64,000 bases of DNA from positions 9,327,615 through 9,391,614 of the forward strand of contig NZ_CP036264.1 in NCBI RefSeq assembly GCF_008035925.1. Reading direction: 5' to 3'. The translations under genes and the position numbers were made by a program. Below, one piece after another: positions 1-64,000 of this stretch. Under the pieces are notes generated by a model. It was not told the DNA's origin. It was given only the letters and a program-made list of their open reading frames with translations, and made no database searches. The stretch comes from Stieleria maiorica. GTDB lineage: Bacteria > Planctomycetota > Planctomycetia > Pirellulales > Pirellulaceae. Positions within the stretch are counted from its first letter, which is position 1. Every line of letters starts with the position of its first letter.

Positions 1-217
1 ACAAGCGGCTTTGAAAGTCACTCGGGATCGACTGCAGGGCCGCAACACGTGCTTGGTCGTGTCGGCCGATCAGCAGCCGCCGGAAACGGGCTTCATTTCG
101 ATCCGCCGCGGCCGCGTTTGGCGGGAAGGTCGCCAGCATCACTGTCAGAGCGGCCGCGAACGAGAGGACGTGCCGATGTGCGACAAAGCGAATCGTCGTC
201 GCTGGACCGGGTGGCAT
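1..217 (-). CDS. Exported hypothetical protein, N-terminal part only
   Basis: The window cuts this minus-strand gene after about 72 codons. The visible part opens with a short basic n-region, a hydrophobic core (FAAALTVMLATF) and an Ala-rich end (NAAAAD), which is a Sec signal peptide cleaved near residue 38. A charged segment follows (ARFRRLLIGRHDQARVAALQ) that could begin a helical repeat region. The ATG at 217 is supported by a GGAG about nine bases upstream, and the frame stays open to the edge. No family can be named from so little sequence. Confidence 0.55.
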   Translation of the reverse strand, partial: MPPGPATTIRFVAHRHVLSFAAALTVMLATFPPNAAAADRNEARFRRLLIGRHDQARVAALQSIPSDFQSRL

Positions 218-443
218 GGAGGCGTTCTCCGCTGGAAGGATTGCCCAGAGCGAGAGGCAGGACGCGTTTGCAAACGTGTCCATCCTACCGCCTCGGACAC
301 CCTAGGGTAAAGCGGAACCACGCTGGTGTGCAAGCTTTCGCCGTCCGCGGTTTCTGCTTCGGGGACGACGGCTCTTCCGGGCGGTCGCGGTTCGCTACGA
401 AGCAGCGAGGGGGAGTCGCCTGAAGGCTAGACACCAACGTGGG

Positions 444-854
444 CTAGGGGGCATCGGATTCGATTTCTAGCGTCACCGGGGCGTCAAGTGTGGCGGGGAA
501 TGTTCTGCCGGTCGTCAGCGTGATCACCAATTGATTGGCAGGCTGCAAGCGGGCGGTGATGTCGATGCGGATCGGGGCGGTCGTTTTCGACTGCTGGACG
601 GACTGGTGAACAGACTGGTGGACGAGCGCGTCGTTGATCCGGATCTCAATCGATTCGGCGGTGTGGTGCGGGAGGGACAGCCAGACGACATCTGCCGGCG
701 TCAGGCCGGTCGGTCGGTTGAAGACGCGTCGATAGCTGATGACAGAACCTTCGGGCGCGGTTGCTGGTGCGGTGTCGGGCACATCCACCTTCTGCGGAGG
801 GGATTGTGGGTCGAGGGAACGCAACCAGGGGCGGCGAAGGCGAATCGTGTGCAC
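444..854 (-). CDS. Small hypothetical protein, predicted beta-rich
   Basis: The frame encodes about 136 residues if translation begins at the GTG at 854. It stays open upstream into the neighbouring giant gene, but a hairpin terminator at 893-922 separates them, so a start after the terminator is more sensible. The C-terminal 90 residues alternate hydrophobic and polar positions (for example VVWLSLPHH, QLVITLTTGR, PVTLEIESDAP), which suggests a beta-sandwich. A small duplication reads HQSVHQSV. There is no signal peptide and I do not recognise the family. It may be a separate gene or the tail of a decayed one. The start is uncertain. Confidence 0.45.
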   Translation of the reverse strand: MHTIRLRRPWLRSLDPQSPPQKVDVPDTAPATAPEGSVISYRRVFNRPTGLTPADVVWLSLPHHTAESIEIRINDALVHQSVHQSVQQSKTTAPIRIDITARLQPANQLVITLTTGRTFPATLDAPVTLEIESDAP

Positions 855-892
855 GGGGCTGGAAAGGAGGTCAAAGGGGGCAGCAAATAAGA

Positions 893-922
893 AAACCGCT
901 GGTGAATTGTCACCAGCGGTTT
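893..922 (-). terminator. Hairpin terminator after the 1,439-aa surface protein gene
   Basis: Perfect 12-bp arms (AAACCGCTGGTG / CACCAGCGGTTT) enclose a 6-base loop. On the minus strand the stem lies about 30 bases beyond the stop codon at 952 and is followed by a T-rich run (TTTTCTTATTT). On the plus strand it is followed by TTTCGTTTTTT, so it could act in both directions. Confidence 0.8.
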
Positions 923-951
923 CGTTTTTTGAAAGGGATCGGATGCTGCGA

Positions 952-3900
952 TCAGAACTCGGACCCGATGATCTTGTCGATCGCGTTGCGATAGTCCTCG
1001 AATTCATCCTGGACCAGTTCTTCGCTGGTTTCGACGAAGTCAAAGTCGTCCATGCCGCCGAAGAATCGAACCCCCAGTCCGTCGCTGGTGACGACGAATT
1101 GATCCAGGTTCAATCGAGCCGACTTCACTTTGCCGTCGACCGCATCGATGATCGTCAGCAACGCGGCGTCACGGGCATCGTTGAGCACGACTTCGGCGAA
1201 TTCAGGGTCGAAGCCTTCACCGGCGACAAACATTTTCATCGTGCCGTCGGCATTCAGGTGGACCGAGCCGCCGCCCAAGCCCTCGGGCAGTTCCGAGGTG
1301 TCAATGATCCCGGCAGCGATGTAGGACTTGGCCAACAAGTCCAACCGCTGCTGGACGCCGATCAAACCGATCGCGTCGAGCATGGGGCCGGATGCCGATT
1401 GGCCGCCGGCGTCGCTGATCACGATCCGGCCGCGGGTGCTGCCGGTAAAGTGGACCGAGTCTGGAACGTCATACTCGACGACGTAGGTTCCCGGGAAGAT
1501 GCCGGTGAAGGAGTAGGCACCGTTCATGTCCGTCAGGACCGAAGCGACCGGAGTTTCGCCCGAGGAGGTGACTTCGTGCAGGCGGATGGTCACACCGGCG
1601 AGTCCTTTTTCGTCGGCATCTTTTACGCCGTTGCGAATCGGGGCCGCTCCGCCGCGGACCGCTTCGCTGTTTTCGATGTGGTCGATGAACAGCTGGCCCG
1701 AGATGGTCGATGGGACGATGGTCTGGCCGATGATCGTCACGGTTGCGGTCCGCGGGGCCGAGTTGCCGTTGTCGTCGCTGACGTTGTAATCGACGATGAT
1801 GACTTCGGATTCGCCGTCTTCCAGATCGACATAGGCTGCCGGATCGACCAACAGTCGGTTGTTGGCCGCGTCGATCGTCACACCGCGAGCGTCACCGCTG
1901 CGGATGGTTGCGTTGGTGACCGAGAGCGGGTCGCCGTTGGGGTCGCTGGATCCTTGGAGCAGATCGACCGTTCGGGCGGCGTCACTTTCGTTCAGCGTCA
2001 GCGAGATGTCCGGACCGGGGATCGGCGTGTCCGCACCACCGGTGATGGTGACCGTCGCGGTTTGGTTCAAGCTGACCGTTCCATCGGTGACTTCATAGGT
2101 GAACACGATTTCGACCGACTCGCCTTCTTCCAAGCTGCTGTAGGCCGAGGTGTCGATGCTCAGATCGGCTCCGTTGCGGGTGATGCCGCTGTCGTCACCG
2201 CTCACGTTGACGTTCTCGACCGTCAGGACGTCGTTGGTGTCCGGGTCGCTGGCACCGAGCAGCAGCGAGAGTGCCTGGGTGCCGGCGTCTTCGCTGTAGC
2301 TTTCATCGATCGGTCCGGAGAGGACCGGGGAGTCGTTGACGCCGGTGACGGTGATCGTGGCCGTCTGGGCGGCGGTGCCACCGTTGCCGTCGGCGACGTC
2401 GTAGTTGACGGTGATGACTTCGTTTTCCGTCGCCCCCAGTCCGTTGAAGAAGTTGGGGTCGAAGGTCAGCGTGGTGTCGTTGACCAGCGTGAATGCAGAT
2501 GAACTGCCGCTGAAGGTCAGGCTTTCGGCAACCAAGGTGTCGCCGGTATCCGGGTCGGCCGCACCGGTGAGCAGATTCAGCGATTGTGCCGAGTCGTCTT
2601 CGGTCACGGTCAATACGATCGGGTTACCGACGGTCGGGGCGTCATTGACACCGGTGATCGTGATCGTCGCCGACTGGGCGGTCGTCCCGCCGTTGCCGTC
2701 GATCAGGTTGTAGTCATAGATGATGACTTCCGACTGGCCGACCGGCAGCGAGTTGTAGACCGAGGGATCGATCGTCAATCCGTTTGAGCCGTTGGCGGAG
2801 ATGCCGCTGTCGTCGCCGGAACGGAGGGTCAGGGAGTCGACCGCAACGCTGTCGCCGTTGTCGGGATCCGAGGCTCCGTCGAGCAGATCGACGTTCGTGC
2901 TGGCGTCGTCTTCGGTGACGGTGACGGACACTGCGGCATCGACTTCAGGCGCGTCGTTGGCGCCGTTGATGGTGATGGTCGCCGAATGGGCGACGCGTCC
3001 GCCTTCCCCGTCGATGACGTCATAGTTGTAGGTGACCGTTTCGGTGTCCGAGGCGGCCAATGCGTTGTAGGCCGCCGGTGAAATCGACAGCACGTTGCCG
3101 TTGACGGTGAAGCCGACGGTGTCGCCGGTGGTCACGATCGTCGCCGCGTCGACACTCAAGGTGTCTTCGGGGTCCACGTCCGTGACGTTGGTCAGCAGGT
3201 CCAGCGTGGTATCGGCGTCGTCTTCGGAGACCGTCAGGGTTATCGGGTCGCCGGCGACCGGGTCGCTGTTGGGGGTGTCGCCGTTGATGGTGATGGTCAC
3301 GGTCGACATCACCGTGCCGCCGTTGCCGTCGGAAACCGTGAAATCGTAGACGATGACTTCTTGCTCGCCATCTTCAAGGGCGGCGTAGGCCGAGGGATCC
3401 ACGATCAATCGATTTTGGGCGTCATCGACGGTGATGCCCGATGTGTCCCCGGTGCCGGCTTGGGGGGCGATGTTGATCGCATCCAAGGTGTCGCCGTCGG
3501 GGTCACTGGCATTCTGCAAGAGATCCACATTGAACGTTTCGGCATTCTCGCTGCGTGTTTCCGAGATCGGGCCGCTCACCACGGGAGCGTCGTTGGCACC
3601 GTTGATGGTCAGCGAAAGCGTTTGGCTAACACTGCCGCCCCTGCCGTCGATGATGTTGAAGGTCGCGGTGACGACTTCCGTGGCACCTACCTGCAAGTCG
3701 TTATAGGCCGATGGGGTGATCGTGACGGTGTTGCCGTTGAGTGCCACACCGGAGGTGTCGCCGCCGGTGAAGTTGAACGAGTCGACCGACAGCGTGTCGC
3801 CGTCGATGTCATCGGCCCCGGTCAGCAAACTGGGCATGGACACGCCGTCGTCTTCGCTGACGGTGATCTCCAACGGAACCGGTGAAACGGTCGGCGGATT

Positions 3901-5271
3901 GTTGACCGCGACGGCACCGGTGCTGATCGTCACGCGGGCGTCGTCATCCAGCAGGATCAGGTCTTCGGTGACGACGTCGTTGCTGCCGTAAAGCGTCAAC
4001 GGATCAACGCCTTCGCCGGGATTGACGTCGATGATCAACGGATTGGAGTCGGAGATTTCGGCGTTCAAAAAGACTTCGATGCGGAACACGTCAACCGTTG
4101 GCGGCATCACCCCGCCGTTGACGTCGCGGATCCCGTTGGGGAACGCGCCGCCGACGCCACCGATGTCGGTGAATCCGGTCGCAAAGTCAAACGAGCCGCG
4201 GTTGAGCAGGTTGTAGAATTCCTGATTGTTCGGCAGCGTGCGGCTTCGCGCGTCCAGGTTGAATCGCACGGCGGCCGAATTCGGAGTCGTGCCATCGGCC
4301 TCCAGCGGGGCAAACTCGCGGAAGTCGATTGCGACCGTGTTGTCAAAGTTGGGCGTGAAGGTCAGGTCGGCGATGTCCACGTTGCCGAACTGGTCGGCGC
4401 TGTAGAAGATTTCAAAGCCCAGGTCCTGGCCGTCTTCGCCTTTGAGTGCGGTCGGTTCGGTGATTTCGAAACTGCCGGCGGGCATCCCGAAGGTGTTGAT
4501 CAACGCGTCGCTGAGGGCTGCAGAGAACCCGCCCTGGATCTGACCGATGCTGATGTCCACGGTGTCCGTGGTGCCTTCACGTCCGACGGTGACAAACCCG
4601 GATTGGGTCTGGCGAATCGCACTGTCGATGACGATCTGCTGTGCTTCACGCAACACCGGTTGCAGGATTCCGCCCGTGCTGACGCCCAGGTCGGGGAAGA
4701 CCGAGAACGCACCCTTGTCGTCACCGAACGTTCGCAGGTCGTCGTAAGAGACTTCCAGGTAGAACGAATTCTCGATGCCGACGCCGGGGGCTTGGACGAC
4801 GCCGTTGCTGACCGTCAGCAAGTTGTCGTCCTCGTCGCGAGCGCTCAGCATTAATTCGACCAACTCGCCCAATTGCTCGCCGCGGGCCAGGGCGTTGATC
4901 ACGCTCAGGGCGTCACTCGGTGTGACGTTGCCGTCGGCGTTGACGTCCACCTTCCGGCCGGCAAAGTCTTCGGCGGAACTGCTCGCGACCTGCTCGCCGC
5001 TGGCGCCGGCGCTGGTCGTGGCCAGGTAGTTGATCACACTCAAGGCGTCGCTGGGCGTGATCTGAAGGTCTTGATTGACGTCGTGACCGTGCCAGTAGTT
5101 GTGGGCGGGCTGCAAATCGCCTGCCAGCAGTTGACGCTGTTCAAGTGCTTGAGTGGTCAGCCGTCGTTTCATTTCGCCACCGCGAGGATGCTTGGTGGCT
5201 CGACGCTTCTGGGAACGTTCCGCACTGGAGGCGTGCAAACGGCGGCGGAGCAACTGACGCAGGCTTTTCAT
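952..5271 (-). CDS. Giant exported protein: N-terminal dockerin, seven cadherin-like tandem repeats, Cna-B-like domain
   Basis: About 1,439 residues. A basic N-terminus leads to the planctomycete export motif LEQRQLLAGD (43-52). A dockerin type I pair follows at about 64-84 and 109-130, with the loop motif PSDALSVIN in both halves. Then comes a beta-rich region, and from about 455 to 1185 seven repeats of roughly 95 residues that each open with ND/P-rich linkers and a TVSEDD or TVTEDD motif (tandem-95 / VCBS-cadherin type). A SdrD-B/Cna-B-like domain (about 1190-1290, NGVKDADEKGLAGVTIRL) and an acidic C-terminal domain end the protein. The ATG at 5271 was preferred to one at 5364 because it gives a conventional basic leader. 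Likely cell-surface adhesin or scaffold; a dockerin at the N-terminus is less usual. No cohesin gene is in view. Confidence 0.85.
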   Translation of the reverse strand: MKSLRQLLRRRLHASSAERSQKRRATKHPRGGEMKRRLTTQALEQRQLLAGDLQPAHNYWHGHDVNQDLQITPSDALSVINYLATTSAGASGEQVASSSAEDFAGRKVDVNADGNVTPSDALSVINALARGEQLGELVELMLSARDEDDNLLTVSNGVVQAPGVGIENSFYLEVSYDDLRTFGDDKGAFSVFPDLGVSTGGILQPVLREAQQIVIDSAIRQTQSGFVTVGREGTTDTVDISIGQIQGGFSAALSDALINTFGMPAGSFEITEPTALKGEDGQDLGFEIFYSADQFGNVDIADLTFTPNFDNTVAIDFREFAPLEADGTTPNSAAVRFNLDARSRTLPNNQEFYNLLNRGSFDFATGFTDIGGVGGAFPNGIRDVNGGVMPPTVDVFRIEVFLNAEISDSNPLIIDVNPGEGVDPLTLYGSNDVVTEDLILLDDDARVTISTGAVAVNNPPTVSPVPLEITVSEDDGVSMPSLLTGADDIDGDTLSVDSFNFTGGDTSGVALNGNTVTITPSAYNDLQVGATEVVTATFNIIDGRGGSVSQTLSLTINGANDAPVVSGPISETRSENAETFNVDLLQNASDPDGDTLDAINIAPQAGTGDTSGITVDDAQNRLIVDPSAYAALEDGEQEVIVYDFTVSDGNGGTVMSTVTITINGDTPNSDPVAGDPITLTVSEDDADTTLDLLTNVTDVDPEDTLSVDAATIVTTGDTVGFTVNGNVLSISPAAYNALAASDTETVTYNYDVIDGEGGRVAHSATITINGANDAPEVDAAVSVTVTEDDASTNVDLLDGASDPDNGDSVAVDSLTLRSGDDSGISANGSNGLTIDPSVYNSLPVGQSEVIIYDYNLIDGNGGTTAQSATITITGVNDAPTVGNPIVLTVTEDDSAQSLNLLTGAADPDTGDTLVAESLTFSGSSSAFTLVNDTTLTFDPNFFNGLGATENEVITVNYDVADGNGGTAAQTATITVTGVNDSPVLSGPIDESYSEDAGTQALSLLLGASDPDTNDVLTVENVNVSGDDSGITRNGADLSIDTSAYSSLEEGESVEIVFTYEVTDGTVSLNQTATVTITGGADTPIPGPDISLTLNESDAARTVDLLQGSSDPNGDPLSVTNATIRSGDARGVTIDAANNRLLVDPAAYVDLEDGESEVIIVDYNVSDDNGNSAPRTATVTIIGQTIVPSTISGQLFIDHIENSEAVRGGAAPIRNGVKDADEKGLAGVTIRLHEVTSSGETPVASVLTDMNGAYSFTGIFPGTYVVEYDVPDSVHFTGSTRGRIVISDAGGQSASGPMLDAIGLIGVQQRLDLLAKSYIAAGIIDTSELPEGLGGGSVHLNADGTMKMFVAGEGFDPEFAEVVLNDARDAALLTIIDAVDGKVKSARLNLDQFVVTSDGLGVRFFGGMDDFDFVETSEELVQDEFEDYRNAIDKIIGSEF

Positions 5272-5425
5272 CTGGGGTTCCGGAAAGATGAAGTAGAACG
5301 TGGATTGCCGGTGACTGGGGGTTCGGTCAATTGGCGATTCGGAGGAGTCGGATTCTGCAGGCACAGAGCCCGGATATTCACAGACAAGAAGGGGCTAAAA
5401 GCTCTCCAGCCTGAATATTGGCCCT

Positions 5426-5453
5426 ATCTTATTTCCCTTTCCCGCTTTATCAA
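5426..5453 (-). promoter_or_regulatory. Possible sigma-70-type promoter of the 1,439-aa gene
   Basis: On the minus strand TTGATA (5453-5448) and TAAGAT (5431-5426) are 16 bases apart in the 263-bp gap upstream of the giant gene. That would put transcription start about 145 bases before the ATG at 5271. The match is by eye only, and the surrounding DNA is AT-richer than the rest of the window. Confidence 0.25.
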
Positions 5454-5534
5454 CGTTTCGATTTGATGGGATTTTGGGCCGATCGGTTTGGGGTGTTAGA
5501 CCGAGACCAGACCGCAAAGTTCCAGTAATTCCGA

Positions 5535-8174
5535 TCAAAACAGTTGTTCGGGATCGGGGTGGGGGGCGAATCTGCTCTCGATTTCGCCCTCGACACTAAG
5601 AAAACCCGACAAAGGACGCTCAAAACCCGTGTTTTCCCCGGTTTCGTCGAGTTGCTGAACATCCGCCTGGGTGGGTCTATCGGATGGGAGTTCCCCCGGA
5701 CTTTGATCAGATGTCCGTTGGCCCTCATAGTTCAACATTTTCTGGTTTTGGTGATTCGGACCGATATTCCTGTCCCAATCGGTGTGCGGAAAATGTGGGC
5801 CGAAAACCCGGTCCACGGCCGTTGCGGCGATCGGCTGGGTGGTCCAGGGGGATTGCGCGGGGCTGGTTTCTTGGGTTGAGCCGGATGTCTGGGGTGATTG
5901 TGGGGGAATATTGGAAATCGATTCGCCTTCGCCTTCGGTGGCGCGTTGGATCGCATTGATGACACGCAGCGCATCGATCGCGCTGACAATTCCGTCGTTA
6001 TTGACATCAATGTCAAAGCCACTTGTTTCGCCGGCTCCCAGGGTGCGATTTCCCAGTCGTCCCAAATCGTTGATGACGATCAACGCGTCACGAATGGAGA
6101 CATCTTGATCGCCGTCGACGTCTCCCGGCAACGAGGCGTTGTATCGGGGGCTGTCGACTCGCTGTGCGGCGATCGCCAGCGGCGCGAGCGTTCCGGCAGC
6201 GATTTGGAACGAAACCGGCTGGGCGGGAAATTGATAAATCAGGTTCGGCGAGACGATTTCGACGGCATAATCACCGTCGGACAGACCGTCGACGGAGAAC
6301 GCACCGTTGTGACCAACCGAAACCAGTGCGGCCTGTCCGAACTCGATCCCGGAGACCAGGATTTCGGTTTCGGCGTGGCCGTACACCACGACGCGTGTGA
6401 TGCGTCCAAGCGAATCTTCGATGACCAGTTTTTGTTCATCGCCGGCGAGCACCAAGTCGCTGGTCACCCGGTCGATACGGTTCCCTTGGGAATCAAAGAC
6501 ATCGACGCGGGCATAGCTGCCGCTTTCGAGCCCATAGCTGCCGGTGTCGAGTCCGAGGACATCGATTTCCACGCGTCCGGTCGACGCGGCTGCGTTGATC
6601 GCCAGCCGGGTCGTCGCGTCCCAAGTGTCGATCCACTGGTCGGCCGAGTCGTCAAAGTAGTGAAAGACGGGTCCGTCGTGCGGGCCGGTGGTGGCGGGCA
6701 GCGACGCGATTCGTCCGTCGGCATCGCCTCCGACGCCGCTGAGCGTGATGTCGTCGGTCGTCGTCACCACGCCGGTGGGCAAGCTGACGGCCTGAATCGA
6801 GTGATGAAACAGGTCCGATCCGTCGCCGCGACGGACGGTGAATCGCGTGCCGGCGAGCAAGGTTTCGTCGCTGTCGCGCTGCTGGTCGGTGTTTCCATCC
6901 AGATACGCATACCCGCCGCCGATGCCGGACCACACGGGCGTCAACTGATCGCCGGTCAAAACGTCGCTGGTGATTCCCGTGCTGGTATCGATAGCCCGCC
7001 ACGCGATCTGGTCGAAGGGCGTTTCGATCGGGATTTGGAGGTCGAATTCGACCTGTGTCGCATCGGGTGACAAGGCGGTTTGCCAGTCGCCGTCATCGAG
7101 TCGGTATTGCAACTCGCCGATTCGTGCCAGCGTGATGTCGCTTTGCATGCCGGCCGAGTTTTGATTGGCGAGCGTGTCGACGGCGGCGGATCCGCGGATC
7201 GAATAAACACCGGCTTCGACGTCAAACGAACCGATCGCATCGAGTACCAGTGGGACGTCAGCGAGATCAAAGATGCCGTCGCCGTCGCTGTCGCGCCAGC
7301 CCACCATGGCTAGCGTCGATTCGGGGGAAACCAAGTTGTCAAACGCGCGGGTGACGACGACGCCGCCCCGCATGATACTGTCCTGTTGTTCAAATCCCGG
7401 GGTCGGGTTGTCCGAGGCGTTCAGGTTTTGCGCGTTGTAGTAGCCGCGTTGGTCGGTCCAGCTGCCGGCCCCAGGGTATTCGTCACGGGCCCAAAAGATG
7501 TGTCCCATTTCGTGGGTGAAGGTCGAAGTGGGGCGATGTGACGGGACCACCATGAACAGCCCACCGGGATAGGCAAACGCCCCGATGAAGCCGCCGCTTT
7601 CGAAGAAACCATCTTCGTCATCGGAGGAATCAACGACGAACATGGTGAATGCCCAATCGGTTTGGTGGGTTTGTCGCTGTGAATCGTTAAACAGTGCGAC
7701 GGCGCGTTCGATCGACGGTGCATCGCCATAACCCAGGTCGGTCAGCCAGTTGCCGACGTAATTTTTGAAGGTCAGGCTGCTGTTGTCGATCGGTTCGTAG
7801 CCCGTTCGGACCGGGTTTCGGGCATAGTGATCGTCGATCACAAAATCGAGTGTGTGGACTGAGGTTTGCGTCGCCAGCAGGTCGCTCCACCAATCGACGC
7901 TGTCACGGATCTTGGCCAGGATTTCGTCGATTTCCGCTTCCGTCCAATCCTGTGTCTGCGGATCGATCGATCCGTCGCTTTCGAAGAACACCGGCGTCAC
8001 CGTAACGGTACCGAGCATGAATTCGGCGGTGTCGACGGGGGTGGCGCCGAAGGGCAAGTCACTGGCCAACAGCCGGCGCTCTTCCATTTTTTGGATCGCT
8101 AACCGCCGTCGCCGCTGGAGGCGTTTCCGGCGGGAATGGCGTCGTCGGGATCGGCTGGTCGTTGCACGGTTCAT
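5535..8174 (-). CDS. Exported dockerin-bearing zinc metalloprotease (M6-like HExxH)
   Basis: 879 residues. A very basic leader (residues 1-29) precedes the export motif MEERRLLASD. A catalytic domain spans about 40-310 with HEMGH at 221-225 followed by D231 and Y233, the HExxHxxxxxD spacing of M6-like and related zinc peptidases. A conserved PTSTFTHEMGH stretch and a downstream SIMRGG segment fit a metzincin-style Met-turn. Beta-rich domains follow, then dockerin halves at about 683-745 (GDVDGDQD and DIDVNNDG loops), then a Pro/Gln/Ser-rich tail of about 130 residues of low complexity. It lies in the same direction as both neighbouring giants. It is probably a secreted or surface-anchored protease. 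The natural substrate cannot be read from the sequence. Confidence 0.85.
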   Translation of the reverse strand: MNRATTSRSRRRHSRRKRLQRRRRLAIQKMEERRLLASDLPFGATPVDTAEFMLGTVTVTPVFFESDGSIDPQTQDWTEAEIDEILAKIRDSVDWWSDLLATQTSVHTLDFVIDDHYARNPVRTGYEPIDNSSLTFKNYVGNWLTDLGYGDAPSIERAVALFNDSQRQTHQTDWAFTMFVVDSSDDEDGFFESGGFIGAFAYPGGLFMVVPSHRPTSTFTHEMGHIFWARDEYPGAGSWTDQRGYYNAQNLNASDNPTPGFEQQDSIMRGGVVVTRAFDNLVSPESTLAMVGWRDSDGDGIFDLADVPLVLDAIGSFDVEAGVYSIRGSAAVDTLANQNSAGMQSDITLARIGELQYRLDDGDWQTALSPDATQVEFDLQIPIETPFDQIAWRAIDTSTGITSDVLTGDQLTPVWSGIGGGYAYLDGNTDQQRDSDETLLAGTRFTVRRGDGSDLFHHSIQAVSLPTGVVTTTDDITLSGVGGDADGRIASLPATTGPHDGPVFHYFDDSADQWIDTWDATTRLAINAAASTGRVEIDVLGLDTGSYGLESGSYARVDVFDSQGNRIDRVTSDLVLAGDEQKLVIEDSLGRITRVVVYGHAETEILVSGIEFGQAALVSVGHNGAFSVDGLSDGDYAVEIVSPNLIYQFPAQPVSFQIAAGTLAPLAIAAQRVDSPRYNASLPGDVDGDQDVSIRDALIVINDLGRLGNRTLGAGETSGFDIDVNNDGIVSAIDALRVINAIQRATEGEGESISNIPPQSPQTSGSTQETSPAQSPWTTQPIAATAVDRVFGPHFPHTDWDRNIGPNHQNQKMLNYEGQRTSDQSPGELPSDRPTQADVQQLDETGENTGFERPLSGFLSVEGEIESRFAPHPDPEQLF

Positions 8175-8203
8175 CAGCGGCTCAGTAACTCATGCCGGAC
8201 TCG

Positions 8204-8319
8204 TCACGGCCTGTTGATTCAATAGCCGTAGCGCGAGCAAGGGGCGACCACTCGCTTCCGCTTCGGGCTCGTACTGTTCTATTCGTTCATCAAAAACGAT
8301 GAAATCAACAGGCCGGTCA
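8204..8319. repeat. Degenerate member of the GGCCTGTTGAT palindromic element family
   Basis: A 13-bp perfect inverted repeat, CGGCCTGTTGATT at 8207-8219 and its complement at 8303-8315, bounds about 80 bp. The left part continues with AGCCGTAGCGCGAGC, matching the inner arm of the elements at 36.8 and 42.0 kb. It lies directly upstream of the metalloprotease gene. Confidence 0.7.
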
Positions 8320-8735
8320 GATCTCGGACTCTTCTCAATGGTGGGGAAATCTCACTGCCTGATCACCAGGCGTCACGTCCCGATGCTAATCGGCTGCCCC
8401 GCTAATCATGCGGTGGCTTCCCAATCATAGGTTAGAATGCCCGCGGGTCCGGTCGCAGGCTGACGGTTTGTATCGGCTTGATGGGCTGCGACGCGCCTTC
8501 GAAATCAGACGATTTTGGGCAGCGAATCGTTCGATTTATTTGTCGAATTCTTGCGCTTTTTGGGCACGTTGGGCGGTAAACGGCATATTGAGTTGCGCGA
8601 CGTCTCCGTTGAAGGGGGCCTCCATGTTAATCCGATGGGTCAGCGCGGGGCCAGACGGCACCCCTCGTGCAACCGGAGGCGGAGCCTGGCTGGACAGCGC
8701 CACTTTGCTCAAAAAACACCGTGAATCGCCGGTCG
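8320..8735. other. Intergenic stretch without recognisable gene
   Basis: This gap, between the 5,277-aa gene and the metalloprotease gene, must hold the minus-strand promoter of the latter. No open frame has protein-like composition, and no clear promoter, terminator or RNA gene was identified. Confidence 0.5.
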
Positions 8736-8821
8736 AACGTAGCTACCTTCGCCAGAAGGTGGATCCCCGGGGTTTTCCACGCTCAGGCGAGCGTAGCTAC
8801 GCCAAGGTGGCGCTGTCGAGC
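8736..8821 (+). repeat. Interspersed 86-bp repeat, copy 1 (partner at 28041)
   Basis: The stretch shares a contiguous block (AACGTAGCTACCTTCGCCAG, then AAGGTGGATCCCCGG) and a second block (CAAGGTGGCGCTGTC) with 28041-28127. The middle part differs. Internal inverted repeats (CCTTCGCCAGAAGG, GCGTAGCTACGC) suggest a REP-like palindrome. It sits downstream of the 5,277-aa gene. Confidence 0.75.
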
Positions 8822-8903
8822 CAGGCTCGGTTCCCGGGCGGAGCCCGGGAACGAGGCATGATTCATGTCCTCCACGAAGGGCAAACGATCGGCATCGCGC
8901 CTG

Positions 8904-11900
8904 TTAAAGCGAGGCGAAGAACAGGTCCAATCCGTTTTCGTTCTCCGAGGTTTCGCTGGCGTCGCTGGCCGACACGTCGGCAGCCAAGTCGTCGACGATC
9001 GCATCGAGTTCGATCGACGCCGGCGAGTCGAAGACGCTGGTCTTGCTCGGCGGGTCGACGAAGTCCGTCGCGGCGGGAACCGCATCGGAATCCGAGTCGG
9101 CATCCGCCGAGGTCGACGGCAGCACATCGCTGGTGACGCTTTGGTGGATCATCAGATCGCCCAACACGGTCGGGCCGCTGGCCAGGACCCCCGGCGCGGC
9201 GGCCAGGTAGCTCATCGCTGCCGCTTCGCCTTCGCCCTGGTTGACGAGCCGACCGAGTTCGGTGATGACTCCGTTGGCATCCATCGGCGACAGAATTCCG
9301 TCGCCGTTGACGTCGGGGTACTGCGGATTGGTGATCGGGGTGACCTGCAGGTCGACGAATCCGGTGCCGGCCGCATTGCGTGCGATCGCATTGATGACGT
9401 TCAGTGCGTCCAACGGGGTAACGCTGCCGCTGTTGTTGACATCGAAGCGTCCGTTGGGGTTTTGGAACGGATTGTTGGTCACAAAGATCGAGTAATCTTC
9501 GACTTCACCGATGCCGCCGCTACCGGTCGGACCGGTCGTGGCCGATTCGCTGATTCGGAATCGCACGTAGGTTTCACCGAGCGCCGCATTGGCGGGAACA
9601 TCGATCGAGACCGTCGTGGCGGTGTTGTTGAAGACGGGGGTGCGGTTCGTTCCCGGAGTTCCGAATCGTCGTCGCTCGGAGGCTTCGAACACACCGTTTT
9701 GGTTCCAATCGAACCACGCGTCGACGTAGACGGGGTTGTCGGTCAGCAGTCCGGCGTCGGTGTTGCGGACGAACATGCTGATGTTGCTTTCGAAGCCGGC
9801 TTGGAACGTGGTCGGCAAGGTCACGCCGTCGTCGCCGGCATCGGCGTTGGGCAATTCGGCGTCGGAGTCGGCCGTGACAACTTGGCCCAGGCTGAGTGTC
9901 GGGTCGACCCGGTGACGTGCTCCGCCGTCGGCCAGTTCGCTGACGTACGGTGCCGGCGCGTCTCCGTAATCGAACCCGGTGCCGACAAAGATCGTCAGCT
10001 CGGTTCGCCCGTCGGCTTGGTTGCTTTGCAGCAGGTTACCGACTTGGTCCTGGACGACAACGATGTCGACCGCACCGAAACCGGAGACCCCACCGGTGCC
10101 CTCCAGGAAGACGCGGACGTCGACCAGCGAGGTGCTGACGCCGGGCAGGTTTTCGGCGTCGATGGCCGCTTGGATGATCTTGACGATCTCTTCGGCCGGC
10201 TGGTCGATCGGGATGTTGATCGGGACCGTCGGCTGGTCGCCGGCCAATCCGATTTGCGTGGCGTTGGAGTTCGTCAGATCGATCGAGTAGGTGCTGTCGC
10301 CGCCCAGGAAGATCCGTCCGAACCCGGCATTGGTCGGGGCCAGGCCGAGCCCCGAACCGCCGATCGCGATCACCAAGGCGTTGATGACCTGATCCAGCGA
10401 GGCGCCGGTGGCAAAGGGGACGGCGGTGGAAGTCGGATCGTTGAGCAACCCGTTGTTGTCGAATTCGAAGACGACTTCGTTGACCGCGCCGAGGCGGACG
10501 ACGATGGTTTGCCCGTCGGCCACGTCGGCGATCGTGCTGCCGGGCAGCGGTGGGATTTCAAAGCCGAATCCGGTCGCCGTTCCGATGCGTCCGGCGATTT
10601 GAATAAAACCGCTGGTGCTGGTCGCGGTCGACAACGGGGTGCCGCCGACCAGTTGCAGGGTTTCGCCGGATGCGCGAGCGGTGAAGCTCAACAAAGTATC
10701 CGCATTGATGGCCGCGGCCAAAGCGGCGATGAAGTCTTCGGTGTCACCGGCCTCTGGGATCGTAACCGCGGTCGAGATCGGGGTGGAAGCGTTGTTGACA
10801 TCCAGTTCGAACGAACGGGTGACCGCACCGTCGTAGACTTCGATGGTCAATCCATCGGCAGCGGTCGACGTCAATCCGGGCAGCATGTCGATGATGATTC
10901 CGGAATCATACTCGAACACCGTGCGCTGATTCAGTTCATCGATGATCGTGACGGTTTCGCCGTCGGGATAGACGACTCCGTCGGCGGCTTGGATGATCGC
11001 ATCGCTGCTGTCGATCATGCGAATCACGTAGGTCGAATCATCTTCCCAGACGCCGGCGATCGGCGTCAGGCGAATGATGTTCGTGCTGGGGTTGTACGCG
11101 AATCGATAGTGGGTGCCTTCGACCAAGGCCACGCCGTCTTTGAGCAGGATCAGCGAGCTGGTCGAAACCGATCGATCGTCGATGCCGGTCCCGGGAACGA
11201 TGTCGGCCGGCGGGATGCCATCGACCAACTGGATCTCGAACGCTTGGGGGGCCGCGCCGAGCACGGTCGCACGTCCGGCGTCGAGTCCGATTCCGGGGGC
11301 CAACGGCGAGAGCAGCGTGACACGCGGGCCTTCCAGATCACCACGGTCGAAGCCGCCGCGATCCTTGAAGACGTTTTCGCCGAGTCCGCTAGGCGGTTCC
11401 ACGTTCGGGTCGTCCACACGGAACTGGCCGTTGACGTCCAAGCGTGGCGCGAGCACCGGTGACGGGTCGATGCCGACGGCATTGCGGACGGTCGTCAGAC
11501 TCGCCCGGTCGGGCAGTGAGTCGATCGAGCTGTCGATGATGCGTGAACCCGAGGCCGGCGAGAACACGAAGTTGCCCGGATCGACAAAGACCGCTTCGCT
11601 GGGCGTCAGAATTTGGGCCAGCGTGCCCAGGCCGACATTGGCACCGGTGTTGGCGGTGTTCAGGTAATAGGTGTTGCCACCGGACACGATGCCGTCGTTG
11701 CCGCCGTTGAGATCAACGCCGGTTTCCGTGTTGGCGATCACGTTGTTGAGCAGCGTCGGCGAGGAGCCACCGACGATGTTGATTCCGATACCGCCCTGAG
11801 TGAAGTTGTCCACCGGAACCGAGCTGATCGCACCGACCGCATCGATATCCGCACCGAGCGAACTGCCCGTCCTGTTGCCTTGTCGCAGGTCGGTCAATCG

Positions 11901-14900
11901 GACGAACGCGAAGCGATCGTTGGGGCCGAATCCGAAGCGGTCGATGTCCAATTGGTTGGTCAAACCGCCGACGATGCCGACGTCGACAAAATCGATGCCG
12001 TCACGGCTGATTTCGACGCGGACCGATTCGATGTCACCGGTTTCAAAGACTACCAGGTCGTTGGTCGCATCACCGCTGCCGGTCAGGTAGTTGTCGACGA
12101 ACTGCAGGGTCAACGTGCCGCCCAGGCCGAGCGAGACGGTGAATTGACCGTCGATCGGTTCGACGCCACGGCCGAGCGTTTCGGGCGCTCCGAGCGCCGA
12201 CGTCGGCGTTTGGTGGATCAGGGTCGGTGCGTCGCCACCGGCATCAGGCGAGTAGTCGACCACGGCGTCGGCAAAGGAGATTTGGCCTTGATCGAACAGG
12301 ATGCCCGCAAAGGTCTCCGAGGGTGCATCCACGCCGGGCGTGATCGTTCCGCCGATGATGGTGTTGTTGACGATGCGTTCGATCGCGACCGGGTCCTGGG
12401 AGGTTTCATCGAGCGTGTTGTCGATGCCTTGCAGGTTGATCCCGCCGACGGTGTTGAAGGCGATGATGTTGCTTTGCACGACCACGCCGGGGACCAGATT
12501 CTCGCTGTTCAGCTCGATCAGGTTTCGCGGGTAGCGGACGATCGAATCGGTGTCGTTTCCGGCGACCGTCGCGGAGATGTCGTGCTGGATGTTGATGCCG
12601 TATTCTTCGTTGAACAGGAAGCGGCTGTTTTCGATCATGATCACGCCTTGGGCGACGCGATCGCGGTTGCTGTCTCCGCGTAGTTCGCTGCGGTCCACCG
12701 ACGCCAGCGACCGAGTCGGATCGGAGACGACGACGTCGCCGACCAGGTTGATCCGCGGGTCGATTCGAGTGATCTGTTTGATACCCGGCTGGGCCACCAC
12801 TTCGCTCTCGAACCCGCTGGCGGGAACCGCTTGCACGTCCAACACGCTGCGGACATCCGAACGGTTGATCGCCGCGATGATCGACGCGGCGACTTCGGTC
12901 GCCGTCTGCGGACGCATCAGTCCGGTGTCTTCATCGGGGACGGTCAACGAGAACGGAACCTGCACGCGTCCCGGTGTGACCGAATTGTCCGAGTTGAATT
13001 CGAATTCCACGATCGCCCGACCGTCGGTGATCGAGAACATTTGGCCGTCCAAAATGTCCGCCGCACCCCGCGCGGTGATGGAGATCGCCGAACCGAAGCG
13101 GTCGTTGCTGTTGAACGTCCGGAATTGCGAGGAGGTGGCCGAGGCGACGTATTCGCTGCCGTCGCGGATTTCGACCTGATACGATCCCGTGACCAGATCG
13201 CTGCGGGGATCATCGGGTTCGGGGAACGCGAACCGCGTGTCGGTTACGAACGCGGTGTCCAGCGGAGGGTTCGCGCCGCGGGGGTCGGTCACCTGTTCGC
13301 CGCGTTCGGCCAGTCCGATGACAAAGTCGTCCAGGAAGACGCCCTCGAAATCATTGTCGCGCGAGCCGTTGACCGGTGTGGCACCGAATTGGTCGGCGTA
13401 GCGTTGGCTGGTGTTGGCAAACGGTCCGGCGTCGGAAACGGTGAACCCGGGCAAGGTGACGATCGCGTTGGACGTCGGGATGTAGTTGGGACCGGTCGAG
13501 CCGAGCGTGCCCGGCAGGAAACGTTCCAGGATCGCGGATTGCACCGCCACCGCGACGTCGCTGGCACTCATGGCCGCACGAACTTCGATCGAGTTCGTCC
13601 CGCTGGCGGTGGTGTTGCGGACGGTCAGCAGGCTCGAATTGGAGCTCAAGTTGACCGCTTCACCGAACTCGAGCGAGTTGCTGTCGACCACCAAGTCATA
13701 CAGGCTCAAGGTCGCCGGCGGCGTCGTGTTGACGGCGGTTTCGATCAAGCGGGTGATTTCCGCAGGCGTCAGGTCGGCAACCGTTTCCGTCCCCGTCAGC
13801 CCCGCGGTCAAGTCGATTTCGACTTCGGTGGGCGGCGAATTGGGGTCGAGCGGATCCGACGGTGAGGTGTCGACCGTACGGGTGCCGTCGTTGAGCACGT
13901 AGGTCTGGCCGTCGAGCACGAACGTCGCACGGGTGTTCGGATCGGCCAGATAGGCGGCGGCAATTTGCGAACCGGCTGCGGCGATCAGGGTCGGCGGGAA
14001 GTCGACGGTGAAGGTTTCACCGCTGACGCGAATCGTTTGCCCTTCGACCAGATCCGACGCCGCGACGGTGCGAATCGATGTCGATCCGGTGTCCAGTCGT
14101 CCGGCGGTGGCGAATTCGATCCGCAAACTCAGCCCCGACTGACCGGCGAATTCCGCCAGCGGAACGCGGGCTTGTCGCCAGGTCGGCGTGTTGTCAAACA
14201 GTTGCTGTTTGTCGACGTCGATCACGTCGTTGTACGGCGCGACCGGATCCGGATCGTCGAATTCGTCGTTCGCACCCGGCAGCGGGTTGCGGAGTGTCGT
14301 GTTCAACGCGACGGCGTGTTCGGTGCCATCGGGTTGGACGACGTAGACACGTAGTGCGTCGGTGCGTCCGCCGCCATCGGCTTCGATCAGGTAGTTGAAG
14401 TACAGGACCGGGACATCGCTCGGCGAATAATTCTCCAACGAGAACGTCTTGCTTTGGACCTGCCCCTTGGCTCCGCCTGGGAAGTTGTAGGTGCGGTTGA
14501 CGCTCTGGCCGTCGATGCGAGGGTTTAAGGGGTTGCCGTTGACATCCGGACGGAAGGGATATTCTGCCGGGCTGGCGTAGTTGGAGTTGTAGGTTGTTTC
14601 ATAGGTGAACGCCAGCGAGGTGCTGCCGCCGTGTCCGGCATCGCCGCTGCGGGTGCCGGTGTAGTGCCAGAGGTTGTAGTCCAGCGTGCTGAAGTCCAGG
14701 CCTTCGGCGTTTGCGATGCCCGTGGAAATGCGTGACCGCCCACCGGCAAAGTAGGGCAGGAATTCACCGGCCGAGTTGAACGCATAGATGTCGCCGTTGC
14801 CGGTGATGCCGAACAGCACGTCCGAGTACAGGCCTCCGTCGACGCTGTTGGGGCCGGCCCGCAGGCCGGTGAATCCGCCGGGGACCCGCAGCAGGTCGGT

Positions 14901-17900
14901 TGCCGTTTCGACGTAGGTTCCGATCTGGCGGTTGCCGTTGAGGAATTGGTTGCTGCCACCGGTCAATTCCGCATCGGTGACACGGAACAGGCCGCCGGCG
15001 TCGGTGATGGCGTACATGTCATTGCCGACGATTTCGACTCCGGTGACGGTGCCGCCGCGGGGGACGCCGCCGGCGACCAGATTGCCGGTCGCACTGCCGA
15101 TGAATCCGCCGTTGATCGTGACGCTGCGGTTCTGGGCCACCGCGGTCGCGGCACCACCCAGGTTGTTGATCGCGTCGGCAACCTTCTGGGCGACATCGGC
15201 GGCGGTGTCCGACAGATCCAGCGGGATCGCCGTGCGTCCGACTTGGACACCGGGGCTGCCGCCGCTGACGAGTGCTTGTGAATTCACGCCGATCGACGTC
15301 GCACCGGGGACCGAGAACGTTTGCCCGACGGTGGTGAAGGGGATGTTGTTGGCGGTCAGGGCTGCCAAGATCGCGTTGAGGACCTGGGTCGCACCGAACG
15401 ACTCGTCGACTTCGATCGCGATGTTGCCGGCGTTGACGCCGTCGCCGCCGACGACCGACATGCCGGCCCCGTCGAACGTGAACGTCGCGTTGTCGAACGC
15501 CAGATCGGCGCCCAGGACGGTGGTCGTGACGCCCGACAGGGCGTTCTGGATCGCCAACTCCAAGTCGTTGTTGATTTGCACGGCGGTACGAGCTTGTCCG
15601 CTGGCAAATCGGATGTCGATCGGGATGTTCCCGGCCGAGGGCGCATCGCCTTGGTTGACAAACTCGAACGTCGCGCTGACGTTGCTGGCGTCGGTGACGG
15701 TCAGCGTTTGTCCGACGTCCAGTCCGCCGTTGGCCGAGACGCCGGCCAGACGCAGTCGCGGGCCGGTGTCGAATTCAAAGATGGTCGATCCGATCGTCAG
15801 CGTGTCGCCGTCCAGGACCGGAGATCCGGTCACGGCCACGTCGCCGGCGAAGTCGAACTCGAAGGTCGTCGTGTCGATCCCGCTGACCAGCGTGAACGTG
15901 TCTCCGTCGAACAGCTGTTGTTGCAACAATCCGCTGCCGACCACGCCCACCACATCGGTCACGCCCAGTTGCGTCGACCGAGCGGTCGCCGGGGCGGTCG
16001 TGTCGATCTGGCCGATTTCACGCGGAATCGTCCCCGCACCGGAGTTGAACAGGAAACGGTTGAACGATGGGCCGACGGCCAGACCGGTCTGGGGGCTGAA
16101 TTCCCACAGCACGTTGTCGCGGTATTCCAGTCCCGACGCACCGTTGAACGTCGGGCGGCTGCCGACGAACAAGCCGCGTTCGACGTTCTTGTATTCGCGG
16201 ATCGAAATCGCTTCGACAAAGACCCCTTCGTTGGCGACGGCATCGAGAATTTGTTGCGAATTGACCTCGACCAAAATGTCGCCGTAGGTCGTGATTCCGG
16301 CACCGGCACTGATCTGGTTCAACGCCGCCGATCCGGTGTCGATTTGAACGTAGAACCAGGTGTTGTCGCTGCGGACACGGTTTCCGAATCCGGTGTAAGC
16401 GAACAACTCGCCGTTGCTGCGGAACGCCACGTCATAAATGTCGTCGCTGCCGAACGAGCCGACTTGGCCGTAGTTTTGGCCGGTGAACGGGTTGACGACG
16501 TGCAGCCCAGACGCGGTGTTGACGTACAGGACGACGTCGTCGAGCGAATAGGGGACGATCGAGCTTTCGTCAAACAACACACGGTCGTTCATGTCGTCTT
16601 CGGCAATCCGGTCAATCGATTGCAGCGGCTGCAATCGGACCAGCGGGTTGTTGCTGGCCGGATTGAAGAACTGGTCCATCGCGATCGGGACTTGCGTCTG
16701 ATTGGAGATCGCGACGTAGTAGGTGCCTTCAAGCAATTCGACGCTGCCCAGGTACGGGTCCTGAGTCCCCGCACCACCGCGGCTGAGGTCGTCGGTGCTG
16801 TTGTTCGATCGCGATGCCGGCAGGTCGTTGGCGATGTTGCTGTCGGTACCGGTGTAGATCAAGTCGCCTCGGGCGTTGAAGACATACAACGCCATGTCGC
16901 TGCGAGCGAAATTGGACGCGTAGTCCAGGTCGATGACGGTCGACAGGTAAAGCGGCGATCCGTCACGGGTCAGGTTCTCGTACTGGACCTCGAAGGAATA
17001 CCAGTCCACATCGGTCGCCGAGTCGATCGTTCCGGCGAAGGACTTGGCCAGCCGATCGCTTTGCAGCGGTCCGGCTTCGACGCCCGCATCGGCTCCGACG
17101 CCGAAGTAGCCGAGTCGTTGCGCGTCCGAGGCGGTGTCGTTCGGTGCGGTCGTCTCGGCTTCTTCACCGGTCAACGGCGAGTGCAGCGGTTGGCCGATGA
17201 CTTGCACGCCGTTGGTCGCGTAGCGGACGTCGGTCAAGCGGATCTGCGTGCCGGCGCTTTCATCGGTTTCACCCAAGCGGATCTGCATCGAGTAGCGGCC
17301 TTGGGTCAGACCGCCGAGGACGTTCCCGTTGACCAGACCGTCCAGATCGCTGCCGTCACGGACGTTGCTGCTTCGGACTCGCACGTGGTACTGGTTCAGC
17401 GTTCCCGATTCGCCCGGCAGACGGATTCGCATCCCGGCGTCTTTCGGGTTGTAGGAATACGTGTCTTGCAGGACCGAGTCCAGAATGTCGGTTTCAAAAC
17501 GCAGGTTGTTGATCGCCGGGAAGATCGGGTTGGCCGTGCCGATGATTTCCGGGACTTGCAGGGCGGTGAAGAAGTTTGCGTCGAAGCGGACCTCGACGAC
17601 AAAGTCACTGGTGTCGCCACGCGAGAGCAACTGGGCGGTGACGAAGCCGAGTTCGCCGGCGAAGGTGCTGTTGAGCGCGTCGGCGATCGCACCGGCGGGA
17701 TCGGCAACGAAGTCGGCCGGAGCGACATTGACGGTCGTGCCCGGCATGCCCGCCAAGCCGAACGTCAGGTTGCCGCTGGTCGCGTTGACGATGTCGTAAT
17801 CGACGGTGATGCGTTGGACGGGGATGCGTTCCTCGTTGACCGTCAGCGGTTGGGCGGCATCGCTGTCCAGCCGCGGCGAAACGTAGATTCCCGTCGCGAC

Positions 17901-20900
17901 GTCGCGTTCGGCCAACAGCGAGTCGTTCGACGCGGCCAGAATGTCGCCGTTGAAGTCGATCAATTCGATCACCGTGTCCAGCCCGCTGCTGGTGCGGTCG
18001 ATGTCCAACCAGACTTCGGTGTTGCTCTCGGCGATGAAGGTGTACACGTCCACGTCATTGCGAGTCGTGATCGCACCATCGACGATGAACCCGAGTCGTC
18101 GATTTTCATCGCCCGATTGCTCGTCGGGGGCCAGTTCACCCAGGAACTGTGCTTGACCGGGGAACGAGTTGGTGTCGAACACCGTGGTCCGCACCGGTTC
18201 TTGTTCGGCCACGGCGGCGACGTTGCGGTCATCGGCACCTTCGCGAATGGTGACGCCGTTCCACTGGCCGGCTTGGACGGTCGTCCCGGGCGCCGCGGCG
18301 GTCGGATCCGATGCCAACAGTTCCAGGAAGCTGGTCACCCGCGCGCTCGAAGCGTTCGAGTTGACCACCCAAGAGTGCGCGGTGGTGATGTCGTTGGGGC
18401 CGAAGGTGGTGCCGAAGACCGGGTCGTTGCCTTGCGGCAGGTCGCCCAGGTCGATCACGCCGGGGATCGAGTAGGTTTGGGTGCCGGCGGTGATCTGGGT
18501 CCGCAGATCGGCGAACTGATCGGCCGCCCAGCCTTCGTAGGTCGCGCCCAGCTGATTGACGCCGTCGTTGGCGTAGAATCCGCCGTGGGAGAAACCGACA
18601 CGCAGCGGACCGTCGACGGTGTAGACCCGGAAATCGGATTGGCCGGGGGTTCCGACGGTGTACAGCAGGTCGTCCGAGACCCCTTGAACATCCTCGTCCA
18701 AGTAGCTGACGACGCGGATGTCGCCCAGCGGCGATGTCGATTGCAGGTCCAGGGTCGAGAACAGCGTGGGCAAGCCGTTGATGAAGTAGCTGGTCGCGAT
18801 CCAGTCGACGTTTCCGTTGGGGCCGGCGTAGGTGCCGCGGCTTTCCACGCGGTCGTCGGCGATCAGGGTCGCCGGCTGGGTGATCGTCGTCGCCGCCAGC
18901 GCGGTCGTCGTGCCGCCGCTGGTCAGGAACGTGCTGTACTGGAAGACGAAGTCTTGGTTGACCAGTTGCTGCCCGGTGGGGGTCTGGACGGTTGTGGCGC
19001 TCGACTGCACGTCGTTGGCATCGCCGATCGTCGCGGTGAATGATCCGGTGATGGTCGCCGCGACGTCGTTGTCGATCGTGTTGCCCAGGTTGACTTCGGG
19101 GCCGGTCGGAAGCGTTCCGACGAAGTTTCCGCCGCTTCCGGTGTCGTCGTCATCGTCGTCGCCGGTGATGACGCCGCTGATCACACCGTCGTTGTCGGTG
19201 TCGACTTGTGCGAAGCCGTCGATCGTGAATCCGGCACCGGAGAAGTCATCCGACAGTGCGGTCATGATCACCGGGAAATCGGGGTGCCCGATCAATTGCA
19301 ACGAGCCGCCGATCCGGTCGGCGATGTCGACGAATTCATCGGCCGCGGTGAGCAGTGATCCACCGACAACGATCCCGGCCGGGTTCGTTTCTTCCTCGCC
19401 TTCCTGTGTTTGAAGTTTGACGACCAGCGACCCCCGGGCATCACTGATCAGTCGCAGACCGCCATAGATGTGCTTGTTGGGGATCTCGATCATCTCGGTG
19501 ACGACGTGGACGATGTCGACGTCGTCCCAAACCCCTTCGGTGACCAGTTCACCGCCGCGAACCGCCATGCCGTTGATCGCGTTGCGCGTGATCGAGTTGT
19601 CTTCGATCAGCGGACCGCTATTGCCGATGATGTCAAACTTGTCGATCGAGCCGGTGGATCGACCGCCGTCAAAGACCTCTTGGGAGTTCAGCGAGTTGAT
19701 GTCGATCGAGATCGCAGCGGCTTCGTTGTCGATGAAGTCGTTGTCGACGATGATCGGGGTTGCGGCGCGAACGAACACGGCACCCGATGCATTGTCGCTG
19801 CGTCCGACGCGGGTGCCGTTCAGGGCACCGCGGCCGTCGGCACTTTGTTCGATGCGACTGTTGGTCAGACGCAATTGGCCCTGGTGGACTTCGATCGAGT
19901 TGAAGGAGGCAAAGCCGCCTTCGATCCGGGTCGTACCACCACCGCCGGCGATCACGGCATTGTCGATGCTGGCCGTCGATCCGTGGCCGATGTACAGTCC
20001 GCCCCAATCACCGGGGGCGATTTCAGCCGCGTTGCCGCGGTCGTTGGTGTCAAAAGTCCCGCCGGCACCGTAGCGCTGGTCTTCCAAGCTGGTGATCACG
20101 ACCGGGTTGCCCGAGGTGCCTTCGATGATCAAGTTGGCGCCGAAGCGGGCTTCGATGCGTGCCGCGTCGACCTTCAAGACCGTCGACGGATCGATCACCA
20201 AGCTGGCGTCCAATCGGCTGCGGAGCGGGCTGGCGGACAGTTGAAGTTCCGCGCCGCCGGTGGCCATGCGATCGGTGAACGTGGTGCTGCTGGCGTTGAG
20301 CTCGGCGACCAGTTCGAACGGACCGGGGACGCCGCCGACGACGGTCGCCCGGTACAGTCGTCGGGCCACGGTCGCGCTGCCCGGTTCGACCGTGGGGAGC
20401 TGTTGCAGGCGGATGCCGCCGGTGCTGTTGGTCGTGATCGAAACGGTCGTCTCGCTGGCGGCCGATTCCAAATTGGCGTCGGTCACGTTGGTCAGGCGGT
20501 ACACGTAGGTTCCGGCCGGGACCGCACCGTCGGTCGGGCGGGCGGACAACCGGATCAGGAACGAAGACGGCGCGTCGGCTTGGACGATGGGGCCACCGGG
20601 GGTACCGGCGACGACCAGGTTTTCGGCCAACACGTGCGTGATGTCGCTGTCATCAAAACGGGTGCTGGTGGTGACCGATTCCAGCGTCGATCCGCTGCGG
20701 GTCTTCAAGCGAATGAACAGGCCGTTGATGCTGTTGTCGATCACCGTGTTGCCGTGGATCTCCGGACCGACACGGGTGTAATCGGGGGTGAAGTGTCCCG
20801 CTTGCTGGTACTTCGGATCGGTGAAGCGGTCTTCGCGGAACGTGTCCGGGGTCGCCGCGATCGCCGCATCCTTGCTGTTGGTGATCGTCGAATTGATGAT

Positions 20901-23900
20901 CGTCGGACGGGTGATCGCCATGTCGATCGGAGAAACGACGACGTCGCGGCCGCCGATCCTGACCGAGCTACCGCCGTAACGAATGTCGGCGTATTGGACG
21001 TGGTTGTTGAAGACGCCTTGGTCTTCCGGGTTGGTGCGGAGCTCGTCGGCCGCGTCGAGGTCGCCGCGGAAGTCGATGCCGCCCCAATCGCCGGGCTGGG
21101 CCGCCGGCAAAACGCCGACCTGGTTTCCGGTCCCGATCGAGTCGTCGTTGACACTGGTCAAGAACACGCTGCCGGGGATGATCCCGCCGGCGGCATCGCG
21201 GGCGGGCAGTCCGTTGCTGGTCACGATCGTCGGCGTTCCCAGCACTTGCAGGTTGGCACCACTCAAGTCGATCGTCGGTGCGACGCTGCCCACGCCCAGT
21301 CGGGTGTTGCTGAACTTTAAAATCGCCCCGGCGTCGACCATCATTTGAATGCCCGCGGGCAGATTCAACGTGGTGCCGTCTTCCAGCGGCAAGCCGCTAT
21401 CGTTGACGCCGATGTTGTAGCTGAAGTTGTCGCCTGCGGTGTGCAACAATCCGTCACGACCGCCATTGCCGAGCACACGAATCGTCAAATCCAGGTCGGT
21501 CAGGTAGTTGGTGATCGCTTCGGCGCGTTGGATGTCGTTCTGATTTCCGGACAGACGCAGCTGATTGAGTTCGGTCAGCGTTCCGTTGAACGCTTTTTGT
21601 TTCAGGACCGAGATCCGGCTGGCGTCGGCGATCGCAAGGTCGATTTCATCATAGGCGCTGTTCACATAGCCGATCGTTCGGGTCTGGAACGCTTCGATGA
21701 ATGCCAGATCGCCAAGTCCCGACGGCACAAAACCGCTGGCTTGGCGTAGCGTCACGTTGCCTTTGTCGACGTACAGGGTTTCGGACGGATCGGAAGGCTT
21801 GAACCAGTAGTTGAACGTGCCTCCGGGGCGGCCGTCGGAATCACCGTCCAGCGGGATGCCGGTGTTGTCGGTCATCGTGTTGATGGCCGAGGGCGTGAAA
21901 TCCACGCGCAGTTCATAGCTGCCTTGGCTGAGACCGCCAAAGCCGGTGCCGGGGATCGCCGGATCATAGGTGTCGTTGCCCTTGGCGCTGACCCCGATCA
22001 TGTAGTTTCCGGGATTGATGTTGTCGATCCGGATCAGCGAATCGTTGCTGAAGTAGTCGTCGTTCTGAGCGATTTCGACGAACTGGCCGTTGGCGTCTTC
22101 GACGTACAGACGCAGCTGGGTGTCCAGCAGGCTGGGCGTGCCCAATCGTTCGGCGATCGTTTCGATCGCGACCGATCCGGTCTGGTCGACCTGGAATCGA
22201 TACATGTCGATGTCGGTGCTGTCCGGGCGATACAGATACTGCCCGTGGACGATGTCGGCATAACTGGGGAACGCCGGCTCGTTGTCCGTGCCCGGTTGGA
22301 AGATAAAGTCGGTGCTTTGGGTGACCGGCTGGGGCAGGTCGTCGGCATATCCGTATCCGAGCAACTGGCCGACGCCGAACATCGCACCGCGAAAGAACTC
22401 GCCGCCGAATTGGTCATCCACCGACTCGTCGAAGTCCTGGAAATCCATCACGACCAAGTCGTCCACGCCGTCACCGTTGCGGTCACGCGTGACAACGGCC
22501 AGACCGCCTTGGGCGCTGGCTTCGCGTTCATCACCGCCGTACAAGTCGCCGACGACGATCGAAAAACCAGCGATGTCGGCGGGGTCGCGGTCGGAAACTT
22601 CGACGAACGCGACTCCCAGGTATTCGCTGAACAGCGACATCACCTCGCGAACCCGCTGCTTTTGTTCTTCGCTGATGATGTTGAAGTAATTGGTGTCCGC
22701 GTTGATCCCCGGACGGTTCGGGTCGTCGCCCAACCAACTGGCGACGAAGTCGTATTCGATGGTCGTGATCCCGTCGACCCGGTCGGCAAACTGACGGACG
22801 TAGTCCAAGGGCACGACGCGGTCGAGTCGCGAGGGGTCTTCGGCGCGGATGGTTCGCGTGCCGGGAACGTCGGGGCCGGGCAGGTCCAATTCGAACGCCG
22901 TCTCGTTGCGGATCTCGCTGACCAGCGTCGCCGAACGCGTCGTCGTCGCACCGCTCAGACTCCACGTCGTGTTCAAGTTGTACGCCGTTTCAAAGCTGTC
23001 GCCGGCACCATCGGGGGCGGCCGGCGTGCCGGTCGGCAACATGATCTCCTGCGGTACCATCGGCAGGTTTTCGGTCGTTCCGACGCGTAGTCGCGCGTTC
23101 CCCTCGAGCAGTTGTCCTGGGGTTTCAGGATCCGGGATTCGCGACAAGGGGATCTTGAAATCCAGCTTTGCGATGTTCGTGATGTTGCTGTACGTCGCTC
23201 GGCCGGGAACACGGACGATCCAGCCGTCCCCGACCTTGGTGTTGACGATGCCGCTGACGCTCGGGTCCAGGCGAACGATCACGTCGTCAGTGTTGTCGAC
23301 CGAATCACGCGTGAAGATCAACTGGTAGAAGTCTTCGTTTTCTGCCGCCGACTGCAGCAGGTCGTCGTCGTTGAAGTGAACTTCGATGATGCCGGTATCG
23401 GTGCTGAGCGTCCCGTTGGGTTGGCGACGGACCGGTTCGGGCACGACCGCGACCACCTGGGGGCCCAGGTTGATGTTGAAGGTCCGCGTCAAATCGGTGC
23501 CGTCTTGAAACGCTTCGCCGTCTTCACCACGCAGCGCGAATGCCCCGGTACCCAACACATCGATCTGATAGATGTCGTCCGGCAGCGGTTCGGAAAACCG
23601 AAAGATCACTTCACGCGATGAATCGCCCAAGCCGACAAAACCCGGCTCGACCACCACGTCGCTGACGCCGCTCAGGTTGATCGGGGAATAGTTGACCGGC
23701 AGGTTGCCGATCGTTGTCGTCCCGTTGCCTTCTTGAACGGTGGCCTGAACCAGTTGGTTGGCTTGCGGGTTGGAATTGAGCTGGGCGACCAATTGGTCGG
23801 CCGTCGTCGGGGCGCCTGGGAAGCTGTTCAACTGGATCCGGATCGATTGATCGGTGACGACGATCACCGGGTTGGCCGGCGCGCCGAAGTTTCGCTGCTC

Positions 23901-24737
23901 GATCACCAGATTGGTTCCGCGGCCGTCCAAACCGGGCAGCTGCGAAATGAAGCGGACTCGCACCGCACCGTTGGTCCCAAAGTCCGTGACCGCTTGGGCC
24001 GCGTTGGCACCGTCCAGCACCAGCGTCTTGTCCTGCACGCTGTCGACCGACCCGATCCGCTGCCCCGACGGGCCACTGATCTGGATCGCTTCGATCAAAT
24101 CGCCGGCCCGCATCGGGGCGTCGGGATTGGTACGCAAGTCGCGATTGATTGCCGACACCAAGTCACGAGCCAACGTCCGCTGCAGCGGATTGATGTTGAT
24201 GTCGATCGTGATTTTGCGTCCGTCGCTCAGGTCCGTCGTGATGATCGGTGCCGACGTGCCGACGCGATTGGTCTCGGTGAACTCCACCTCGATCCCGTTG
24301 CCCAAGCTGCCCGATTGCCGGGCGCGAAACTCAAATAACGCCGTGCTACCGGTGCCCAAGTCGCTTGTGACCGAGGCCGATTCGAAGGTGCGGTCTTCAC
24401 CGGCACGCGTGATCCGAATCGCATCCAGGGTGCTCTCGTCGATTCGCGTGTTGTCGTCGAACCGGAACACCAATTCCTTGGGCGAAAAATTCAACGTGTC
24501 ACCGTTGAACAGCAAGTCGCCTTCGTTGGGCTGAATCCCGATCAGCTCGGGACCGGCCAGCAATTGCCGGGTTTCCAAGCTTTCCATCAGTGATCGCCGT
24601 TTTTCGTCGCGGCGTTTCCCGCTGCGGCGATTGCGGCCGGCACGATGGGCCGCGGGCGAAGTCGTACCATCGGTCGGCAACCCGGAGTTACGGCTGAGAT
24701 GTGTGCGAAGGGAATGCGATGGTTTGCGGAAGGTCAT
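8904..24737 (-). CDS. 5,277-residue giant surface protein with pseudo-metalloprotease, PPC, beta-helix, GEVED and dockerin regions
   Basis: The start at 24737 has GAGG seven bases upstream. After a basic leader comes MESLETRQLLAG (about 51-62), the planctomycete export motif. A region at about 640-810 resembles a metalloprotease but reads AMFGVGQLLGYGY (785-797) where a HExGHxxGxxH zinc site would be expected. PPC-type beta domains are visible near 836-945, 2210-2270 and 2540-2680. Right-handed beta-helix-like stretches (repeated N-x-I-x-x-N) occur near 1245-1295, 4045-4110 and 4310-4360. A long repetitive midsection resembles flagellin- or haemagglutinin-like motifs. A GEVED domain (about 4920-5085, ending GIGEVEDYSIFV) and a dockerin pair (about 5090-5160) come near the end, followed by an Asp/Ser-rich tail. 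No stop interrupts the 15.8-kb frame. Probable cell-surface or matrix protein. Confidence 0.9.
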   Translation of the reverse strand: MTFRKPSHSLRTHLSRNSGLPTDGTTSPAAHRAGRNRRSGKRRDEKRRSLMESLETRQLLAGPELIGIQPNEGDLLFNGDTLNFSPKELVFRFDDNTRIDESTLDAIRITRAGEDRTFESASVTSDLGTGSTALFEFRARQSGSLGNGIEVEFTETNRVGTSAPIITTDLSDGRKITIDININPLQRTLARDLVSAINRDLRTNPDAPMRAGDLIEAIQISGPSGQRIGSVDSVQDKTLVLDGANAAQAVTDFGTNGAVRVRFISQLPGLDGRGTNLVIEQRNFGAPANPVIVVTDQSIRIQLNSFPGAPTTADQLVAQLNSNPQANQLVQATVQEGNGTTTIGNLPVNYSPINLSGVSDVVVEPGFVGLGDSSREVIFRFSEPLPDDIYQIDVLGTGAFALRGEDGEAFQDGTDLTRTFNINLGPQVVAVVPEPVRRQPNGTLSTDTGIIEVHFNDDDLLQSAAENEDFYQLIFTRDSVDNTDDVIVRLDPSVSGIVNTKVGDGWIVRVPGRATYSNITNIAKLDFKIPLSRIPDPETPGQLLEGNARLRVGTTENLPMVPQEIMLPTGTPAAPDGAGDSFETAYNLNTTWSLSGATTTRSATLVSEIRNETAFELDLPGPDVPGTRTIRAEDPSRLDRVVPLDYVRQFADRVDGITTIEYDFVASWLGDDPNRPGINADTNYFNIISEEQKQRVREVMSLFSEYLGVAFVEVSDRDPADIAGFSIVVGDLYGGDEREASAQGGLAVVTRDRNGDGVDDLVVMDFQDFDESVDDQFGGEFFRGAMFGVGQLLGYGYADDLPQPVTQSTDFIFQPGTDNEPAFPSYADIVHGQYLYRPDSTDIDMYRFQVDQTGSVAIETIAERLGTPSLLDTQLRLYVEDANGQFVEIAQNDDYFSNDSLIRIDNINPGNYMIGVSAKGNDTYDPAIPGTGFGGLSQGSYELRVDFTPSAINTMTDNTGIPLDGDSDGRPGGTFNYWFKPSDPSETLYVDKGNVTLRQASGFVPSGLGDLAFIEAFQTRTIGYVNSAYDEIDLAIADASRISVLKQKAFNGTLTELNQLRLSGNQNDIQRAEAITNYLTDLDLTIRVLGNGGRDGLLHTAGDNFSYNIGVNDSGLPLEDGTTLNLPAGIQMMVDAGAILKFSNTRLGVGSVAPTIDLSGANLQVLGTPTIVTSNGLPARDAAGGIIPGSVFLTSVNDDSIGTGNQVGVLPAAQPGDWGGIDFRGDLDAADELRTNPEDQGVFNNHVQYADIRYGGSSVRIGGRDVVVSPIDMAITRPTIINSTITNSKDAAIAATPDTFREDRFTDPKYQQAGHFTPDYTRVGPEIHGNTVIDNSINGLFIRLKTRSGSTLESVTTSTRFDDSDITHVLAENLVVAGTPGGPIVQADAPSSFLIRLSARPTDGAVPAGTYVYRLTNVTDANLESAASETTVSITTNSTGGIRLQQLPTVEPGSATVARRLYRATVVGGVPGPFELVAELNASSTTFTDRMATGGAELQLSASPLRSRLDASLVIDPSTVLKVDAARIEARFGANLIIEGTSGNPVVITSLEDQRYGAGGTFDTNDRGNAAEIAPGDWGGLYIGHGSTASIDNAVIAGGGGTTRIEGGFASFNSIEVHQGQLRLTNSRIEQSADGRGALNGTRVGRSDNASGAVFVRAATPIIVDNDFIDNEAAAISIDINSLNSQEVFDGGRSTGSIDKFDIIGNSGPLIEDNSITRNAINGMAVRGGELVTEGVWDDVDIVHVVTEMIEIPNKHIYGGLRLISDARGSLVVKLQTQEGEEETNPAGIVVGGSLLTAADEFVDIADRIGGSLQLIGHPDFPVIMTALSDDFSGAGFTIDGFAQVDTDNDGVISGVITGDDDDDDTGSGGNFVGTLPTGPEVNLGNTIDNDVAATITGSFTATIGDANDVQSSATTVQTPTGQQLVNQDFVFQYSTFLTSGGTTTALAATTITQPATLIADDRVESRGTYAGPNGNVDWIATSYFINGLPTLFSTLDLQSTSPLGDIRVVSYLDEDVQGVSDDLLYTVGTPGQSDFRVYTVDGPLRVGFSHGGFYANDGVNQLGATYEGWAADQFADLRTQITAGTQTYSIPGVIDLGDLPQGNDPVFGTTFGPNDITTAHSWVVNSNASSARVTSFLELLASDPTAAAPGTTVQAGQWNGVTIREGADDRNVAAVAEQEPVRTTVFDTNSFPGQAQFLGELAPDEQSGDENRRLGFIVDGAITTRNDVDVYTFIAESNTEVWLDIDRTSSGLDTVIELIDFNGDILAASNDSLLAERDVATGIYVSPRLDSDAAQPLTVNEERIPVQRITVDYDIVNATSGNLTFGLAGMPGTTVNVAPADFVADPAGAIADALNSTFAGELGFVTAQLLSRGDTSDFVVEVRFDANFFTALQVPEIIGTANPIFPAINNLRFETDILDSVLQDTYSYNPKDAGMRIRLPGESGTLNQYHVRVRSSNVRDGSDLDGLVNGNVLGGLTQGRYSMQIRLGETDESAGTQIRLTDVRYATNGVQVIGQPLHSPLTGEEAETTAPNDTASDAQRLGYFGVGADAGVEAGPLQSDRLAKSFAGTIDSATDVDWYSFEVQYENLTRDGSPLYLSTVIDLDYASNFARSDMALYVFNARGDLIYTGTDSNIANDLPASRSNNSTDDLSRGGAGTQDPYLGSVELLEGTYYVAISNQTQVPIAMDQFFNPASNNPLVRLQPLQSIDRIAEDDMNDRVLFDESSIVPYSLDDVVLYVNTASGLHVVNPFTGQNYGQVGSFGSDDIYDVAFRSNGELFAYTGFGNRVRSDNTWFYVQIDTGSAALNQISAGAGITTYGDILVEVNSQQILDAVANEGVFVEAISIREYKNVERGLFVGSRPTFNGASGLEYRDNVLWEFSPQTGLAVGPSFNRFLFNSGAGTIPREIGQIDTTAPATARSTQLGVTDVVGVVGSGLLQQQLFDGDTFTLVSGIDTTTFEFDFAGDVAVTGSPVLDGDTLTIGSTIFEFDTGPRLRLAGVSANGGLDVGQTLTVTDASNVSATFEFVNQGDAPSAGNIPIDIRFASGQARTAVQINNDLELAIQNALSGVTTTVLGADLAFDNATFTFDGAGMSVVGGDGVNAGNIAIEVDESFGATQVLNAILAALTANNIPFTTVGQTFSVPGATSIGVNSQALVSGGSPGVQVGRTAIPLDLSDTAADVAQKVADAINNLGGAATAVAQNRSVTINGGFIGSATGNLVAGGVPRGGTVTGVEIVGNDMYAITDAGGLFRVTDAELTGGSNQFLNGNRQIGTYVETATDLLRVPGGFTGLRAGPNSVDGGLYSDVLFGITGNGDIYAFNSAGEFLPYFAGGRSRISTGIANAEGLDFSTLDYNLWHYTGTRSGDAGHGGSTSLAFTYETTYNSNYASPAEYPFRPDVNGNPLNPRIDGQSVNRTYNFPGGAKGQVQSKTFSLENYSPSDVPVLYFNYLIEADGGGRTDALRVYVVQPDGTEHAVALNTTLRNPLPGANDEFDDPDPVAPYNDVIDVDKQQLFDNTPTWRQARVPLAEFAGQSGLSLRIEFATAGRLDTGSTSIRTVAASDLVEGQTIRVSGETFTVDFPPTLIAAAGSQIAAAYLADPNTRATFVLDGQTYVLNDGTRTVDTSPSDPLDPNSPPTEVEIDLTAGLTGTETVADLTPAEITRLIETAVNTTPPATLSLYDLVVDSNSLEFGEAVNLSSNSSLLTVRNTTASGTNSIEVRAAMSASDVAVAVQSAILERFLPGTLGSTGPNYIPTSNAIVTLPGFTVSDAGPFANTSQRYADQFGATPVNGSRDNDFEGVFLDDFVIGLAERGEQVTDPRGANPPLDTAFVTDTRFAFPEPDDPRSDLVTGSYQVEIRDGSEYVASATSSQFRTFNSNDRFGSAISITARGAADILDGQMFSITDGRAIVEFEFNSDNSVTPGRVQVPFSLTVPDEDTGLMRPQTATEVAASIIAAINRSDVRSVLDVQAVPASGFESEVVAQPGIKQITRIDPRINLVGDVVVSDPTRSLASVDRSELRGDSNRDRVAQGVIMIENSRFLFNEEYGINIQHDISATVAGNDTDSIVRYPRNLIELNSENLVPGVVVQSNIIAFNTVGGINLQGIDNTLDETSQDPVAIERIVNNTIIGGTITPGVDAPSETFAGILFDQGQISFADAVVDYSPDAGGDAPTLIHQTPTSALGAPETLGRGVEPIDGQFTVSLGLGGTLTLQFVDNYLTGSGDATNDLVVFETGDIESVRVEISRDGIDFVDVGIVGGLTNQLDIDRFGFGPNDRFAFVRLTDLRQGNRTGSSLGADIDAVGAISSVPVDNFTQGGIGINIVGGSSPTLLNNVIANTETGVDLNGGNDGIVSGGNTYYLNTANTGANVGLGTLAQILTPSEAVFVDPGNFVFSPASGSRIIDSSIDSLPDRASLTTVRNAVGIDPSPVLAPRLDVNGQFRVDDPNVEPPSGLGENVFKDRGGFDRGDLEGPRVTLLSPLAPGIGLDAGRATVLGAAPQAFEIQLVDGIPPADIVPGTGIDDRSVSTSSLILLKDGVALVEGTHYRFAYNPSTNIIRLTPIAGVWEDDSTYVIRMIDSSDAIIQAADGVVYPDGETVTIIDELNQRTVFEYDSGIIIDMLPGLTSTAADGLTIEVYDGAVTRSFELDVNNASTPISTAVTIPEAGDTEDFIAALAAAINADTLLSFTARASGETLQLVGGTPLSTATSTSGFIQIAGRIGTATGFGFEIPPLPGSTIADVADGQTIVVRLGAVNEVVFEFDNNGLLNDPTSTAVPFATGASLDQVINALVIAIGGSGLGLAPTNAGFGRIFLGGDSTYSIDLTNSNATQIGLAGDQPTVPINIPIDQPAEEIVKIIQAAIDAENLPGVSTSLVDVRVFLEGTGGVSGFGAVDIVVVQDQVGNLLQSNQADGRTELTIFVGTGFDYGDAPAPYVSELADGGARHRVDPTLSLGQVVTADSDAELPNADAGDDGVTLPTTFQAGFESNISMFVRNTDAGLLTDNPVYVDAWFDWNQNGVFEASERRRFGTPGTNRTPVFNNTATTVSIDVPANAALGETYVRFRISESATTGPTGSGGIGEVEDYSIFVTNNPFQNPNGRFDVNNSGSVTPLDALNVINAIARNAAGTGFVDLQVTPITNPQYPDVNGDGILSPMDANGVITELGRLVNQGEGEAAAMSYLAAAPGVLASGPTVLGDLMIHQSVTSDVLPSTSADADSDSDAVPAATDFVDPPSKTSVFDSPASIELDAIVDDLAADVSASDASETSENENGLDLFFASL

Positions 24738-24806
24738 CCAGAGGCCTCGTCATTATGCCCGTGGTGCGGGCAGTCAGTCTGTTGGGGCAGCACTTGTGGG
24801 GTTGAG

Positions 24807-24833
24807 TCCGACAACGCCGGTTCGGTTGTCGGA
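24807..24833. promoter_or_regulatory. Inverted repeat upstream of the giant gene
   Basis: Perfect 9-bp arms TCCGACAAC / GTTGTCGGA are separated by 9 bases, 70-96 bases upstream of the 5,277-aa start. No T-run follows on either strand, so an operator or 5'-leader hairpin is more likely than a terminator. Confidence 0.35.
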
Positions 24834-24834
24834 G

Positions 24835-24853
24835 TTGACCCGTCTTAGGTCAA
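24835..24853. promoter_or_regulatory. Second, adjacent inverted repeat (TTGACC-N7-GGTCAA)
   Basis: Perfect 6-bp arms separated by 7 bases begin two bases after the first inverted repeat. The spacing resembles a dimeric transcription-factor site. Alternatively TTGACC could be a plus-strand -35 element. Confidence 0.3.
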
Positions 24854-25202
24854 AAGTTGCAAATTCGATAAGCTAGGGGATCTGCGCGGTTGCGCGGCGG
24901 TACCTGGCACGAAGTGTAATTAGGCCGTGTCGATCCGCAACGAAAAACGCGTTTCTCACGGGGTTTGGGCTGTCGATAGTGAGCGTTACGACCGTCCTAA
25001 TCCTTGCAGATTCGCATCACGAGCTCACGCGTGCCCCGTTCGACGTGTTCTGACGCGGGAAAGTTCCTCTCTTGCGAGCTTTCCGCGCCGGTTGATACCG
25101 TCCCACTGCACGATGCGACGCCCTTTTGGCCGCGAATCCTCCGCGGGGTAGAGATGTTCCCCCTCGTTGGATGCGGTCGCACCATGTCAGGATGGCAGCC
25201 TA

Positions 25203-26000
25203 ATGACTCTTCTAGCCGAATGCAAAACCGCCCGTCGGGGTGGTTGCTCCCGCTCGCGGAATCGTTTTTTCCTCGTTGAACGCGCGGCGATCCTGTTGCT
25301 GGCGGCGGCGCCCCTGCTGGTATCGGCCGGATGTAGCTGGACCGCGAGTGGCAAGAACGTCTTGGGGGCCCAGCTTCATCAGCAGGGACAGTACACTGCG
25401 GCGCTACAGCAATTTCAGCAGGTGGTGGCCGAAGACCCCACTAATCCTGATGGCTATTACAATCTTGCCGCGACGACTCACCGATTGGCCAGCCAGCGGA
25501 ATGACGAAGCGCTCTTCCGTAATGCCGAGGCGCTCTACAACCAGTGTCTCGACCACGATCCGAACCATATCGAGTGCCACCGCGGGTTGGCGGTGTTGTT
25601 GATGGATACCGGGCGGCCGGACCGCGCTTTCGCCTTGATCAAGAACTGGGCCTCCAGCAACCCCCAGGCGTCTGAGCCGCGGGTGGAGCTGGCACGGTTG
25701 TACGAAGAGGCCGGGGAGTCGGGGACGGCGCTAAAATACCTGGAGGATGCGGTGCAACTGGACGCCAACAATTCTCGGGCCTGGCTGGCGCTGGCGCGGC
25801 TGAGAGAAACCGATGGGGATCTGCCCCAGGCGCTGCAGAACTATCAGCGGGCACTGGCGCTGAACAACACCCAGCCGATGATCGCCGAGCGCGTCGCGGC
25901 GCTCAGCCGCCAAATCAATTCCAATTTGGATGCCGCCCGGACCAACGCGAACAGCCAAATCGCCACCCCGCTGCCCTATCCGACGACCTCGCGGTATTAG
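25203..26000 (+). CDS. TPR-repeat lipoprotein
   Basis: 265 residues from the ATG at 25203. A basic n-region is followed by a hydrophobic core and VSAGC (Cys44), a lipobox-like end that predicts a lipid-anchored protein. At least four TPR-type helix pairs follow: AQLHQQGQYTAALQQFQQ, then a DPTNPDGYYNLAATTHRLA unit, ELARLYEEAGESGTALKYLE, and ALARLRETDGDLPQALQNYQ. The tail is Ser/Thr/Pro-rich. An earlier in-frame start at 25167 is possible but would add residues before the signal. It is transcribed away from the giant surface-protein gene. TPR lipoproteins usually mediate protein-protein contacts at a membrane; the partner is unknown. Confidence 0.85.
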   Translation: MTLLAECKTARRGGCSRSRNRFFLVERAAILLLAAAPLLVSAGCSWTASGKNVLGAQLHQQGQYTAALQQFQQVVAEDPTNPDGYYNLAATTHRLASQRNDEALFRNAEALYNQCLDHDPNHIECHRGLAVLLMDTGRPDRAFALIKNWASSNPQASEPRVELARLYEEAGESGTALKYLEDAVQLDANNSRAWLALARLRETDGDLPQALQNYQRALALNNTQPMIAERVAALSRQINSNLDAARTNANSQIATPLPYPTTSRY

Positions 26001-26136
26001 GAATCGAGTCCGACGCGCTCGTGTATAGGCTTCAGCCGCTCACCGTGGCTGCGAAGCAGCGGCCGGGAATCGCCGTGCGAAAGCAACCAAGTGTTCTATC
26101 GCAGCTCTGTCTGCGCACTTGACGATGCGTTCCGAG

Positions 26137-26220
26137 GGTCGCCGTGTTCTGCGAACTCGGCGGATCAAAAAAGCGAAGCTTTGCCCCGCGCCGACCTCGG
26201 AGAGGGCGGCGACTGTCTAG
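26137..26220 (+). repeat. 84-bp hairpin element, copy 1 (others at 34322 and 36653)
   Basis: Arms of about 25 bases (GTCGCCGTGTTCT... and its imperfect complement ending GGCGGCGACTGTC) enclose an A-rich centre reading AAAAAAGCGAAGCTTTG. The same layout recurs at 34322-34403 in reverse orientation and at 36653-36739. It lies in the 367-bp gap before glyS; the rest of that gap shows nothing recognisable. Confidence 0.75.
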
Positions 26221-26367
26221 CCCATTTTTTGACTCTTTTTCGGCCCAGCCTCCCCAAAACCACATGCCGGGGCCGAGCTGACCTCCCGCTCGTCAGCGGT
26301 TGCCCGTACATTCTTCCAATTCGAGATTCTTCCTCCCCCTTTCCCCAACCTTTCGATCTGTCTGACC

Positions 26368-27987
<1,620 letters not shown>

Positions 27988-28040
27988 ACGCAGCGTGGGA
28001 CAGGCTTCAAGCCTGTCATTGCACCATCGATGCGCTGTGC

Positions 28041-28127
28041 CAACGTAGCTACCTTCGCCAGAAGGTGGATCCCCGGCGCTTTCCACAGTCGCATCGAGCG
28101 TCGCGACGTCAAGGTGGCGCTGTCCAG
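28041..28127 (+). repeat. Interspersed repeat, copy 2 (partner at 8736)
   Basis: Same orientation and block structure as 8736-8821, including AACGTAGCTACCTTCGCCAG and CAAGGTGGCGCTGTC. It lies in the 428-bp gap after glyS. Just before it, at 27999-28017, is the palindrome GACAGGCTTCAAGCCTGTC. Nothing else is recognisable in the gap. Confidence 0.75.
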
Positions 28128-28415
28128 CGAGAAATCAATCTCCATCGACACGTCAAAAGCGGAAGCTCACTCGCTTGCGCGTCGTGCTTGTATCGCTTGG
28201 CGAAACTCTTGGCGAGTTCCGCTACTGCAGAATCAAACGTTGACGAAACGCTCGCACTTTACCGGTTGTGACGGTTCTGCCGCTTCACACTTGCACCTCT
28301 GACGCTGCCCACCCAGCGGGCGGATGAGTTGTCCGCCCCGAGGCGAGATTGTTGACGTACGGTTTTCGACCTTCCGTTGAAAACCGTCCTTCTTCACTCG
28401 CCGGCAAGTGTTTCC

Positions 28416-29153
28416 ATGCAATACATCGCTCAGGACATCCCACAGGAACAGTACTTGGCCCTCGGCGCGATCGGGTTTGCGATCATCGGGGCTGTCCTCT
28501 TCGTGACCTTTGCCATGATGGCTGGCACACTGAAGCTGTCGATCGCTTGGCTGGGTAAAGCGTCCCCGAGCTATCTGGCGTGTTTCGGTTGGTTGTTGGC
28601 GATCACCTTCGTCAACTGCTTTCTTGTCGTCGGGACGCAAAGCCTGTTCGGGGAAACCGCGGTGTTGCTGGTCACGCCGCTCACCTGGTTCGTGACGCTG
28701 TACATGGTTTCGACGGCCGCCAATTGCGGACTGTTCCGCGCGCTGGGGATTTGGATCGTCAATTCGTTCTTATCCGCGTTCGGAATGGCGGCGATTATTT
28801 TGGTTGCGCTGATTCCGTTTTCGATTCTGGGGGCGGGGTTGGATGTCGGCGGTGATCGGCTGCAGGCAGAATTTGAGAAAGTGGACGCGATGATCGCGGA
28901 ACTGGACGAACAGCAGCAGACGCTCGACCAGATCGAGGTTCCCGAAATCGTCGAAGTCAGTTTTCCATCCGAGGAAGACGCAGAACCGTCGCAGCCGAGC
29001 GAATCAATCGACGCTGATGCGACCGACCAAAAGACGCCAGCTGCCTCGACGATCCGCATCAAGCCTCGGTCCAGCGTTCGACCGGACCGACCAACCGTCA
29101 CGCCCCGGCGCGCCGCCGACGGGAGCATGGTGAACCCGTTCTTCGAAAACTGA
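28416..29153 (+). CDS. Four-helix membrane protein with acidic/basic cytoplasmic tail
   Basis: 245 residues from the ATG at 28416, which starts directly before the first hydrophobic segment; an in-frame start at 28377 is less likely. Transmembrane segments are predicted at about 13-36, 55-76, 80-100 and 112-141. A soluble C-terminal tail of about 100 residues has a coiled-coil-prone part (FEKVDAMIAELDEQQQTLDQ), a Glu/Ser-rich part and a basic, Pro-rich end (SSVRPDRPTVTPRRAADG). I do not recognise the family. The stop codon is 45 bases before the CHAT protease gene on the same strand, so all three genes 28416-32769 may be co-transcribed and the protein may anchor that system. Neither point is proven. 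Confidence 0.7.
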   Translation: MQYIAQDIPQEQYLALGAIGFAIIGAVLFVTFAMMAGTLKLSIAWLGKASPSYLACFGWLLAITFVNCFLVVGTQSLFGETAVLLVTPLTWFVTLYMVSTAANCGLFRALGIWIVNSFLSAFGMAAIILVALIPFSILGAGLDVGGDRLQAEFEKVDAMIAELDEQQQTLDQIEVPEIVEVSFPSEEDAEPSQPSESIDADATDQKTPAASTIRIKPRSSVRPDRPTVTPRRAADGSMVNPFFEN

Positions 29154-29198
29154 TCGGCGGCGATCGGCCGCGCGGTCGATCCCGATCCAGGAGGACCG

Positions 29199-31460
29199 AT
29201 GTCCAGCGTCGTCTTACGCACCAGCGAGTCCGAGGTTTGTCGCATCCGCTGCGGGCCGCCCCTGCAAGCGTTCGCGATGCGTTGGAACTATGTCGTTCGC
29301 CAACGGCATCGTTGGGCCGATGATCCGGCGGCTCGAAAGCGACAGACGATGCGGTTGCAGCGCGACCTCCGCTCGCTAGGCGTCACCGCCAAACATCTCC
29401 GCCGGCTCAAGGGCATCGTGGAGGTCTCGGTGCCCGATTCCGACACCGACCAGCACTGGGAATCCAGGATCTTGCCCTGGGAGTACGTGTTGGCGGCGGC
29501 GACCAAACCCTATCGTGTTGACGACGCGATCTTGGTGGTTCGGCATCTGAGAACCGGCCGTCGCAAACGCACGCGGACACCGAAACGGTTGGTGGTGATC
29601 GAGACGGCGCCGGGTGGACTGGCGCGGCACTTCAATTTCTCCGCCCAACGCCAGCTGGTCACCGGAGGGCTTCAGGCACTCGACTGCGAAACGATCTCGG
29701 TTTTGGAAAACCCGACCGAAAGGCAATTCGGTCAGGAGATTCAATCGGTAGCCCCGGACATCGTGCACGTGACCGGGTTCGATAATCGCAGCGGTCGCGA
29801 GCGGTTGGGCGGCAACCTGTCAGGGGTCCGCGACGGGCTGTATCTGGCCGATCCTTCCAGCGAGGCCAAGGAATACCGCGCCGAAGTGATCGCACGGTTG
29901 CTGAACCGCGGTTCGCCGAATCCGTTGTTGGTCGGATTGCAGTGTTGGGACTCCGCGGCGCGATTGGCCCCGATGACGATTCACGCCGGTGCGCGGTCGG
30001 CGATCGGGTTCCAACACACGTTTGACGAGGCGGTCGCCGAGATTTTCTTCCTGCACTTCTATCGCGCGTATGCTGATTCCCAGTGGAACATCCTGGCGGC
30101 GTTTTGCAGCGGGTGGGAATCGATCGCGGCCTATCGACCACGGATTCGCGGCAGCAGCATCGTGCTTTGGTCGGCCGATTCGTTGGTTTCTGCGGCGGCG
30201 GAAATCGGGCGGGAATGTTTTGGTGCGGCCGCGTCAAAGTCGCCGCCGCGGCCGCTGCGGAGCTCTGTCGCGCGTTCGGCCGATCCCGATCAGGTGCGCA
30301 TCCGCGATTTGGTGCAGGTTTCGGTGCGGCCCCACAAGCAGATCAACTACTCGTCGCTCCACAACGGCCAGAGCGTCTTTGACCAGCTGACGTTGCGGTT
30401 GAACCCGAACGATGACCAGCGCGACGCGATCACCCAGATCGATGACTTGGAACTGGAGGTCCAATTGCACGTCGGCGTCGATTCGTATCCGTTTCGATCA
30501 AGATTGGATTTGAGCACGCGGACCTATCGCTACGATCTGGCCGACCGGGTGACGTTGCCGCTGACCGGCGACGTGTTTCGCGAGATCAACGAACGTGTCC
30601 AAACCAGCCTGTTCGTCGATCTGCGTTGGCACGACCAGGTGTTGTACCGTCACACCCATTCGATCTGGTTGGCCCCGATGGATCAGTGGACGTTGGATGC
30701 TTCGCAGATCGGCTGGTTGCCATCGTTCGTGCAACCTCGCGACCCGGCGGTGGCACGGACCATCGACGTCGCCCAGGGCTATTTGCAATGTTTGAACGAT
30801 CGGGTCGGAGCCGGATTCGACGGCTACCAAAGCTACGACGGGTTCGCCTCGGGGCTGGAGTGTTGGGCGGGTGTGGATCGGCAAGTGCGATCGATTTGGG
30901 CGGCGCTGTTGCTCGGTGCAAAGCTGCGCTACATCAATCCGCCGCCGTCGTACGCCGACTTTACCCAGCGGTTACGAACACCCGGTGAAACCATCGGCGG
31001 CGGTTTCGGCACCTGTGTCGATTTGGCGATCGTGATGGCGTCGTGTTTGGAGTGGATCGAAGTGCATCCCGTGTTGTTCCTGTTGCACGGACACGTCTTC
31101 GTCGGCTATTGGAAAGACGTCAGTGCCCATCGCCGTTTTTTGGATGTGGTCACCGAAGATCTGCCGGCCCAGACCGGTGAAAGTGAACTGCCGCGTGATG
31201 ACGGATCGCAGCGTTGGGTGTCGGGTCCGAAAACGTATGCGGAGATCAAAGGGTTTGTCGATCGCGGTGAATTGGTGCCGATCGAGACGGTGGCGTTGAC
31301 GACGGGAAAAGGATTCGGCGCGGCGATTGACGAGGGGCGCGGTCACTTCTACAAAAAACGCAGTCGCGCGTTTCGCGCCATGATCGATTTGGTCAGTGCC
31401 CGAGCCGACGACGGTGTCACACCGCTGCCCCTTCGATTTTCCGATCATCACGTCGGCTAG
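29199..31460 (+). CDS. CHAT protease fused to a transglutaminase-like domain
   Basis: 753 residues; AGGAGG lies seven bases before the ATG. Residues about 70-345 read as a CHAT (caspase-like) peptidase: LPWEYVL at 92-98, the His block DIVHVTGF (H190) and the Cys block LVGLQCWDS (C249), then AIGFQHTFDEAVAEIFFLHFY. A beta-rich linker (about 365-500) follows. Residues about 505-655 match the transglutaminase-like module known from DUF4011-type helicases: LPSFVQPRDP, FDGYQS, RLRTPGE, GTCVDLAIVMASCLE (C606) and LLHGHVFVGYW (H632), with D649 as possible third residue. Two putative cysteine-protease centres in one chain is unusual. The next gene, an alpha/beta-hydrolase, begins 10 bases downstream and is probably translationally coupled. 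Likely role: protease of a conflict or signalling cassette (inference). There is no signal peptide, so it is cytoplasmic. Confidence 0.8.
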   Translation: MSSVVLRTSESEVCRIRCGPPLQAFAMRWNYVVRQRHRWADDPAARKRQTMRLQRDLRSLGVTAKHLRRLKGIVEVSVPDSDTDQHWESRILPWEYVLAAATKPYRVDDAILVVRHLRTGRRKRTRTPKRLVVIETAPGGLARHFNFSAQRQLVTGGLQALDCETISVLENPTERQFGQEIQSVAPDIVHVTGFDNRSGRERLGGNLSGVRDGLYLADPSSEAKEYRAEVIARLLNRGSPNPLLVGLQCWDSAARLAPMTIHAGARSAIGFQHTFDEAVAEIFFLHFYRAYADSQWNILAAFCSGWESIAAYRPRIRGSSIVLWSADSLVSAAAEIGRECFGAAASKSPPRPLRSSVARSADPDQVRIRDLVQVSVRPHKQINYSSLHNGQSVFDQLTLRLNPNDDQRDAITQIDDLELEVQLHVGVDSYPFRSRLDLSTRTYRYDLADRVTLPLTGDVFREINERVQTSLFVDLRWHDQVLYRHTHSIWLAPMDQWTLDASQIGWLPSFVQPRDPAVARTIDVAQGYLQCLNDRVGAGFDGYQSYDGFASGLECWAGVDRQVRSIWAALLLGAKLRYINPPPSYADFTQRLRTPGETIGGGFGTCVDLAIVMASCLEWIEVHPVLFLLHGHVFVGYWKDVSAHRRFLDVVTEDLPAQTGESELPRDDGSQRWVSGPKTYAEIKGFVDRGELVPIETVALTTGKGFGAAIDEGRGHFYKKRSRAFRAMIDLVSARADDGVTPLPLRFSDHHVG

Positions 31461-31470
31461 GAGGTCCAAC

Positions 31471-32769
31471 ATGGACGGCAAGTTTCTTGAGATCGCGCGT
31501 GCGGCCACCGGCGGCAGCAGCCAAGTTCAGCCGCTGGTGCAGCAACCCGAGCGGACACGGGTTCGCACGACAACCAGCGTACCGGCGGATCAGCGGACGC
31601 CCGTGGTTCGTCTGCAACTGGTCGACGACGACGGCATCTTGGACTGGGAAGACGTCACCGCGATGCCGCCGGATCTGGGACGCTTTCGCGGCACGCCGTC
31701 GATCAAGGCCCGTGAGACATTCGATGCGATGGAGTTGGAATTCGAGCGGTTGCCGCCGTCCAAGATCACCCAGTTCCTGACCCATCGCGACGAAAAATTG
31801 ACGCCCCATCGAGGTTTGCGGCGTCTGGACGGTGACACCAAGACGCTGCGGCCGGCGGAGTTTCCCGATTCGGGGCAGGCACTGGTGTTCGTGCACGGGA
31901 CGTTCAGCAACAGCGAGAACATGATCGCCGGATTGTTGGACCAAAAAAACGAACGCGGTGGCGAATTTCTTGATCAGGCCCTGCGGCGTTACAACGGCAA
32001 CGTCTTCACCTTCGATCATCCGACGCTGTCGGTCGGGCCGATCTTGAACGCGTTTGATCTGCAGCGTGCCATCGGTGCCAGCGAAGCGACGATCCATCTG
32101 GTCAGCCACAGCCGCGGCGGGTTGGTGTCGCGGTGGTGGTGCGAGACGTTTGATCCGCTGGCCCGCCGCTGCGATAAATCAATCTTCGTCGGTTCGCCGT
32201 TGGCGGGGACGGGCTTGGCCGCACCGCCGAATATCCGCGAGACGATTCATCTGTTGACACAGTTCTCGCGGGCGCTCAAGACCGCGGCCGGATTGACCGC
32301 GCTTGCGATTCCAGTCTTTTCGGTCGTCGAGGCGATGTTGCGCGTCGTCACGTCGATCACCAACCTGGCGGCACGAACGCCGGTGGCCGATGCGGCGATG
32401 GCGATGGTGCCCGGTTTGTTCGGCATGTCACGCGTCGGCAACAACCCCGAACTGCGGCGGTTGTTGGATACGCCGCTGTCGCAAACCGAACGTTATTATG
32501 CGGTCCGGTCGGATTTCCAGCCCGTCGATCCGGCCTGGAAGTTTTGGCGGATGTTCCGCAAAGAACGTGTGGTCAACGCCGCCGCGGATGCATTGTTTGA
32601 CGGTGCCAACGATTTGGTCGTCGACACCCCTTCGATGATCAACTTGGCCGACGAATTGAAGATCCCCGGTTCGCGAGTCATGGATTTCGGCCAGTCCGCG
32701 ACCGTGCACCATTTGAACTATTTCTACCAGAGCGACACGGCCAAGTTCCTGGGCGACACGCTGTTGTAG
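31471..32769 (+). CDS. Alpha/beta-hydrolase (lipase/esterase-like) paired with the CHAT protease
   Basis: 432 residues from the ATG at 31471; its AGGAGG overlaps the TAG stop of the CHAT gene, which indicates translational coupling. A polar N-terminal region of about 130 residues without recognisable fold precedes the hydrolase: LVFVHGTFSN (138-147, oxyanion region), nucleophile elbow VSHSRGG with S214, acid candidate D381 in GANDLVVD, and H413/H414 in TVHHLNYF. An Ala/Val-rich helical insertion at about 265-315 could be a lid or a membrane-contacting segment. The fold resembles PGAP1/lecithin-acyltransferase-like hydrolases, so a lipid or acyl ester substrate is plausible. There is no signal peptide. 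The N-terminal region could be a pro-segment cut by the partner protease, which is hypothesis only. Confidence 0.8.
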   Translation: MDGKFLEIARAATGGSSQVQPLVQQPERTRVRTTTSVPADQRTPVVRLQLVDDDGILDWEDVTAMPPDLGRFRGTPSIKARETFDAMELEFERLPPSKITQFLTHRDEKLTPHRGLRRLDGDTKTLRPAEFPDSGQALVFVHGTFSNSENMIAGLLDQKNERGGEFLDQALRRYNGNVFTFDHPTLSVGPILNAFDLQRAIGASEATIHLVSHSRGGLVSRWWCETFDPLARRCDKSIFVGSPLAGTGLAAPPNIRETIHLLTQFSRALKTAAGLTALAIPVFSVVEAMLRVVTSITNLAARTPVADAAMAMVPGLFGMSRVGNNPELRRLLDTPLSQTERYYAVRSDFQPVDPAWKFWRMFRKERVVNAAADALFDGANDLVVDTPSMINLADELKIPGSRVMDFGQSATVHHLNYFYQSDTAKFLGDTLL

Positions 32770-32905
32770 GGGCGGTCTCGCTGGATTGGCGTCGCGACGT
32801 CCGGTACGGGGGAAAGCGGGGATACCTCGTTCCAAGGCTCTGCCTCGGAACGCACTGCAGGCGTGGCTCCCGCCACACACGGAGATGCGATTTGAGGCGG
32901 AGGTT

Positions 32906-33041
32906 GGGCTGTGCAAAATCGAGGTTTTGCGTTGGTTCAGAATTCCCGCGAGATCATTCCGTGATGGCTGGTCGAATCACAGCAGCCATCGGGCGACGAA
33001 ACACAAGTGACATCAGCCGGTTCGCGCAAGCGTTCGGGCCC
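32906..33041 (+). repeat. 136-bp interspersed repeat, copy 1 (partner at 61382)
   Basis: By eye about 117 of 136 positions match 61382-61517 without gaps. The most conserved part includes GCCATCGGGCGACGAAACAC and GTGACATCAGCCG. Its right end carries the TTCGCGCAAGCGTTCGGGCC arm shared with the elements at 36.8 and 42.0 kb. Confidence 0.8.
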
Positions 33042-33110
33042 CAGCGTCGATGGAGGCCCCAGCGTCGATGGAGGCCCCAGCGTCGATGGAGGCCCCAGCG
33101 TCGATGGAGG
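33039..33110 (+). repeat. 18-bp tandem repeat, four identical units
   Basis: Four exact copies of CCCCAGCGTCGATGGAGG sit between the 136-bp repeat and the next palindrome. Perfect identity suggests recent slippage or expansion. At the equivalent place after 61517 there is only a short unrelated duplication. Confidence 0.9.
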
Positions 33111-33127
33111 TCCGTAGGCTGGCGACC

Positions 33128-33234
33128 AATGCCACCTACTCGATCAGCCGACGGCGCTAGCCGCGGGCCTTGGATTGCCATTCGAGATTTGTAAGGCCCG
33201 AGGCTAGCGTCTACGGCTCAGTTTGTGATCGAAA
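33128..33234 (-). repeat. Palindromic repeat of the GGCGCTAGCC family, copy 1 (partner at 44662)
   Basis: In reverse complement this matches 44662-44796 along nearly all its length: CTTTCGATCACAAACTGAGC at one end and GTAGGTGGCATTGG at the other. Inside, ACGCTAGCCTCGGGCCTT and AAGGCCCGCGGCTAGCGCC form inverted arms. It ends about 70 bases before the sigma-factor gene. Confidence 0.8.
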
Positions 33235-33303
33235 GAGAGGAATCTGACCAAAATCGGATTTTGTTAGACAAATCGGCGGCCGAGGCGCATCATGGAGGGC
33301 GTC

Positions 33304-33927
33304 ATGCCTAACGATGCCCCGTTGAACGCCCAAATCCGCCAAGCCGCCCGCCAGATTGCGGGCGAGCGAGAATCGTCTGCGCAGACGCTGGCGATGGCCC
33401 AGTTGTACGATTTGACGGCCGATCGGCTGGTCCGTTTTGCGGCCTCCATCACGCGCCGCCAGCACGACGCCGAAGACGCGGTGAGCGCGACCATGGTGAA
33501 AGTCGCCTCGCGGCCCAAGTTGCTGGTGTCCGCCGACTGTCCCTGGCACTACCTGTTGCGGATGGTCCGCAATGAGTCGCTGGTGATCTTGCGTTCGCGA
33601 TCGCGCTGGTCCGCGATCGGTTCCATCGCCGACCGATTGATCGGCCGCTCGATCAATGTCGTTGAACGCGATGACGAGAATCGGTTGGTCTGGGACGCGT
33701 TGGCATCGTTGCCCGCGCCGCAAAGCGAGGTCGTGGTGTTGAAGATTTGGGAACAATTGACGTTTGCCGAAATCGCCGAAGTCTTGCAGATCACCCCCTC
33801 GACCGCCGCCAGTCGCTATCGGTATGCGTTGGAGAAACTGGCCGGCAAACTCGCTCGTACCAGTGCGGCCGATCCGGAGGCCCAACCGGCGGCGTCGTCG
33901 CAACCGATTGCGGAGCTGGTGCGATGA
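33304..33927 (+). CDS. ECF-family RNA polymerase sigma factor
   Basis: 207 residues. Sigma region 2 covers about 35-100 (AQLYDLTADRLVRFAASI, then DAEDAVSATMVKVA). Region 4 covers about 135-185 (SLPAPQSEVVVLKIWEQL, then the helix-turn-helix FAEIAEVLQITPSTAASRYR). Length is usual for the ECF group. The ATG at 33304 was preferred to the in-frame ATG at 33292 because GGAGGG lies four bases before it. The stop codon overlaps the next gene by four bases (ATGA), so the two are translationally coupled. The target genes cannot be read from the sequence. It probably acts with the small membrane protein downstream. Confidence 0.9.
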   Translation: MPNDAPLNAQIRQAARQIAGERESSAQTLAMAQLYDLTADRLVRFAASITRRQHDAEDAVSATMVKVASRPKLLVSADCPWHYLLRMVRNESLVILRSRSRWSAIGSIADRLIGRSINVVERDDENRLVWDALASLPAPQSEVVVLKIWEQLTFAEIAEVLQITPSTAASRYRYALEKLAGKLARTSAADPEAQPAASSQPIAELVR

Positions 33928-34310
33928 CGATGCATCACGATGGACGAAAAGGGACGCCGCTCGGCGATGATTATGCGTCGGTTGAGCGTCAGATTGCCGC
34001 GCTCGGTGGCGCGATCCTGCCCGGACGCCGCCATCGCGACGAAGTGCTCGAGCACACCTCCGATTCGGTCGGACGAACACGCAACCAGCGACGAACGGTC
34101 CAGGTGACCCTGGTCATGGCGTTGCTGTTGGTATTGGGCTCGCCGTTGATCAGCGCCCTGACGCGCGTCCAGCCTCCCCGCCCGCAAACGGCCGATCAAA
34201 CCAATGCCGCCGCACTTCGTCACGCCGAAGCCAGTCAGATGAGTTTCGACTGGGCGCTGGTCGACATTTTTCGCCAATTCCGCGAGCGCAAGCGGGCCGG
34301 CGGACGGTGA
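33924..34310 (+). CDS. Small single-pass membrane protein, possible anti-sigma partner
   Basis: 128 residues; the ATG overlaps the stop of the sigma gene (ATGA). The N-terminal 55 residues are soluble and charged (YASVERQIAALGGAILPG, then RHRDEVLEHTSDSVGR). One transmembrane segment follows (VTLVMALLLVLGSPLISAL). The C-terminal tail of about 50 residues ends DIFRQFRERKRAGGR. No zinc-finger motif of the ZAS kind is visible. The order sigma then membrane protein with coupled start codons is the classic arrangement for a sigma/anti-sigma pair, so this role is inferred from context. I do not recognise the family. Confidence 0.65.
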   Translation: MTMHHDGRKGTPLGDDYASVERQIAALGGAILPGRRHRDEVLEHTSDSVGRTRNQRRTVQVTLVMALLLVLGSPLISALTRVQPPRPQTADQTNAAALRHAEASQMSFDWALVDIFRQFRERKRAGGR

Positions 34311-34321
34311 GATTCGGGCCG

Positions 34322-34403
34322 GACAGTCGCCGTCCTCTCCGAGGTCGGCGCATGGAAAAGCTCTGCTTTTGCGCGCACGCCGAGTTCGGAGAACACGGCG
34401 ACC
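34322..34403 (-). repeat. 82-bp hairpin element, copy 2
   Basis: Reverse complement of the 26137 and 36653 elements: GGTCGCCGTGTTCTCCGAAC at one end, GGAGAGGACGGCGACTGTCC at the other, purine-rich centre. It lies between the convergent ends of the small membrane protein and the lipoprotein and could serve as a shared 3' hairpin. Confidence 0.8.
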
Positions 34404-34443
34404 AATCGGAGCGCATCGGCACAGTATCCCACTGACAATTGCC

Positions 34444-36465
34444 CTAGCGGATCTCAAACGGGATGCTGGACTGTCCGTACTTTTTGCCGACGACGTCTTC
34501 GATCGTCAGTTGCAATCGGTACGTCCCGTGCGGCAAGCCTTTGGGCAGGTTCATTTGATAGGCGACGAAGTAGTCGCGCAGTCGATTGCGTGAGCGTTGT
34601 TGATCGACGGGCAACAACTGACTGATCACCTTGGTCCCGTCGGCGTTGTAGATGTCGTAGCTTCCTTGCAAGCGTGTTTGGAAGTAACCGCCGTGATCTT
34701 CGGCGGCAAAGTTCTCGATTTCGCAGTACAAGATCACCTGCTGTCCGGCGACGAATCGGTTGCCCTCGAACGGCTTGATCTGGCCATACGATTCGATCTC
34801 GGTGCAGAACTCCAAACTGTTCAGGGACAGGGAGTCGGTTGCGGTCGCCATGTGTCTTGTCGCTTCACGGAACTTCGGCAAGGCCTCGGTGATCCGCCGA
34901 CCGGATGACGGATGGCCCTCGGGATCGATCATCGTCCACAGACCCATCAACTGATTCTGCAAGTACAGTTGTTCGGTCGGGTTCAATCCCTGCATCGATT
35001 GGAGCGCGTCTTCCGGCTGACCGGCCAACACCATCAGGTGACGCATCACGATCTGCCGTCGTTCGCGTTGAGTCGGGCTTTCACCCTCCTGGGGTTGTGA
35101 AATTCGATTCAAAAGCTGTTGATACAACTCCGTCTCGGACAAATCGGCCAACATGGCCTCGGGAGTCACAACTTCGGGGGCGATCCGTTCCTCGTCTGCC
35201 ACCTGCTGGTGGCTGGCGACCTCCAATTTGCCGGCGTCGCCGGCGTGCGATGCCGGTTGTACCTGGTTGGCATTCATCACGACGCTGGGATCTTCCTGGG
35301 CAGATTCCCGAGCGGCAAGTAATGGCTCGGTCGCGGGTGTTCGCTGTGTGTTTGACGGAGGCGGCGCCACAGGCTCGCCGACCGCAGGTTGGCTGGCCAA
35401 CGAGTCAGCGGTCACGGGCACCTTGGCGACCGCTTCGCTGACGAGGGGCTCATTGGCGACCGGCTCATTCGTATCCGGTTTGCCGGACGCGGGTTTGCCG
35501 GCTTGAGAGTGGTTCGCTGTGGTATTGTTCGCAGCGGTATTGTTCGCTGCGGTATTGTTCGCAGCGGTATTGTTCGCAGCAACTGCGGATGGGCTTGCCA
35601 CCAGATCGTCGACAGGGGCGTCATTGATCGATGTTTCGGCAATTTTGTCCCGCGGTTCGGATTGGGGTTCGGGTCTCAGGTCGTCCAGCTGTGCCAATTG
35701 GTCGGCGCCGGTTCCCAGACGTACCGGGGTCAGGTCGCCTGCGACCATCCGCGAATCGGGCAACGCAGGAAGTTCGTTCAGCGATTGTTCGATTGCTGCG
35801 GTCAACGCATGGGGAAGCTCGGTCTGGTTGAAGGTCTGTCGCTGCGTGGCAGCTCGCCGCTGCGACGATACGTTGGCGAGTTCTCGGGGGCTCGCTACAG
35901 GACGCGCGCCGACTGTCGCTTCGGAATCGCTCGGCCGATTGGATTGGTGCGTCGCGCTCAGATCGCTCAGGGACGCCGAGACGAGACCGGCGTCGGAGAC
36001 ATCGACGTCGGTTGCACGCGTCGGGTGGGTTGCACGCTTCTGGGGCGACGCATCTGTCAGACTCATCTGTGTCTGCGGAGCCCCGGCCTTCGCGTGGGGC
36101 GAAGATGTTTCTTGCCGCGCCGGCGGTTTGACCGCAGCATCACTGGGCTTTTTCTGAACGTTACTGGCCAAGTTCGCCTTGGTCGAATCGCGGGTGACCT
36201 TGACCAGTCCCCGTTCCTTGCCGGTGGTCGACGTGGCCAGTCGTTGCTCCGGCGCCTGCAAATCGCTGACTACGGCTGTCGGATCCTCGGTCACTTGGAC
36301 GGTCGAACGGATCGGGTTTCCGCTCCGACACCCCGACAGCGCCAGACTGATCGTCGCGATGGCGGTCATGCAGACGGCCGCATGAGATGCAGCGTGAGCG
36401 GAATATTTCTGGCTGTCGTCTCTGTGTCTCGCCGAGCGCATCCGTGCCTCGCAGGTCCAATTCAT
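34444..36465 (-). CDS. Planctomycete lipoprotein with low-complexity middle and conserved C-terminal domain
   Basis: 673 residues. A hydrophobic stretch ends in LALSGC (Cys46), a good lipobox, so a lipid-anchored envelope protein is predicted. Residues about 50-430 are low in complexity, rich in Ala/Thr/Pro/Ser, with a NNTAA repeat near 300. The C-terminal 230 residues look folded: a helical part (LYQQLLNRISQ, then IVMRHLMVLAGQPEDALQSM) followed by a beta-sandwich part (VAGQQVILYCEIENF, GSYDIYNADGTKVI, THGTYRLQLTIEDVVGKK-like end). I know no function. ATG 36465 is taken; 36441 with GAGG upstream is an alternative. It is flanked by hairpin elements on both sides. Confidence 0.75.
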   Translation of the reverse strand: MNWTCEARMRSARHRDDSQKYSAHAASHAAVCMTAIATISLALSGCRSGNPIRSTVQVTEDPTAVVSDLQAPEQRLATSTTGKERGLVKVTRDSTKANLASNVQKKPSDAAVKPPARQETSSPHAKAGAPQTQMSLTDASPQKRATHPTRATDVDVSDAGLVSASLSDLSATHQSNRPSDSEATVGARPVASPRELANVSSQRRAATQRQTFNQTELPHALTAAIEQSLNELPALPDSRMVAGDLTPVRLGTGADQLAQLDDLRPEPQSEPRDKIAETSINDAPVDDLVASPSAVAANNTAANNTAANNTAANNTTANHSQAGKPASGKPDTNEPVANEPLVSEAVAKVPVTADSLASQPAVGEPVAPPPSNTQRTPATEPLLAARESAQEDPSVVMNANQVQPASHAGDAGKLEVASHQQVADEERIAPEVVTPEAMLADLSETELYQQLLNRISQPQEGESPTQRERRQIVMRHLMVLAGQPEDALQSMQGLNPTEQLYLQNQLMGLWTMIDPEGHPSSGRRITEALPKFREATRHMATATDSLSLNSLEFCTEIESYGQIKPFEGNRFVAGQQVILYCEIENFAAEDHGGYFQTRLQGSYDIYNADGTKVISQLLPVDQQRSRNRLRDYFVAYQMNLPKGLPHGTYRLQLTIEDVVGKKYGQSSIPFEIR
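35521..35580 (-). repeat. 15-bp tandem repeat coding for Asn-Asn-Thr-Ala-Ala
   Basis: Four near-identical units (GGTATTGTTCGCAGC on the plus strand) lie inside the lipoprotein gene. Only one base differs among the four, so the array is recent. The 15-bp unit keeps the reading frame when copies are gained or lost. Confidence 0.9.
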
Positions 36466-36652
36466 TAGGTTTTTTCGTGATCGGTGACGTCAGTTCGACG
36501 TCCCGTCAACGGCTTTAACGCAATTCAGAACTTTCAATACAAAATCTGCCCGATGACCAGCAATGTCAAACCTGAGTCGATGGCGGGTTGGGTATGGGGG
36601 ATACACTAACCGCCCGCCTCGGCTCAATTTGCATCCTTGGCAATGCATTTGG

Positions 36653-36739
36653 AGGGGCGCCGTGTTCTCCGAACTCGGCGTGCTCGAAAAAGCGGAGCTC
36701 TGCTCCGCGTGGACCTCGGAGAGGACGGAGACTGTCTAT
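36653..36739 (+). repeat. 87-bp hairpin element, copy 3
   Basis: Same layout as 26137 and 34322: GCGCCGTGTTCTCCGAACTC, centre AAAAAGCGGAGCTCTGCTCC, end GGAGAGGACGGAGACTGTC. It is followed without a gap by another element beginning GCTAGGTGCGACGCGT at 36740. Confidence 0.8.
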
Positions 36740-37042
36740 GCTAGGTGCGACGCGTGAGCGAGCGGCCGGTCAGTCAACGCCACCGCCAGCGCGGGCCACT
36801 GGCTGACGCCACGTGCTGGCAATCCATGCCATCGGGAAGCGTCACGGCCTGTCGATTTAATCAGCCGTTTGGCGCGAGCCTACGGGCGCCACTGCGTTTT
36901 CTTGGTATTGGAAGCCCGTACGCTCGCGCGAAACGGCTGATCCCACGTGTGATCGGACTAAATCAACAGACCGGTCAGCGAGCGGCCGGGCAGTCGACAC
37001 CACCGCCTGCGCCGGCCACTGGCTGACGCGTCGCACCTAGCA
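36740..37042 (+). repeat. Composite palindromic element containing a full 129-bp core (partner at 41901)
   Basis: The ends are inverted copies of GCTAGGTGCGACGCGT (left from 36740, right ending 37041). Within it, 36845-36973 is a 129-bp core bounded by CGGCCTGT and ACAGACCG with nested arms, about 119 of 129 positions identical to the reverse complement of 41969-42097. Similarity continues left to about 36827 and right to 37042. The right end abuts the stop codon of the VWA gene at 37043. Confidence 0.85.
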
Positions 37043-38752
37043 TCAGGCGATGATTTCGCGTTTGTTTTGGACGTAGTCCCAGAGGACGAATCGATCCAGG
37101 TTGTTTCCGCTGGTGAAGAACACGCGTCCGGAGGTGGATTGCGCCAGCCGGTTGGCGAACCGGATGTCTTCTTCGGATTGGGACCAACTGGGCACCAGGA
37201 AGATGTTGATCGTGATGCCGTCTTTGCTGCACAACATGGCTTCACGCATCGTGGCTTGCTCGGTTTGCGGGTCCGGCGGGTACAGCATGTACAGCCATTC
37301 GCCTTCGCAATGCGCGGTCGGCAATCCGTCGGTGATCAGCACGATCTGACGGTTGGGGGTGTCGCAATTGACCAGATTTTGGCGGGCCAATTGCAGCGAT
37401 CGTTGGATGTTGGTGAAGTGGGGATGGATTTGTGCTTCGCTGATTTCGGGATCGCTGAGGTCGGCTTTCAATCGCACCCAAGGGTCGTGGATCGTCACCG
37501 ATTTGGGCATCAGATTGATGATTTCTCCGGGGGCCCTCAATTTGGCGAAGGTGTACATTTCGATGAAACGCAAAAAATCGCCGGGGTACTCCGATTGAAT
37601 CAATCCCTGCAGGGCCAGCGCCATGCGTTTGACGTTCATGTACTGGCCGTCGTAGCGCATCGACCCGCTCATGTCCATGATCACGCAGGTGGCACACTTG
37701 GGGTGATTGCGTGTCTTGTGGATTTCGATGTCGTCGCTGCGGAGCCGCAGGGGCCGCTGGTCGCCTTGGCGGAGCAGGGCGTTGATGACCGTCTGCGGGA
37801 TGTCCATGTTGGTGACCGAATCACCGAATTCGTACGGTTTGGTCTGCTGCAGTTCCACCACACCTTCGCCGACGACCGGGCCTTGATGTCGTCCGGTTCG
37901 CGAGGGGGCGAGTTCGCTGAAGATCCGCTCCAGTAGTCGGCCTTGGAACAGCTTGTAGGCATGGGGCGTGAGGCGAAATTGTCCGGCCGAATCACGCTGC
38001 AACCCTTGGCGTTCGGCTTCTTCGCGGATCAGGTTTTCGACCTGCCGCCGCATCTCTTCGAGTTGTTCCATGTCGCCCGGTTGAGCGAACTCGCCCAGCA
38101 TGTCCATATCGATCAGCCCGATCTGGGCCGACTTGGCTGCCTCTTCGAGTTGTTTGAGCAGCTCGTCGATTTTTTCGAGTTCTTCCTTGATTTCCAGTGC
38201 CTTGGGGACCGACATCGATTCGTTGCCGGTGAACTCGTACTTGCTGGCCAGTTCTTCGATGTTGTGTTTGTCACCCATCCGTGCGGCGACTTTCAGCAGG
38301 TCGGTCGACAGCGAACCGCCGTGGTCTTCGGCGCGATACCAGAGCGATTCCAGCAGGTAGGGTTGTTCGCGGTTGATCGCTTGGCGGTAGGTTTCGGCAA
38401 GCTTTCGGGGGACGCGCACATCCTTGGCGGCTGAGTGAAACGCCTTGCGGGCCTTCTTTTGGACCGACCTCGCTTCGTACGTTTCCAAGATCTTGCGTTT
38501 GCGCTCTTCCAGCATCGCCTTGAGAAAATCGATGCTCGGGCCGAGTCCTTGGATCTGGCTGGGGTCCAAACGGACCGCGCGGGCGAGTTCCTCTTCGCTC
38601 AATTCACGGAATTCGCCGTACATCAACGCTTGTTCGAAGGCGGGCGAGACCAAATCCGGCGGCGGCTCGCTCGGCGGCGGGAACGTGGCCGGATCGTACT
38701 TTTGGTAGGCGTGGATGATGCCGCCGATTCGGCCGCCGCGTTGCTGGTTCAT
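37043..38752 (-). CDS. VWA-domain protein partnered with an AAA+ ATPase
   Basis: 569 residues. The N-terminal two thirds is helical and charged (coiled-coil-prone at about 185-250, EIKEELEKIDELLKQLEEA). The C-terminal 210 residues form a von Willebrand A domain with MIDAS DMSGS (360-364), followed by a TFAKLRAPGE segment and ITDGLPTAHCEG carrying the later MIDAS acidic residue. There is no signal peptide. It starts five bases after the stop of the AAA+ gene, so they form one transcript. VWA plus MoxR-type AAA+ pairs act as metal-dependent chaperone or insertion machines for other proteins; the client here is unknown. Confidence 0.85.
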   Translation of the reverse strand: MNQQRGGRIGGIIHAYQKYDPATFPPPSEPPPDLVSPAFEQALMYGEFRELSEEELARAVRLDPSQIQGLGPSIDFLKAMLEERKRKILETYEARSVQKKARKAFHSAAKDVRVPRKLAETYRQAINREQPYLLESLWYRAEDHGGSLSTDLLKVAARMGDKHNIEELASKYEFTGNESMSVPKALEIKEELEKIDELLKQLEEAAKSAQIGLIDMDMLGEFAQPGDMEQLEEMRRQVENLIREEAERQGLQRDSAGQFRLTPHAYKLFQGRLLERIFSELAPSRTGRHQGPVVGEGVVELQQTKPYEFGDSVTNMDIPQTVINALLRQGDQRPLRLRSDDIEIHKTRNHPKCATCVIMDMSGSMRYDGQYMNVKRMALALQGLIQSEYPGDFLRFIEMYTFAKLRAPGEIINLMPKSVTIHDPWVRLKADLSDPEISEAQIHPHFTNIQRSLQLARQNLVNCDTPNRQIVLITDGLPTAHCEGEWLYMLYPPDPQTEQATMREAMLCSKDGITINIFLVPSWSQSEEDIRFANRLAQSTSGRVFFTSGNNLDRFVLWDYVQNKREIIA

Positions 38753-38757
38753 TGCAA

Positions 38758-40182
38758 TTAGATTTCGTATTCGATTTTGCCGTGGCGTTGGGCGCGGCTG
38801 ATGCGATCCATGCTATACAGTCCCGCCAAAACGAACTCGACGCAACTGGCGCGAACGGCTTCGTTTTCACTGGCGTTGACCTCAAAAGCCAGATCCCATG
38901 CCGGTGGGACACTTTGCAATCGCTCGGCGTACTGGCTGCTGGGCAACAGATCGCCGACTTCGACCCGGACGCCGCTGCGGAAGATCTCCGCGATCTCGCC
39001 CAGCCCGTGCTTTTCGACGTATTCAGCGAAGATCACCGAGACCGCTTTGGCGACGACGGCGTCCAGGACTTGCCGTTCGCTCATCTGGTGCGTCCCCATC
39101 AGATCCAATTCCAGTTTCCCCAGAGAACTGGAGTACAGATGCCCCAAGTCGCTGATCCGTGGCACGGCCGGTCGTTCGTTGTGCAGGATGCCGCGTTGGC
39201 GGGCCGAGGCGATCATGGTGCGAAAATTGGCGAGCGAGAATCGTGCCGAAACGCCTGAGGCCTGGTCGATGAACTTGCTGCGCCGCGCCTGTTCGGTGAT
39301 CTCTTCGATCAACTGAAACATAAAGTAGGGCACTTGGACCGGATACTCGCCGCCTAAGTCCTCACCGATCTCTTGGCGTAGGATGTCAATTCCTTGATCG
39401 CGCTCGGTCGGATAATGTGTCTGGACGATCGTCCCGATTCGGTCCTTCAATTGCGGGATCACCTTGCCGCTGCGGTTGTAGGTCGCCGGGTTGGCCGAGA
39501 ACAGGATCATGATGTCCAGGTCGAATCGGATCGGATAGCCGCGGATTTGGACGTCACGTTCTTCGAGAATATTAAACAAGCCGACTTGAACCAGATCGTC
39601 CAGCTCGGGCAATTCGTTCATGGCAAAGATGCCGCGGTGCATCCGCGGGATCAGCCCGAACGACAACGCCTCTTCGGCACTCATGCTGACCCCGCCGGTC
39701 AGTTTGGCCGGATCGATTTCACCGATGATGTCGGCAAACTTCGTTCCCGGCGACAACCGTTCGGAGTAGCGGTGGTCACGATGCCACCAAGCGATCTTGA
39801 TCTCGTCGGGGTCCAGTGTGTGGACCAGTTGTTTGCCCAGCGATGTGACCGGATGGGTGGGGGCTTCGTGGACGGGCAGGTCGGGGTGATCGATGTAGGG
39901 AATCCACTCGTCCAAGAAACGCGTCAGCATCCGCATGATGCGGCTTTTTGCTTGCCCCTTCTCTCCCAGAAACAGCATGTCGTGGCCGGCCAGCAGGGCC
40001 AGATTGATCTCGGGGATCACGGTGTCGTCATAGCCGACGATTCCCGGAAACAGCTCCTCGCCGCCGGCAAGCATTCGCGTGAAGTTATCGCGGATCTCTT
40101 GCTTGACTGTTTTCGATTCCCAACCGCTCTCGATCAACTCTTTTAAAGTCGTAGCGGTGGGCGTTGCCGTCGCGACGTTCAT
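38758..40182 (-). CDS. AAA+ ATPase of the MoxR / magnesium-chelatase-like group
   Basis: 474 residues. Walker A GEKGQAKS (73-80), Walker B region [13 protein letters not shown] (184-196) with Asn before the catalytic Glu, then [17 protein letters not shown] and sensor-1 segment [14 protein letters not shown] (about 227-239). NELPEL in place of DE is, as I recall, common in this AAA+ subgroup. A helical lid follows ([13 protein letters not shown]). It is the first gene of a two-gene operon with the VWA protein. It would supply ATP-driven remodelling while the VWA protein binds the target. The upstream gap holds a MITE-like element, and the promoter was not identified. Confidence 0.88.
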
Positions 40183-40360
40183 TCACCATCGTCCGTATGA
40201 AGTTAAGAAGCGAGTCTTCTGTCTGCGTCTGATTGTAACCTGCTGCAAAGACCGCCACGCTTCAAGCCTGATCGACGGGGCATCCACGCCAAGCACGCTA
40301 AGTCAGGGCGAAACCCCATACGCATCAAGTGAAGGCTTCGCGTCTCAAGCGATGGAGGCC

Positions 40361-40657
40361 ACCCTCCCTTGCAGAGGTCGTGCGGTTTACAAGTCCTTCA
40401 TCCCAAGGGGTTTTTCCAAATTTCTCCGGCTGCCCTGAACCACATGGAGGTCGATTGCCCACGGATAGCAGCGCGAACCCACGGATCCCAGGCCGTATCA
40501 CATCCGTGGGTTCGCGCTGCTATCCGTGGGCCTTTTCGATTCTTCAGACAGCCTGCCTGAACGCACCACCTCAAAGCAATCTTCCTGCCAAGGGGGGGGC
40601 GTGTAAACGCCTAGTATCTCTAAGGTTAAAAACCGCACGACCTCTTCCAGGGAGGGT
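40361..40657. mobile_element. 297-bp MITE-like element with terminal inverted repeats and a nested 30-bp palindrome
   Basis: The ends are 28-bp inverted repeats (40361-40388 and 40630-40657, 26 of 28 matching, containing AGAGGTCGTGCGGTTT). Inside, 40457-40486 and 40502-40531 are perfect 30-bp inverted repeats with a 15-base loop, made of CCACGGATAGCAGCGCGAAC plus a second copy of CCACGGAT. No open frame for a transposase exists, so if mobile it depends on another element. Confidence 0.75.
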
Positions 40658-40706
40658 GTCTTCTGGAATTCGATGACTAAATCAACAGGTCGGAACGGCT
40701 GCTGTG

Positions 40707-41444
40707 TCAACGACTACTTGCCGAGGGCAGCGATCTTCCTGGCCAGGCGTTCAGATTGTGTCCCCAATTCCAAACCGCGCCGGCGGTCAGCAACAAGGCC
40801 ACGATCATGGTCACAATCAAACCCGGGCGGGTGCACTGGTGACGCAGCCGGTTGATCCATCCGCGGGGTGCGACGGCGCGATCCAGAAGCTCGCCATCGG
40901 CGGGCTGGCCGGTCGGATTCGCACCCACCAAGTTCCCTTCAACCGGTTGTCGCGTCAACGATTGCTTGGCCGACGGCAACGGGCATTCCAAGGGCGGCGG
41001 GGTGATCGCGTGGGGGCGTCGGTTGCAGACCTCGTCGATGTGGTGGGTTGCCACCGAGGTCTCGCACGATTCACAGGACTGAATCAAAATCCGGCCGTCG
41101 GCGAATTCCGCACGACCGGCTCGATACAAGGCCGCCGGGCGAATTCGACCGACATGGGCGCGGGAATGCTGGTCGGTTCGCTGACGCGGGTCCAGCAATC
41201 GGTACGTGGAAACGGCGATCCGAGAAAGTTGCTGCTCGGTCAACGCGTTGGGGGCATGGAGCTGTCGTTTGGCCAATGATTCGGCGGCGCGGCTGGCCGC
41301 GCGTCGGATCACCGCAAGCCGAGTTTCCTTGGGTTGGATCCCGATTCGTTGAAAATCATCGGGACCCAATGTCACCACATCATCCGCCGCGTCGGCGTCG
41401 CCGACCGGTGGGGAAAGGAATTCGAATTCAGCCGATTTGCACAA
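40707..41444 (-). CDS. Hypothetical protein with C-terminal transmembrane segment
   Basis: 245 residues. The first 100 are soluble and helical (DDVVTLGPDDFQRIGIQP, then LAVIRRAASRAAESLAKRQL, TEQQLSRIAVSTYRLLDP). A segment with a CESCE motif and several His/Cys residues follows (LIQSCESCETSVATHHIDEVC), which may bind metal. After a Pro-rich linker there is one transmembrane helix near 208-227 (LIVTMIVALLLTAGAVW). The topology resembles a tail-anchored protein. I do not recognise the family; the ordered helical part argues for a real gene. It stands alone, with repeat elements on both sides. Confidence 0.6.
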   Translation of the reverse strand: MCKSAEFEFLSPPVGDADAADDVVTLGPDDFQRIGIQPKETRLAVIRRAASRAAESLAKRQLHAPNALTEQQLSRIAVSTYRLLDPRQRTDQHSRAHVGRIRPAALYRAGRAEFADGRILIQSCESCETSVATHHIDEVCNRRPHAITPPPLECPLPSAKQSLTRQPVEGNLVGANPTGQPADGELLDRAVAPRGWINRLRHQCTRPGLIVTMIVALLLTAGAVWNWGHNLNAWPGRSLPSASSR

Positions 41445-41900
41445 AATGACAGTCGCGTTGTAAGGAAATCAGATTGCCGCACAGGCCGCTCGCCGAGTCG
41501 TTGGAAGACCGGTGAAGGGGACGATCTTTGAGGTGGGCAACTGATGGGATGGTGGGGGCGGTGTTCGCAGCATGGTGATCGCTGGGCGGCACCGCCGACG
41601 CAGAAGGCAATCGCCTTCACTTACAGGGAGCCCCACAACCGGGAAACGGTTCGCGGTCAAGGATGCACCCTTTTTTCTGAAACGCAATTCGACAGATTTA
41701 GTGCCATATTGTCGGTGGCGGGAATAGGTTCGTCCAGTTTTTTGTCCGCGAGTGATCGGTCTCGCCTTCACAGCCCCGACAGGGTGCGGATCAGGGCCTT
41801 AGCGAATTCGGTTGCCCAAGTTTCCCCCCGTTGTGGATTGCCGCAATTGGTCCGCGAAACCCGCCGCGGCTTGGCGGGTTGATCGCCGCGTCAAAATCCA
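41445..41900. other. Intergenic stretch without supported gene
   Basis: A minus-strand frame at 41469-41771 has poor composition and was not accepted. The only structure seen is a perfect 8-bp hairpin AACCCGCC / GGCGGGTT with a 7-base loop at 41858-41880, without a following T-run. The promoter of the hypothetical gene at 41444 must lie near its right edge. Confidence 0.45.
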
Positions 41901-42115
41901 TGCTAGCACGATGCGTGAGCGAGTGGCCACTGTTTGGTCGCGGGGTGATCGACGGGCCGCTCGCTGACCGGCCTGTTGATTTTATTCGATCACACGTGGG
42001 ATCAGCCGTTTCGCGCAAGCGTACGGGCCTCCAATACCAAGAAAATGCACTGTCGCCCGTAGGCTCGCGCCAAACGGCTGATTACATCAACAGGCCGTGA
42101 CGCTTCCCGCTGGCA
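41901..42115 (-). repeat. Palindromic element, second full copy (partner at 36827)
   Basis: Core 41969-42097 (129 bp) is about 92 percent identical by eye to the reverse complement of 36845-36973. Outer ends CGGCCTGTTGAT (41969-41980) and its complement (42086-42097) enclose inner arms of 28 bases at 42001-42028 and 42055-42082 (25 of 28 matching). The flank from GCTAGCACGATGCGTGAGCG at 41902 is also shared in diverged form. Confidence 0.85.
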
Positions 42116-42155
42116 TCAACCGGACTGGGAACGCCTTGGTGGCTTCCGCTCCCGG

Positions 42156-44579
42156 CTAGTCATTCAGGGGAACGGGGACTCTGGCCCAAAAGGGGCGTTT
42201 GCGGTCGGCGCGGCGCCGGGTGTCTTCCAGGATGGTCTCCAGTTCGCCGTCAAACCGAAAGTAGTCCGGGACGCGATCTCGGGAGCGCCGAATGACGACT
42301 TGCTCGTTCAGGTCGACTCCCATTTCCGGGCGCAGACAGAGCATGTAGGAGTCGCTGGGGCCGTCGATGCGGACTTGGTTTCCGCCGCCGACCGACGCAT
42401 TGACCGTCCCGGCCCGTTTGCGTTCGGCCTGGTCCCAGAGCACCGGGTTGATTTCCACCAGTGGTTTCAGTGGTCCCAATTCCAACCACCAAAAGTACTG
42501 GTCGCCCTTGCGCATGGTGCGGGCGTCGATGTCCTGGGGCATGGGTTTGCGAACGTGCGTGGCAACATTCAGCCACTCGAACAGTTTGGGGATCTCTTCA
42601 TAAAAATCCTCTCGAGCGCGCCCCCGGTACATCACCACGGTGGCATCGTTTCGCGCGTTCATGTAGTCGTCCAAGACCGCGCCCATGCGAATCAAGGGCG
42701 GTTTGGGGCCGGACGCTTCGCCCATCACAAAGTACAGCGGGATGTGTTCTGCGTTGGGAAAGTAATGTTGAATCGTTTTGGACGGTTCGCCGTTGATGCT
42801 GACCATGCCCGCCCAATGGTCCGGATGGGACAATGCGATGTCCCAGGCGGCCGTCGCGCCGTCACCGTGTCCGGCCAAAAAGACTCGATCGGCATCGATC
42901 GACGCGCGGCGCATCGCATGACGCAGCGAGGAGAGCACCGCATGGTGTTCGCGCGGCGTGTATTCATAGGTTCGCTGGGTATCGCGTCCCCATTTCGGCG
43001 CGACGACGATGTAACCGTTCCGCGTCGCATGGCCGATCCGAGCATTCAGCGACGGGGCAAAATCGCCGGCCCACCATGCCAGTTCTAATTCCGGCGGCGC
43101 GCCCGGCGGTGCCAGCACGACCAAACACGGATACTCGCGCAGCGGATCGTATTCCGGCGGCAACTGAACCACATAGTCGGGAGTGTCAATCAGCGACTGC
43201 TCTGCGGCCTCCGTGGCGGCAGTGCTGCCGATCCGAAACAGGCCGGGGATGTCCGGATCGGCCGAACCCTCGGGCCATGACTTGACCGGCAGCAGTTGTG
43301 GCAGCAGCCGCGCGACGTACTCGATTTGTGCGCCTTCGATCGTTCGCAATTCCTCCAGGATCTGTGGCCGTCGGACCAGATCGGCCGGCCCCAGGTATTC
43401 GGCGACCAGATCGCGGACTTTGACCAAGGACGTCGCCACGACCAGGTTCTGTTCGCCCGATCCCGGCCCCATCAACCAACCGGCCACTGCCAGTGCGACC
43501 CGTTCATCCAGCGACACCGTGTCGGACTTTCGCAACCGTGAGTAATCGTTCAGCCGGGGCAGGGTTGCCGAGCTGAGGCCATTTTCGATCTCTGCAAAAA
43601 CGCTTTGCAGCGACTCGCGTTGGCCTTCGGGAAGTTGCTCCAGGTCCGTGCGCAAGGCGTCAACCAGCTCTTTGACTTGGCGGTCGGTTTCGCTCAGTTT
43701 CTCCACCGCGATTTTGACTTTCTCGCGCGTGATCCGTCCGACGGCGTCCATCGGGAAGCGTTGATAGACGCTGCGGGCATACTGTTCCTGACCCACGCTG
43801 GCCCGCAGTGCCGCTTCGTCGATCAATTGATTGGCTTGTCGATTGACGATGCCGATCAATTGGGTGTTCATGTCTTTCAGTTCGGGGAACGCACGGATCG
43901 TTCGCGTCAGTTCCTCTTCGGCGGCGCGAAACCGTTCGGCTTCGATGAAGAAACGGACGACGGTCAGTCGCTCGTTGACATCGGATTGGTCGATCCGTTG
44001 ACGGAAGATGTTTTGCAGCGTTTCGGACATGATCGAGCTGGTCGCGACCCGCATGTCCCACACGTACGACGGTTTTGCCTTGAGCGCCTCGACCTTGGCG
44101 TAGCGCGAGTTCAGCTCCGTGATGCCTTGAACGATGTCGATCGCTTCGCCGGTCGGGCCGCGGATCGTGATCGTCCTCCGTCCGTATTCATTGAAATCCG
44201 ACACGCCCAGGATGTCGCCGATGCCCTGGATCGGGCTGCCGCCCAGCGGAACGGATTGTTTGAATTCGATCGTTCGTTCGATCCCCCGAACGTCTTGCGG
44301 CGGACCGGCGACCATCCCTCGCTCGTGGATGTAAATACGCCGCAACCCATCGTCGACCAGCAGGATGGGGCGTGATTTGGGTTGGCCCTGACCACCGGCT
44401 TGGAACGGGTTTTCGTTCAGCGAGGCGATCTCGGCGAACAGGCCTTCCAACGCGATCCCGCTCTTGAGCACGATCCGCTGGTCGGCGTCGGCAATGGAGC
44501 TGAGCGCAAGGACGGCTGCCAAAGCGCAGGCGGTGGTCGTCCAGCGAGAATGGCGTCGTTGCGGCAAGTGTCGCGTCAT
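42156..44579 (-). CDS. Exported alpha/beta-hydrolase-fold protein lacking the nucleophile serine
   Basis: 807 residues from the ATG at 44579, chosen over 44618 because it gives a normal signal peptide (TACALAAVLALSSIADA) and has GAGG ten bases upstream. The first 460 residues are mixed beta and helical, with a repeated-helix look. Residues about 465-690 resemble a dienelactone-hydrolase/esterase fold: YPCLVVLAPPG, then RVFLAGHGDGATAAWDIALSHPD. The nucleophile elbow reads G570-H-G-D-G574, so Gly replaces the expected Ser at 572. The remainder forms a beta-rich C-terminal domain. It may be a non-catalytic binder or use another residue. It is monocistronic between repeat elements, and periplasmic or extracellular if the signal is cleaved. 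Confidence 0.75.
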   Translation of the reverse strand: MTRHLPQRRHSRWTTTACALAAVLALSSIADADQRIVLKSGIALEGLFAEIASLNENPFQAGGQGQPKSRPILLVDDGLRRIYIHERGMVAGPPQDVRGIERTIEFKQSVPLGGSPIQGIGDILGVSDFNEYGRRTITIRGPTGEAIDIVQGITELNSRYAKVEALKAKPSYVWDMRVATSSIMSETLQNIFRQRIDQSDVNERLTVVRFFIEAERFRAAEEELTRTIRAFPELKDMNTQLIGIVNRQANQLIDEAALRASVGQEQYARSVYQRFPMDAVGRITREKVKIAVEKLSETDRQVKELVDALRTDLEQLPEGQRESLQSVFAEIENGLSSATLPRLNDYSRLRKSDTVSLDERVALAVAGWLMGPGSGEQNLVVATSLVKVRDLVAEYLGPADLVRRPQILEELRTIEGAQIEYVARLLPQLLPVKSWPEGSADPDIPGLFRIGSTAATEAAEQSLIDTPDYVVQLPPEYDPLREYPCLVVLAPPGAPPELELAWWAGDFAPSLNARIGHATRNGYIVVAPKWGRDTQRTYEYTPREHHAVLSSLRHAMRRASIDADRVFLAGHGDGATAAWDIALSHPDHWAGMVSINGEPSKTIQHYFPNAEHIPLYFVMGEASGPKPPLIRMGAVLDDYMNARNDATVVMYRGRAREDFYEEIPKLFEWLNVATHVRKPMPQDIDARTMRKGDQYFWWLELGPLKPLVEINPVLWDQAERKRAGTVNASVGGGNQVRIDGPSDSYMLCLRPEMGVDLNEQVVIRRSRDRVPDYFRFDGELETILEDTRRRADRKRPFWARVPVPLND

Positions 44580-44661
44580 CGTGGGATGGCCTCGGCGAAT
44601 GTGTTTTCGTCTCTTCATTGTAGCGTCGCGGGACTCGCCAACGGTTTGTTGATTGAATCCG

Positions 44662-44796
44662 CCTTTCGATCACAAACTGAGCCGTCGGCGCTAGCCTCGG
44701 GCCTTACGGAGCTGGAAGGGCAATCCAAGGCCCGCGGCTAGCGCCGTCTCCAAGGCCCGCGGCTAGCGCCGTCGGCTCATCGGGTAGGTGGCATTG
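44662..44796 (+). repeat. Palindromic repeat of the GGCGCTAGCC family, copy 2, with internal duplication
   Basis: Matches 33128-33234 in reverse orientation. A 25-bp unit beginning TCCAAGGCCCGCGGCTAGCG is duplicated exactly at 44724-44748 and 44749-44773, which the other copy lacks, so this copy has grown since divergence. Confidence 0.85.
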
Positions 44797-44848
44797 GGCG
44801 CGGGGCCTGCGGGCACTGGTGAGTCATCTTCATGCCGGATAGCCGGAT

Positions 44849-44899
44849 ACCCGTACGCTTGCGCGAAACGGCTGACCCCTCCTGTGATCCGATTAAACC
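44849..44899 (+). repeat. Fragment (right half) of the 129-bp element family
   Basis: CCCGTACGCTTGCGCGAAAC followed by GGCTGACCCC and TGTGATCCGATTAAA matches the right half of 36845-36973. The left half is missing. It lies just downstream of the anti-sigma gene. Confidence 0.7.
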
Positions 44900-44932
44900 C
44901 ATAAGCCGTTGGCGACTTCCGCTACGGGCTGA

Positions 44933-45613
44933 CTAGGCGAGTCCGGTTTCGGGGGCGACCGTCGAGGTTTGTTCTTGGAACGGTTTGGCTTGGACCGACG
45001 GTGCCAGGCTGGATGCGTCGATCGTAGTCGCCTGGGTTTGGATCATCAGGATCGCCATCGCCTGTTTCATCGAACGACCGATCGGCGCGACTCCGATTCG
45101 AACGGAGTTAACGGCTGGAAGGGTGTGGTCCACCCAGGGTTCGTCCGACATCGCACTCCACCATTGACTGGTCTGCCAGCTGAGGGCCGCCGAGGGGGGC
45201 AATGGATCGGGCGTTGAAGCGACGTTTTCGTCAGCAGGCTTGTCATCGGCAGGGTCGATGCCGTGGCCAAGGTCGACGGGTTGCCCGAGGTTCGTCGACG
45301 CGATCAGTCGGTCGTTTGATGGGGAGGAGGATCGCCAGAGACCGGCCAGGCCGACGCAGACGATGAGGACGGCCGCACAGGCCACGGCCCAGATTGCCGT
45401 GTTCGAAAAGGGGAGGGGCCTGGGGTGGGACGCCCCGTCGCGATCAGGTTCGGCGGCAGGGCTGATGTGTTCGTCGATCGTGCACCAGATCTGCAGGCTG
45501 TCGTGACAGGTCGGGCACTTGTGGGCGTGGTCACGCAGCAAGGCGTCTCGGCGGACATCGGCGCGCCGGTCCAACAGAAGATCCAAACGATCTTGAAATT
45601 GGTCGCATCTCAT
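44933..45613 (-). CDS. Anti-sigma factor with zinc-finger-like motif and one transmembrane helix
   Basis: 226 residues. The N-terminal cytoplasmic domain carries H29-x3-C33-x2-C36 (HAHKCPTC), the ZAS-type zinc motif of anti-sigma factors. A transmembrane helix lies at about 72-93 (AIWAVACAAVLIVCVGLAGL). The C-terminal 130 residues would lie outside the membrane and are Ser/Thr/Pro-rich. Its start codon overlaps the stop of the sigma gene (45610-45613, ATGA), so expression is coupled to it. It is predicted to hold that sigma factor inactive until an envelope signal arrives. The signal and any site of regulated proteolysis are not visible. Confidence 0.85.
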   Translation of the reverse strand: MRCDQFQDRLDLLLDRRADVRRDALLRDHAHKCPTCHDSLQIWCTIDEHISPAAEPDRDGASHPRPLPFSNTAIWAVACAAVLIVCVGLAGLWRSSSPSNDRLIASTNLGQPVDLGHGIDPADDKPADENVASTPDPLPPSAALSWQTSQWWSAMSDEPWVDHTLPAVNSVRIGVAPIGRSMKQAMAILMIQTQATTIDASSLAPSVQAKPFQEQTSTVAPETGLA

Positions 45614-46278
45614 TGCGAGGCTCCTTTGGGCTGCGGCGGGGTGTCGGCTGATTCACCTGGAACAACCTCTCGCTGACGGAGTTGTTCGATCAGGGAAAGC
45701 CGGGCGCGGTGGACGAGCGTCTTGACCGTTCCGATCGGACAGTGCATCTGCCGGGCGATTTGGGCATAGGGCATCGCGTGTTCATGAAAACACTCAAACG
45801 CGATTCGTTGTCGCTCCGGCAAATTTCCCAGGGCCAACACGATTTCTTCACGCATCGCATCGGCCGCATGGTTTTGGCGGGTCGCCAGCGATTGTGGTTC
45901 GGCGGCGGCGCTCAACGGCGCGTAGACTTTGCGGCGGGCCAGCTGGCTGCGCGAGCGGTTGCCGGCGACCGTGGCCAGCCAGGGTTGCAGCGGTCGTCGC
46001 GGGTCCCAACGGTCCAGGTACCGGGCGACGCGGCTGAAGGTGTCTTGGGTGGCGTCTTCGGCGTCTTGGCGATGACGCAGGATCGCGAAACAGATTCGAA
46101 AGACGAAATCGTGATAGCGGTCGACCAGGACGGCGAAGGCGCCGCTTTCTTGGGCCAAGATGCGACGTGCGAGCGAGGCATCGGATTCCAGGACCGCACC
46201 GCCGGAGCTGGTGATCGAGCGTTGCAGGTCGGCGGCGTCGGATCGGCCGCGCGTCGGCTGGTTGTGGCGACGCGACAA
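45610..46278 (-). CDS. ECF-family RNA polymerase sigma factor, second copy in the window
   Basis: 222 residues. Region 2 spans about 45-110 (FAVLVDRYHDFVFRICFAIL, then DAEDATQDTFSRVARYL), the region 2.4 segment is PLQPWLATVAGNRSRSQLAR, and region 4 spans about 140-200 (LGNLPERQRIAFECFHEHAM, then YAQIARQMHCPIGTVKTLVH). The motifs are closer to the classical RpoE-type consensus than those of the sigma factor at 33304. It is the middle gene of FHA, sigma, anti-sigma: four bases separate it from the FHA stop, and it overlaps the anti-sigma gene. The FHA protein could pass a phosphorylation signal to this switch. Confidence 0.92.
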   Translation of the reverse strand: MSRRHNQPTRGRSDAADLQRSITSSGGAVLESDASLARRILAQESGAFAVLVDRYHDFVFRICFAILRHRQDAEDATQDTFSRVARYLDRWDPRRPLQPWLATVAGNRSRSQLARRKVYAPLSAAAEPQSLATRQNHAADAMREEIVLALGNLPERQRIAFECFHEHAMPYAQIARQMHCPIGTVKTLVHRARLSLIEQLRQREVVPGESADTPPQPKGASQ

Positions 46279-46282
46279 AACG

Positions 46283-46996
46283 TTAACGTCCGCTGAAGAA
46301 ACGTTTCAAAGCGTCGTCGGCGGCGGCTTTGGAACTGTCCGTCATCGCCTTTTTGAAGCCTTCGGGAAGTTTGCCTTTTTTGGCTTTCTTTTGTTCACGC
46401 AAACGTTCCAGCAGGGAGCTGTCATTGACCGAAAGCTCGGTGCTGTCGCCGGAGGTATCTTTGGAGTCTTCCTCGCTGTCTTCCTCTTCCTCTTCCTGTT
46501 CGGCGCGTTTGAGGTCGTCGATCCGGAACTGGCGGGTGTCGGGGTCGGCGAGCTTGCGGACGCGGTCGATTTGGTCGGCTTCGTCCAACCAGCCGGTCAC
46601 GTCGACCTCTTCGAATCGGCTGTCGCTGTCCTGGACGGTTCGTGCGGCGGCCTCACCCACGTCGGCGACCTGCGGTTTTTTCTGCCCCTTCAGCCCGTGT
46701 TCGATGACGACCTCGAACAGCAACTTGCCGATTTTCAGCGAATCGCCGGCGGAGAGGATTTTGGCGCGATCGCTGGGCAAGCGTTTCTCATTGACATACG
46801 TTCCGTTGCGGCTCTTCAGGTCCTGGATCAACAGGCGACCGTCTCGGATGACCAGAATGCAATGCTTTCGGCTGATCGAATCGCTCTTGGGACGCAGCTG
46901 ACAAGACTCGCTTCGACCGATCAGGAACTTCTCGCCGCTGATAGGGATTTCCGTTCCCTCGTGACTCCCCGTCATCACCCTGAGCTTCACTTGCAT
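46283..46996 (-). CDS. FHA-domain protein
   Basis: 237 residues. An N-terminal forkhead-associated domain (about 1-100) shows all usual marks: LIGRSESC (GR at 27-28), SISRKHC (41-46), SRNGTYVN (62-69) and the closing GDSLKIG. It binds phosphothreonine peptides. The C-terminal half is disordered and highly acidic (EQEEEEEDSEEDSKD), ending in a basic helix (LLERLREQKKAKKGKLPEG, then DDALKRFFSGR). There is no signal or membrane segment. It is the first gene of the operon leading to sigma and anti-sigma genes, so it may link Ser/Thr kinase signalling to that regulon; no kinase gene is in view. Confidence 0.9.
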   Translation of the reverse strand: MQVKLRVMTGSHEGTEIPISGEKFLIGRSESCQLRPKSDSISRKHCILVIRDGRLLIQDLKSRNGTYVNEKRLPSDRAKILSAGDSLKIGKLLFEVVIEHGLKGQKKPQVADVGEAAARTVQDSDSRFEEVDVTGWLDEADQIDRVRKLADPDTRQFRIDDLKRAEQEEEEEDSEEDSKDTSGDSTELSVNDSSLLERLREQKKAKKGKLPEGFKKAMTDSSKAAADDALKRFFSGR

Positions 46997-47342
46997 ACGG
47001 CACCTGTTCCTATCTTGTCTTCCGCATTCATCACGGTTGGAGCATTATGACCCGTCAGCGGCTGAAAAGTGGTGGGATCGCGGAAAACGCGCGACCGCTG
47101 CTGACACGCCGGTGTTGCATTGTAGACGGTTGTGCTGGCTGGGAAAATGTCGTAATGGGCGTTTTGCATCAACCCACAGACTCGTCGATACCCGCCCTTG
47201 GAAGGGGGCTGGCGAGTTTGCGCAGCTGCAACTCAGCCTCGAATTCGCTTTTCCCACGGAGTTCGAACCGCCGTGTGCTGGTCAAAGGATAGCCGATTTC
47301 TAGGCGCGGAGTCGCTCGGTTCCGGATCGAACCCGGCGATTT
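46997..47342. other. Intergenic stretch upstream of the FHA operon
   Basis: 346 bp between the 3' end of the lipoyl gene and the FHA start. Several short frames cross it on both strands, but none has a ribosome-binding site or convincing composition. It must contain the minus-strand promoter of the FHA operon; no clear motif was seen. Confidence 0.45.
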
Positions 47343-48107
47343 CTAACGACGCTGCCACCAATCGTCCCGGTTAAAGCGGCGCTCCGCGATGCTCTCGGCC
47401 CGCGTCAGTTCCTGGTTCGATAGCGCATCGGTCTGGAACTCGATGCCCGTCATGGCGGTGAATTCGTCAACGATTCGCTTCAGCAGGGCATCGCATTGCA
47501 GCGAGACGGAGGTCAAGTCCTCGATCCCGGGCAATTCGCTGGCGTGACCACTGGCACGCAGCAGCAGGCTGCCGTGTTGCAGGATCGAACGTTTGGCACG
47601 CCGCTGGGCGCTGCCCAGGACTTTGTATCCGCTGACGATCAGGTCCTCGTCGGTGCGGCGCCCAAAGCACAGGAACGCTTCATCGCTGTCGGCGCCCGAC
47701 GGGTCCAAATGGTTCGGCCGGGCATCGATCCCGTGTCGGTGCAGCGCGTGGATGACCGCCGCATGGAATCCACGGTACAGATCCGTTCGAGCGCCGTGCT
47801 CGCCTGCTCGCGTGGGCACGGTCAAACTGTACGTCAATTCATGATGGTGCACGATTGCACCGCCCCCGGTGCTGCGTCGCACGCGTCGCACACCGTCGAA
47901 ACGTGGCGAGGCATCGCGGCTGGACTGGAAGTATCCCAGCGACAAGGTCGGTTCGGCCCAGGTGTAAAACCGCAACGTGTACGGCGGTGCGGCATCCGAG
48001 GCCGCGGCGTCGCCGACGGATTCGGCGATCGCCTGATCCACCGCCATGTTCCAGGCCGATTCGCCATCGCGGTGAAACAGCAAGCGTCCGGCGGTCGGGG
48101 CTGTCAT
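47343..48107 (-). CDS. Lipoate/octanoate transferase of the LipM-LplA family
   Basis: 254 residues. Signature RRSTGGGAIVHH (77-88) is the acyl-binding loop of the BPL/LplA fold. FLCFGRRTDEDLIVSGYKVL contains Cys147 at the position of the LipM acyl-enzyme cysteine and Lys162 of the GxKxxGSAQ motif; GSAQRRAKRSILQHGSLLL follows. These fit an octanoyl transferase that loads GcvH or other lipoyl domains, although lipoate ligase activity cannot be excluded. It lies four bases after gcvH in the same direction, so the gene for the acceptor protein and the gene for the enzyme that modifies it are adjacent. Confidence 0.85.
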   Translation of the reverse strand: MTAPTAGRLLFHRDGESAWNMAVDQAIAESVGDAAASDAAPPYTLRFYTWAEPTLSLGYFQSSRDASPRFDGVRRVRRSTGGGAIVHHHELTYSLTVPTRAGEHGARTDLYRGFHAAVIHALHRHGIDARPNHLDPSGADSDEAFLCFGRRTDEDLIVSGYKVLGSAQRRAKRSILQHGSLLLRASGHASELPGIEDLTSVSLQCDALLKRIVDEFTAMTGIEFQTDALSNQELTRAESIAERRFNRDDWWQRR

Positions 48108-48111
48108 CGGC

Positions 48112-48513
48112 TCAACCGGATTCGGCGCACTGTTTTTCGTAAGCCGCGAAATCCATCAGATTTCCCAGCGCCGATTCATCATCGATCTTCAGTTTGACGA
48201 TCCAGCCGAAGTCATACGGGTCGTCGTTGAGCTTTTCCAGATTGTCCGGCAGTTCCGCGTGCACCTCGACGACTTCGCCACCGACGGGGCTGTACAGCGG
48301 ACTGACCGCCTTGACCGATTCGACTTCACCGAATTCCTCCCCGGCGTCGATCGTCTTTCCCACTTCGGGAAGTTCCATGTAGACCAGGTCGTTGAGTTGT
48401 TCGAGTGCAAAGCCCGAGATGCCGATCGTCGCGATCTTCTGACCGCCTTGTTCGGCAACATCGACCCACTCATGGGTCTCGGCATACAGAAGCTTGCTCT
48501 TGTCGCGTGACAC
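48112..48513 (-). CDS. gcvH: Glycine cleavage system H protein
   Basis: 133 residues. Shuttles the aminomethyl group among the P, T and L proteins on a lipoyl arm attached to Lys68 in GEVESVKAVSPLYSPV, the canonical site. The start YAETHEWV and IGISGFALEQLNDLVYMELP are family hallmarks. Length is normal. It lies 159 bases after gcvT, with a long hairpin in between, and 4 bases before the lipoyl-transferase gene. gcvP and the L protein gene are not in the window. Confidence 0.96.
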   Translation of the reverse strand: MSRDKSKLLYAETHEWVDVAEQGGQKIATIGISGFALEQLNDLVYMELPEVGKTIDAGEEFGEVESVKAVSPLYSPVGGEVVEVHAELPDNLEKLNDDPYDFGWIVKLKIDDESALGNLMDFAAYEKQCAESG

Positions 48514-48555
48514 GGTGGTGGATTCCCTTTGAAGTGGTTTTGGAATGGTTTTCGG

Positions 48556-48623
48556 GGTAGTGGGCGAGGCGACGAGTCCTTTCGGATTGCCAGCCGCGAG
48601 GACTCCTCGCGTCGTCCACTACC
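48556..48623 (-). repeat. Long imperfect hairpin between gcvT and gcvH
   Basis: Arms 48556-48579 and 48600-48623 (GGTAGTGG... / ...CCACTACC, with GACGAGTCC pairing to GGACTCCTC) can form a long stem with few mismatches. It may adjust the gcvT/gcvH transcript ratio by partial termination or protect 3' ends. There is no T-run for a classical terminator. Confidence 0.6.
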
Positions 48624-48672
48624 GTTGACCCGAATCTTAAGGCGAGACGGAATACTAGTATGACAGATGACG

Positions 48673-49809
48673 TTACTTCTTGGCACGCCGGTAAAACGGC
48701 AACTTGGTGCGGGTCGCGGGCGATCGTTTTCCGCGGATATCGATTTCGAATTCGGTTGCCTCGGCATGCTTGACATCGACCATCGCCATCGCGATCGGAT
48801 GTCCGAGCGTGGGGGAGGGGCCACCGCTGGTGATCTTGCCGACGACTTGCCCATGGGTCGACAGCACGTCGCATCCTTCGCGGGCCGGTCGGCGGCCTTC
48901 GGGCAGCAATCCGATGCGGACGCGGGCGGGGCCGGCGGATTTGACCGCCGAGATCGCATCGCGACCGATGAACTCTCGATCGTCCAGGTTGCAGGCGAAA
49001 CCTAAACCGGCGGAAATCGGGTCGACCGATTCGTCCAGTTCATGCCCGTATAGCGGCATCGCGGCTTCCATCCGCAACGTGTCGCGGGCACCCAGGCCGG
49101 CCGGAGCGAAACCGGCGTCGCGACCGGCCAGCAGAATGTTTTCCCAGATTCGCGTCGCTTCTTCGGCCCGCACGACCAATTCGAACCCGTCTTCGCCCGT
49201 GTATCCGGTGCGGCTGACGATGGCCGGTTTGGAAAACTGGTCGGTGATCCGCGCCTGGTAGTATTTCAGCCGACTGGGGTCGAACGAGAACAGTTTCTTG
49301 CACGTCTCCATCGCCAGCGGCCCCTGGACCGCGATCATCGCCGTCAGCTCGGTGCGATCGGAAAACGTGACCTTGGGGAAATCGTCGAGGTGGGGTTTGA
49401 TCCACTCGACGATCTTCGCCCGGTTGGAGGCGTTGACGACCAGCAGGTGGTAACGTGATTCGCTGGGCGTTTTCAGGTGGGAAACCAGAACGTCGTCCAG
49501 AATGCCGCCTTCCTCGTTGCAAACCATGCCGTATCGCACGCCGCCGATCGGCAGGTCCGTCACACGCCGCGTCAGCAAGCGGTCCAACAGGTCTTCGCTG
49601 CCCTCGCCGTCGAATCGCAACCGCCCCATGTGCGAGACGTCAAACAGGGCTGCGGCGTTTCGGCAGGCCTGGTGTTCGCTGACGATCGATTCGTATTGAA
49701 TCGGCATTTCGTATCCGGCGAACGGGACCATCTTGGCCCCCGCCGATCGATGCCAGGCGTCGAGTGGAGTTTGCGCGTAGGTTTGGGATGAAGGATCGGC
49801 CTGACTCAT
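48673..49809 (-). CDS. gcvT: Glycine cleavage system T protein (aminomethyltransferase)
   Basis: 378 residues. Transfers the methylene group from the aminomethyl-lipoyl H protein to tetrahydrofolate, releasing ammonia (EC 2.1.2.10). Seen are MVPFAGYEMPIQY, ALFDVSHMGRLRFDG, the folate-binding core AMIAVQGPLAMETC and SRTGYTGEDGFELVVRAE. The C-terminal barrel domain ends TRTKLPFYRRAKK. Length is normal. It is the first gene of gcvT-gcvH-lipoyl transferase. I looked for a glycine riboswitch upstream and found no convincing one. Confidence 0.96.
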   Translation of the reverse strand: MSQADPSSQTYAQTPLDAWHRSAGAKMVPFAGYEMPIQYESIVSEHQACRNAAALFDVSHMGRLRFDGEGSEDLLDRLLTRRVTDLPIGGVRYGMVCNEEGGILDDVLVSHLKTPSESRYHLLVVNASNRAKIVEWIKPHLDDFPKVTFSDRTELTAMIAVQGPLAMETCKKLFSFDPSRLKYYQARITDQFSKPAIVSRTGYTGEDGFELVVRAEEATRIWENILLAGRDAGFAPAGLGARDTLRMEAAMPLYGHELDESVDPISAGLGFACNLDDREFIGRDAISAVKSAGPARVRIGLLPEGRRPAREGCDVLSTHGQVVGKITSGGPSPTLGHPIAMAMVDVKHAEATEFEIDIRGKRSPATRTKLPFYRRAKK

Positions 49810-49970
49810 GCGTCACTCGTAAAATGGGTGATGGCGTGGTCGCTCAGAAAGCGGGGCGAAGATGTCAATGATCGGTTGGGGCGCGAGGAACAACACGCCG
49901 AGAGAGCTCCCACGGCGTCCGCCCGGCCGAAAGTGTACCGAATAACGAACGACGTTCCAGGACGATCGAA

Positions 49971-50034
49971 AACGGGGACGGGGGTTTTATTTGGATTCGC
50001 TGTCTGATTGCGAAATAAGACCCCCGTCCCCGTT
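49971..50034 (-). terminator. Long perfect-arm hairpin after RNase R gene
   Basis: AACGGGGACGGGGG (from 49971) pairs with CCCCCGTCCCCGTT (ending 50034). The next stem section TTTTATTT / AAATAA adds a weak A-T part, and the loop is about 20 bases. It lies just past the RNase R stop codon (50072) and upstream of gcvT. It probably ends the RNase R transcript; the sequence also looks like a dispersed repeat. Confidence 0.65.
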
Positions 50035-50071
50035 TGGGGCTGTCGTCCCCTTTGCGGCCTGTTGATGTTGA

Positions 50072-52342
50072 TCAGCGTCGTTTGCGTTTGCCTTTTTGTC
50101 GGCGGTCCTTTTTGCGTTTGGCTTTGTGCGTCGACTTGCCGCGGTGGTTCGTGGCGGATTTCCCGCTGCGGGCGTTGGGGTTGCTCTTGCCGACCGAGTG
50201 GTTTTTGACCGGCTCGAGGAACAGCTCACGCTGGATCAGATCGACGCGGCTGATTTTGACCGTCAATTGATCACCCAGACGATAGCGGTGATGGGCCTTG
50301 AATCCGACCAGCATTTGGCCGCGGCGTTCGAATCGATACTGGTCCGATGGCAGCTGGTCCACGCTGACATAACCGTCGACGGGCAGCTTGATGCAACGGG
50401 CCAGAAAACCGTCGGCAAAGACCCGGCTGATGACGGCGGTCATGGTGTCACCGACGTGTTTCTTCAAGTAGTGCAGCAGCTTCAGTTCGGTCAATTCGCG
50501 TTCGGCTTGGGCCGCGTTGCGTTCCATGTCGCTGCAATGGTGCCCCAGTTTTAGCAACGCACCGACCGATTCGTCCGGAGTCTTTTCGCCGTCGCGAAGC
50601 CGATCGATCAGACGGTGCACTGTCAAATCCGGGTAGCGACGGATCGGACTGGTGAAGTGGCAGTAGTGCTGCATGTCGAGTGCGTAGTGGCCGTCGGTCT
50701 GAGGGCCATAGACGGCTTTGTTCATGCTCTTGAGCACCGCGAAATTGACGGCGTCTTCCAGCGGCGTGCCGGCCACACGGTCCAGGACGTGCTGGATTTC
50801 GAAACGGCTTTCGACCGAATCGATCCCCAGTCGCAGGTCGCGAACAAAGTGCGACAGTTGACGCAGCTTGCGTCGTTCCGGTGGCGGGTGGATGCGGTGC
50901 AGGAAGTTCAACCCGGCATCATCCAGCCAGGTCGCAACGGCCTGATTGGCCGCCAGCATGAACTCTTCGATCAATTGATGACTCTCGGTGTTCTCCGTTC
51001 GGTAGGCGCCTTTGACCTTACCGCTGCGATCGAGTTGCAATTTGACTTCGGGCATGTCCATCGAGATCGCGCCGCGTTTAAATCGTCGCTTGCGGATCGT
51101 CATCGCCAACGCGTGCATGTCGCCTAACATGTCGCAAATCGCATCGCCCCATTTCTCGCGATACTTGTCGGGGCTCTCCAAGAACTGGTCGACCAACTGA
51201 TAGTGCAACCGCATGTCACTGCGGATCACGCTGTTGTGAACTTCGGTGTGGATCACGGTGCCGTCGTCGGTCATTTCGATCTCGACCGATTTGGCCAAGC
51301 GGACCTTTTCCGGCTGAAGACTGGCCAAGTGATTGCTGATGATTTCGGGCACCATCGGGATCACGCGGTCGGGCAGATAAACACTCGTTGCCCGCTGACG
51401 AGCCTCCTGGTCCAGCTGGCCGCCGGGATGAATGAAGTAGCCGACGTCGGCGATGTGCACCCACAATCGCCAGCGGCCTTGGTCTTCACGAACCAGTGAA
51501 ATCGCGTCGTCAAAGTCACGCGCGTCATAGGGGTCGATCGTCAGCGTCAGATGTCCGGTCAGATCCAGCCGATCGGCCGGCGGATTGTCTTCGTCGAATT
51601 CATCGGCACGCTGCCTCGCTTCGGCGATCACCGCTTCGGGGAACTCATCGGGCAAACCGAATTGCCGCATGATGGTCAGCGTGTCGATTCCGGGGTTGTT
51701 GGTGCTGCCGAGTCGTTCCAACAGGACCGCTTCGCCGCCCTTGCCGTTTTCGCCCGGGAACGTCACCACTTCGACGAACACTTTGTCGTCTTTCTCGATC
51801 GGCAAGCCTTGGATGTCGCCGATAAAGACCGGGGCGTCGTGCGGGGTGCCGTCCAAGTAGACCGCCGGGCGGCCGTTGACCGGGGTGAACGTGCCGGTGA
51901 ATTGGCGCCGCGATCGCTCGATGATTCGGCACACGCTGCCTTCGCTTCCGCCGCGACGACTCGGCCGAACCTTGACTTCGACCAGGTCGCCTTCGAACGC
52001 CCCGCCGGTCTGTCCCGGCGGGATGAACAGGTCTTCGCTGACCGCTCCGTCACCGGAGTCCCCGGGGCGGACGAATCCGAATTGGCCGCCAGCGGCCATC
52101 CGAAATACGCCGCGAATGCGGTCCAGGGGGCCGCCGATGGCCCCCGTGCTGATCACCAGGTGGTTGGACGCATAAATCAACCGGCCTTCTAAGACGAGTT
52201 GTTTGATCGTTCGCCGCAGTTCCCGGTAATCATCCGGACCGAGGTTCAAAATGGCGGCGATCTGTTTGGGTTTGCTCGGCCGGTATTCCGCCGAAACGAC
52301 CAACCGCATCACGCGGTCGGCAAGGTCTTGTGAGATTTCCAT
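50072..52342 (-). CDS. rnr: Ribonuclease R (3'-5' exoribonuclease)
   Basis: 756 residues. Degrades structured RNA 3' to 5'. An N-terminal helix-turn-helix segment (KPKQIAAILNLGPDDYRELR) and cold-shock-type domains (about 70-210) precede the RNB catalytic core, with TIDPYDARDFDDAISL giving the four metal-binding Asp residues and HPGGQLDQEARQRATSVYLP downstream. HYCHFTSPIRRYPDLTVHRL is the other family block. A C-terminal S1 domain (VGDTMTAVISRVFADGFLAR, then YRLGDQLTVKISRVD) is followed by a Lys/Arg-rich tail of about 45 residues. A GGCCTGTTGATG fragment of the repeat family touches the stop codon. Confidence 0.95.
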   Translation of the reverse strand: MEISQDLADRVMRLVVSAEYRPSKPKQIAAILNLGPDDYRELRRTIKQLVLEGRLIYASNHLVISTGAIGGPLDRIRGVFRMAAGGQFGFVRPGDSGDGAVSEDLFIPPGQTGGAFEGDLVEVKVRPSRRGGSEGSVCRIIERSRRQFTGTFTPVNGRPAVYLDGTPHDAPVFIGDIQGLPIEKDDKVFVEVVTFPGENGKGGEAVLLERLGSTNNPGIDTLTIMRQFGLPDEFPEAVIAEARQRADEFDEDNPPADRLDLTGHLTLTIDPYDARDFDDAISLVREDQGRWRLWVHIADVGYFIHPGGQLDQEARQRATSVYLPDRVIPMVPEIISNHLASLQPEKVRLAKSVEIEMTDDGTVIHTEVHNSVIRSDMRLHYQLVDQFLESPDKYREKWGDAICDMLGDMHALAMTIRKRRFKRGAISMDMPEVKLQLDRSGKVKGAYRTENTESHQLIEEFMLAANQAVATWLDDAGLNFLHRIHPPPERRKLRQLSHFVRDLRLGIDSVESRFEIQHVLDRVAGTPLEDAVNFAVLKSMNKAVYGPQTDGHYALDMQHYCHFTSPIRRYPDLTVHRLIDRLRDGEKTPDESVGALLKLGHHCSDMERNAAQAERELTELKLLHYLKKHVGDTMTAVISRVFADGFLARCIKLPVDGYVSVDQLPSDQYRFERRGQMLVGFKAHHRYRLGDQLTVKISRVDLIQRELFLEPVKNHSVGKSNPNARSGKSATNHRGKSTHKAKRKKDRRQKGKRKRR

Positions 52343-52507
52343 ATCGTGAAGGTAACGGGGATGGATTTAAGTTCCAAGTTGTGGGTTCTGAATTCACCTT
52401 CCTGGCGGCAGTGCGAACGATGCAACAAAACGGCATCCAAGGATCCGGTTGCCGTCAGCGAATTCTGGCCCTTGAATCGCAACTCTCAGAAACCAGGACC
52501 GGGAATG

Positions 52508-53935
52508 CTATCTCCGCAGTGTGACCCATTTCCAGGTCGTGAAGTCTTCGATCCCGGTTTCCATGCCTTCGCGGCCGAAGCCGGCGGGGCCGTCGCCTCC
52601 GAAGGGGACCTCGGGTTCCTGCTGGATCGTCATGTCATTGACGTGAACCATCGCTGTGTCCAGCGAGTCGGCGAAGATCATCGCCGCATCAAGATCGTTG
52701 GTGAAGACGGCGGCTGAGAGCATGCCGGGGGAGGCATTGGCGAGTTCCAATGCGTGATGGCGATCGTTTGCGGTTTCGACCGAGACGACCGGCCCGAAGG
52801 TTTCTTCGCGAAACAGCTTCATGGCAGACGTGACACCGGAAACGATGGTGGGGTTCACTCGATTTCCGGTCCAGCTGTTTCCGCACAAGATTCTTGCCCC
52901 GCCATCGACGGCGTCTGCCAAATGGTCACGGATTCGCTGCCGCGCTTTGGCACTGATGATCGGACCGATCATGGTCGTCGGATCGGTCAGATCGCCCCTC
53001 CCCAGCGCCTGTGCCGCGGCGACGAACCGCGCGGTGAACGCATCGGCCAGCGACTGGTCGACGATCACGCGGCTGGACGCCATGCAGATCTGACCTTGAT
53101 AGATGAACCCACCACGAACGGCCGCGCCGACCGCTGCATCCAGGTCCGCATCGGCGAGCACGATCAGGGGATTCTTGCCACCGAGTTCCAGCGTCGCCCG
53201 TTTTCCGAGACTGCCGCACAGCGATTGCACGTGCCGTCCGACCGCCGCCGATCCGGTGAAGCTGACCGCACGGATCGGCGCCGCGCTGACCAAGTCGTCG
53301 CCGATCTCCGCCCCCCGTCCCTGCACCACGTTCAATGCTCCCGCAGGCAATCCCGCGTCGTGGTACAACCGCGCGATCGCGTCGGCGATCTGGGGAGTCT
53401 GTTCCGAGGGAAGCCAGACGACGGTGTTGCCGGTGGCCAGCGGCATGCTGCTGTGTTTGATGCCCTTGACCAGCGGGACGTTGAACGGCGTGATGCTGGC
53501 GACCACACCGATCGGCTTGCGAAACCCCAGACTCCAACGCCCCGGCACGTCGCTCTTGTAGGTCCGTCCGGTCATCCGCCGGGCCATCGCCGCGTTCGCC
53601 TTTAGCACCCGCGTCGCGATCCCGATTTCCATCATGGCTTTTGCGACGGGCGATCCGATTTCACGAATCAGCAGGTCGCGAAACTCCGCCGATCGCTGCT
53701 GCAGCAGTTCTGCCGCACGCAGCAAAATGGATTCCCGCTGTGACGGGCTGGTTTCTCGAAAGGCTGCAAAGGCCGCGGCAGCCGAATCGACGGCAAGTGC
53801 CACATCGCGGGCATCACCGCGGGCGGCCCGGGCGATCACCGAGTCGTCTTCGGGGTCGAGCGACTGGAACGTGCGGTCGGATTGCGAGGCGTGGTGCGTG
53901 CCTCCGATCCAGTGATCGATGGTGGGTTGGTTCAA
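52508..53935 (-). CDS. NAD(P)-dependent aldehyde dehydrogenase
   Basis: About 475 residues. Oxidises an aldehyde to the acid. Conserved blocks (numbered from the TTG start): ITPFNVP, catalytic Glu250 in LELGGKNP, catalytic Cys284 in YQGQICMASSR, and ETFGPVVSVE near the end. The C-terminus FGREGMETGIEDFTTWKW resembles vanillin/salicylaldehyde dehydrogenases. The usual KPSE cofactor segment reads WLPSE, so Lys is replaced by Leu; cofactor preference may differ. I chose TTG at 53935 because it overlaps the methyltransferase stop codon by four bases; an ATG at 53974 would overlap 43 bases. It is the last gene of the glycosyltransferase operon. The substrate is unknown. Confidence 0.88.
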   Translation of the reverse strand: MNQPTIDHWIGGTHHASQSDRTFQSLDPEDDSVIARAARGDARDVALAVDSAAAAFAAFRETSPSQRESILLRAAELLQQRSAEFRDLLIREIGSPVAKAMMEIGIATRVLKANAAMARRMTGRTYKSDVPGRWSLGFRKPIGVVASITPFNVPLVKGIKHSSMPLATGNTVVWLPSEQTPQIADAIARLYHDAGLPAGALNVVQGRGAEIGDDLVSAAPIRAVSFTGSAAVGRHVQSLCGSLGKRATLELGGKNPLIVLADADLDAAVGAAVRGGFIYQGQICMASSRVIVDQSLADAFTARFVAAAQALGRGDLTDPTTMIGPIISAKARQRIRDHLADAVDGGARILCGNSWTGNRVNPTIVSGVTSAMKLFREETFGPVVSVETANDRHHALELANASPGMLSAAVFTNDLDAAMIFADSLDTAMVHVNDMTIQQEPEVPFGGDGPAGFGREGMETGIEDFTTWKWVTLRR

Positions 53936-54636
53936 GGTTTTCTCGGTGATCCGATGGCGGCAAGTTTTCCCCAAGACGTCGTCCAGGATCGGATGTCAAA
54001 GTGTCGGTCAAACGTCTCGCGGATCACTTCGGGCATCCCCAGCCACTGATCATAAGTCACACGTTCCCGCTCTGTCATGACCGCCAATGCGTCCCCTTTG
54101 GCGTACAGCTTTCGCACGATGGATCGATCGGTGACGGCGTGGGCAAAGACCAAAAACGGTGTCCTCCACGGTTCGATGACGTAAAACGTGCCGGTGGGTT
54201 TCAGGATGCGGCGGACTCCGGCGAGCGAGCCGTCCAGATCGGTCGGCATGTCCGGCAGATGATGCAGGCCGCCTTGAACGATCACGACATCGTAGGCGTC
54301 GCTTTCCAGCGGCAGATCCACGCAATCGGCCAGATGAAGTTGTGCCGGCCCGTGATACTCCTCCAGCAGACTGTCGCTCAGATCGACGCCTTCGAGATTG
54401 TTGAACCCCATCTGCTCCAGGGCGACCAGTCCGTTGCCTCGGCCGCAGAAGATTTCCACGATCCGGCTGTTGCGATCAAGCGATTCGAAACCGAACCGCC
54501 GCAGCCGGGCAATGAATTTTGTGATCTCTTGCTCCGGAGTCTCAAACCGCTTGTACGCGGCTTCCCAAACCGGGTCGCAACACAGTTGTCCCGCGGCGAC
54601 GTGACGGATGATGGGCGGTTGCACCGGGGCATTCAT
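53932..54636 (-). CDS. Class I SAM-dependent methyltransferase
   Basis: 234 residues. Motif I is IVEIFCGRGNGL (59-70), the acidic residue of motif II is in GVDLSDS, and a HLADCVDLPLES segment and VIVQGGLHHLPDM follow, all typical of small-molecule methyltransferases (UbiE/MenG-like fold). The end reads TTSWGKLAAIGSPRK. The ATG at 54636 has a strong AGGAGG and overlaps the glycosyltransferase stop (ATGA). It lies between a GT2 enzyme and an aldehyde dehydrogenase, so it may methylate a sugar or lipid product of that operon. A longer frame upstream is only a shadow of the GT2 gene. Confidence 0.88.
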   Translation of the reverse strand: MNAPVQPPIIRHVAAGQLCCDPVWEAAYKRFETPEQEITKFIARLRRFGFESLDRNSRIVEIFCGRGNGLVALEQMGFNNLEGVDLSDSLLEEYHGPAQLHLADCVDLPLESDAYDVVIVQGGLHHLPDMPTDLDGSLAGVRRILKPTGTFYVIEPWRTPFLVFAHAVTDRSIVRKLYAKGDALAVMTERERVTYDQWLGMPEVIRETFDRHFDIRSWTTSWGKLAAIGSPRKP

Positions 54637-55904
54637 GGCGAAACCTCCTGTGACCGGTGGGCGGGCATCGGGGCGCCATCGGGCATCGTCACGACGGGGC
54701 GGTCGAGTCGCCGCGAACGTTGCATCATCAACACACCGCTCATCAGCGATGCCATCGCCGTCTGGAATCCGATCGCCACCAGCGTGACACCGGGCACGAC
54801 CCATCGCATCGTCTGTGGGTAGTCGAGTGCTCCGAAATCTTGTTGCGACCATCGCCAAACCACCGCGCCGATCATCGCCGCCCCGAGGACTCCGGCGGCG
54901 ATGCCGAACGCCAATCCGCGTTCGACGGTGACATGTTCCAGTTTCTCGTGCGGCGGCATCATGCCTTCCCGGCCGGTGAAAATCCTGGCCAGCGTCGCCA
55001 ACAACACGCACTGCCATCCCATCAACACGAACAAACTGGCGACCAACAGCGTGTGCACGTCCAACGCCGCGCCGAACACCTTCACTTGGGGAAGCGCCAA
55101 TGCGTAGCCGACCAATCCGATCCCCAGCAAAACTAACCCGGGACGAAAGAAGGTCCAGTTGGGGCTGAAGGCCAAAAACAATCGCAGTGTCCGCCAGCCG
55201 TCGCGAAACGTCCGCAGGTGTGGCGGGTGTGCTTGGCGGCCGTCGGGATGCAGCGTGATCGGAACCTGACTCCATGACGTGCCATGGGAATCCCGGTGCA
55301 GCCCGCTCTTGATGATCATTTCCGTCGCAAATTCCATCCCCGGCGAACGCAGGTCCAATTGGTCATAGTGTTTGCGTGTGAAACCTCGCATCCCGCAATA
55401 GATGTCATTGATCGGGATGCGAAACATCAGTCGGACGAGCCAGCTGAGTACGGGATTGCCGAACCAGCGGTGCAAAAACGGCATCGCCCCGGGCAGGACC
55501 CTCCCGCCGCCCCGGGGCAGACGGCAGCCCTGGACCAGGTCGTGTCCCTCGCGCAACGAGTCGACGAACTTGGGTATCTCCAAAAAGTCATAGCTGTCGT
55601 CGGCGTCGCCCATCAGCACATATGTGCCACGGCTGGCTTCGATGCCGTGCATCAATGCCGCACCATAGCCTCGCTGCGGGACGTCGACGACGCGTGCACC
55701 TTGCCCGAGTGCCAAGTCCTGTGACCCGTCGGTGCTGCCGTTGTCGGCGACGACCACCTCACCGACGATCCCCGCTTCGGTCATCGCCCGGACAGCTTTC
55801 TCGACACAGATCGCCACCGTATCGGCTTCATTCAAACACGGCATGACAACCGACAACTCAATCGGTCCGGATGCATCCGAACCGTTCACCTTTGGACTGC
55901 TCAT
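54633..55904 (-). CDS. GT2 glycosyltransferase with C-terminal membrane domain (polyprenyl-phosphate sugar type)
   Basis: 423 residues. The GT-A catalytic domain (about 15-240) shows SVVMPCLNEADTV, ADNGSTDGS, QRGYGAALMHGIEAS and GDADDSYDF (the DxD site), then IYCGMRGFTRKHY, a pattern of dolichyl/undecaprenyl-phosphate glycosyltransferases. At least four hydrophobic helices follow in 250-390 (for example LVLLGIGLVGYALALP, TLLVASLFVLMGWQCVLLA). It likely charges a lipid carrier with a sugar at the membrane. It overlaps both neighbours by four bases, so it is translationally coupled. It probably supplies the donor used by the upstream ArnT/GT39-like protein. Confidence 0.9.
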   Translation of the reverse strand: MSSPKVNGSDASGPIELSVVMPCLNEADTVAICVEKAVRAMTEAGIVGEVVVADNGSTDGSQDLALGQGARVVDVPQRGYGAALMHGIEASRGTYVLMGDADDSYDFLEIPKFVDSLREGHDLVQGCRLPRGGGRVLPGAMPFLHRWFGNPVLSWLVRLMFRIPINDIYCGMRGFTRKHYDQLDLRSPGMEFATEMIIKSGLHRDSHGTSWSQVPITLHPDGRQAHPPHLRTFRDGWRTLRLFLAFSPNWTFFRPGLVLLGIGLVGYALALPQVKVFGAALDVHTLLVASLFVLMGWQCVLLATLARIFTGREGMMPPHEKLEHVTVERGLAFGIAAGVLGAAMIGAVVWRWSQQDFGALDYPQTMRWVVPGVTLVAIGFQTAMASLMSGVLMMQRSRRLDRPVVTMPDGAPMPAHRSQEVSP

Positions 55905-57391
55905 GCGGGCTCGGTCAATTCCTCGGGGGCGGCGTCATTGAGATTGGCGGCATTGATATCGGCGTTGGGGAACAGGAACGGGGCCATTGCCGACGCGATG
56001 GCCAGCAGCACGATCGGTTCGACGACCAATCGATAACGATACGCTGGGATTTCCAGCACCGCCGTGACGGTGCAAAAATAACCGGTGATCGCTGCCAGCC
56101 AAAGACCCGCCGCGCGTGTCGGTCGCCGCCACACCAGCAGCATCGTTGAGGCGATCGTGACAAACATCAGGAACGTGTTGCCCGCCAGCGAATTGCTCCA
56201 CCGATGGCGGAGGGCTGTAGCGACGGGCGCGACTTTAACGCCCCAGACCGTCTGTCTCGCAAACAGGTCTGCGGAGAGTTTTTCACGCGACCCTTCTCGC
56301 CCCGACTCAAGATCCGCCACCTGGTCCGGCAGTTCGGTTGCCCGTGTCCGCCAAAAGTTGACCCAGCGACGGAGGGTTTTTTTGCCAAAGGCGAGTGGTG
56401 ATGCAGCGATCGCATCGGCCGCCACCGCCTTCATTAGCCGGTCCCCCGAGGGGTCGTCCATCCCCGACGCCGCCAGTGCCTTGGAAACGGTCCAGGTCTC
56501 CCGCCAACGTCCGTCGGCGGAAAGTTGTTCCCACGCCTGATCTCCCAATTGCGATTTTAACTGTGCCGCAGCAGCCGATTCGGGCAGATCCAATCCGGCA
56601 CCGCTGCCGTCTTGAAAGGTGACGATCCAGATGTTGCGGCCCACGAATTCGGTCAACATCGCTTTGCCAAACAACGCCTGATTGCGGGCCAGCCAGGGAC
56701 TGACACAGCCCACCGTGACGATCCCCGCCAATGCAACGCTGATCCAGCCACGCCGACGACAGATCACGCTCGCCGACCGAGTCGGGATCCAGTACCAACA
56801 GGTGATCACGTAAATCAGATCGGCGATCCACACCAACATCGCCACCGGACGGGTCAGGATCGCCAATCCCAGCGTCAATCCGACGAACAACCCGCCCCAA
56901 ACCGAAGGCCGTCGGGTCAGCCGGGCGACCGACCACAGGTGCAGGACGAGCGAAAAGACGAACAGGGTTTCCGTCAGCACGGTCGCAACGTACACAACCG
57001 ACGAAAGCATCGGGATCGCCAAGATCACGACGATCCAAGCGGCCTGCCGTCGCCGCGACAGTTCCGCGGCCAGCGCCGCAATCAATCCGATCGTGGCGAT
57101 CCAAAGCAGACTTTGGAAGCAGACCAGTGCCGGCAGCGGATTGTCGAAAACAGCTCGGAACAACCCGATCAACCACGGATAGGCCGGCGTGCGATACGCG
57201 ATCGGACGCTGCATCATCAGCCAATCGCCCTCGGCGACCAACCCACCCAGTTCCCAGTAGCCCGCGGCGTCCAAGACCAGCGGGCTGGGCCCACGCAACA
57301 CAACACCCACGACCTTGGCGATCAAGAGGAAAACAAGCAGGGTGAACGCCAGTTTGCGCGGCAAAGACAATTTCGTCGAATCGGTCAACAA
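55901..57391 (-). CDS. GT39/ArnT-like integral-membrane glycosyltransferase
   Basis: About 496 residues if started at TTG 57391; a GTG at 57487 would add 32 residues that look unlike a membrane leader. Roughly ten to eleven hydrophobic helices are seen. After TM1 (FTLLVFLLIAKVVGVVL) the loop VLDAAGYWELGGLVAEGD has the acidic residue expected for polyprenyl-phosphate-sugar-dependent transferases, and RPIAYRTPAYPWLIGLFRA follows, typical of the family. A soluble loop near 265-340 and TM helices in the last 120 residues complete it. It is the first gene of the glycosyl operon and divergent from arsS. It would move a sugar from the lipid carrier to protein or lipid outside. Confidence 0.82.
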   Translation of the reverse strand: MLTDSTKLSLPRKLAFTLLVFLLIAKVVGVVLRGPSPLVLDAAGYWELGGLVAEGDWLMMQRPIAYRTPAYPWLIGLFRAVFDNPLPALVCFQSLLWIATIGLIAALAAELSRRRQAAWIVVILAIPMLSSVVYVATVLTETLFVFSLVLHLWSVARLTRRPSVWGGLFVGLTLGLAILTRPVAMLVWIADLIYVITCWYWIPTRSASVICRRRGWISVALAGIVTVGCVSPWLARNQALFGKAMLTEFVGRNIWIVTFQDGSGAGLDLPESAAAAQLKSQLGDQAWEQLSADGRWRETWTVSKALAASGMDDPSGDRLMKAVAADAIAASPLAFGKKTLRRWVNFWRTRATELPDQVADLESGREGSREKLSADLFARQTVWGVKVAPVATALRHRWSNSLAGNTFLMFVTIASTMLLVWRRPTRAAGLWLAAITGYFCTVTAVLEIPAYRYRLVVEPIVLLAIASAMAPFLFPNADINAANLNDAAPEELTEPA

Positions 57392-57555
57392 TGGAGGGGC
57401 GAGGTGCGTTTGGCGAATGCTACGCCGCGGGGGCCGGGAATGTTCTCTCCCGTGATCGGCCGCAAAACCTCCCTGGCGGTTGCACACGCGGCGTGAACAT
57501 TATCTTATCCTTGAAACTCTCTCCCTCGTCCGTTGCTCCCAAGTTTGCTGCGTCT

Positions 57556-58587
57556 ATGAAGTCCCTGTTGCCGGTGATCAACACCGGTTTGCCGACCAAT
57601 CTGGTTCAACCCTTCGCGGCCCGCGTGGCCCGCGATGCGTCTCCGATGCGGCGCGCCGCGGTGGAACAATTGCAAATCAATTTGGGCAAACTGTGCAATC
57701 AGACCTGCACCCACTGTCACGTCGAAGCCGGGCCGACGAAAAAACGCGAAAACATGGACGCCAAGACGGCGGCACGCGTGGTCGAGTTGTCGCGCGATTG
57801 TCTCAGCCTGCATGCCGTCGACCTGACCGGCGGTGCGCCGGAAATGAACCCGAATTTTCGAGACCTGGTCCGCGAGTTTCGAGGCCGTGGGATCCGCGTG
57901 ATCGATCGTTGTAATCTGACGATTTTGCAACAGCCCGGGTATGAATGGGCCGCGCCGTTCTTGGCCGAACAAGGCGTCGACGTGGTCGCTTCGTTGCCGT
58001 GCTACTTGGAGCAAAACGTGGACGGCCAACGCGGCGAAGGAGTGTTTCGTCAAAGTATCGATGCGCTGCGCCAGCTGAACGATCTGGGCTACGGCGACGA
58101 ACACTCTCCGCTGCGATTGGACCTGGTCTACAACCCCACCGGACCCTCGCTGCCGCCGGACCAGGCGAGTTTGCAGGCGGACTACAAACGAGAACTGTTC
58201 GCCCGCTACGAGATTCGTTTCAATCGCCTGCTGACGATCACGAACATTCCGATCAAACGCTACGCGATGTTCTTGGCAAAGAAGGAACGCTTGGAACAGT
58301 ACATGCACCTGCTGGAGGCGAACTTTAATTCTGATGCGGCCGAGGCGGTGATGTGTCGATCATTGTTGTCGATCGCCTGGGACGGAACGATCTACGATTG
58401 CGATTTCAATCAAATGATCGACCTGCCCGCCGGCGGACTGGCCGCCCATCGCGACGTGTCTCAGCCGCCCACGGTCTGGAACACCGATTCGCTGCACCAG
58501 TTTGCCAACCGCAAAATCGCTACCGCAGACCATTGCTACGGCTGCACGGCCGGCGCAGGCAGCAGCTGCAGCGGTGCGTTGTTGTAA
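57556..58587 (+). CDS. arsS: Arsenosugar biosynthesis radical SAM protein ArsS
   Basis: 343 residues. The radical-SAM cluster motif CNQTCTHC gives C47, C51, C54, preceded by EQLQINLGKL. DLTGGAPEMNPNFR is the SAM-binding GGE-like block, and RCNLTILQQPG and SLPCYLEQNVD follow. The C-terminal part ends in a Cys-rich segment (CYGCTAGAGSSCSG), as in the DUF3641-bearing ArsS family. ArsS is thought to attach the adenosyl-derived sugar to dimethylarsenic. The ATG at 57556 gives the usual N-terminus. It lies 37 bases before the methyltransferase, so the pair is an operon; the promoter lies in the gap shared with the divergent GT39-like gene. Confidence 0.9.
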   Translation: MKSLLPVINTGLPTNLVQPFAARVARDASPMRRAAVEQLQINLGKLCNQTCTHCHVEAGPTKKRENMDAKTAARVVELSRDCLSLHAVDLTGGAPEMNPNFRDLVREFRGRGIRVIDRCNLTILQQPGYEWAAPFLAEQGVDVVASLPCYLEQNVDGQRGEGVFRQSIDALRQLNDLGYGDEHSPLRLDLVYNPTGPSLPPDQASLQADYKRELFARYEIRFNRLLTITNIPIKRYAMFLAKKERLEQYMHLLEANFNSDAAEAVMCRSLLSIAWDGTIYDCDFNQMIDLPAGGLAAHRDVSQPPTVWNTDSLHQFANRKIATADHCYGCTAGAGSSCSGALL

Positions 58588-58624
58588 TTCATTCCATCTT
58601 TACCCCGATCATCCTTCGCCCGAC

Positions 58625-59779
58625 ATGTCGACCTTGAACACCGAATCCGCCGTTCGCAGGCGCTATTCATCGGCCGCCGAGGCTCGTGAACCCGCCTTGT
58701 GCTGTCCGGTTGATTATGACCGCAGCTACTTGAAAGTGATCCCCCAGGAAGTGATCGATCGCGATTACGGTTGCGGCGACCCGTCGAAGTATGTCCGCCC
58801 GGGCGAGACGGTGTTGGATCTCGGCAGCGGTGGCGGAAAAATCTGCTTCATCGCGTCGCAAGTCGTCGGGGAATCCGGCGCCGTGATCGGCGTCGACATG
58901 AACGACGACATGCTGGCGTTGGCGCGCAGAAGCCAACCGGTCGTTGCCCAGCGGATCGGGTACGACAACATCCGGTTCTGCAAAGGCAAGATCCAAGACA
59001 TGCAGATCGATCGCGATCGTGTCGATGCATACTTGAGCGAGAACCCCGTCGATAGCGAAGCCGCATTGCAACGCTTGGAGGCGTTTCTGGCCGAGATGCG
59101 CGTGCAGAATCCGATGATTCCCGACAACTCGGTCGACGTGGTGGTCAGCAATTGTGTGTTGAATCTGGTCGACGCGGCGGAGAAGGGGAAGCTGTTCGCC
59201 GAGATCTTTCGCGTTTTGCGTCCCGGCGGCAGGGCGGTGATCAGCGACATCGTCAGCGACGAACCGGTGCCGTCGCACCTGCAGCAGGACGGCGAGCTGT
59301 GGAGTGGATGCATCAGCGGGGCGCTGCAGGAAAAGGACTTCATCGATGCGTTCGTTCGGGCCGGCTTTCAAGGGGCCCAAATGCCGGTTTATCAGATGGA
59401 ACCCTGGCAGATCGTCGAGGGGATCGAGTTCCGATCGGTCACCGTCATCGCCTACAAGTACCCCGAGACACCTTGCTACGAACACAACGAAGCGGTCCTG
59501 TACCGCGGACCCTATGCCAGTGTGAAAGATGACGACGGCCACGAGTTCACCCGCGGCGTCCGAGCCGCGGTGTGCCGCAAAACGTTCGAGAAGATGCAGA
59601 GCGAGCCCTACGCCCAGGACTTCCTCGGCATCTCCCCGGCGACCGAAATCCAGCCCGAAGATGCTGCGCTTTATAACTGCACCGGCGGTCAAGTCCTACG
59701 CCCGCCAAGCGTCACCAAAGCCGGCGGCAGGACGGTAAAACCGGCCGAAGATTGCTGCGGGGAAGGCGGGTGTTGCTGA
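58625..59779 (+). CDS. arsM: Arsenite methyltransferase ArsM-like protein
   Basis: 384 residues. SAM-binding motif I is VLDLGSGGGK (63-72). Cys residues at positions typical of arsenite methyltransferases are visible: C50 in YGCGDP, C177 in SNCVLNLV and C229 in SGCISGAL. The C-terminal domain continues to a Cys-rich end, CCGEGGCC, which may add metal-binding sites. It would convert arsenite to methylated species that ArsS converts into arsenosugar precursors. It immediately follows arsS. The length and the Cys tail fit the longer ArsM homologues that occur next to ArsS. Confidence 0.88.
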   Translation: MSTLNTESAVRRRYSSAAEAREPALCCPVDYDRSYLKVIPQEVIDRDYGCGDPSKYVRPGETVLDLGSGGGKICFIASQVVGESGAVIGVDMNDDMLALARRSQPVVAQRIGYDNIRFCKGKIQDMQIDRDRVDAYLSENPVDSEAALQRLEAFLAEMRVQNPMIPDNSVDVVVSNCVLNLVDAAEKGKLFAEIFRVLRPGGRAVISDIVSDEPVPSHLQQDGELWSGCISGALQEKDFIDAFVRAGFQGAQMPVYQMEPWQIVEGIEFRSVTVIAYKYPETPCYEHNEAVLYRGPYASVKDDDGHEFTRGVRAAVCRKTFEKMQSEPYAQDFLGISPATEIQPEDAALYNCTGGQVLRPPSVTKAGGRTVKPAEDCCGEGGCC

Positions 59780-59790
59780 GGGGCGATTGA

Positions 59791-59950
59791 GGTAGGAAGA
59801 TTTCGGGGTAGGAAGATTTCGGGGTAGGAAGATTTCGGGGTAGGAAGATTTCGGGGTAGGAAGGTTTCGGGGTAGGAAGATTTTGGGGTAGGAAGATTTT
59901 GGGGTAGGAAGATTTTGGGGTAGGAGGATTTTGGGGTAGGAAGATTTTGG
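59791..59950 (+). repeat. 16-bp tandem array, ten units
   Basis: Ten units of GGTAGGAAGATTTCGG. Units 1-5 end TTTCGG, units 6-10 end TTTTGG, so the array changes type once, in the middle. Units 5 and 9 each carry one base change. An inverted half-copy (CTCAAAATCTTCCTACCCTC) lies 55 bases further at 60005-60024. The array starts 11 bases after the arsM stop codon. There are no spacers, so it is not a CRISPR. Confidence 0.95.
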
Positions 59951-60076
59951 GGCGGGGAAGTTCGATCGGCGGGGATCTCTTCGGGCATACTCAATTTTCT
60001 TACCCTCAAAATCTTCCTACCCTCCCAGCCACTATTCCACCGACATAAGCGTCACTTCGGAAAGCGTAATATTGAT

Positions 60077-60823
60077 TCAATGAATCGCAGTCAGGGCACT
60101 GTGCCGGAGCAATTTGCGAAGGCTCGATCTGTATTCATCAAGTCCTTTCGTCAGAGCCGTGATACGAAACGCTTCATTCTCGCTGGTCATGTGAAATCTT
60201 TGTCTGCCGAGCGGATGCCCATCACGATCCATTGGGACATTTCGAATCGCATGCAATTCGCCACCAAGAAAATGAGTTGCCGCCTGGGTGTAAAGCGGTA
60301 ACGCGAGACCCGTACCCCAGTCACGGAGCACGCCAAGTGTTTTTGATCTCAAGCACGACTGATCGGTCCATCGGTCGACCGAGACCTTAAATTGCTTGCG
60401 TGTTTCCCTGCGTGCCGGCGCATTGACAAATTTGAATTGCACCGACTGTGGGCGAAAGTTGATCAGTTTGCCGCGTGAAACGTCAAGCAGCAACAGATAG
60501 TTTAATAGCTGCATCTCGTGTTCCATTGTCAGTTCGCTCGCCATTTTCACTTCATAAACACCGAAGTGATTGATAACCATGTCGACGAGGTATTGTTTAT
60601 GAAACGTCTCGTAGAGAACGTCGATCGGGATCTCTCGGTGAACCCTGAATCTTGACTCTCTTAAGTGCTGTGCAAAATAATTTTGGCAGACTGATTCGTC
60701 TGCCAGGCGTCCGAGGTTTTTATGGGTCTCAAATGCATGTCGCATGACCGCGTAGTCAAATTCACGGAAATCATCTGTGGAGGGACTACGAATCGACAGC
60801 GGGCATGAAATGGGCATGGGCAA
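60077..60823 (-). CDS. GxxExxY-family protein (PD-(D/E)XK-like) with extra C-terminal domain
   Basis: 248 residues. The first 125 resemble the GxxExxY group: HKNLGRLADESVCQNYF in place of the hallmark, then REIPIDVLYETF, and a nuclease-like core of D81 (YLVDMVIN) with E91-V-K93 (VYEVKMASE) and Q105 in EHEMQLLNYLLLLD, then GKLINFRP. The GxxExxY signature is degenerate here. About 120 residues follow with no family resemblance that I can name (WTDQSCLRSKTLGVL, then RFHMTSENEAFRITALTKGL). The start ATG at 60823 has a second ATG two codons later. It is convergent with arsM and separated by the array. The function of the family is unproven. Confidence 0.7.
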   Translation of the reverse strand: MPMPISCPLSIRSPSTDDFREFDYAVMRHAFETHKNLGRLADESVCQNYFAQHLRESRFRVHREIPIDVLYETFHKQYLVDMVINHFGVYEVKMASELTMEHEMQLLNYLLLLDVSRGKLINFRPQSVQFKFVNAPARRETRKQFKVSVDRWTDQSCLRSKTLGVLRDWGTGLALPLYTQAATHFLGGELHAIRNVPMDRDGHPLGRQRFHMTSENEAFRITALTKGLDEYRSSLRKLLRHSALTAIH

Positions 60824-60907
60824 TCCTTTTTATCGCGCAGAAGAGGATCGCATTTTATAGAATTCTCGCAGTCTTCGATCATCCGACACGTTGCCCTGGG
60901 AGTTTCA

Positions 60908-61303
60908 ATGCAATTTGGATACACGCTGCTTTATGTCGCCGACGTTGAACAAACGCTGGAGTTCTACGAGGCCGCTTTCGGTTTTGCTCGCAAATTCATT
61001 CACACCGAGGGTGACCAGGCGTATGGCGAACTGGATACCGGTGCGGTGACACTCGGTTTTGTCTCCCATGCCTTGGCCAAATCGCATGGCTTCGACTATG
61101 CCGAGACGCGTCCGGATGGCCCCGCCGCGGCGTTTGAAATCGCGCTGACGACCGAGGATGTGCAAGCCGGTTACGATCGCGCGATCGACAACGGCGCCCT
61201 CGCCGTGTCACCGCCAAAAACAAAGCCGTGGGGACAAACCGTATCCTATGTCCGCGACAACAACGGCTTCTTGGTCGAGATCTGTTCGCCGATGGGAGGT
61301 TAA
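60908..61303 (+). CDS. VOC-superfamily (glyoxalase/bleomycin-resistance-like) protein
   Basis: 131 residues. Paired beta-alpha-beta-beta-beta units: GYTLLYVADVEQTLEFYEAA with FGFARKF, and FEIALTTEDVQAGYDRAIDN with GQTVSYVRDNNGFLVEIC. The ending EICSP is the usual metal-ligand Glu position. Length matches the family. It is probably a small-molecule-binding or isomerase/dioxygenase protein; the substrate cannot be given. It is divergent from the GxxExxY gene, with 84 bases between the starts. Confidence 0.88.
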   Translation: MQFGYTLLYVADVEQTLEFYEAAFGFARKFIHTEGDQAYGELDTGAVTLGFVSHALAKSHGFDYAETRPDGPAAAFEIALTTEDVQAGYDRAIDNGALAVSPPKTKPWGQTVSYVRDNNGFLVEICSPMGG

Positions 61304-61331
61304 GGGAGTTCGACGTGGTGGATGGAGGAGG

Positions 61332-61378
61332 GGCAAAACGATGGGGGCAAAACGATGGGGAGTCAGAATGATGGGAGA
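61332..61378 (+). repeat. Short array (about three units) of the GGGGCAAAACGATG repeat
   Basis: GGGGCAAAACGATG recurs at 14-base then 16-base spacing, with the last unit changed to GTCAGAATGATGGG. The same units form the larger array at 62303-62507. It lies in the gap before the Uma2-like gene, whose remainder holds the 136-bp repeat. Confidence 0.85.
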
Positions 61379-61381
61379 GCG

Positions 61382-61517
61382 GGGCTGCGCAAATCCTGGA
61401 TTCTGCGGTGGTTTAGAGTTCAAGCGAGATCATTTCGCGATGGATGGTCGACTCACAGCTGCCATCGGGCGACGAAACACGAGTGACATCAGCCGATTCG
61501 CGCAAGCGTTCGGGCCC
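61382..61517 (+). repeat. 136-bp interspersed repeat, copy 2 (partner at 32906)
   Basis: Same orientation and length as 32906-33041, about 86 percent identical by eye. It continues into a short duplication CAAGCGTTCGGGCCCAA / GCAGCGTTCGGGCCCAA and then GGAGGCCCGTAGGCTGGCGC, the arm also found in the 42.0-kb element. Confidence 0.8.
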
Positions 61518-61753
61518 AAGCAGCGTTCGGGCCCAACCGTGGATGGAGGCCCGTAGGCTGGCGCCAAACGGCTGATCCCACGAGGGGTTAGCGGCGTTGA
61601 CCCGTTGGCGATCGGGTGGTGCGTCGTCGACGCCGCGACTGGTGGTGGCACCGGATGAAAGCGGACGCCATATTGAAGTCAATTGGCGTCCACTCGCTGA
61701 GGCAGATAAACTGAGGGCATCCGGCCGCTTTTCCCTTGTACGTCCGTATTCGC

Positions 61754-62293
61754 ATGAGTTCCGCGCCTCGATACCGTCCGACCTACACCGTGGAGGACTA
61801 TGCGCGATGGGAAGGCGAGTGGGAGCTTTGGGATGGGATGCCTGTTTCGATGAGCCCCAGCCCTTTCGGTCGGCACGCTCAGTTGCTCGTTCGCATCGCA
61901 ACCCAACTGGAGCTTGCGGTCGAGCAGAGCGGATGCGAGGCCGCGGTGCTCGCCGAGATTGACTGGATCATTTCTAACGATACGGTCGTGCGACCCGATG
62001 TGTCCGTGGTTTGTGGAGACGTCCCGATCAGGCATGTCGAACAGCCGCCCGCGCTCATCGCGGAAGTTCTTTCGGATGCGACCCGCAGTCGCGATGTCCG
62101 AGAAAAGAAAGGCCTGTATCGCGACCAAGGCGTCCGTTGGTATCTGGTCATCGACCCCGAGGCGAACAGCCTGTTAGCGTGGTCGCTTGACGCCGACGGA
62201 AGCTATCAGTCGGTTCCCACAACCGAATCCCTCGCCGTTAAAATCTGCAGTGACTGCCGATTGTCTCTCGATGTGAAACGCATGTTGCGTTAA
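61754..62293 (+). CDS. Uma2-family putative nuclease (PD-(D/E)XK fold)
   Basis: 179 residues from the ATG at 61754. N-terminal YTVEDYARWEGEWELWDG is the family's usual opening. The nuclease core is D82 in RPDVSVVCG, E104 in LIAEVLSDATRSRD, and K118/K119 in VREKKGLYRDQGVRWYLVID, completing the PD-(D/E)XK pattern. The length is typical. Uma2 genes are numerous in cyanobacteria and planctomycetes and have no settled function; a role in mobile-element activity has been suggested. Here it is bracketed by two arrays of the same repeat unit (61332-61378 and 62303-62507). Confidence 0.88.
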   Translation: MSSAPRYRPTYTVEDYARWEGEWELWDGMPVSMSPSPFGRHAQLLVRIATQLELAVEQSGCEAAVLAEIDWIISNDTVVRPDVSVVCGDVPIRHVEQPPALIAEVLSDATRSRDVREKKGLYRDQGVRWYLVIDPEANSLLAWSLDADGSYQSVPTTESLAVKICSDCRLSLDVKRMLR

Positions 62294-62302
62294 TGAGGCG
62301 GG

Positions 62303-62507
62303 GCAAAACGATGGGGGCAAAACGATGGGGGCAAAACGATGGGGGCAAAACGATGAAGAGGCAGAACGATGAAGAGGCAGAATGATGGAGAGGCAGAATG
62401 ATGGAGAGGCAGAATGATGGAGAGGCAGAATGATGGAGAGGCAGAATGATGGAGAGGCAGAACGATGGAGAGGCAGAACGATGGGGAGGCAGAATGCTGG
62501 GGAGGCA
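62303..62507 (+). repeat. Tandem array with 14-bp then 16-bp period, about thirteen units
   Basis: Three 14-bp units GCAAAACGATGGGG are followed by about ten 16-bp units of type GCAGAATGATGGAGAG (variants GAACGATGAAGAG and GAATGCTGGGGAG). A step from 14 to 16 bases within one array is unusual. It lies between the convergent ends of the Uma2-like gene and the sulfatase gene. Confidence 0.95.
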
Positions 62508-62517
62508 GGGCTACATT

Positions 62518-64000
62518 TCAGTGTGAGTGAGCTGAGGTGCCGGTCGTGACGTCGCAGGCGACGATCGTTGCGGTGAAGGCGTTGGGGGCTTCGTAGTCTC
62601 CGGCGGCTGAGAGGTCGTCCGAGCCGACCGAGAGTCCGTCTTTGGGTTGCACCGAAATCAAGCCGGGCGAAGGCAGCGTGGTCGGCGTTCCGCCGTTGAT
62701 CGACAGGCTGATCGATTGGCCGTCGAGCGTGGCAACCAAACGACTTTGTCCGCTGACTTTGAGGTTCGATTTCAGACGCGTCACCGTGCCGGACCGCCGG
62801 ATATCGAACACGGGTTCGCCGTCGATCAGGTGCAGCGCGTAGCCGTGCTCGCGTCCACCTTGCGCCACGACCACGCCGTGCGGTTTGGGACCTTTGATGG
62901 TCGCTTTGATCGTCAACGTTCGATTCGCGATCGGAGGCGTCTTGATGACAGGCAGGTTCTTCTGGGCTGATCGTGACGGCGCGCGACGGTCTTTCTGAAC
63001 GGCCTCGGGATAAGTCGCAAGGATCGCTTTCAGTTTTGCCATGACGTCTGGTTTCGATTCCGCCAGATTCTGTGTTTCGTGCGGATCGGTTTGATAGTCG
63101 TACAGTTCGTACTCGGCGTCTTTCGAGTTTTCTCCCGGAGTCTTCCACTCGACCAACCGGTAACGATCGGTGCGAATCGCTCGGCCCATCTTGCGTTTGG
63201 GGTAGGCGTGGTAGGCGTGGCCCCGCACGCGGGCGTCGGCGTTTTTCAGCACCGGTACCAGGCTGACGCCGTCGATCGGTTGGGGACCGCTGGGCTGGGG
63301 CAATCCGGCCAACTCGGCGAGCGTCGGGTAAATATCGACGCTCTCGGCGGGCTGGCCGGTCGACTGATTCGGCTGCGTCGTTCCCGGCGCGATGATAAAG
63401 ATCGGAATCCGATTGGCTTGTTCGTAATTGGTGTGCTTGGTCCAGATGCCGAGATCACCGAGGTGAAAGCCGTGGTCTCCCCACAGCACGATGATCGTGT
63501 TGTCGGCAAGTTGAAGGTCATCCAACGCATCGATCACTTTGCCGATCTGTGCGTCGACATAACTGGCGCTGGCATAGTATCCATGAATCAGGTTTTGTTT
63601 CAGTTCGTCAGGGTACTCCGCATCGCGATCCTCGGGGACGGGTTTGTAGTTCGTGATTTCGCCGCCACGTTTGTGGGCAACGGTCGGTGAGTCGTTGGGC
63701 AGGTCCTCGTGGATCGGCATCGGCAACGAGTCTGGATCGTACAGGTCCCAGTACCGCTGGGGTGCAGAAAACGGCAAGTGGGGGCGAGCGAAACCGGCTG
63801 CGATCAGGAACGGAGTCCCCTCGGCATCACGCCGTTGTTTGGCAGCACGCAGGCGGCGAATCGTTTCGGCGGCGACGCGTCCGTCGGCATAGGCTTCGTC
63901 GTCAACCACAGGCGATTCATAGGCCGCGCCGCGCGGGAGCGACTTGATCCGGTCGAGTTGTTGATTCGTAAAGTAGGCTTCTTCACGCGTCAGTTGTCCG
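62518..64000 (-). CDS. Sulfatase, iduronate-2-sulfatase-like, C-terminal part (gene runs off the right edge)
   Basis: About 493 residues are visible; the N-terminus with the formylglycine Cys lies beyond the window. FLIAAGFARPHLPFSAPQRY, GYYASASYVDAQIGKVIDAL and LWGDHGFHLGDLGIWTKHTN (metal-ligand and basic residues) are typical of iduronate/choline-type sulfatases. QLYDYQTDPHET-like ending LYDYQTDPHETQNLAE closes the catalytic domain. A further 150-residue region, beta-rich and jelly-roll-like (YALHLIDGEPVFDI, ATLDGQSISLSINGG), follows as an extra C-terminal domain. Sulfatases of this kind desulfate algal polysaccharides and are numerous in marine planctomycetes. No signal can be assessed. 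Confidence 0.9.
   Translation of the reverse strand, partial: GQLTREEAYFTNQQLDRIKSLPRGAAYESPVVDDEAYADGRVAAETIRRLRAAKQRRDAEGTPFLIAAGFARPHLPFSAPQRYWDLYDPDSLPMPIHEDLPNDSPTVAHKRGGEITNYKPVPEDRDAEYPDELKQNLIHGYYASASYVDAQIGKVIDALDDLQLADNTIIVLWGDHGFHLGDLGIWTKHTNYEQANRIPIFIIAPGTTQPNQSTGQPAESVDIYPTLAELAGLPQPSGPQPIDGVSLVPVLKNADARVRGHAYHAYPKRKMGRAIRTDRYRLVEWKTPGENSKDAEYELYDYQTDPHETQNLAESKPDVMAKLKAILATYPEAVQKDRRAPSRSAQKNLPVIKTPPIANRTLTIKATIKGPKPHGVVVAQGGREHGYALHLIDGEPVFDIRRSGTVTRLKSNLKVSGQSRLVATLDGQSISLSINGGTPTTLPSPGLISVQPKDGLSVGSDDLSAAGDYEAPNAFTATIVACDVTTGTSAHSH

Follow-up and report, generated by a model that had tools for sequence, protein, structure and literature searches.

By sequence comparison, two adjoining genes in a genome of Stieleria maiorica are a real, conserved unit, and the pair looks like a protease-controlled effector unit of some planctomycete bacteria. 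The first gene encodes a CHAT-fold domain without its catalytic dyad, joined to a ProA-type transglutaminase-like module, and the second encodes an alpha/beta-hydrolase; the remaining centre of each protein is invariant, with the counts given below. We put the probability that the two genes constitute a regulated effector unit, in which a sensor/protease with a transglutaminase-like centre controls a serine hydrolase, at roughly 45%. The features of the unit, numbered within the window (the whole stretch of 64,000 nucleotides that was analysed), are as follows.

29189-29194, + strand: Shine-Dalgarno sequence AGGAGG of gene 1, read from the sequence
29199..31460, + strand: gene 1, 753 aa; dead CHAT-fold domain and ProA-type transglutaminase-like module
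29475..30119, + strand: CHAT-fold region of gene 1 (profile alignment, residues 93-307), which retains the PWE motif but not the dyad
29766..29768, + strand: H190 of gene 1 (21/21), aligned with the first H of HfxGHG and not with the catalytic His
29778..29780, + strand: F194 of gene 1, at the CHAT catalytic His position (His in 0/21)
29943..29948, + strand: C249-W250 of gene 1, W250 at the CHAT catalytic Cys position (Cys in 0/21)
30312..31436, + strand: module common to gene 1 and the ProA/DUF4011 helicase N-terminus, residues ~372-746 (NF058533, tblastn)
31014..31016, + strand: C606 of gene 1, proposed nucleophile (20/20)
31092..31094, + strand: H632 of gene 1, proposed general base (20/20)
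31284..31286, + strand: E696 of gene 1, proposed third catalytic residue (20/20), a role that we infer from its position
31459..31464, + strand: AGGAGG, the gene 2 ribosome-binding site, which overlaps the gene 1 stop codon (TAG)
31471..32769, + strand: gene 2, 432 aa alpha/beta-hydrolase, start codon ATG
31882..32415, + strand: DUF7379 domain of gene 2, residues 138-315 (PF24096, E 4.9e-30)
32110..32112, + strand: S214 of gene 2, nucleophile in HSRGG (30/31)
32611..32613, + strand: D381 of gene 2 (31/31)
32710..32712, + strand: H414 of gene 2, catalytic His (31/31)

The residues named in a preliminary description of this DNA (H190, C249, C606 and H632 of gene 1; S214, D381 and H413/H414 of gene 2) all lie where it had placed them, and its reading of a gene 2 ribosome-binding site over the gene 1 stop was likewise correct. 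Its proposal of a conserved gene pair held in a neighbourhood survey, in which homologous pairs were found in other genomes: the hydrolase was the next gene after gene 1 in 18 of the 20 loci with a visible downstream flank, and the neighbour in 10 of 12 clusters at 60% identity. Locus L037, which ends at a contig end, stands outside this count and the transglutaminase-like counts, and L118, which the tree does not include, was counted as hydrolase-bearing though its hydrolase is split over two frames. Measured in 14 loci, the intergenic gap ranged from –4 to +51 nt. At the other two loci (L119 and L120) gene 1 had no adjoining hydrolase, and the rest of the two genomes gave weak DUF7379 matches at best (38.5 bits in G859, above the Pfam cut-off of 33, and 29.8 bits in G893).

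Gene 1 was matched in 54 of 392 genomes, in four of which (the window genome, G337, G340 and G174) both halves were matched; in G035 the match covered the CHAT half as far as the contig end, and the remaining matches fell mainly in the ProA-type half. Within the host family, strong matches occurred in 9 of 149 genomes; two other classes, sampled around positive genomes, gave 4/154 and 1/347. The set of 21 gene 1 sequences used below does not include seven weak matches at E 6e-6 to 5e-4 (G665, G240, G758, G787, G792, G799 and G838). When the flanks of 17 of the 21 loci were compared (the near copies L038-L040 and the contig-end locus L037 being left out), strongly similar flanking genes were common only within the Stieleria group and within the group of L035, L121 and L122, and other locus pairs had scattered flanking matches at 24-54% identity only.

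The assignment of the first domain of gene 1 to the CHAT fold was borne out by profile-profile comparison with hhalign (probability 97.7%, E 1.4e-12) and by a second hhalign comparison (97.1%, E 7.1e-11), which place the domain within that fold. The window gene 1 protein had no Pfam match at E ≤ 1, and PF12770 was matched by two of six scanned homologues, at best with E 4.5e-5. We aligned the 21 gene 1 sequences, window included, with eight canonical CHAT domains in three alignment modes. The dyad columns of the window protein were F194 (His) and W250 (Cys), and the catalytic His and Cys were each absent from all 21 gene 1 sequences, compared with 8/8 for both in the canonical domains; the His position was F, V, I or L in 21/21. 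H190 and C249, which had been proposed as the CHAT catalytic pair, were rejected, since they fall outside these columns. Residue 249, immediately ahead of the Cys position, is a Cys in 8/21 sequences (all of the window cluster, and L114). Because the dyad is absent in 21/21, the CHAT domain very probably does not act as a protease, and therefore one conserved protease-like centre (C606/H632/E696) is present, not the two cysteine protease centres claimed before. The earlier reading, in which an active CHAT domain processes the hydrolase, would agree with the fold and with the eight sequences bearing Cys at residue 249, but it conflicts with a His position that is always F, V, I or L and a Cys position that is never Cys, and we consider it highly improbable. 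Canonical CHAT domains retain both residues, and in Craspase the TPR-CHAT protein Csx29, which has the CHAT fold in common with gene 1, keeps the His-Cys dyad that gene 1 has lost: H585/C627 is described as active in PMC9729208, and H585 is the His of the HG motif according to the alignment and ranges.

Residues 383-655 of gene 1 matched the N-terminal 250 positions of the ProA model NF058533 (E 1.7e-43), a model that was also matched by all five further homologues scanned (E 4.2e-50 to 1.9e-54). A tblastn search with the transglutaminase-like block gave matches in DUF4011/DUF3320 proteins on plasmids. These matches substantiate the claim of a transglutaminase-like Cys/His centre of the DUF4011-helicase kind. 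The likeness to ProA and the DUF4011-DUF3320 anti-phage helicases lies in this N-terminal module; unlike ProA, gene 1 lacks the helicase part and carries a CHAT-fold head instead, and its score of 148.4 bits is below the full-length equivalog cut-off of 1500, whereas a full ProA elsewhere in the window genome scored 2026 bits. C606, H632 and E696 were each invariant in 20/20 gene 1 sequences, and the transglutaminase-like protease centre is apparently intact as judged by its residues. Among solved structures, gene 1 alone or as a six-homologue profile had no match at E ≤ 1, and AlphaFold2 models from six sequences per gene (mean pLDDT 35.9 for gene 1 and 41.9 for gene 2) were too poor to judge the folds or a blocked active site.

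Gene 2 was confirmed as the alpha/beta-hydrolase coupled to gene 1, its DUF7379 match scoring 105.3 bits against a gathering cut-off of 33 bits. The catalytic triad, Ser214-Asp381-His414, is near-universal among 31 aligned hydrolases; of the two histidines offered earlier, H414 stands (31/31) and H413 was rejected (20/31). The N-terminal ~85 residues vary, with 17-23 identities in 77-81 positions compared with the three distant homologues L034-L036, and residues 1-141 of the window hydrolase matched no Pfam model at E ≤ 1. Such a poorly conserved N-terminus is compatible with a pro-segment; a comparison with arbitrarily cut N-terminal parts of fused relatives gave an hhalign probability of 38.8%, by which likeness was not established. 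The DUF7379 family itself is common, with 64 of 392 genomes above the cut-off.

The same hydrolase clade occurs with another partner. The hydrolase of G115 (L086) lies inside this clade (98/97 with L123), and the gene that follows it matches PF12770 (1.7e-14), retains both residues of the canonical CHAT dyad and lacks a transglutaminase match; at the sequence level, the clade has thus exchanged its partner with an intact-looking CHAT. Fusions to CHAT or caspase occur in more distant hydrolase relatives. Among the 15 best DUF7379 places, which the partner check covered, 13 have a CHAT, caspase or pseudo-CHAT/transglutaminase partner, fused or adjacent; no partner was seen in G150, where the contig ends on the upstream side, or in G088. 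At two weaker places (G299 and a second copy in the window genome), no same-frame protease was recognised by eye. The caspase domains were identified by Pfam scan in L080, L084 and L088, and by eye from likeness to L080 in L081 and L082; PADLOC models matched L080 ('caspase', 1.7e-21) and L085 ('SAVED_CHAT', 1.4e-11). The distant DUF7379-CHAT fusion L078 bears the ternary-complex domain TCAD7.

No defence island was recognised around the window pair. PADLOC gave no match for gene 1, gene 2 or either L086 protein, and of 10 window neighbours scanned 9 were likewise unmatched, while in 1 the TPR region matched a PrimPol model. At 4.3 kb downstream, on the opposite strand, there is a MoxR-like/vWA gene pair; the search covered MoxR-like/vWA and not VMAP models, and tblastn found this pair in L038, L039, L042 and L123 among the 20 other loci. 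Relatives of gene 1 were not found in viral contigs by a pattern search sensitive to close relatives only, nor were relatives of gene 2 found in phage records at E ≤ 1e-5.

The preliminary description knew of no described system with exactly this composition. That statement needs qualifying, since pairs of a caspase-superfamily domain and an alpha/beta-hydrolase have been known since 2020: in the vWA-MoxR ternary (VMAP) systems, according to PMC7159879, caspase domains always adjoin an alpha/beta-hydrolase gene and transglutaminase-like peptidases are rarely present. The window pair resembles these in setting a caspase-clan domain and an alpha/beta-hydrolase side by side, a comparison made at the level of the alpha/beta-hydrolase and not of DUF7379. 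It differs in that its caspase-clan domain lacks the catalytic dyad and is linked to a ProA-type transglutaminase-like centre, and in that a VMAP operon was not recognised around it. In 2025, proteases of trypsin-like and caspase types were shown to switch on partner pro-nucleases, and other enzyme classes were suggested to be activated likewise (PMC12799240). The canu caspase-nuclease and trypsin/pro-nuclease pairs of that source share with the window the arrangement of a protease gene beside an effector-enzyme gene, although here the effector is an alpha/beta-hydrolase and the putative protease centre is transglutaminase-like. In the literature we found no account of a partner protease that combines a dead CHAT with a ProA-type centre.

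In the regulated effector unit that we favour, gene 1 would be the sensor/protease, in which a ProA-type transglutaminase-like cysteine peptidase (C606-H632-E696) is joined to a dyad-less CHAT fold serving as a binding or sensing platform, and gene 2 would be a serine alpha/beta-hydrolase with a probable lipid or ester substrate. The variable N-terminal region of the hydrolase, or a complex with gene 1, may keep it inactive. Upon a trigger, the transglutaminase-like centre would cut or free the hydrolase, which would then damage the membrane or another ester and harm the cell or an invader, possibly in a defence role. A rather unlikely alternative is that gene 1 binds and restrains the hydrolase as a chaperone or inhibitor without cutting it, the transglutaminase-like centre targeting another host or phage protein, so that two effectors are under one control. 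The same module lies N-terminal to the helicase in ProA-type giants, and in L119 and L120 gene 1 persists with no hydrolase beside it, both of which observations suit this alternative; however, the partner exchange with intact-looking CHAT and the caspase fusions of relatives favour a proteolytic relation.

It is still less probable that the pair is a house-keeping unit with no conflict role, the hydrolase acting in lipid, envelope or storage-polymer metabolism after maturation by gene 1. The stable synteny of the locus in Stieleria, beside genes for a class II aminoacyl-tRNA synthetase and an ECF-type sigma factor, points in that direction, as does the absence of PADLOC matches to the pair. 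The patchy occurrence within the family and the two other classes argues against it, however, as do the module in common with an anti-phage family (NF058533 ProA) and the distant CHAT-hydrolase relative L076, which adjoins restriction-modification genes on a plasmid. One tentative history, to which we give about one chance in three, is that the catalytic centre of an immune protease was replaced: a caspase-clan (CHAT) protein that partnered a pro-hydrolase would have lost its activity, its job passing to a transglutaminase-like domain shared with the ProA helicase family, while the CHAT fold stayed on as a sensor.

The pair offers a compact, testable case for the evolution of bacterial protease/effector pairs, in which one hydrolase clade has two kinds of partner: a CHAT that looks intact, or a dead one to which a foreign cysteine centre is joined. 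The ProA transglutaminase-like module is found here outside helicases, and its activity is therefore open to study apart from the helicase; the pair is also a functional lead for DUF7379. If the replacement of the centre is true, it would add a third protease type that switches on a partner, after the trypsin-like and caspase types (PMC12799240), with a lipase-like effector.

The window is part of a single 9.9 Mb contig in one assembly, and the two genes of the pair lie side by side on its forward strand:

28377–29153 (+): 258-aa protein just upstream of gene 1
29199–31460 (+): gene 1, open reading frame, 753 aa
31471–32769 (+): gene 2, open reading frame, 432 aa

As the preliminary description had proposed, gene 2 has a ribosome-binding site that overlaps the gene 1 stop codon, and all of the residues which that description named in both proteins are at the positions it gave. 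The upstream protein, with hydrophobic stretches by eye, is present also in six other loci (L038–L042 and L114), and no match was found in the remaining pair loci searched. Downstream of gene 2, at 33037–33110, an 18-base unit is repeated about four times without mismatch, and one open reading frame (5277 aa) spans 8904–24737 (–).

We collected gene-1 homologues from 392 genomes drawn from the phylum, from five loci in named genomes with close relatives (Rhodopirellula/Stieleria-type planctomycetes) and from sets of 347, 154 and 149 genomes, the last three being searched with the CHAT-like part as query. This yielded 21 sequences including the window's, in 13 clusters at 60% identity. The hydrolase was the next gene in 18 of the 20 loci with a visible downstream flank, which bears out the expectation of a conserved pair in other genomes; the pair is a real, conserved unit. 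The other two (L119 and L120) have no adjoining hydrolase, and their genomes gave best DUF7379 matches of 38.5 and 29.8 bits; two further genomes, from the window's genus but lacking gene 1, gave 51.9 and 23.7 bits. Gene-2 copies from six genomes with the pair scored 96–120 bits, well above the matches in those four genomes. At L120, the divergent homologue (7379–9658, 138.9 bits, no hydrolase neighbour) is followed by a long gene that appears coiled-coil-like by eye.

Flanks were compared for 17 of the 21 loci. Strongly similar flanking genes link members of the Stieleria group to each other, and likewise members of the L035/L121/L122 group, but no other loci; the remaining matches are scattered and weaker (24–54% identity). 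The pair therefore occupies about eight separate contexts (window group, L034, L035 group, L036, L116, L117, L118 and L123), with the caveat that a vWA/MoxR neighbourhood is common to L123 and the window. In the window, the opposite strand carries genes for a MoxR-like ATPase and a vWA protein (37046–40182, –), 4.3 kb downstream of the pair. A homologous vWA/MoxR pair (29%/39% identity) directly adjoins the gene pair in the distant genome carrying L123 (G737; L123 11156–13683). Among the 20 other loci searched, several of whose compared regions end short of it, it was found only in L038, L039, L042 and L123. This neighbourhood could be coincidental or could tie the pair to vWA-MoxR systems.

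The N-terminal half of gene 1 had been described as a CHAT protease. The fold was supported by two profile–profile comparisons (97.7%, E 1.4e-12, against eight canonical CHAT sequences, and 97.1%, E 7.1e-11, against five), each E-value referring to one comparison, and PF12770 matched two of six homologues; the catalytic dyad, however, is absent from all 21 sequences. The columns that hold H and C in 8/8 canonical CHAT domains under three MAFFT modes hold F/V/I/L and W/F/H/Y/S/A, respectively, in gene 1 (F194 and W250 in the window). H190, the proposed catalytic histidine, aligns instead with the His that opens the HfxGHG motif. In Craspase, whose active residues are H585 and C627 (PMC9729208), H585 corresponds to the HG histidine, according to a profile alignment to deposited chains and arithmetic on ranges. 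Because H190 and S252 are both invariant (21/21), the pocket seems to be constrained for some use other than CHAT catalysis.

Residues 383–655 of gene 1 resemble NF058533, the model for the anti-phage protein ProA, over its positions 1–250 (E 1.7e-43). Pfam returned only weak transglutaminase models (PF04473 in three of six homologues, best 0.0033). C606, H632 and E696 are invariant in all 20 sequences covering them, and family membership leads us to infer that this centre is a peptidase. In a 2013 analysis, the domain in such giant proteins was named transglutaminase-like peptidase and protein cleavage was suggested (PMC3710099). The C-terminal half matched 77 plasmid records; the 20 listed were annotated as DUF4011 or DUF3320 proteins, with one DNA helicase. 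A full ProA (2026 bits, cut-off 1500) is encoded elsewhere in the window's genome, by the full-length ProA-type helicase gene at 3575–8896 of L091.

Gene 2 encodes an alpha/beta-hydrolase that scores 105.3 bits with Pfam family DUF7379, whose cut-off is 33. Of the 31 hydrolases aligned, 30 retain Ser214 and all retain Asp381; of the two histidines offered as catalytic, His414 is kept in 31 and His413 in 20, so the catalytic residue is His414. Conservation is poor over the first ~85 residues (17/78, 18/77 and 23/81 identical to L036, L035 and L034, respectively) compared with 37–44% identity in the remainder, and no Pfam model matched residues 1–141 of the window protein.

Control of the hydrolase by a cysteine protease would be the economical reading. 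If proteolysis is involved, the transglutaminase-like centre would do the cutting, because the CHAT dyad is absent and there is no other conserved protease-like centre. Nearly as good is a rival in which gene 1 holds the hydrolase in check and does not cleave it. The pair may also have a house-keeping role, which we retain as a further rival because in Stieleria the locus lies in synteny next to a gene for a class II aminoacyl-tRNA synthetase (by Pfam; presumably glycyl-type) and is without recognisable defence neighbours.

Related arrangements have been described. VMAP caspase-superfamily domains of NTP-dependent conflict systems always neighbour an alpha/beta-hydrolase gene, with transglutaminase-like peptidases occurring rarely (2020; PMC7159879), and further conflict systems contain such peptidases (2021; PMC8195603). 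Tuck et al. (2025) showed activation of partner pro-nucleases by proteases, one of them a caspase, and called the same activation of other enzyme classes possible (PMC12799240). Among the matches listed, from a partial literature with few subscription papers, we recognised no description of a dead CHAT domain fused to a ProA-type module and accompanied by DUF7379.

In a tree of 31 hydrolases, in which some start codons of distant copies were set by rule and may be wrong, the pair hydrolases and that of L086 (genome G115) form one set (100/98), L086 lying inside it beside L123 (98/97). The next gene after the L086 hydrolase encodes a canonical CHAT protein (PF12770, E 1.7e-14), in which no transglutaminase match was found. 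More distant DUF7379 hydrolases are fused, by Pfam, to CHAT (L078, L085, L087 and the plasmid proteins L074 and L075) or, in several planctomycetes, to C14 caspase (L080, L084, L088); a further plasmid protein, L076, is annotated as CHAT. In the L088 fusion, the catalytic Ser is replaced by Gly. DUF7379 is a common family, exceeding its cut-off in 64 of the 392 genomes, and 13 of the best 15 places, to which the partner survey refers, had such a cysteine-protease-type partner. Across these arrangements the hydrolase stays constant and its cysteine-protease-type partner changes.
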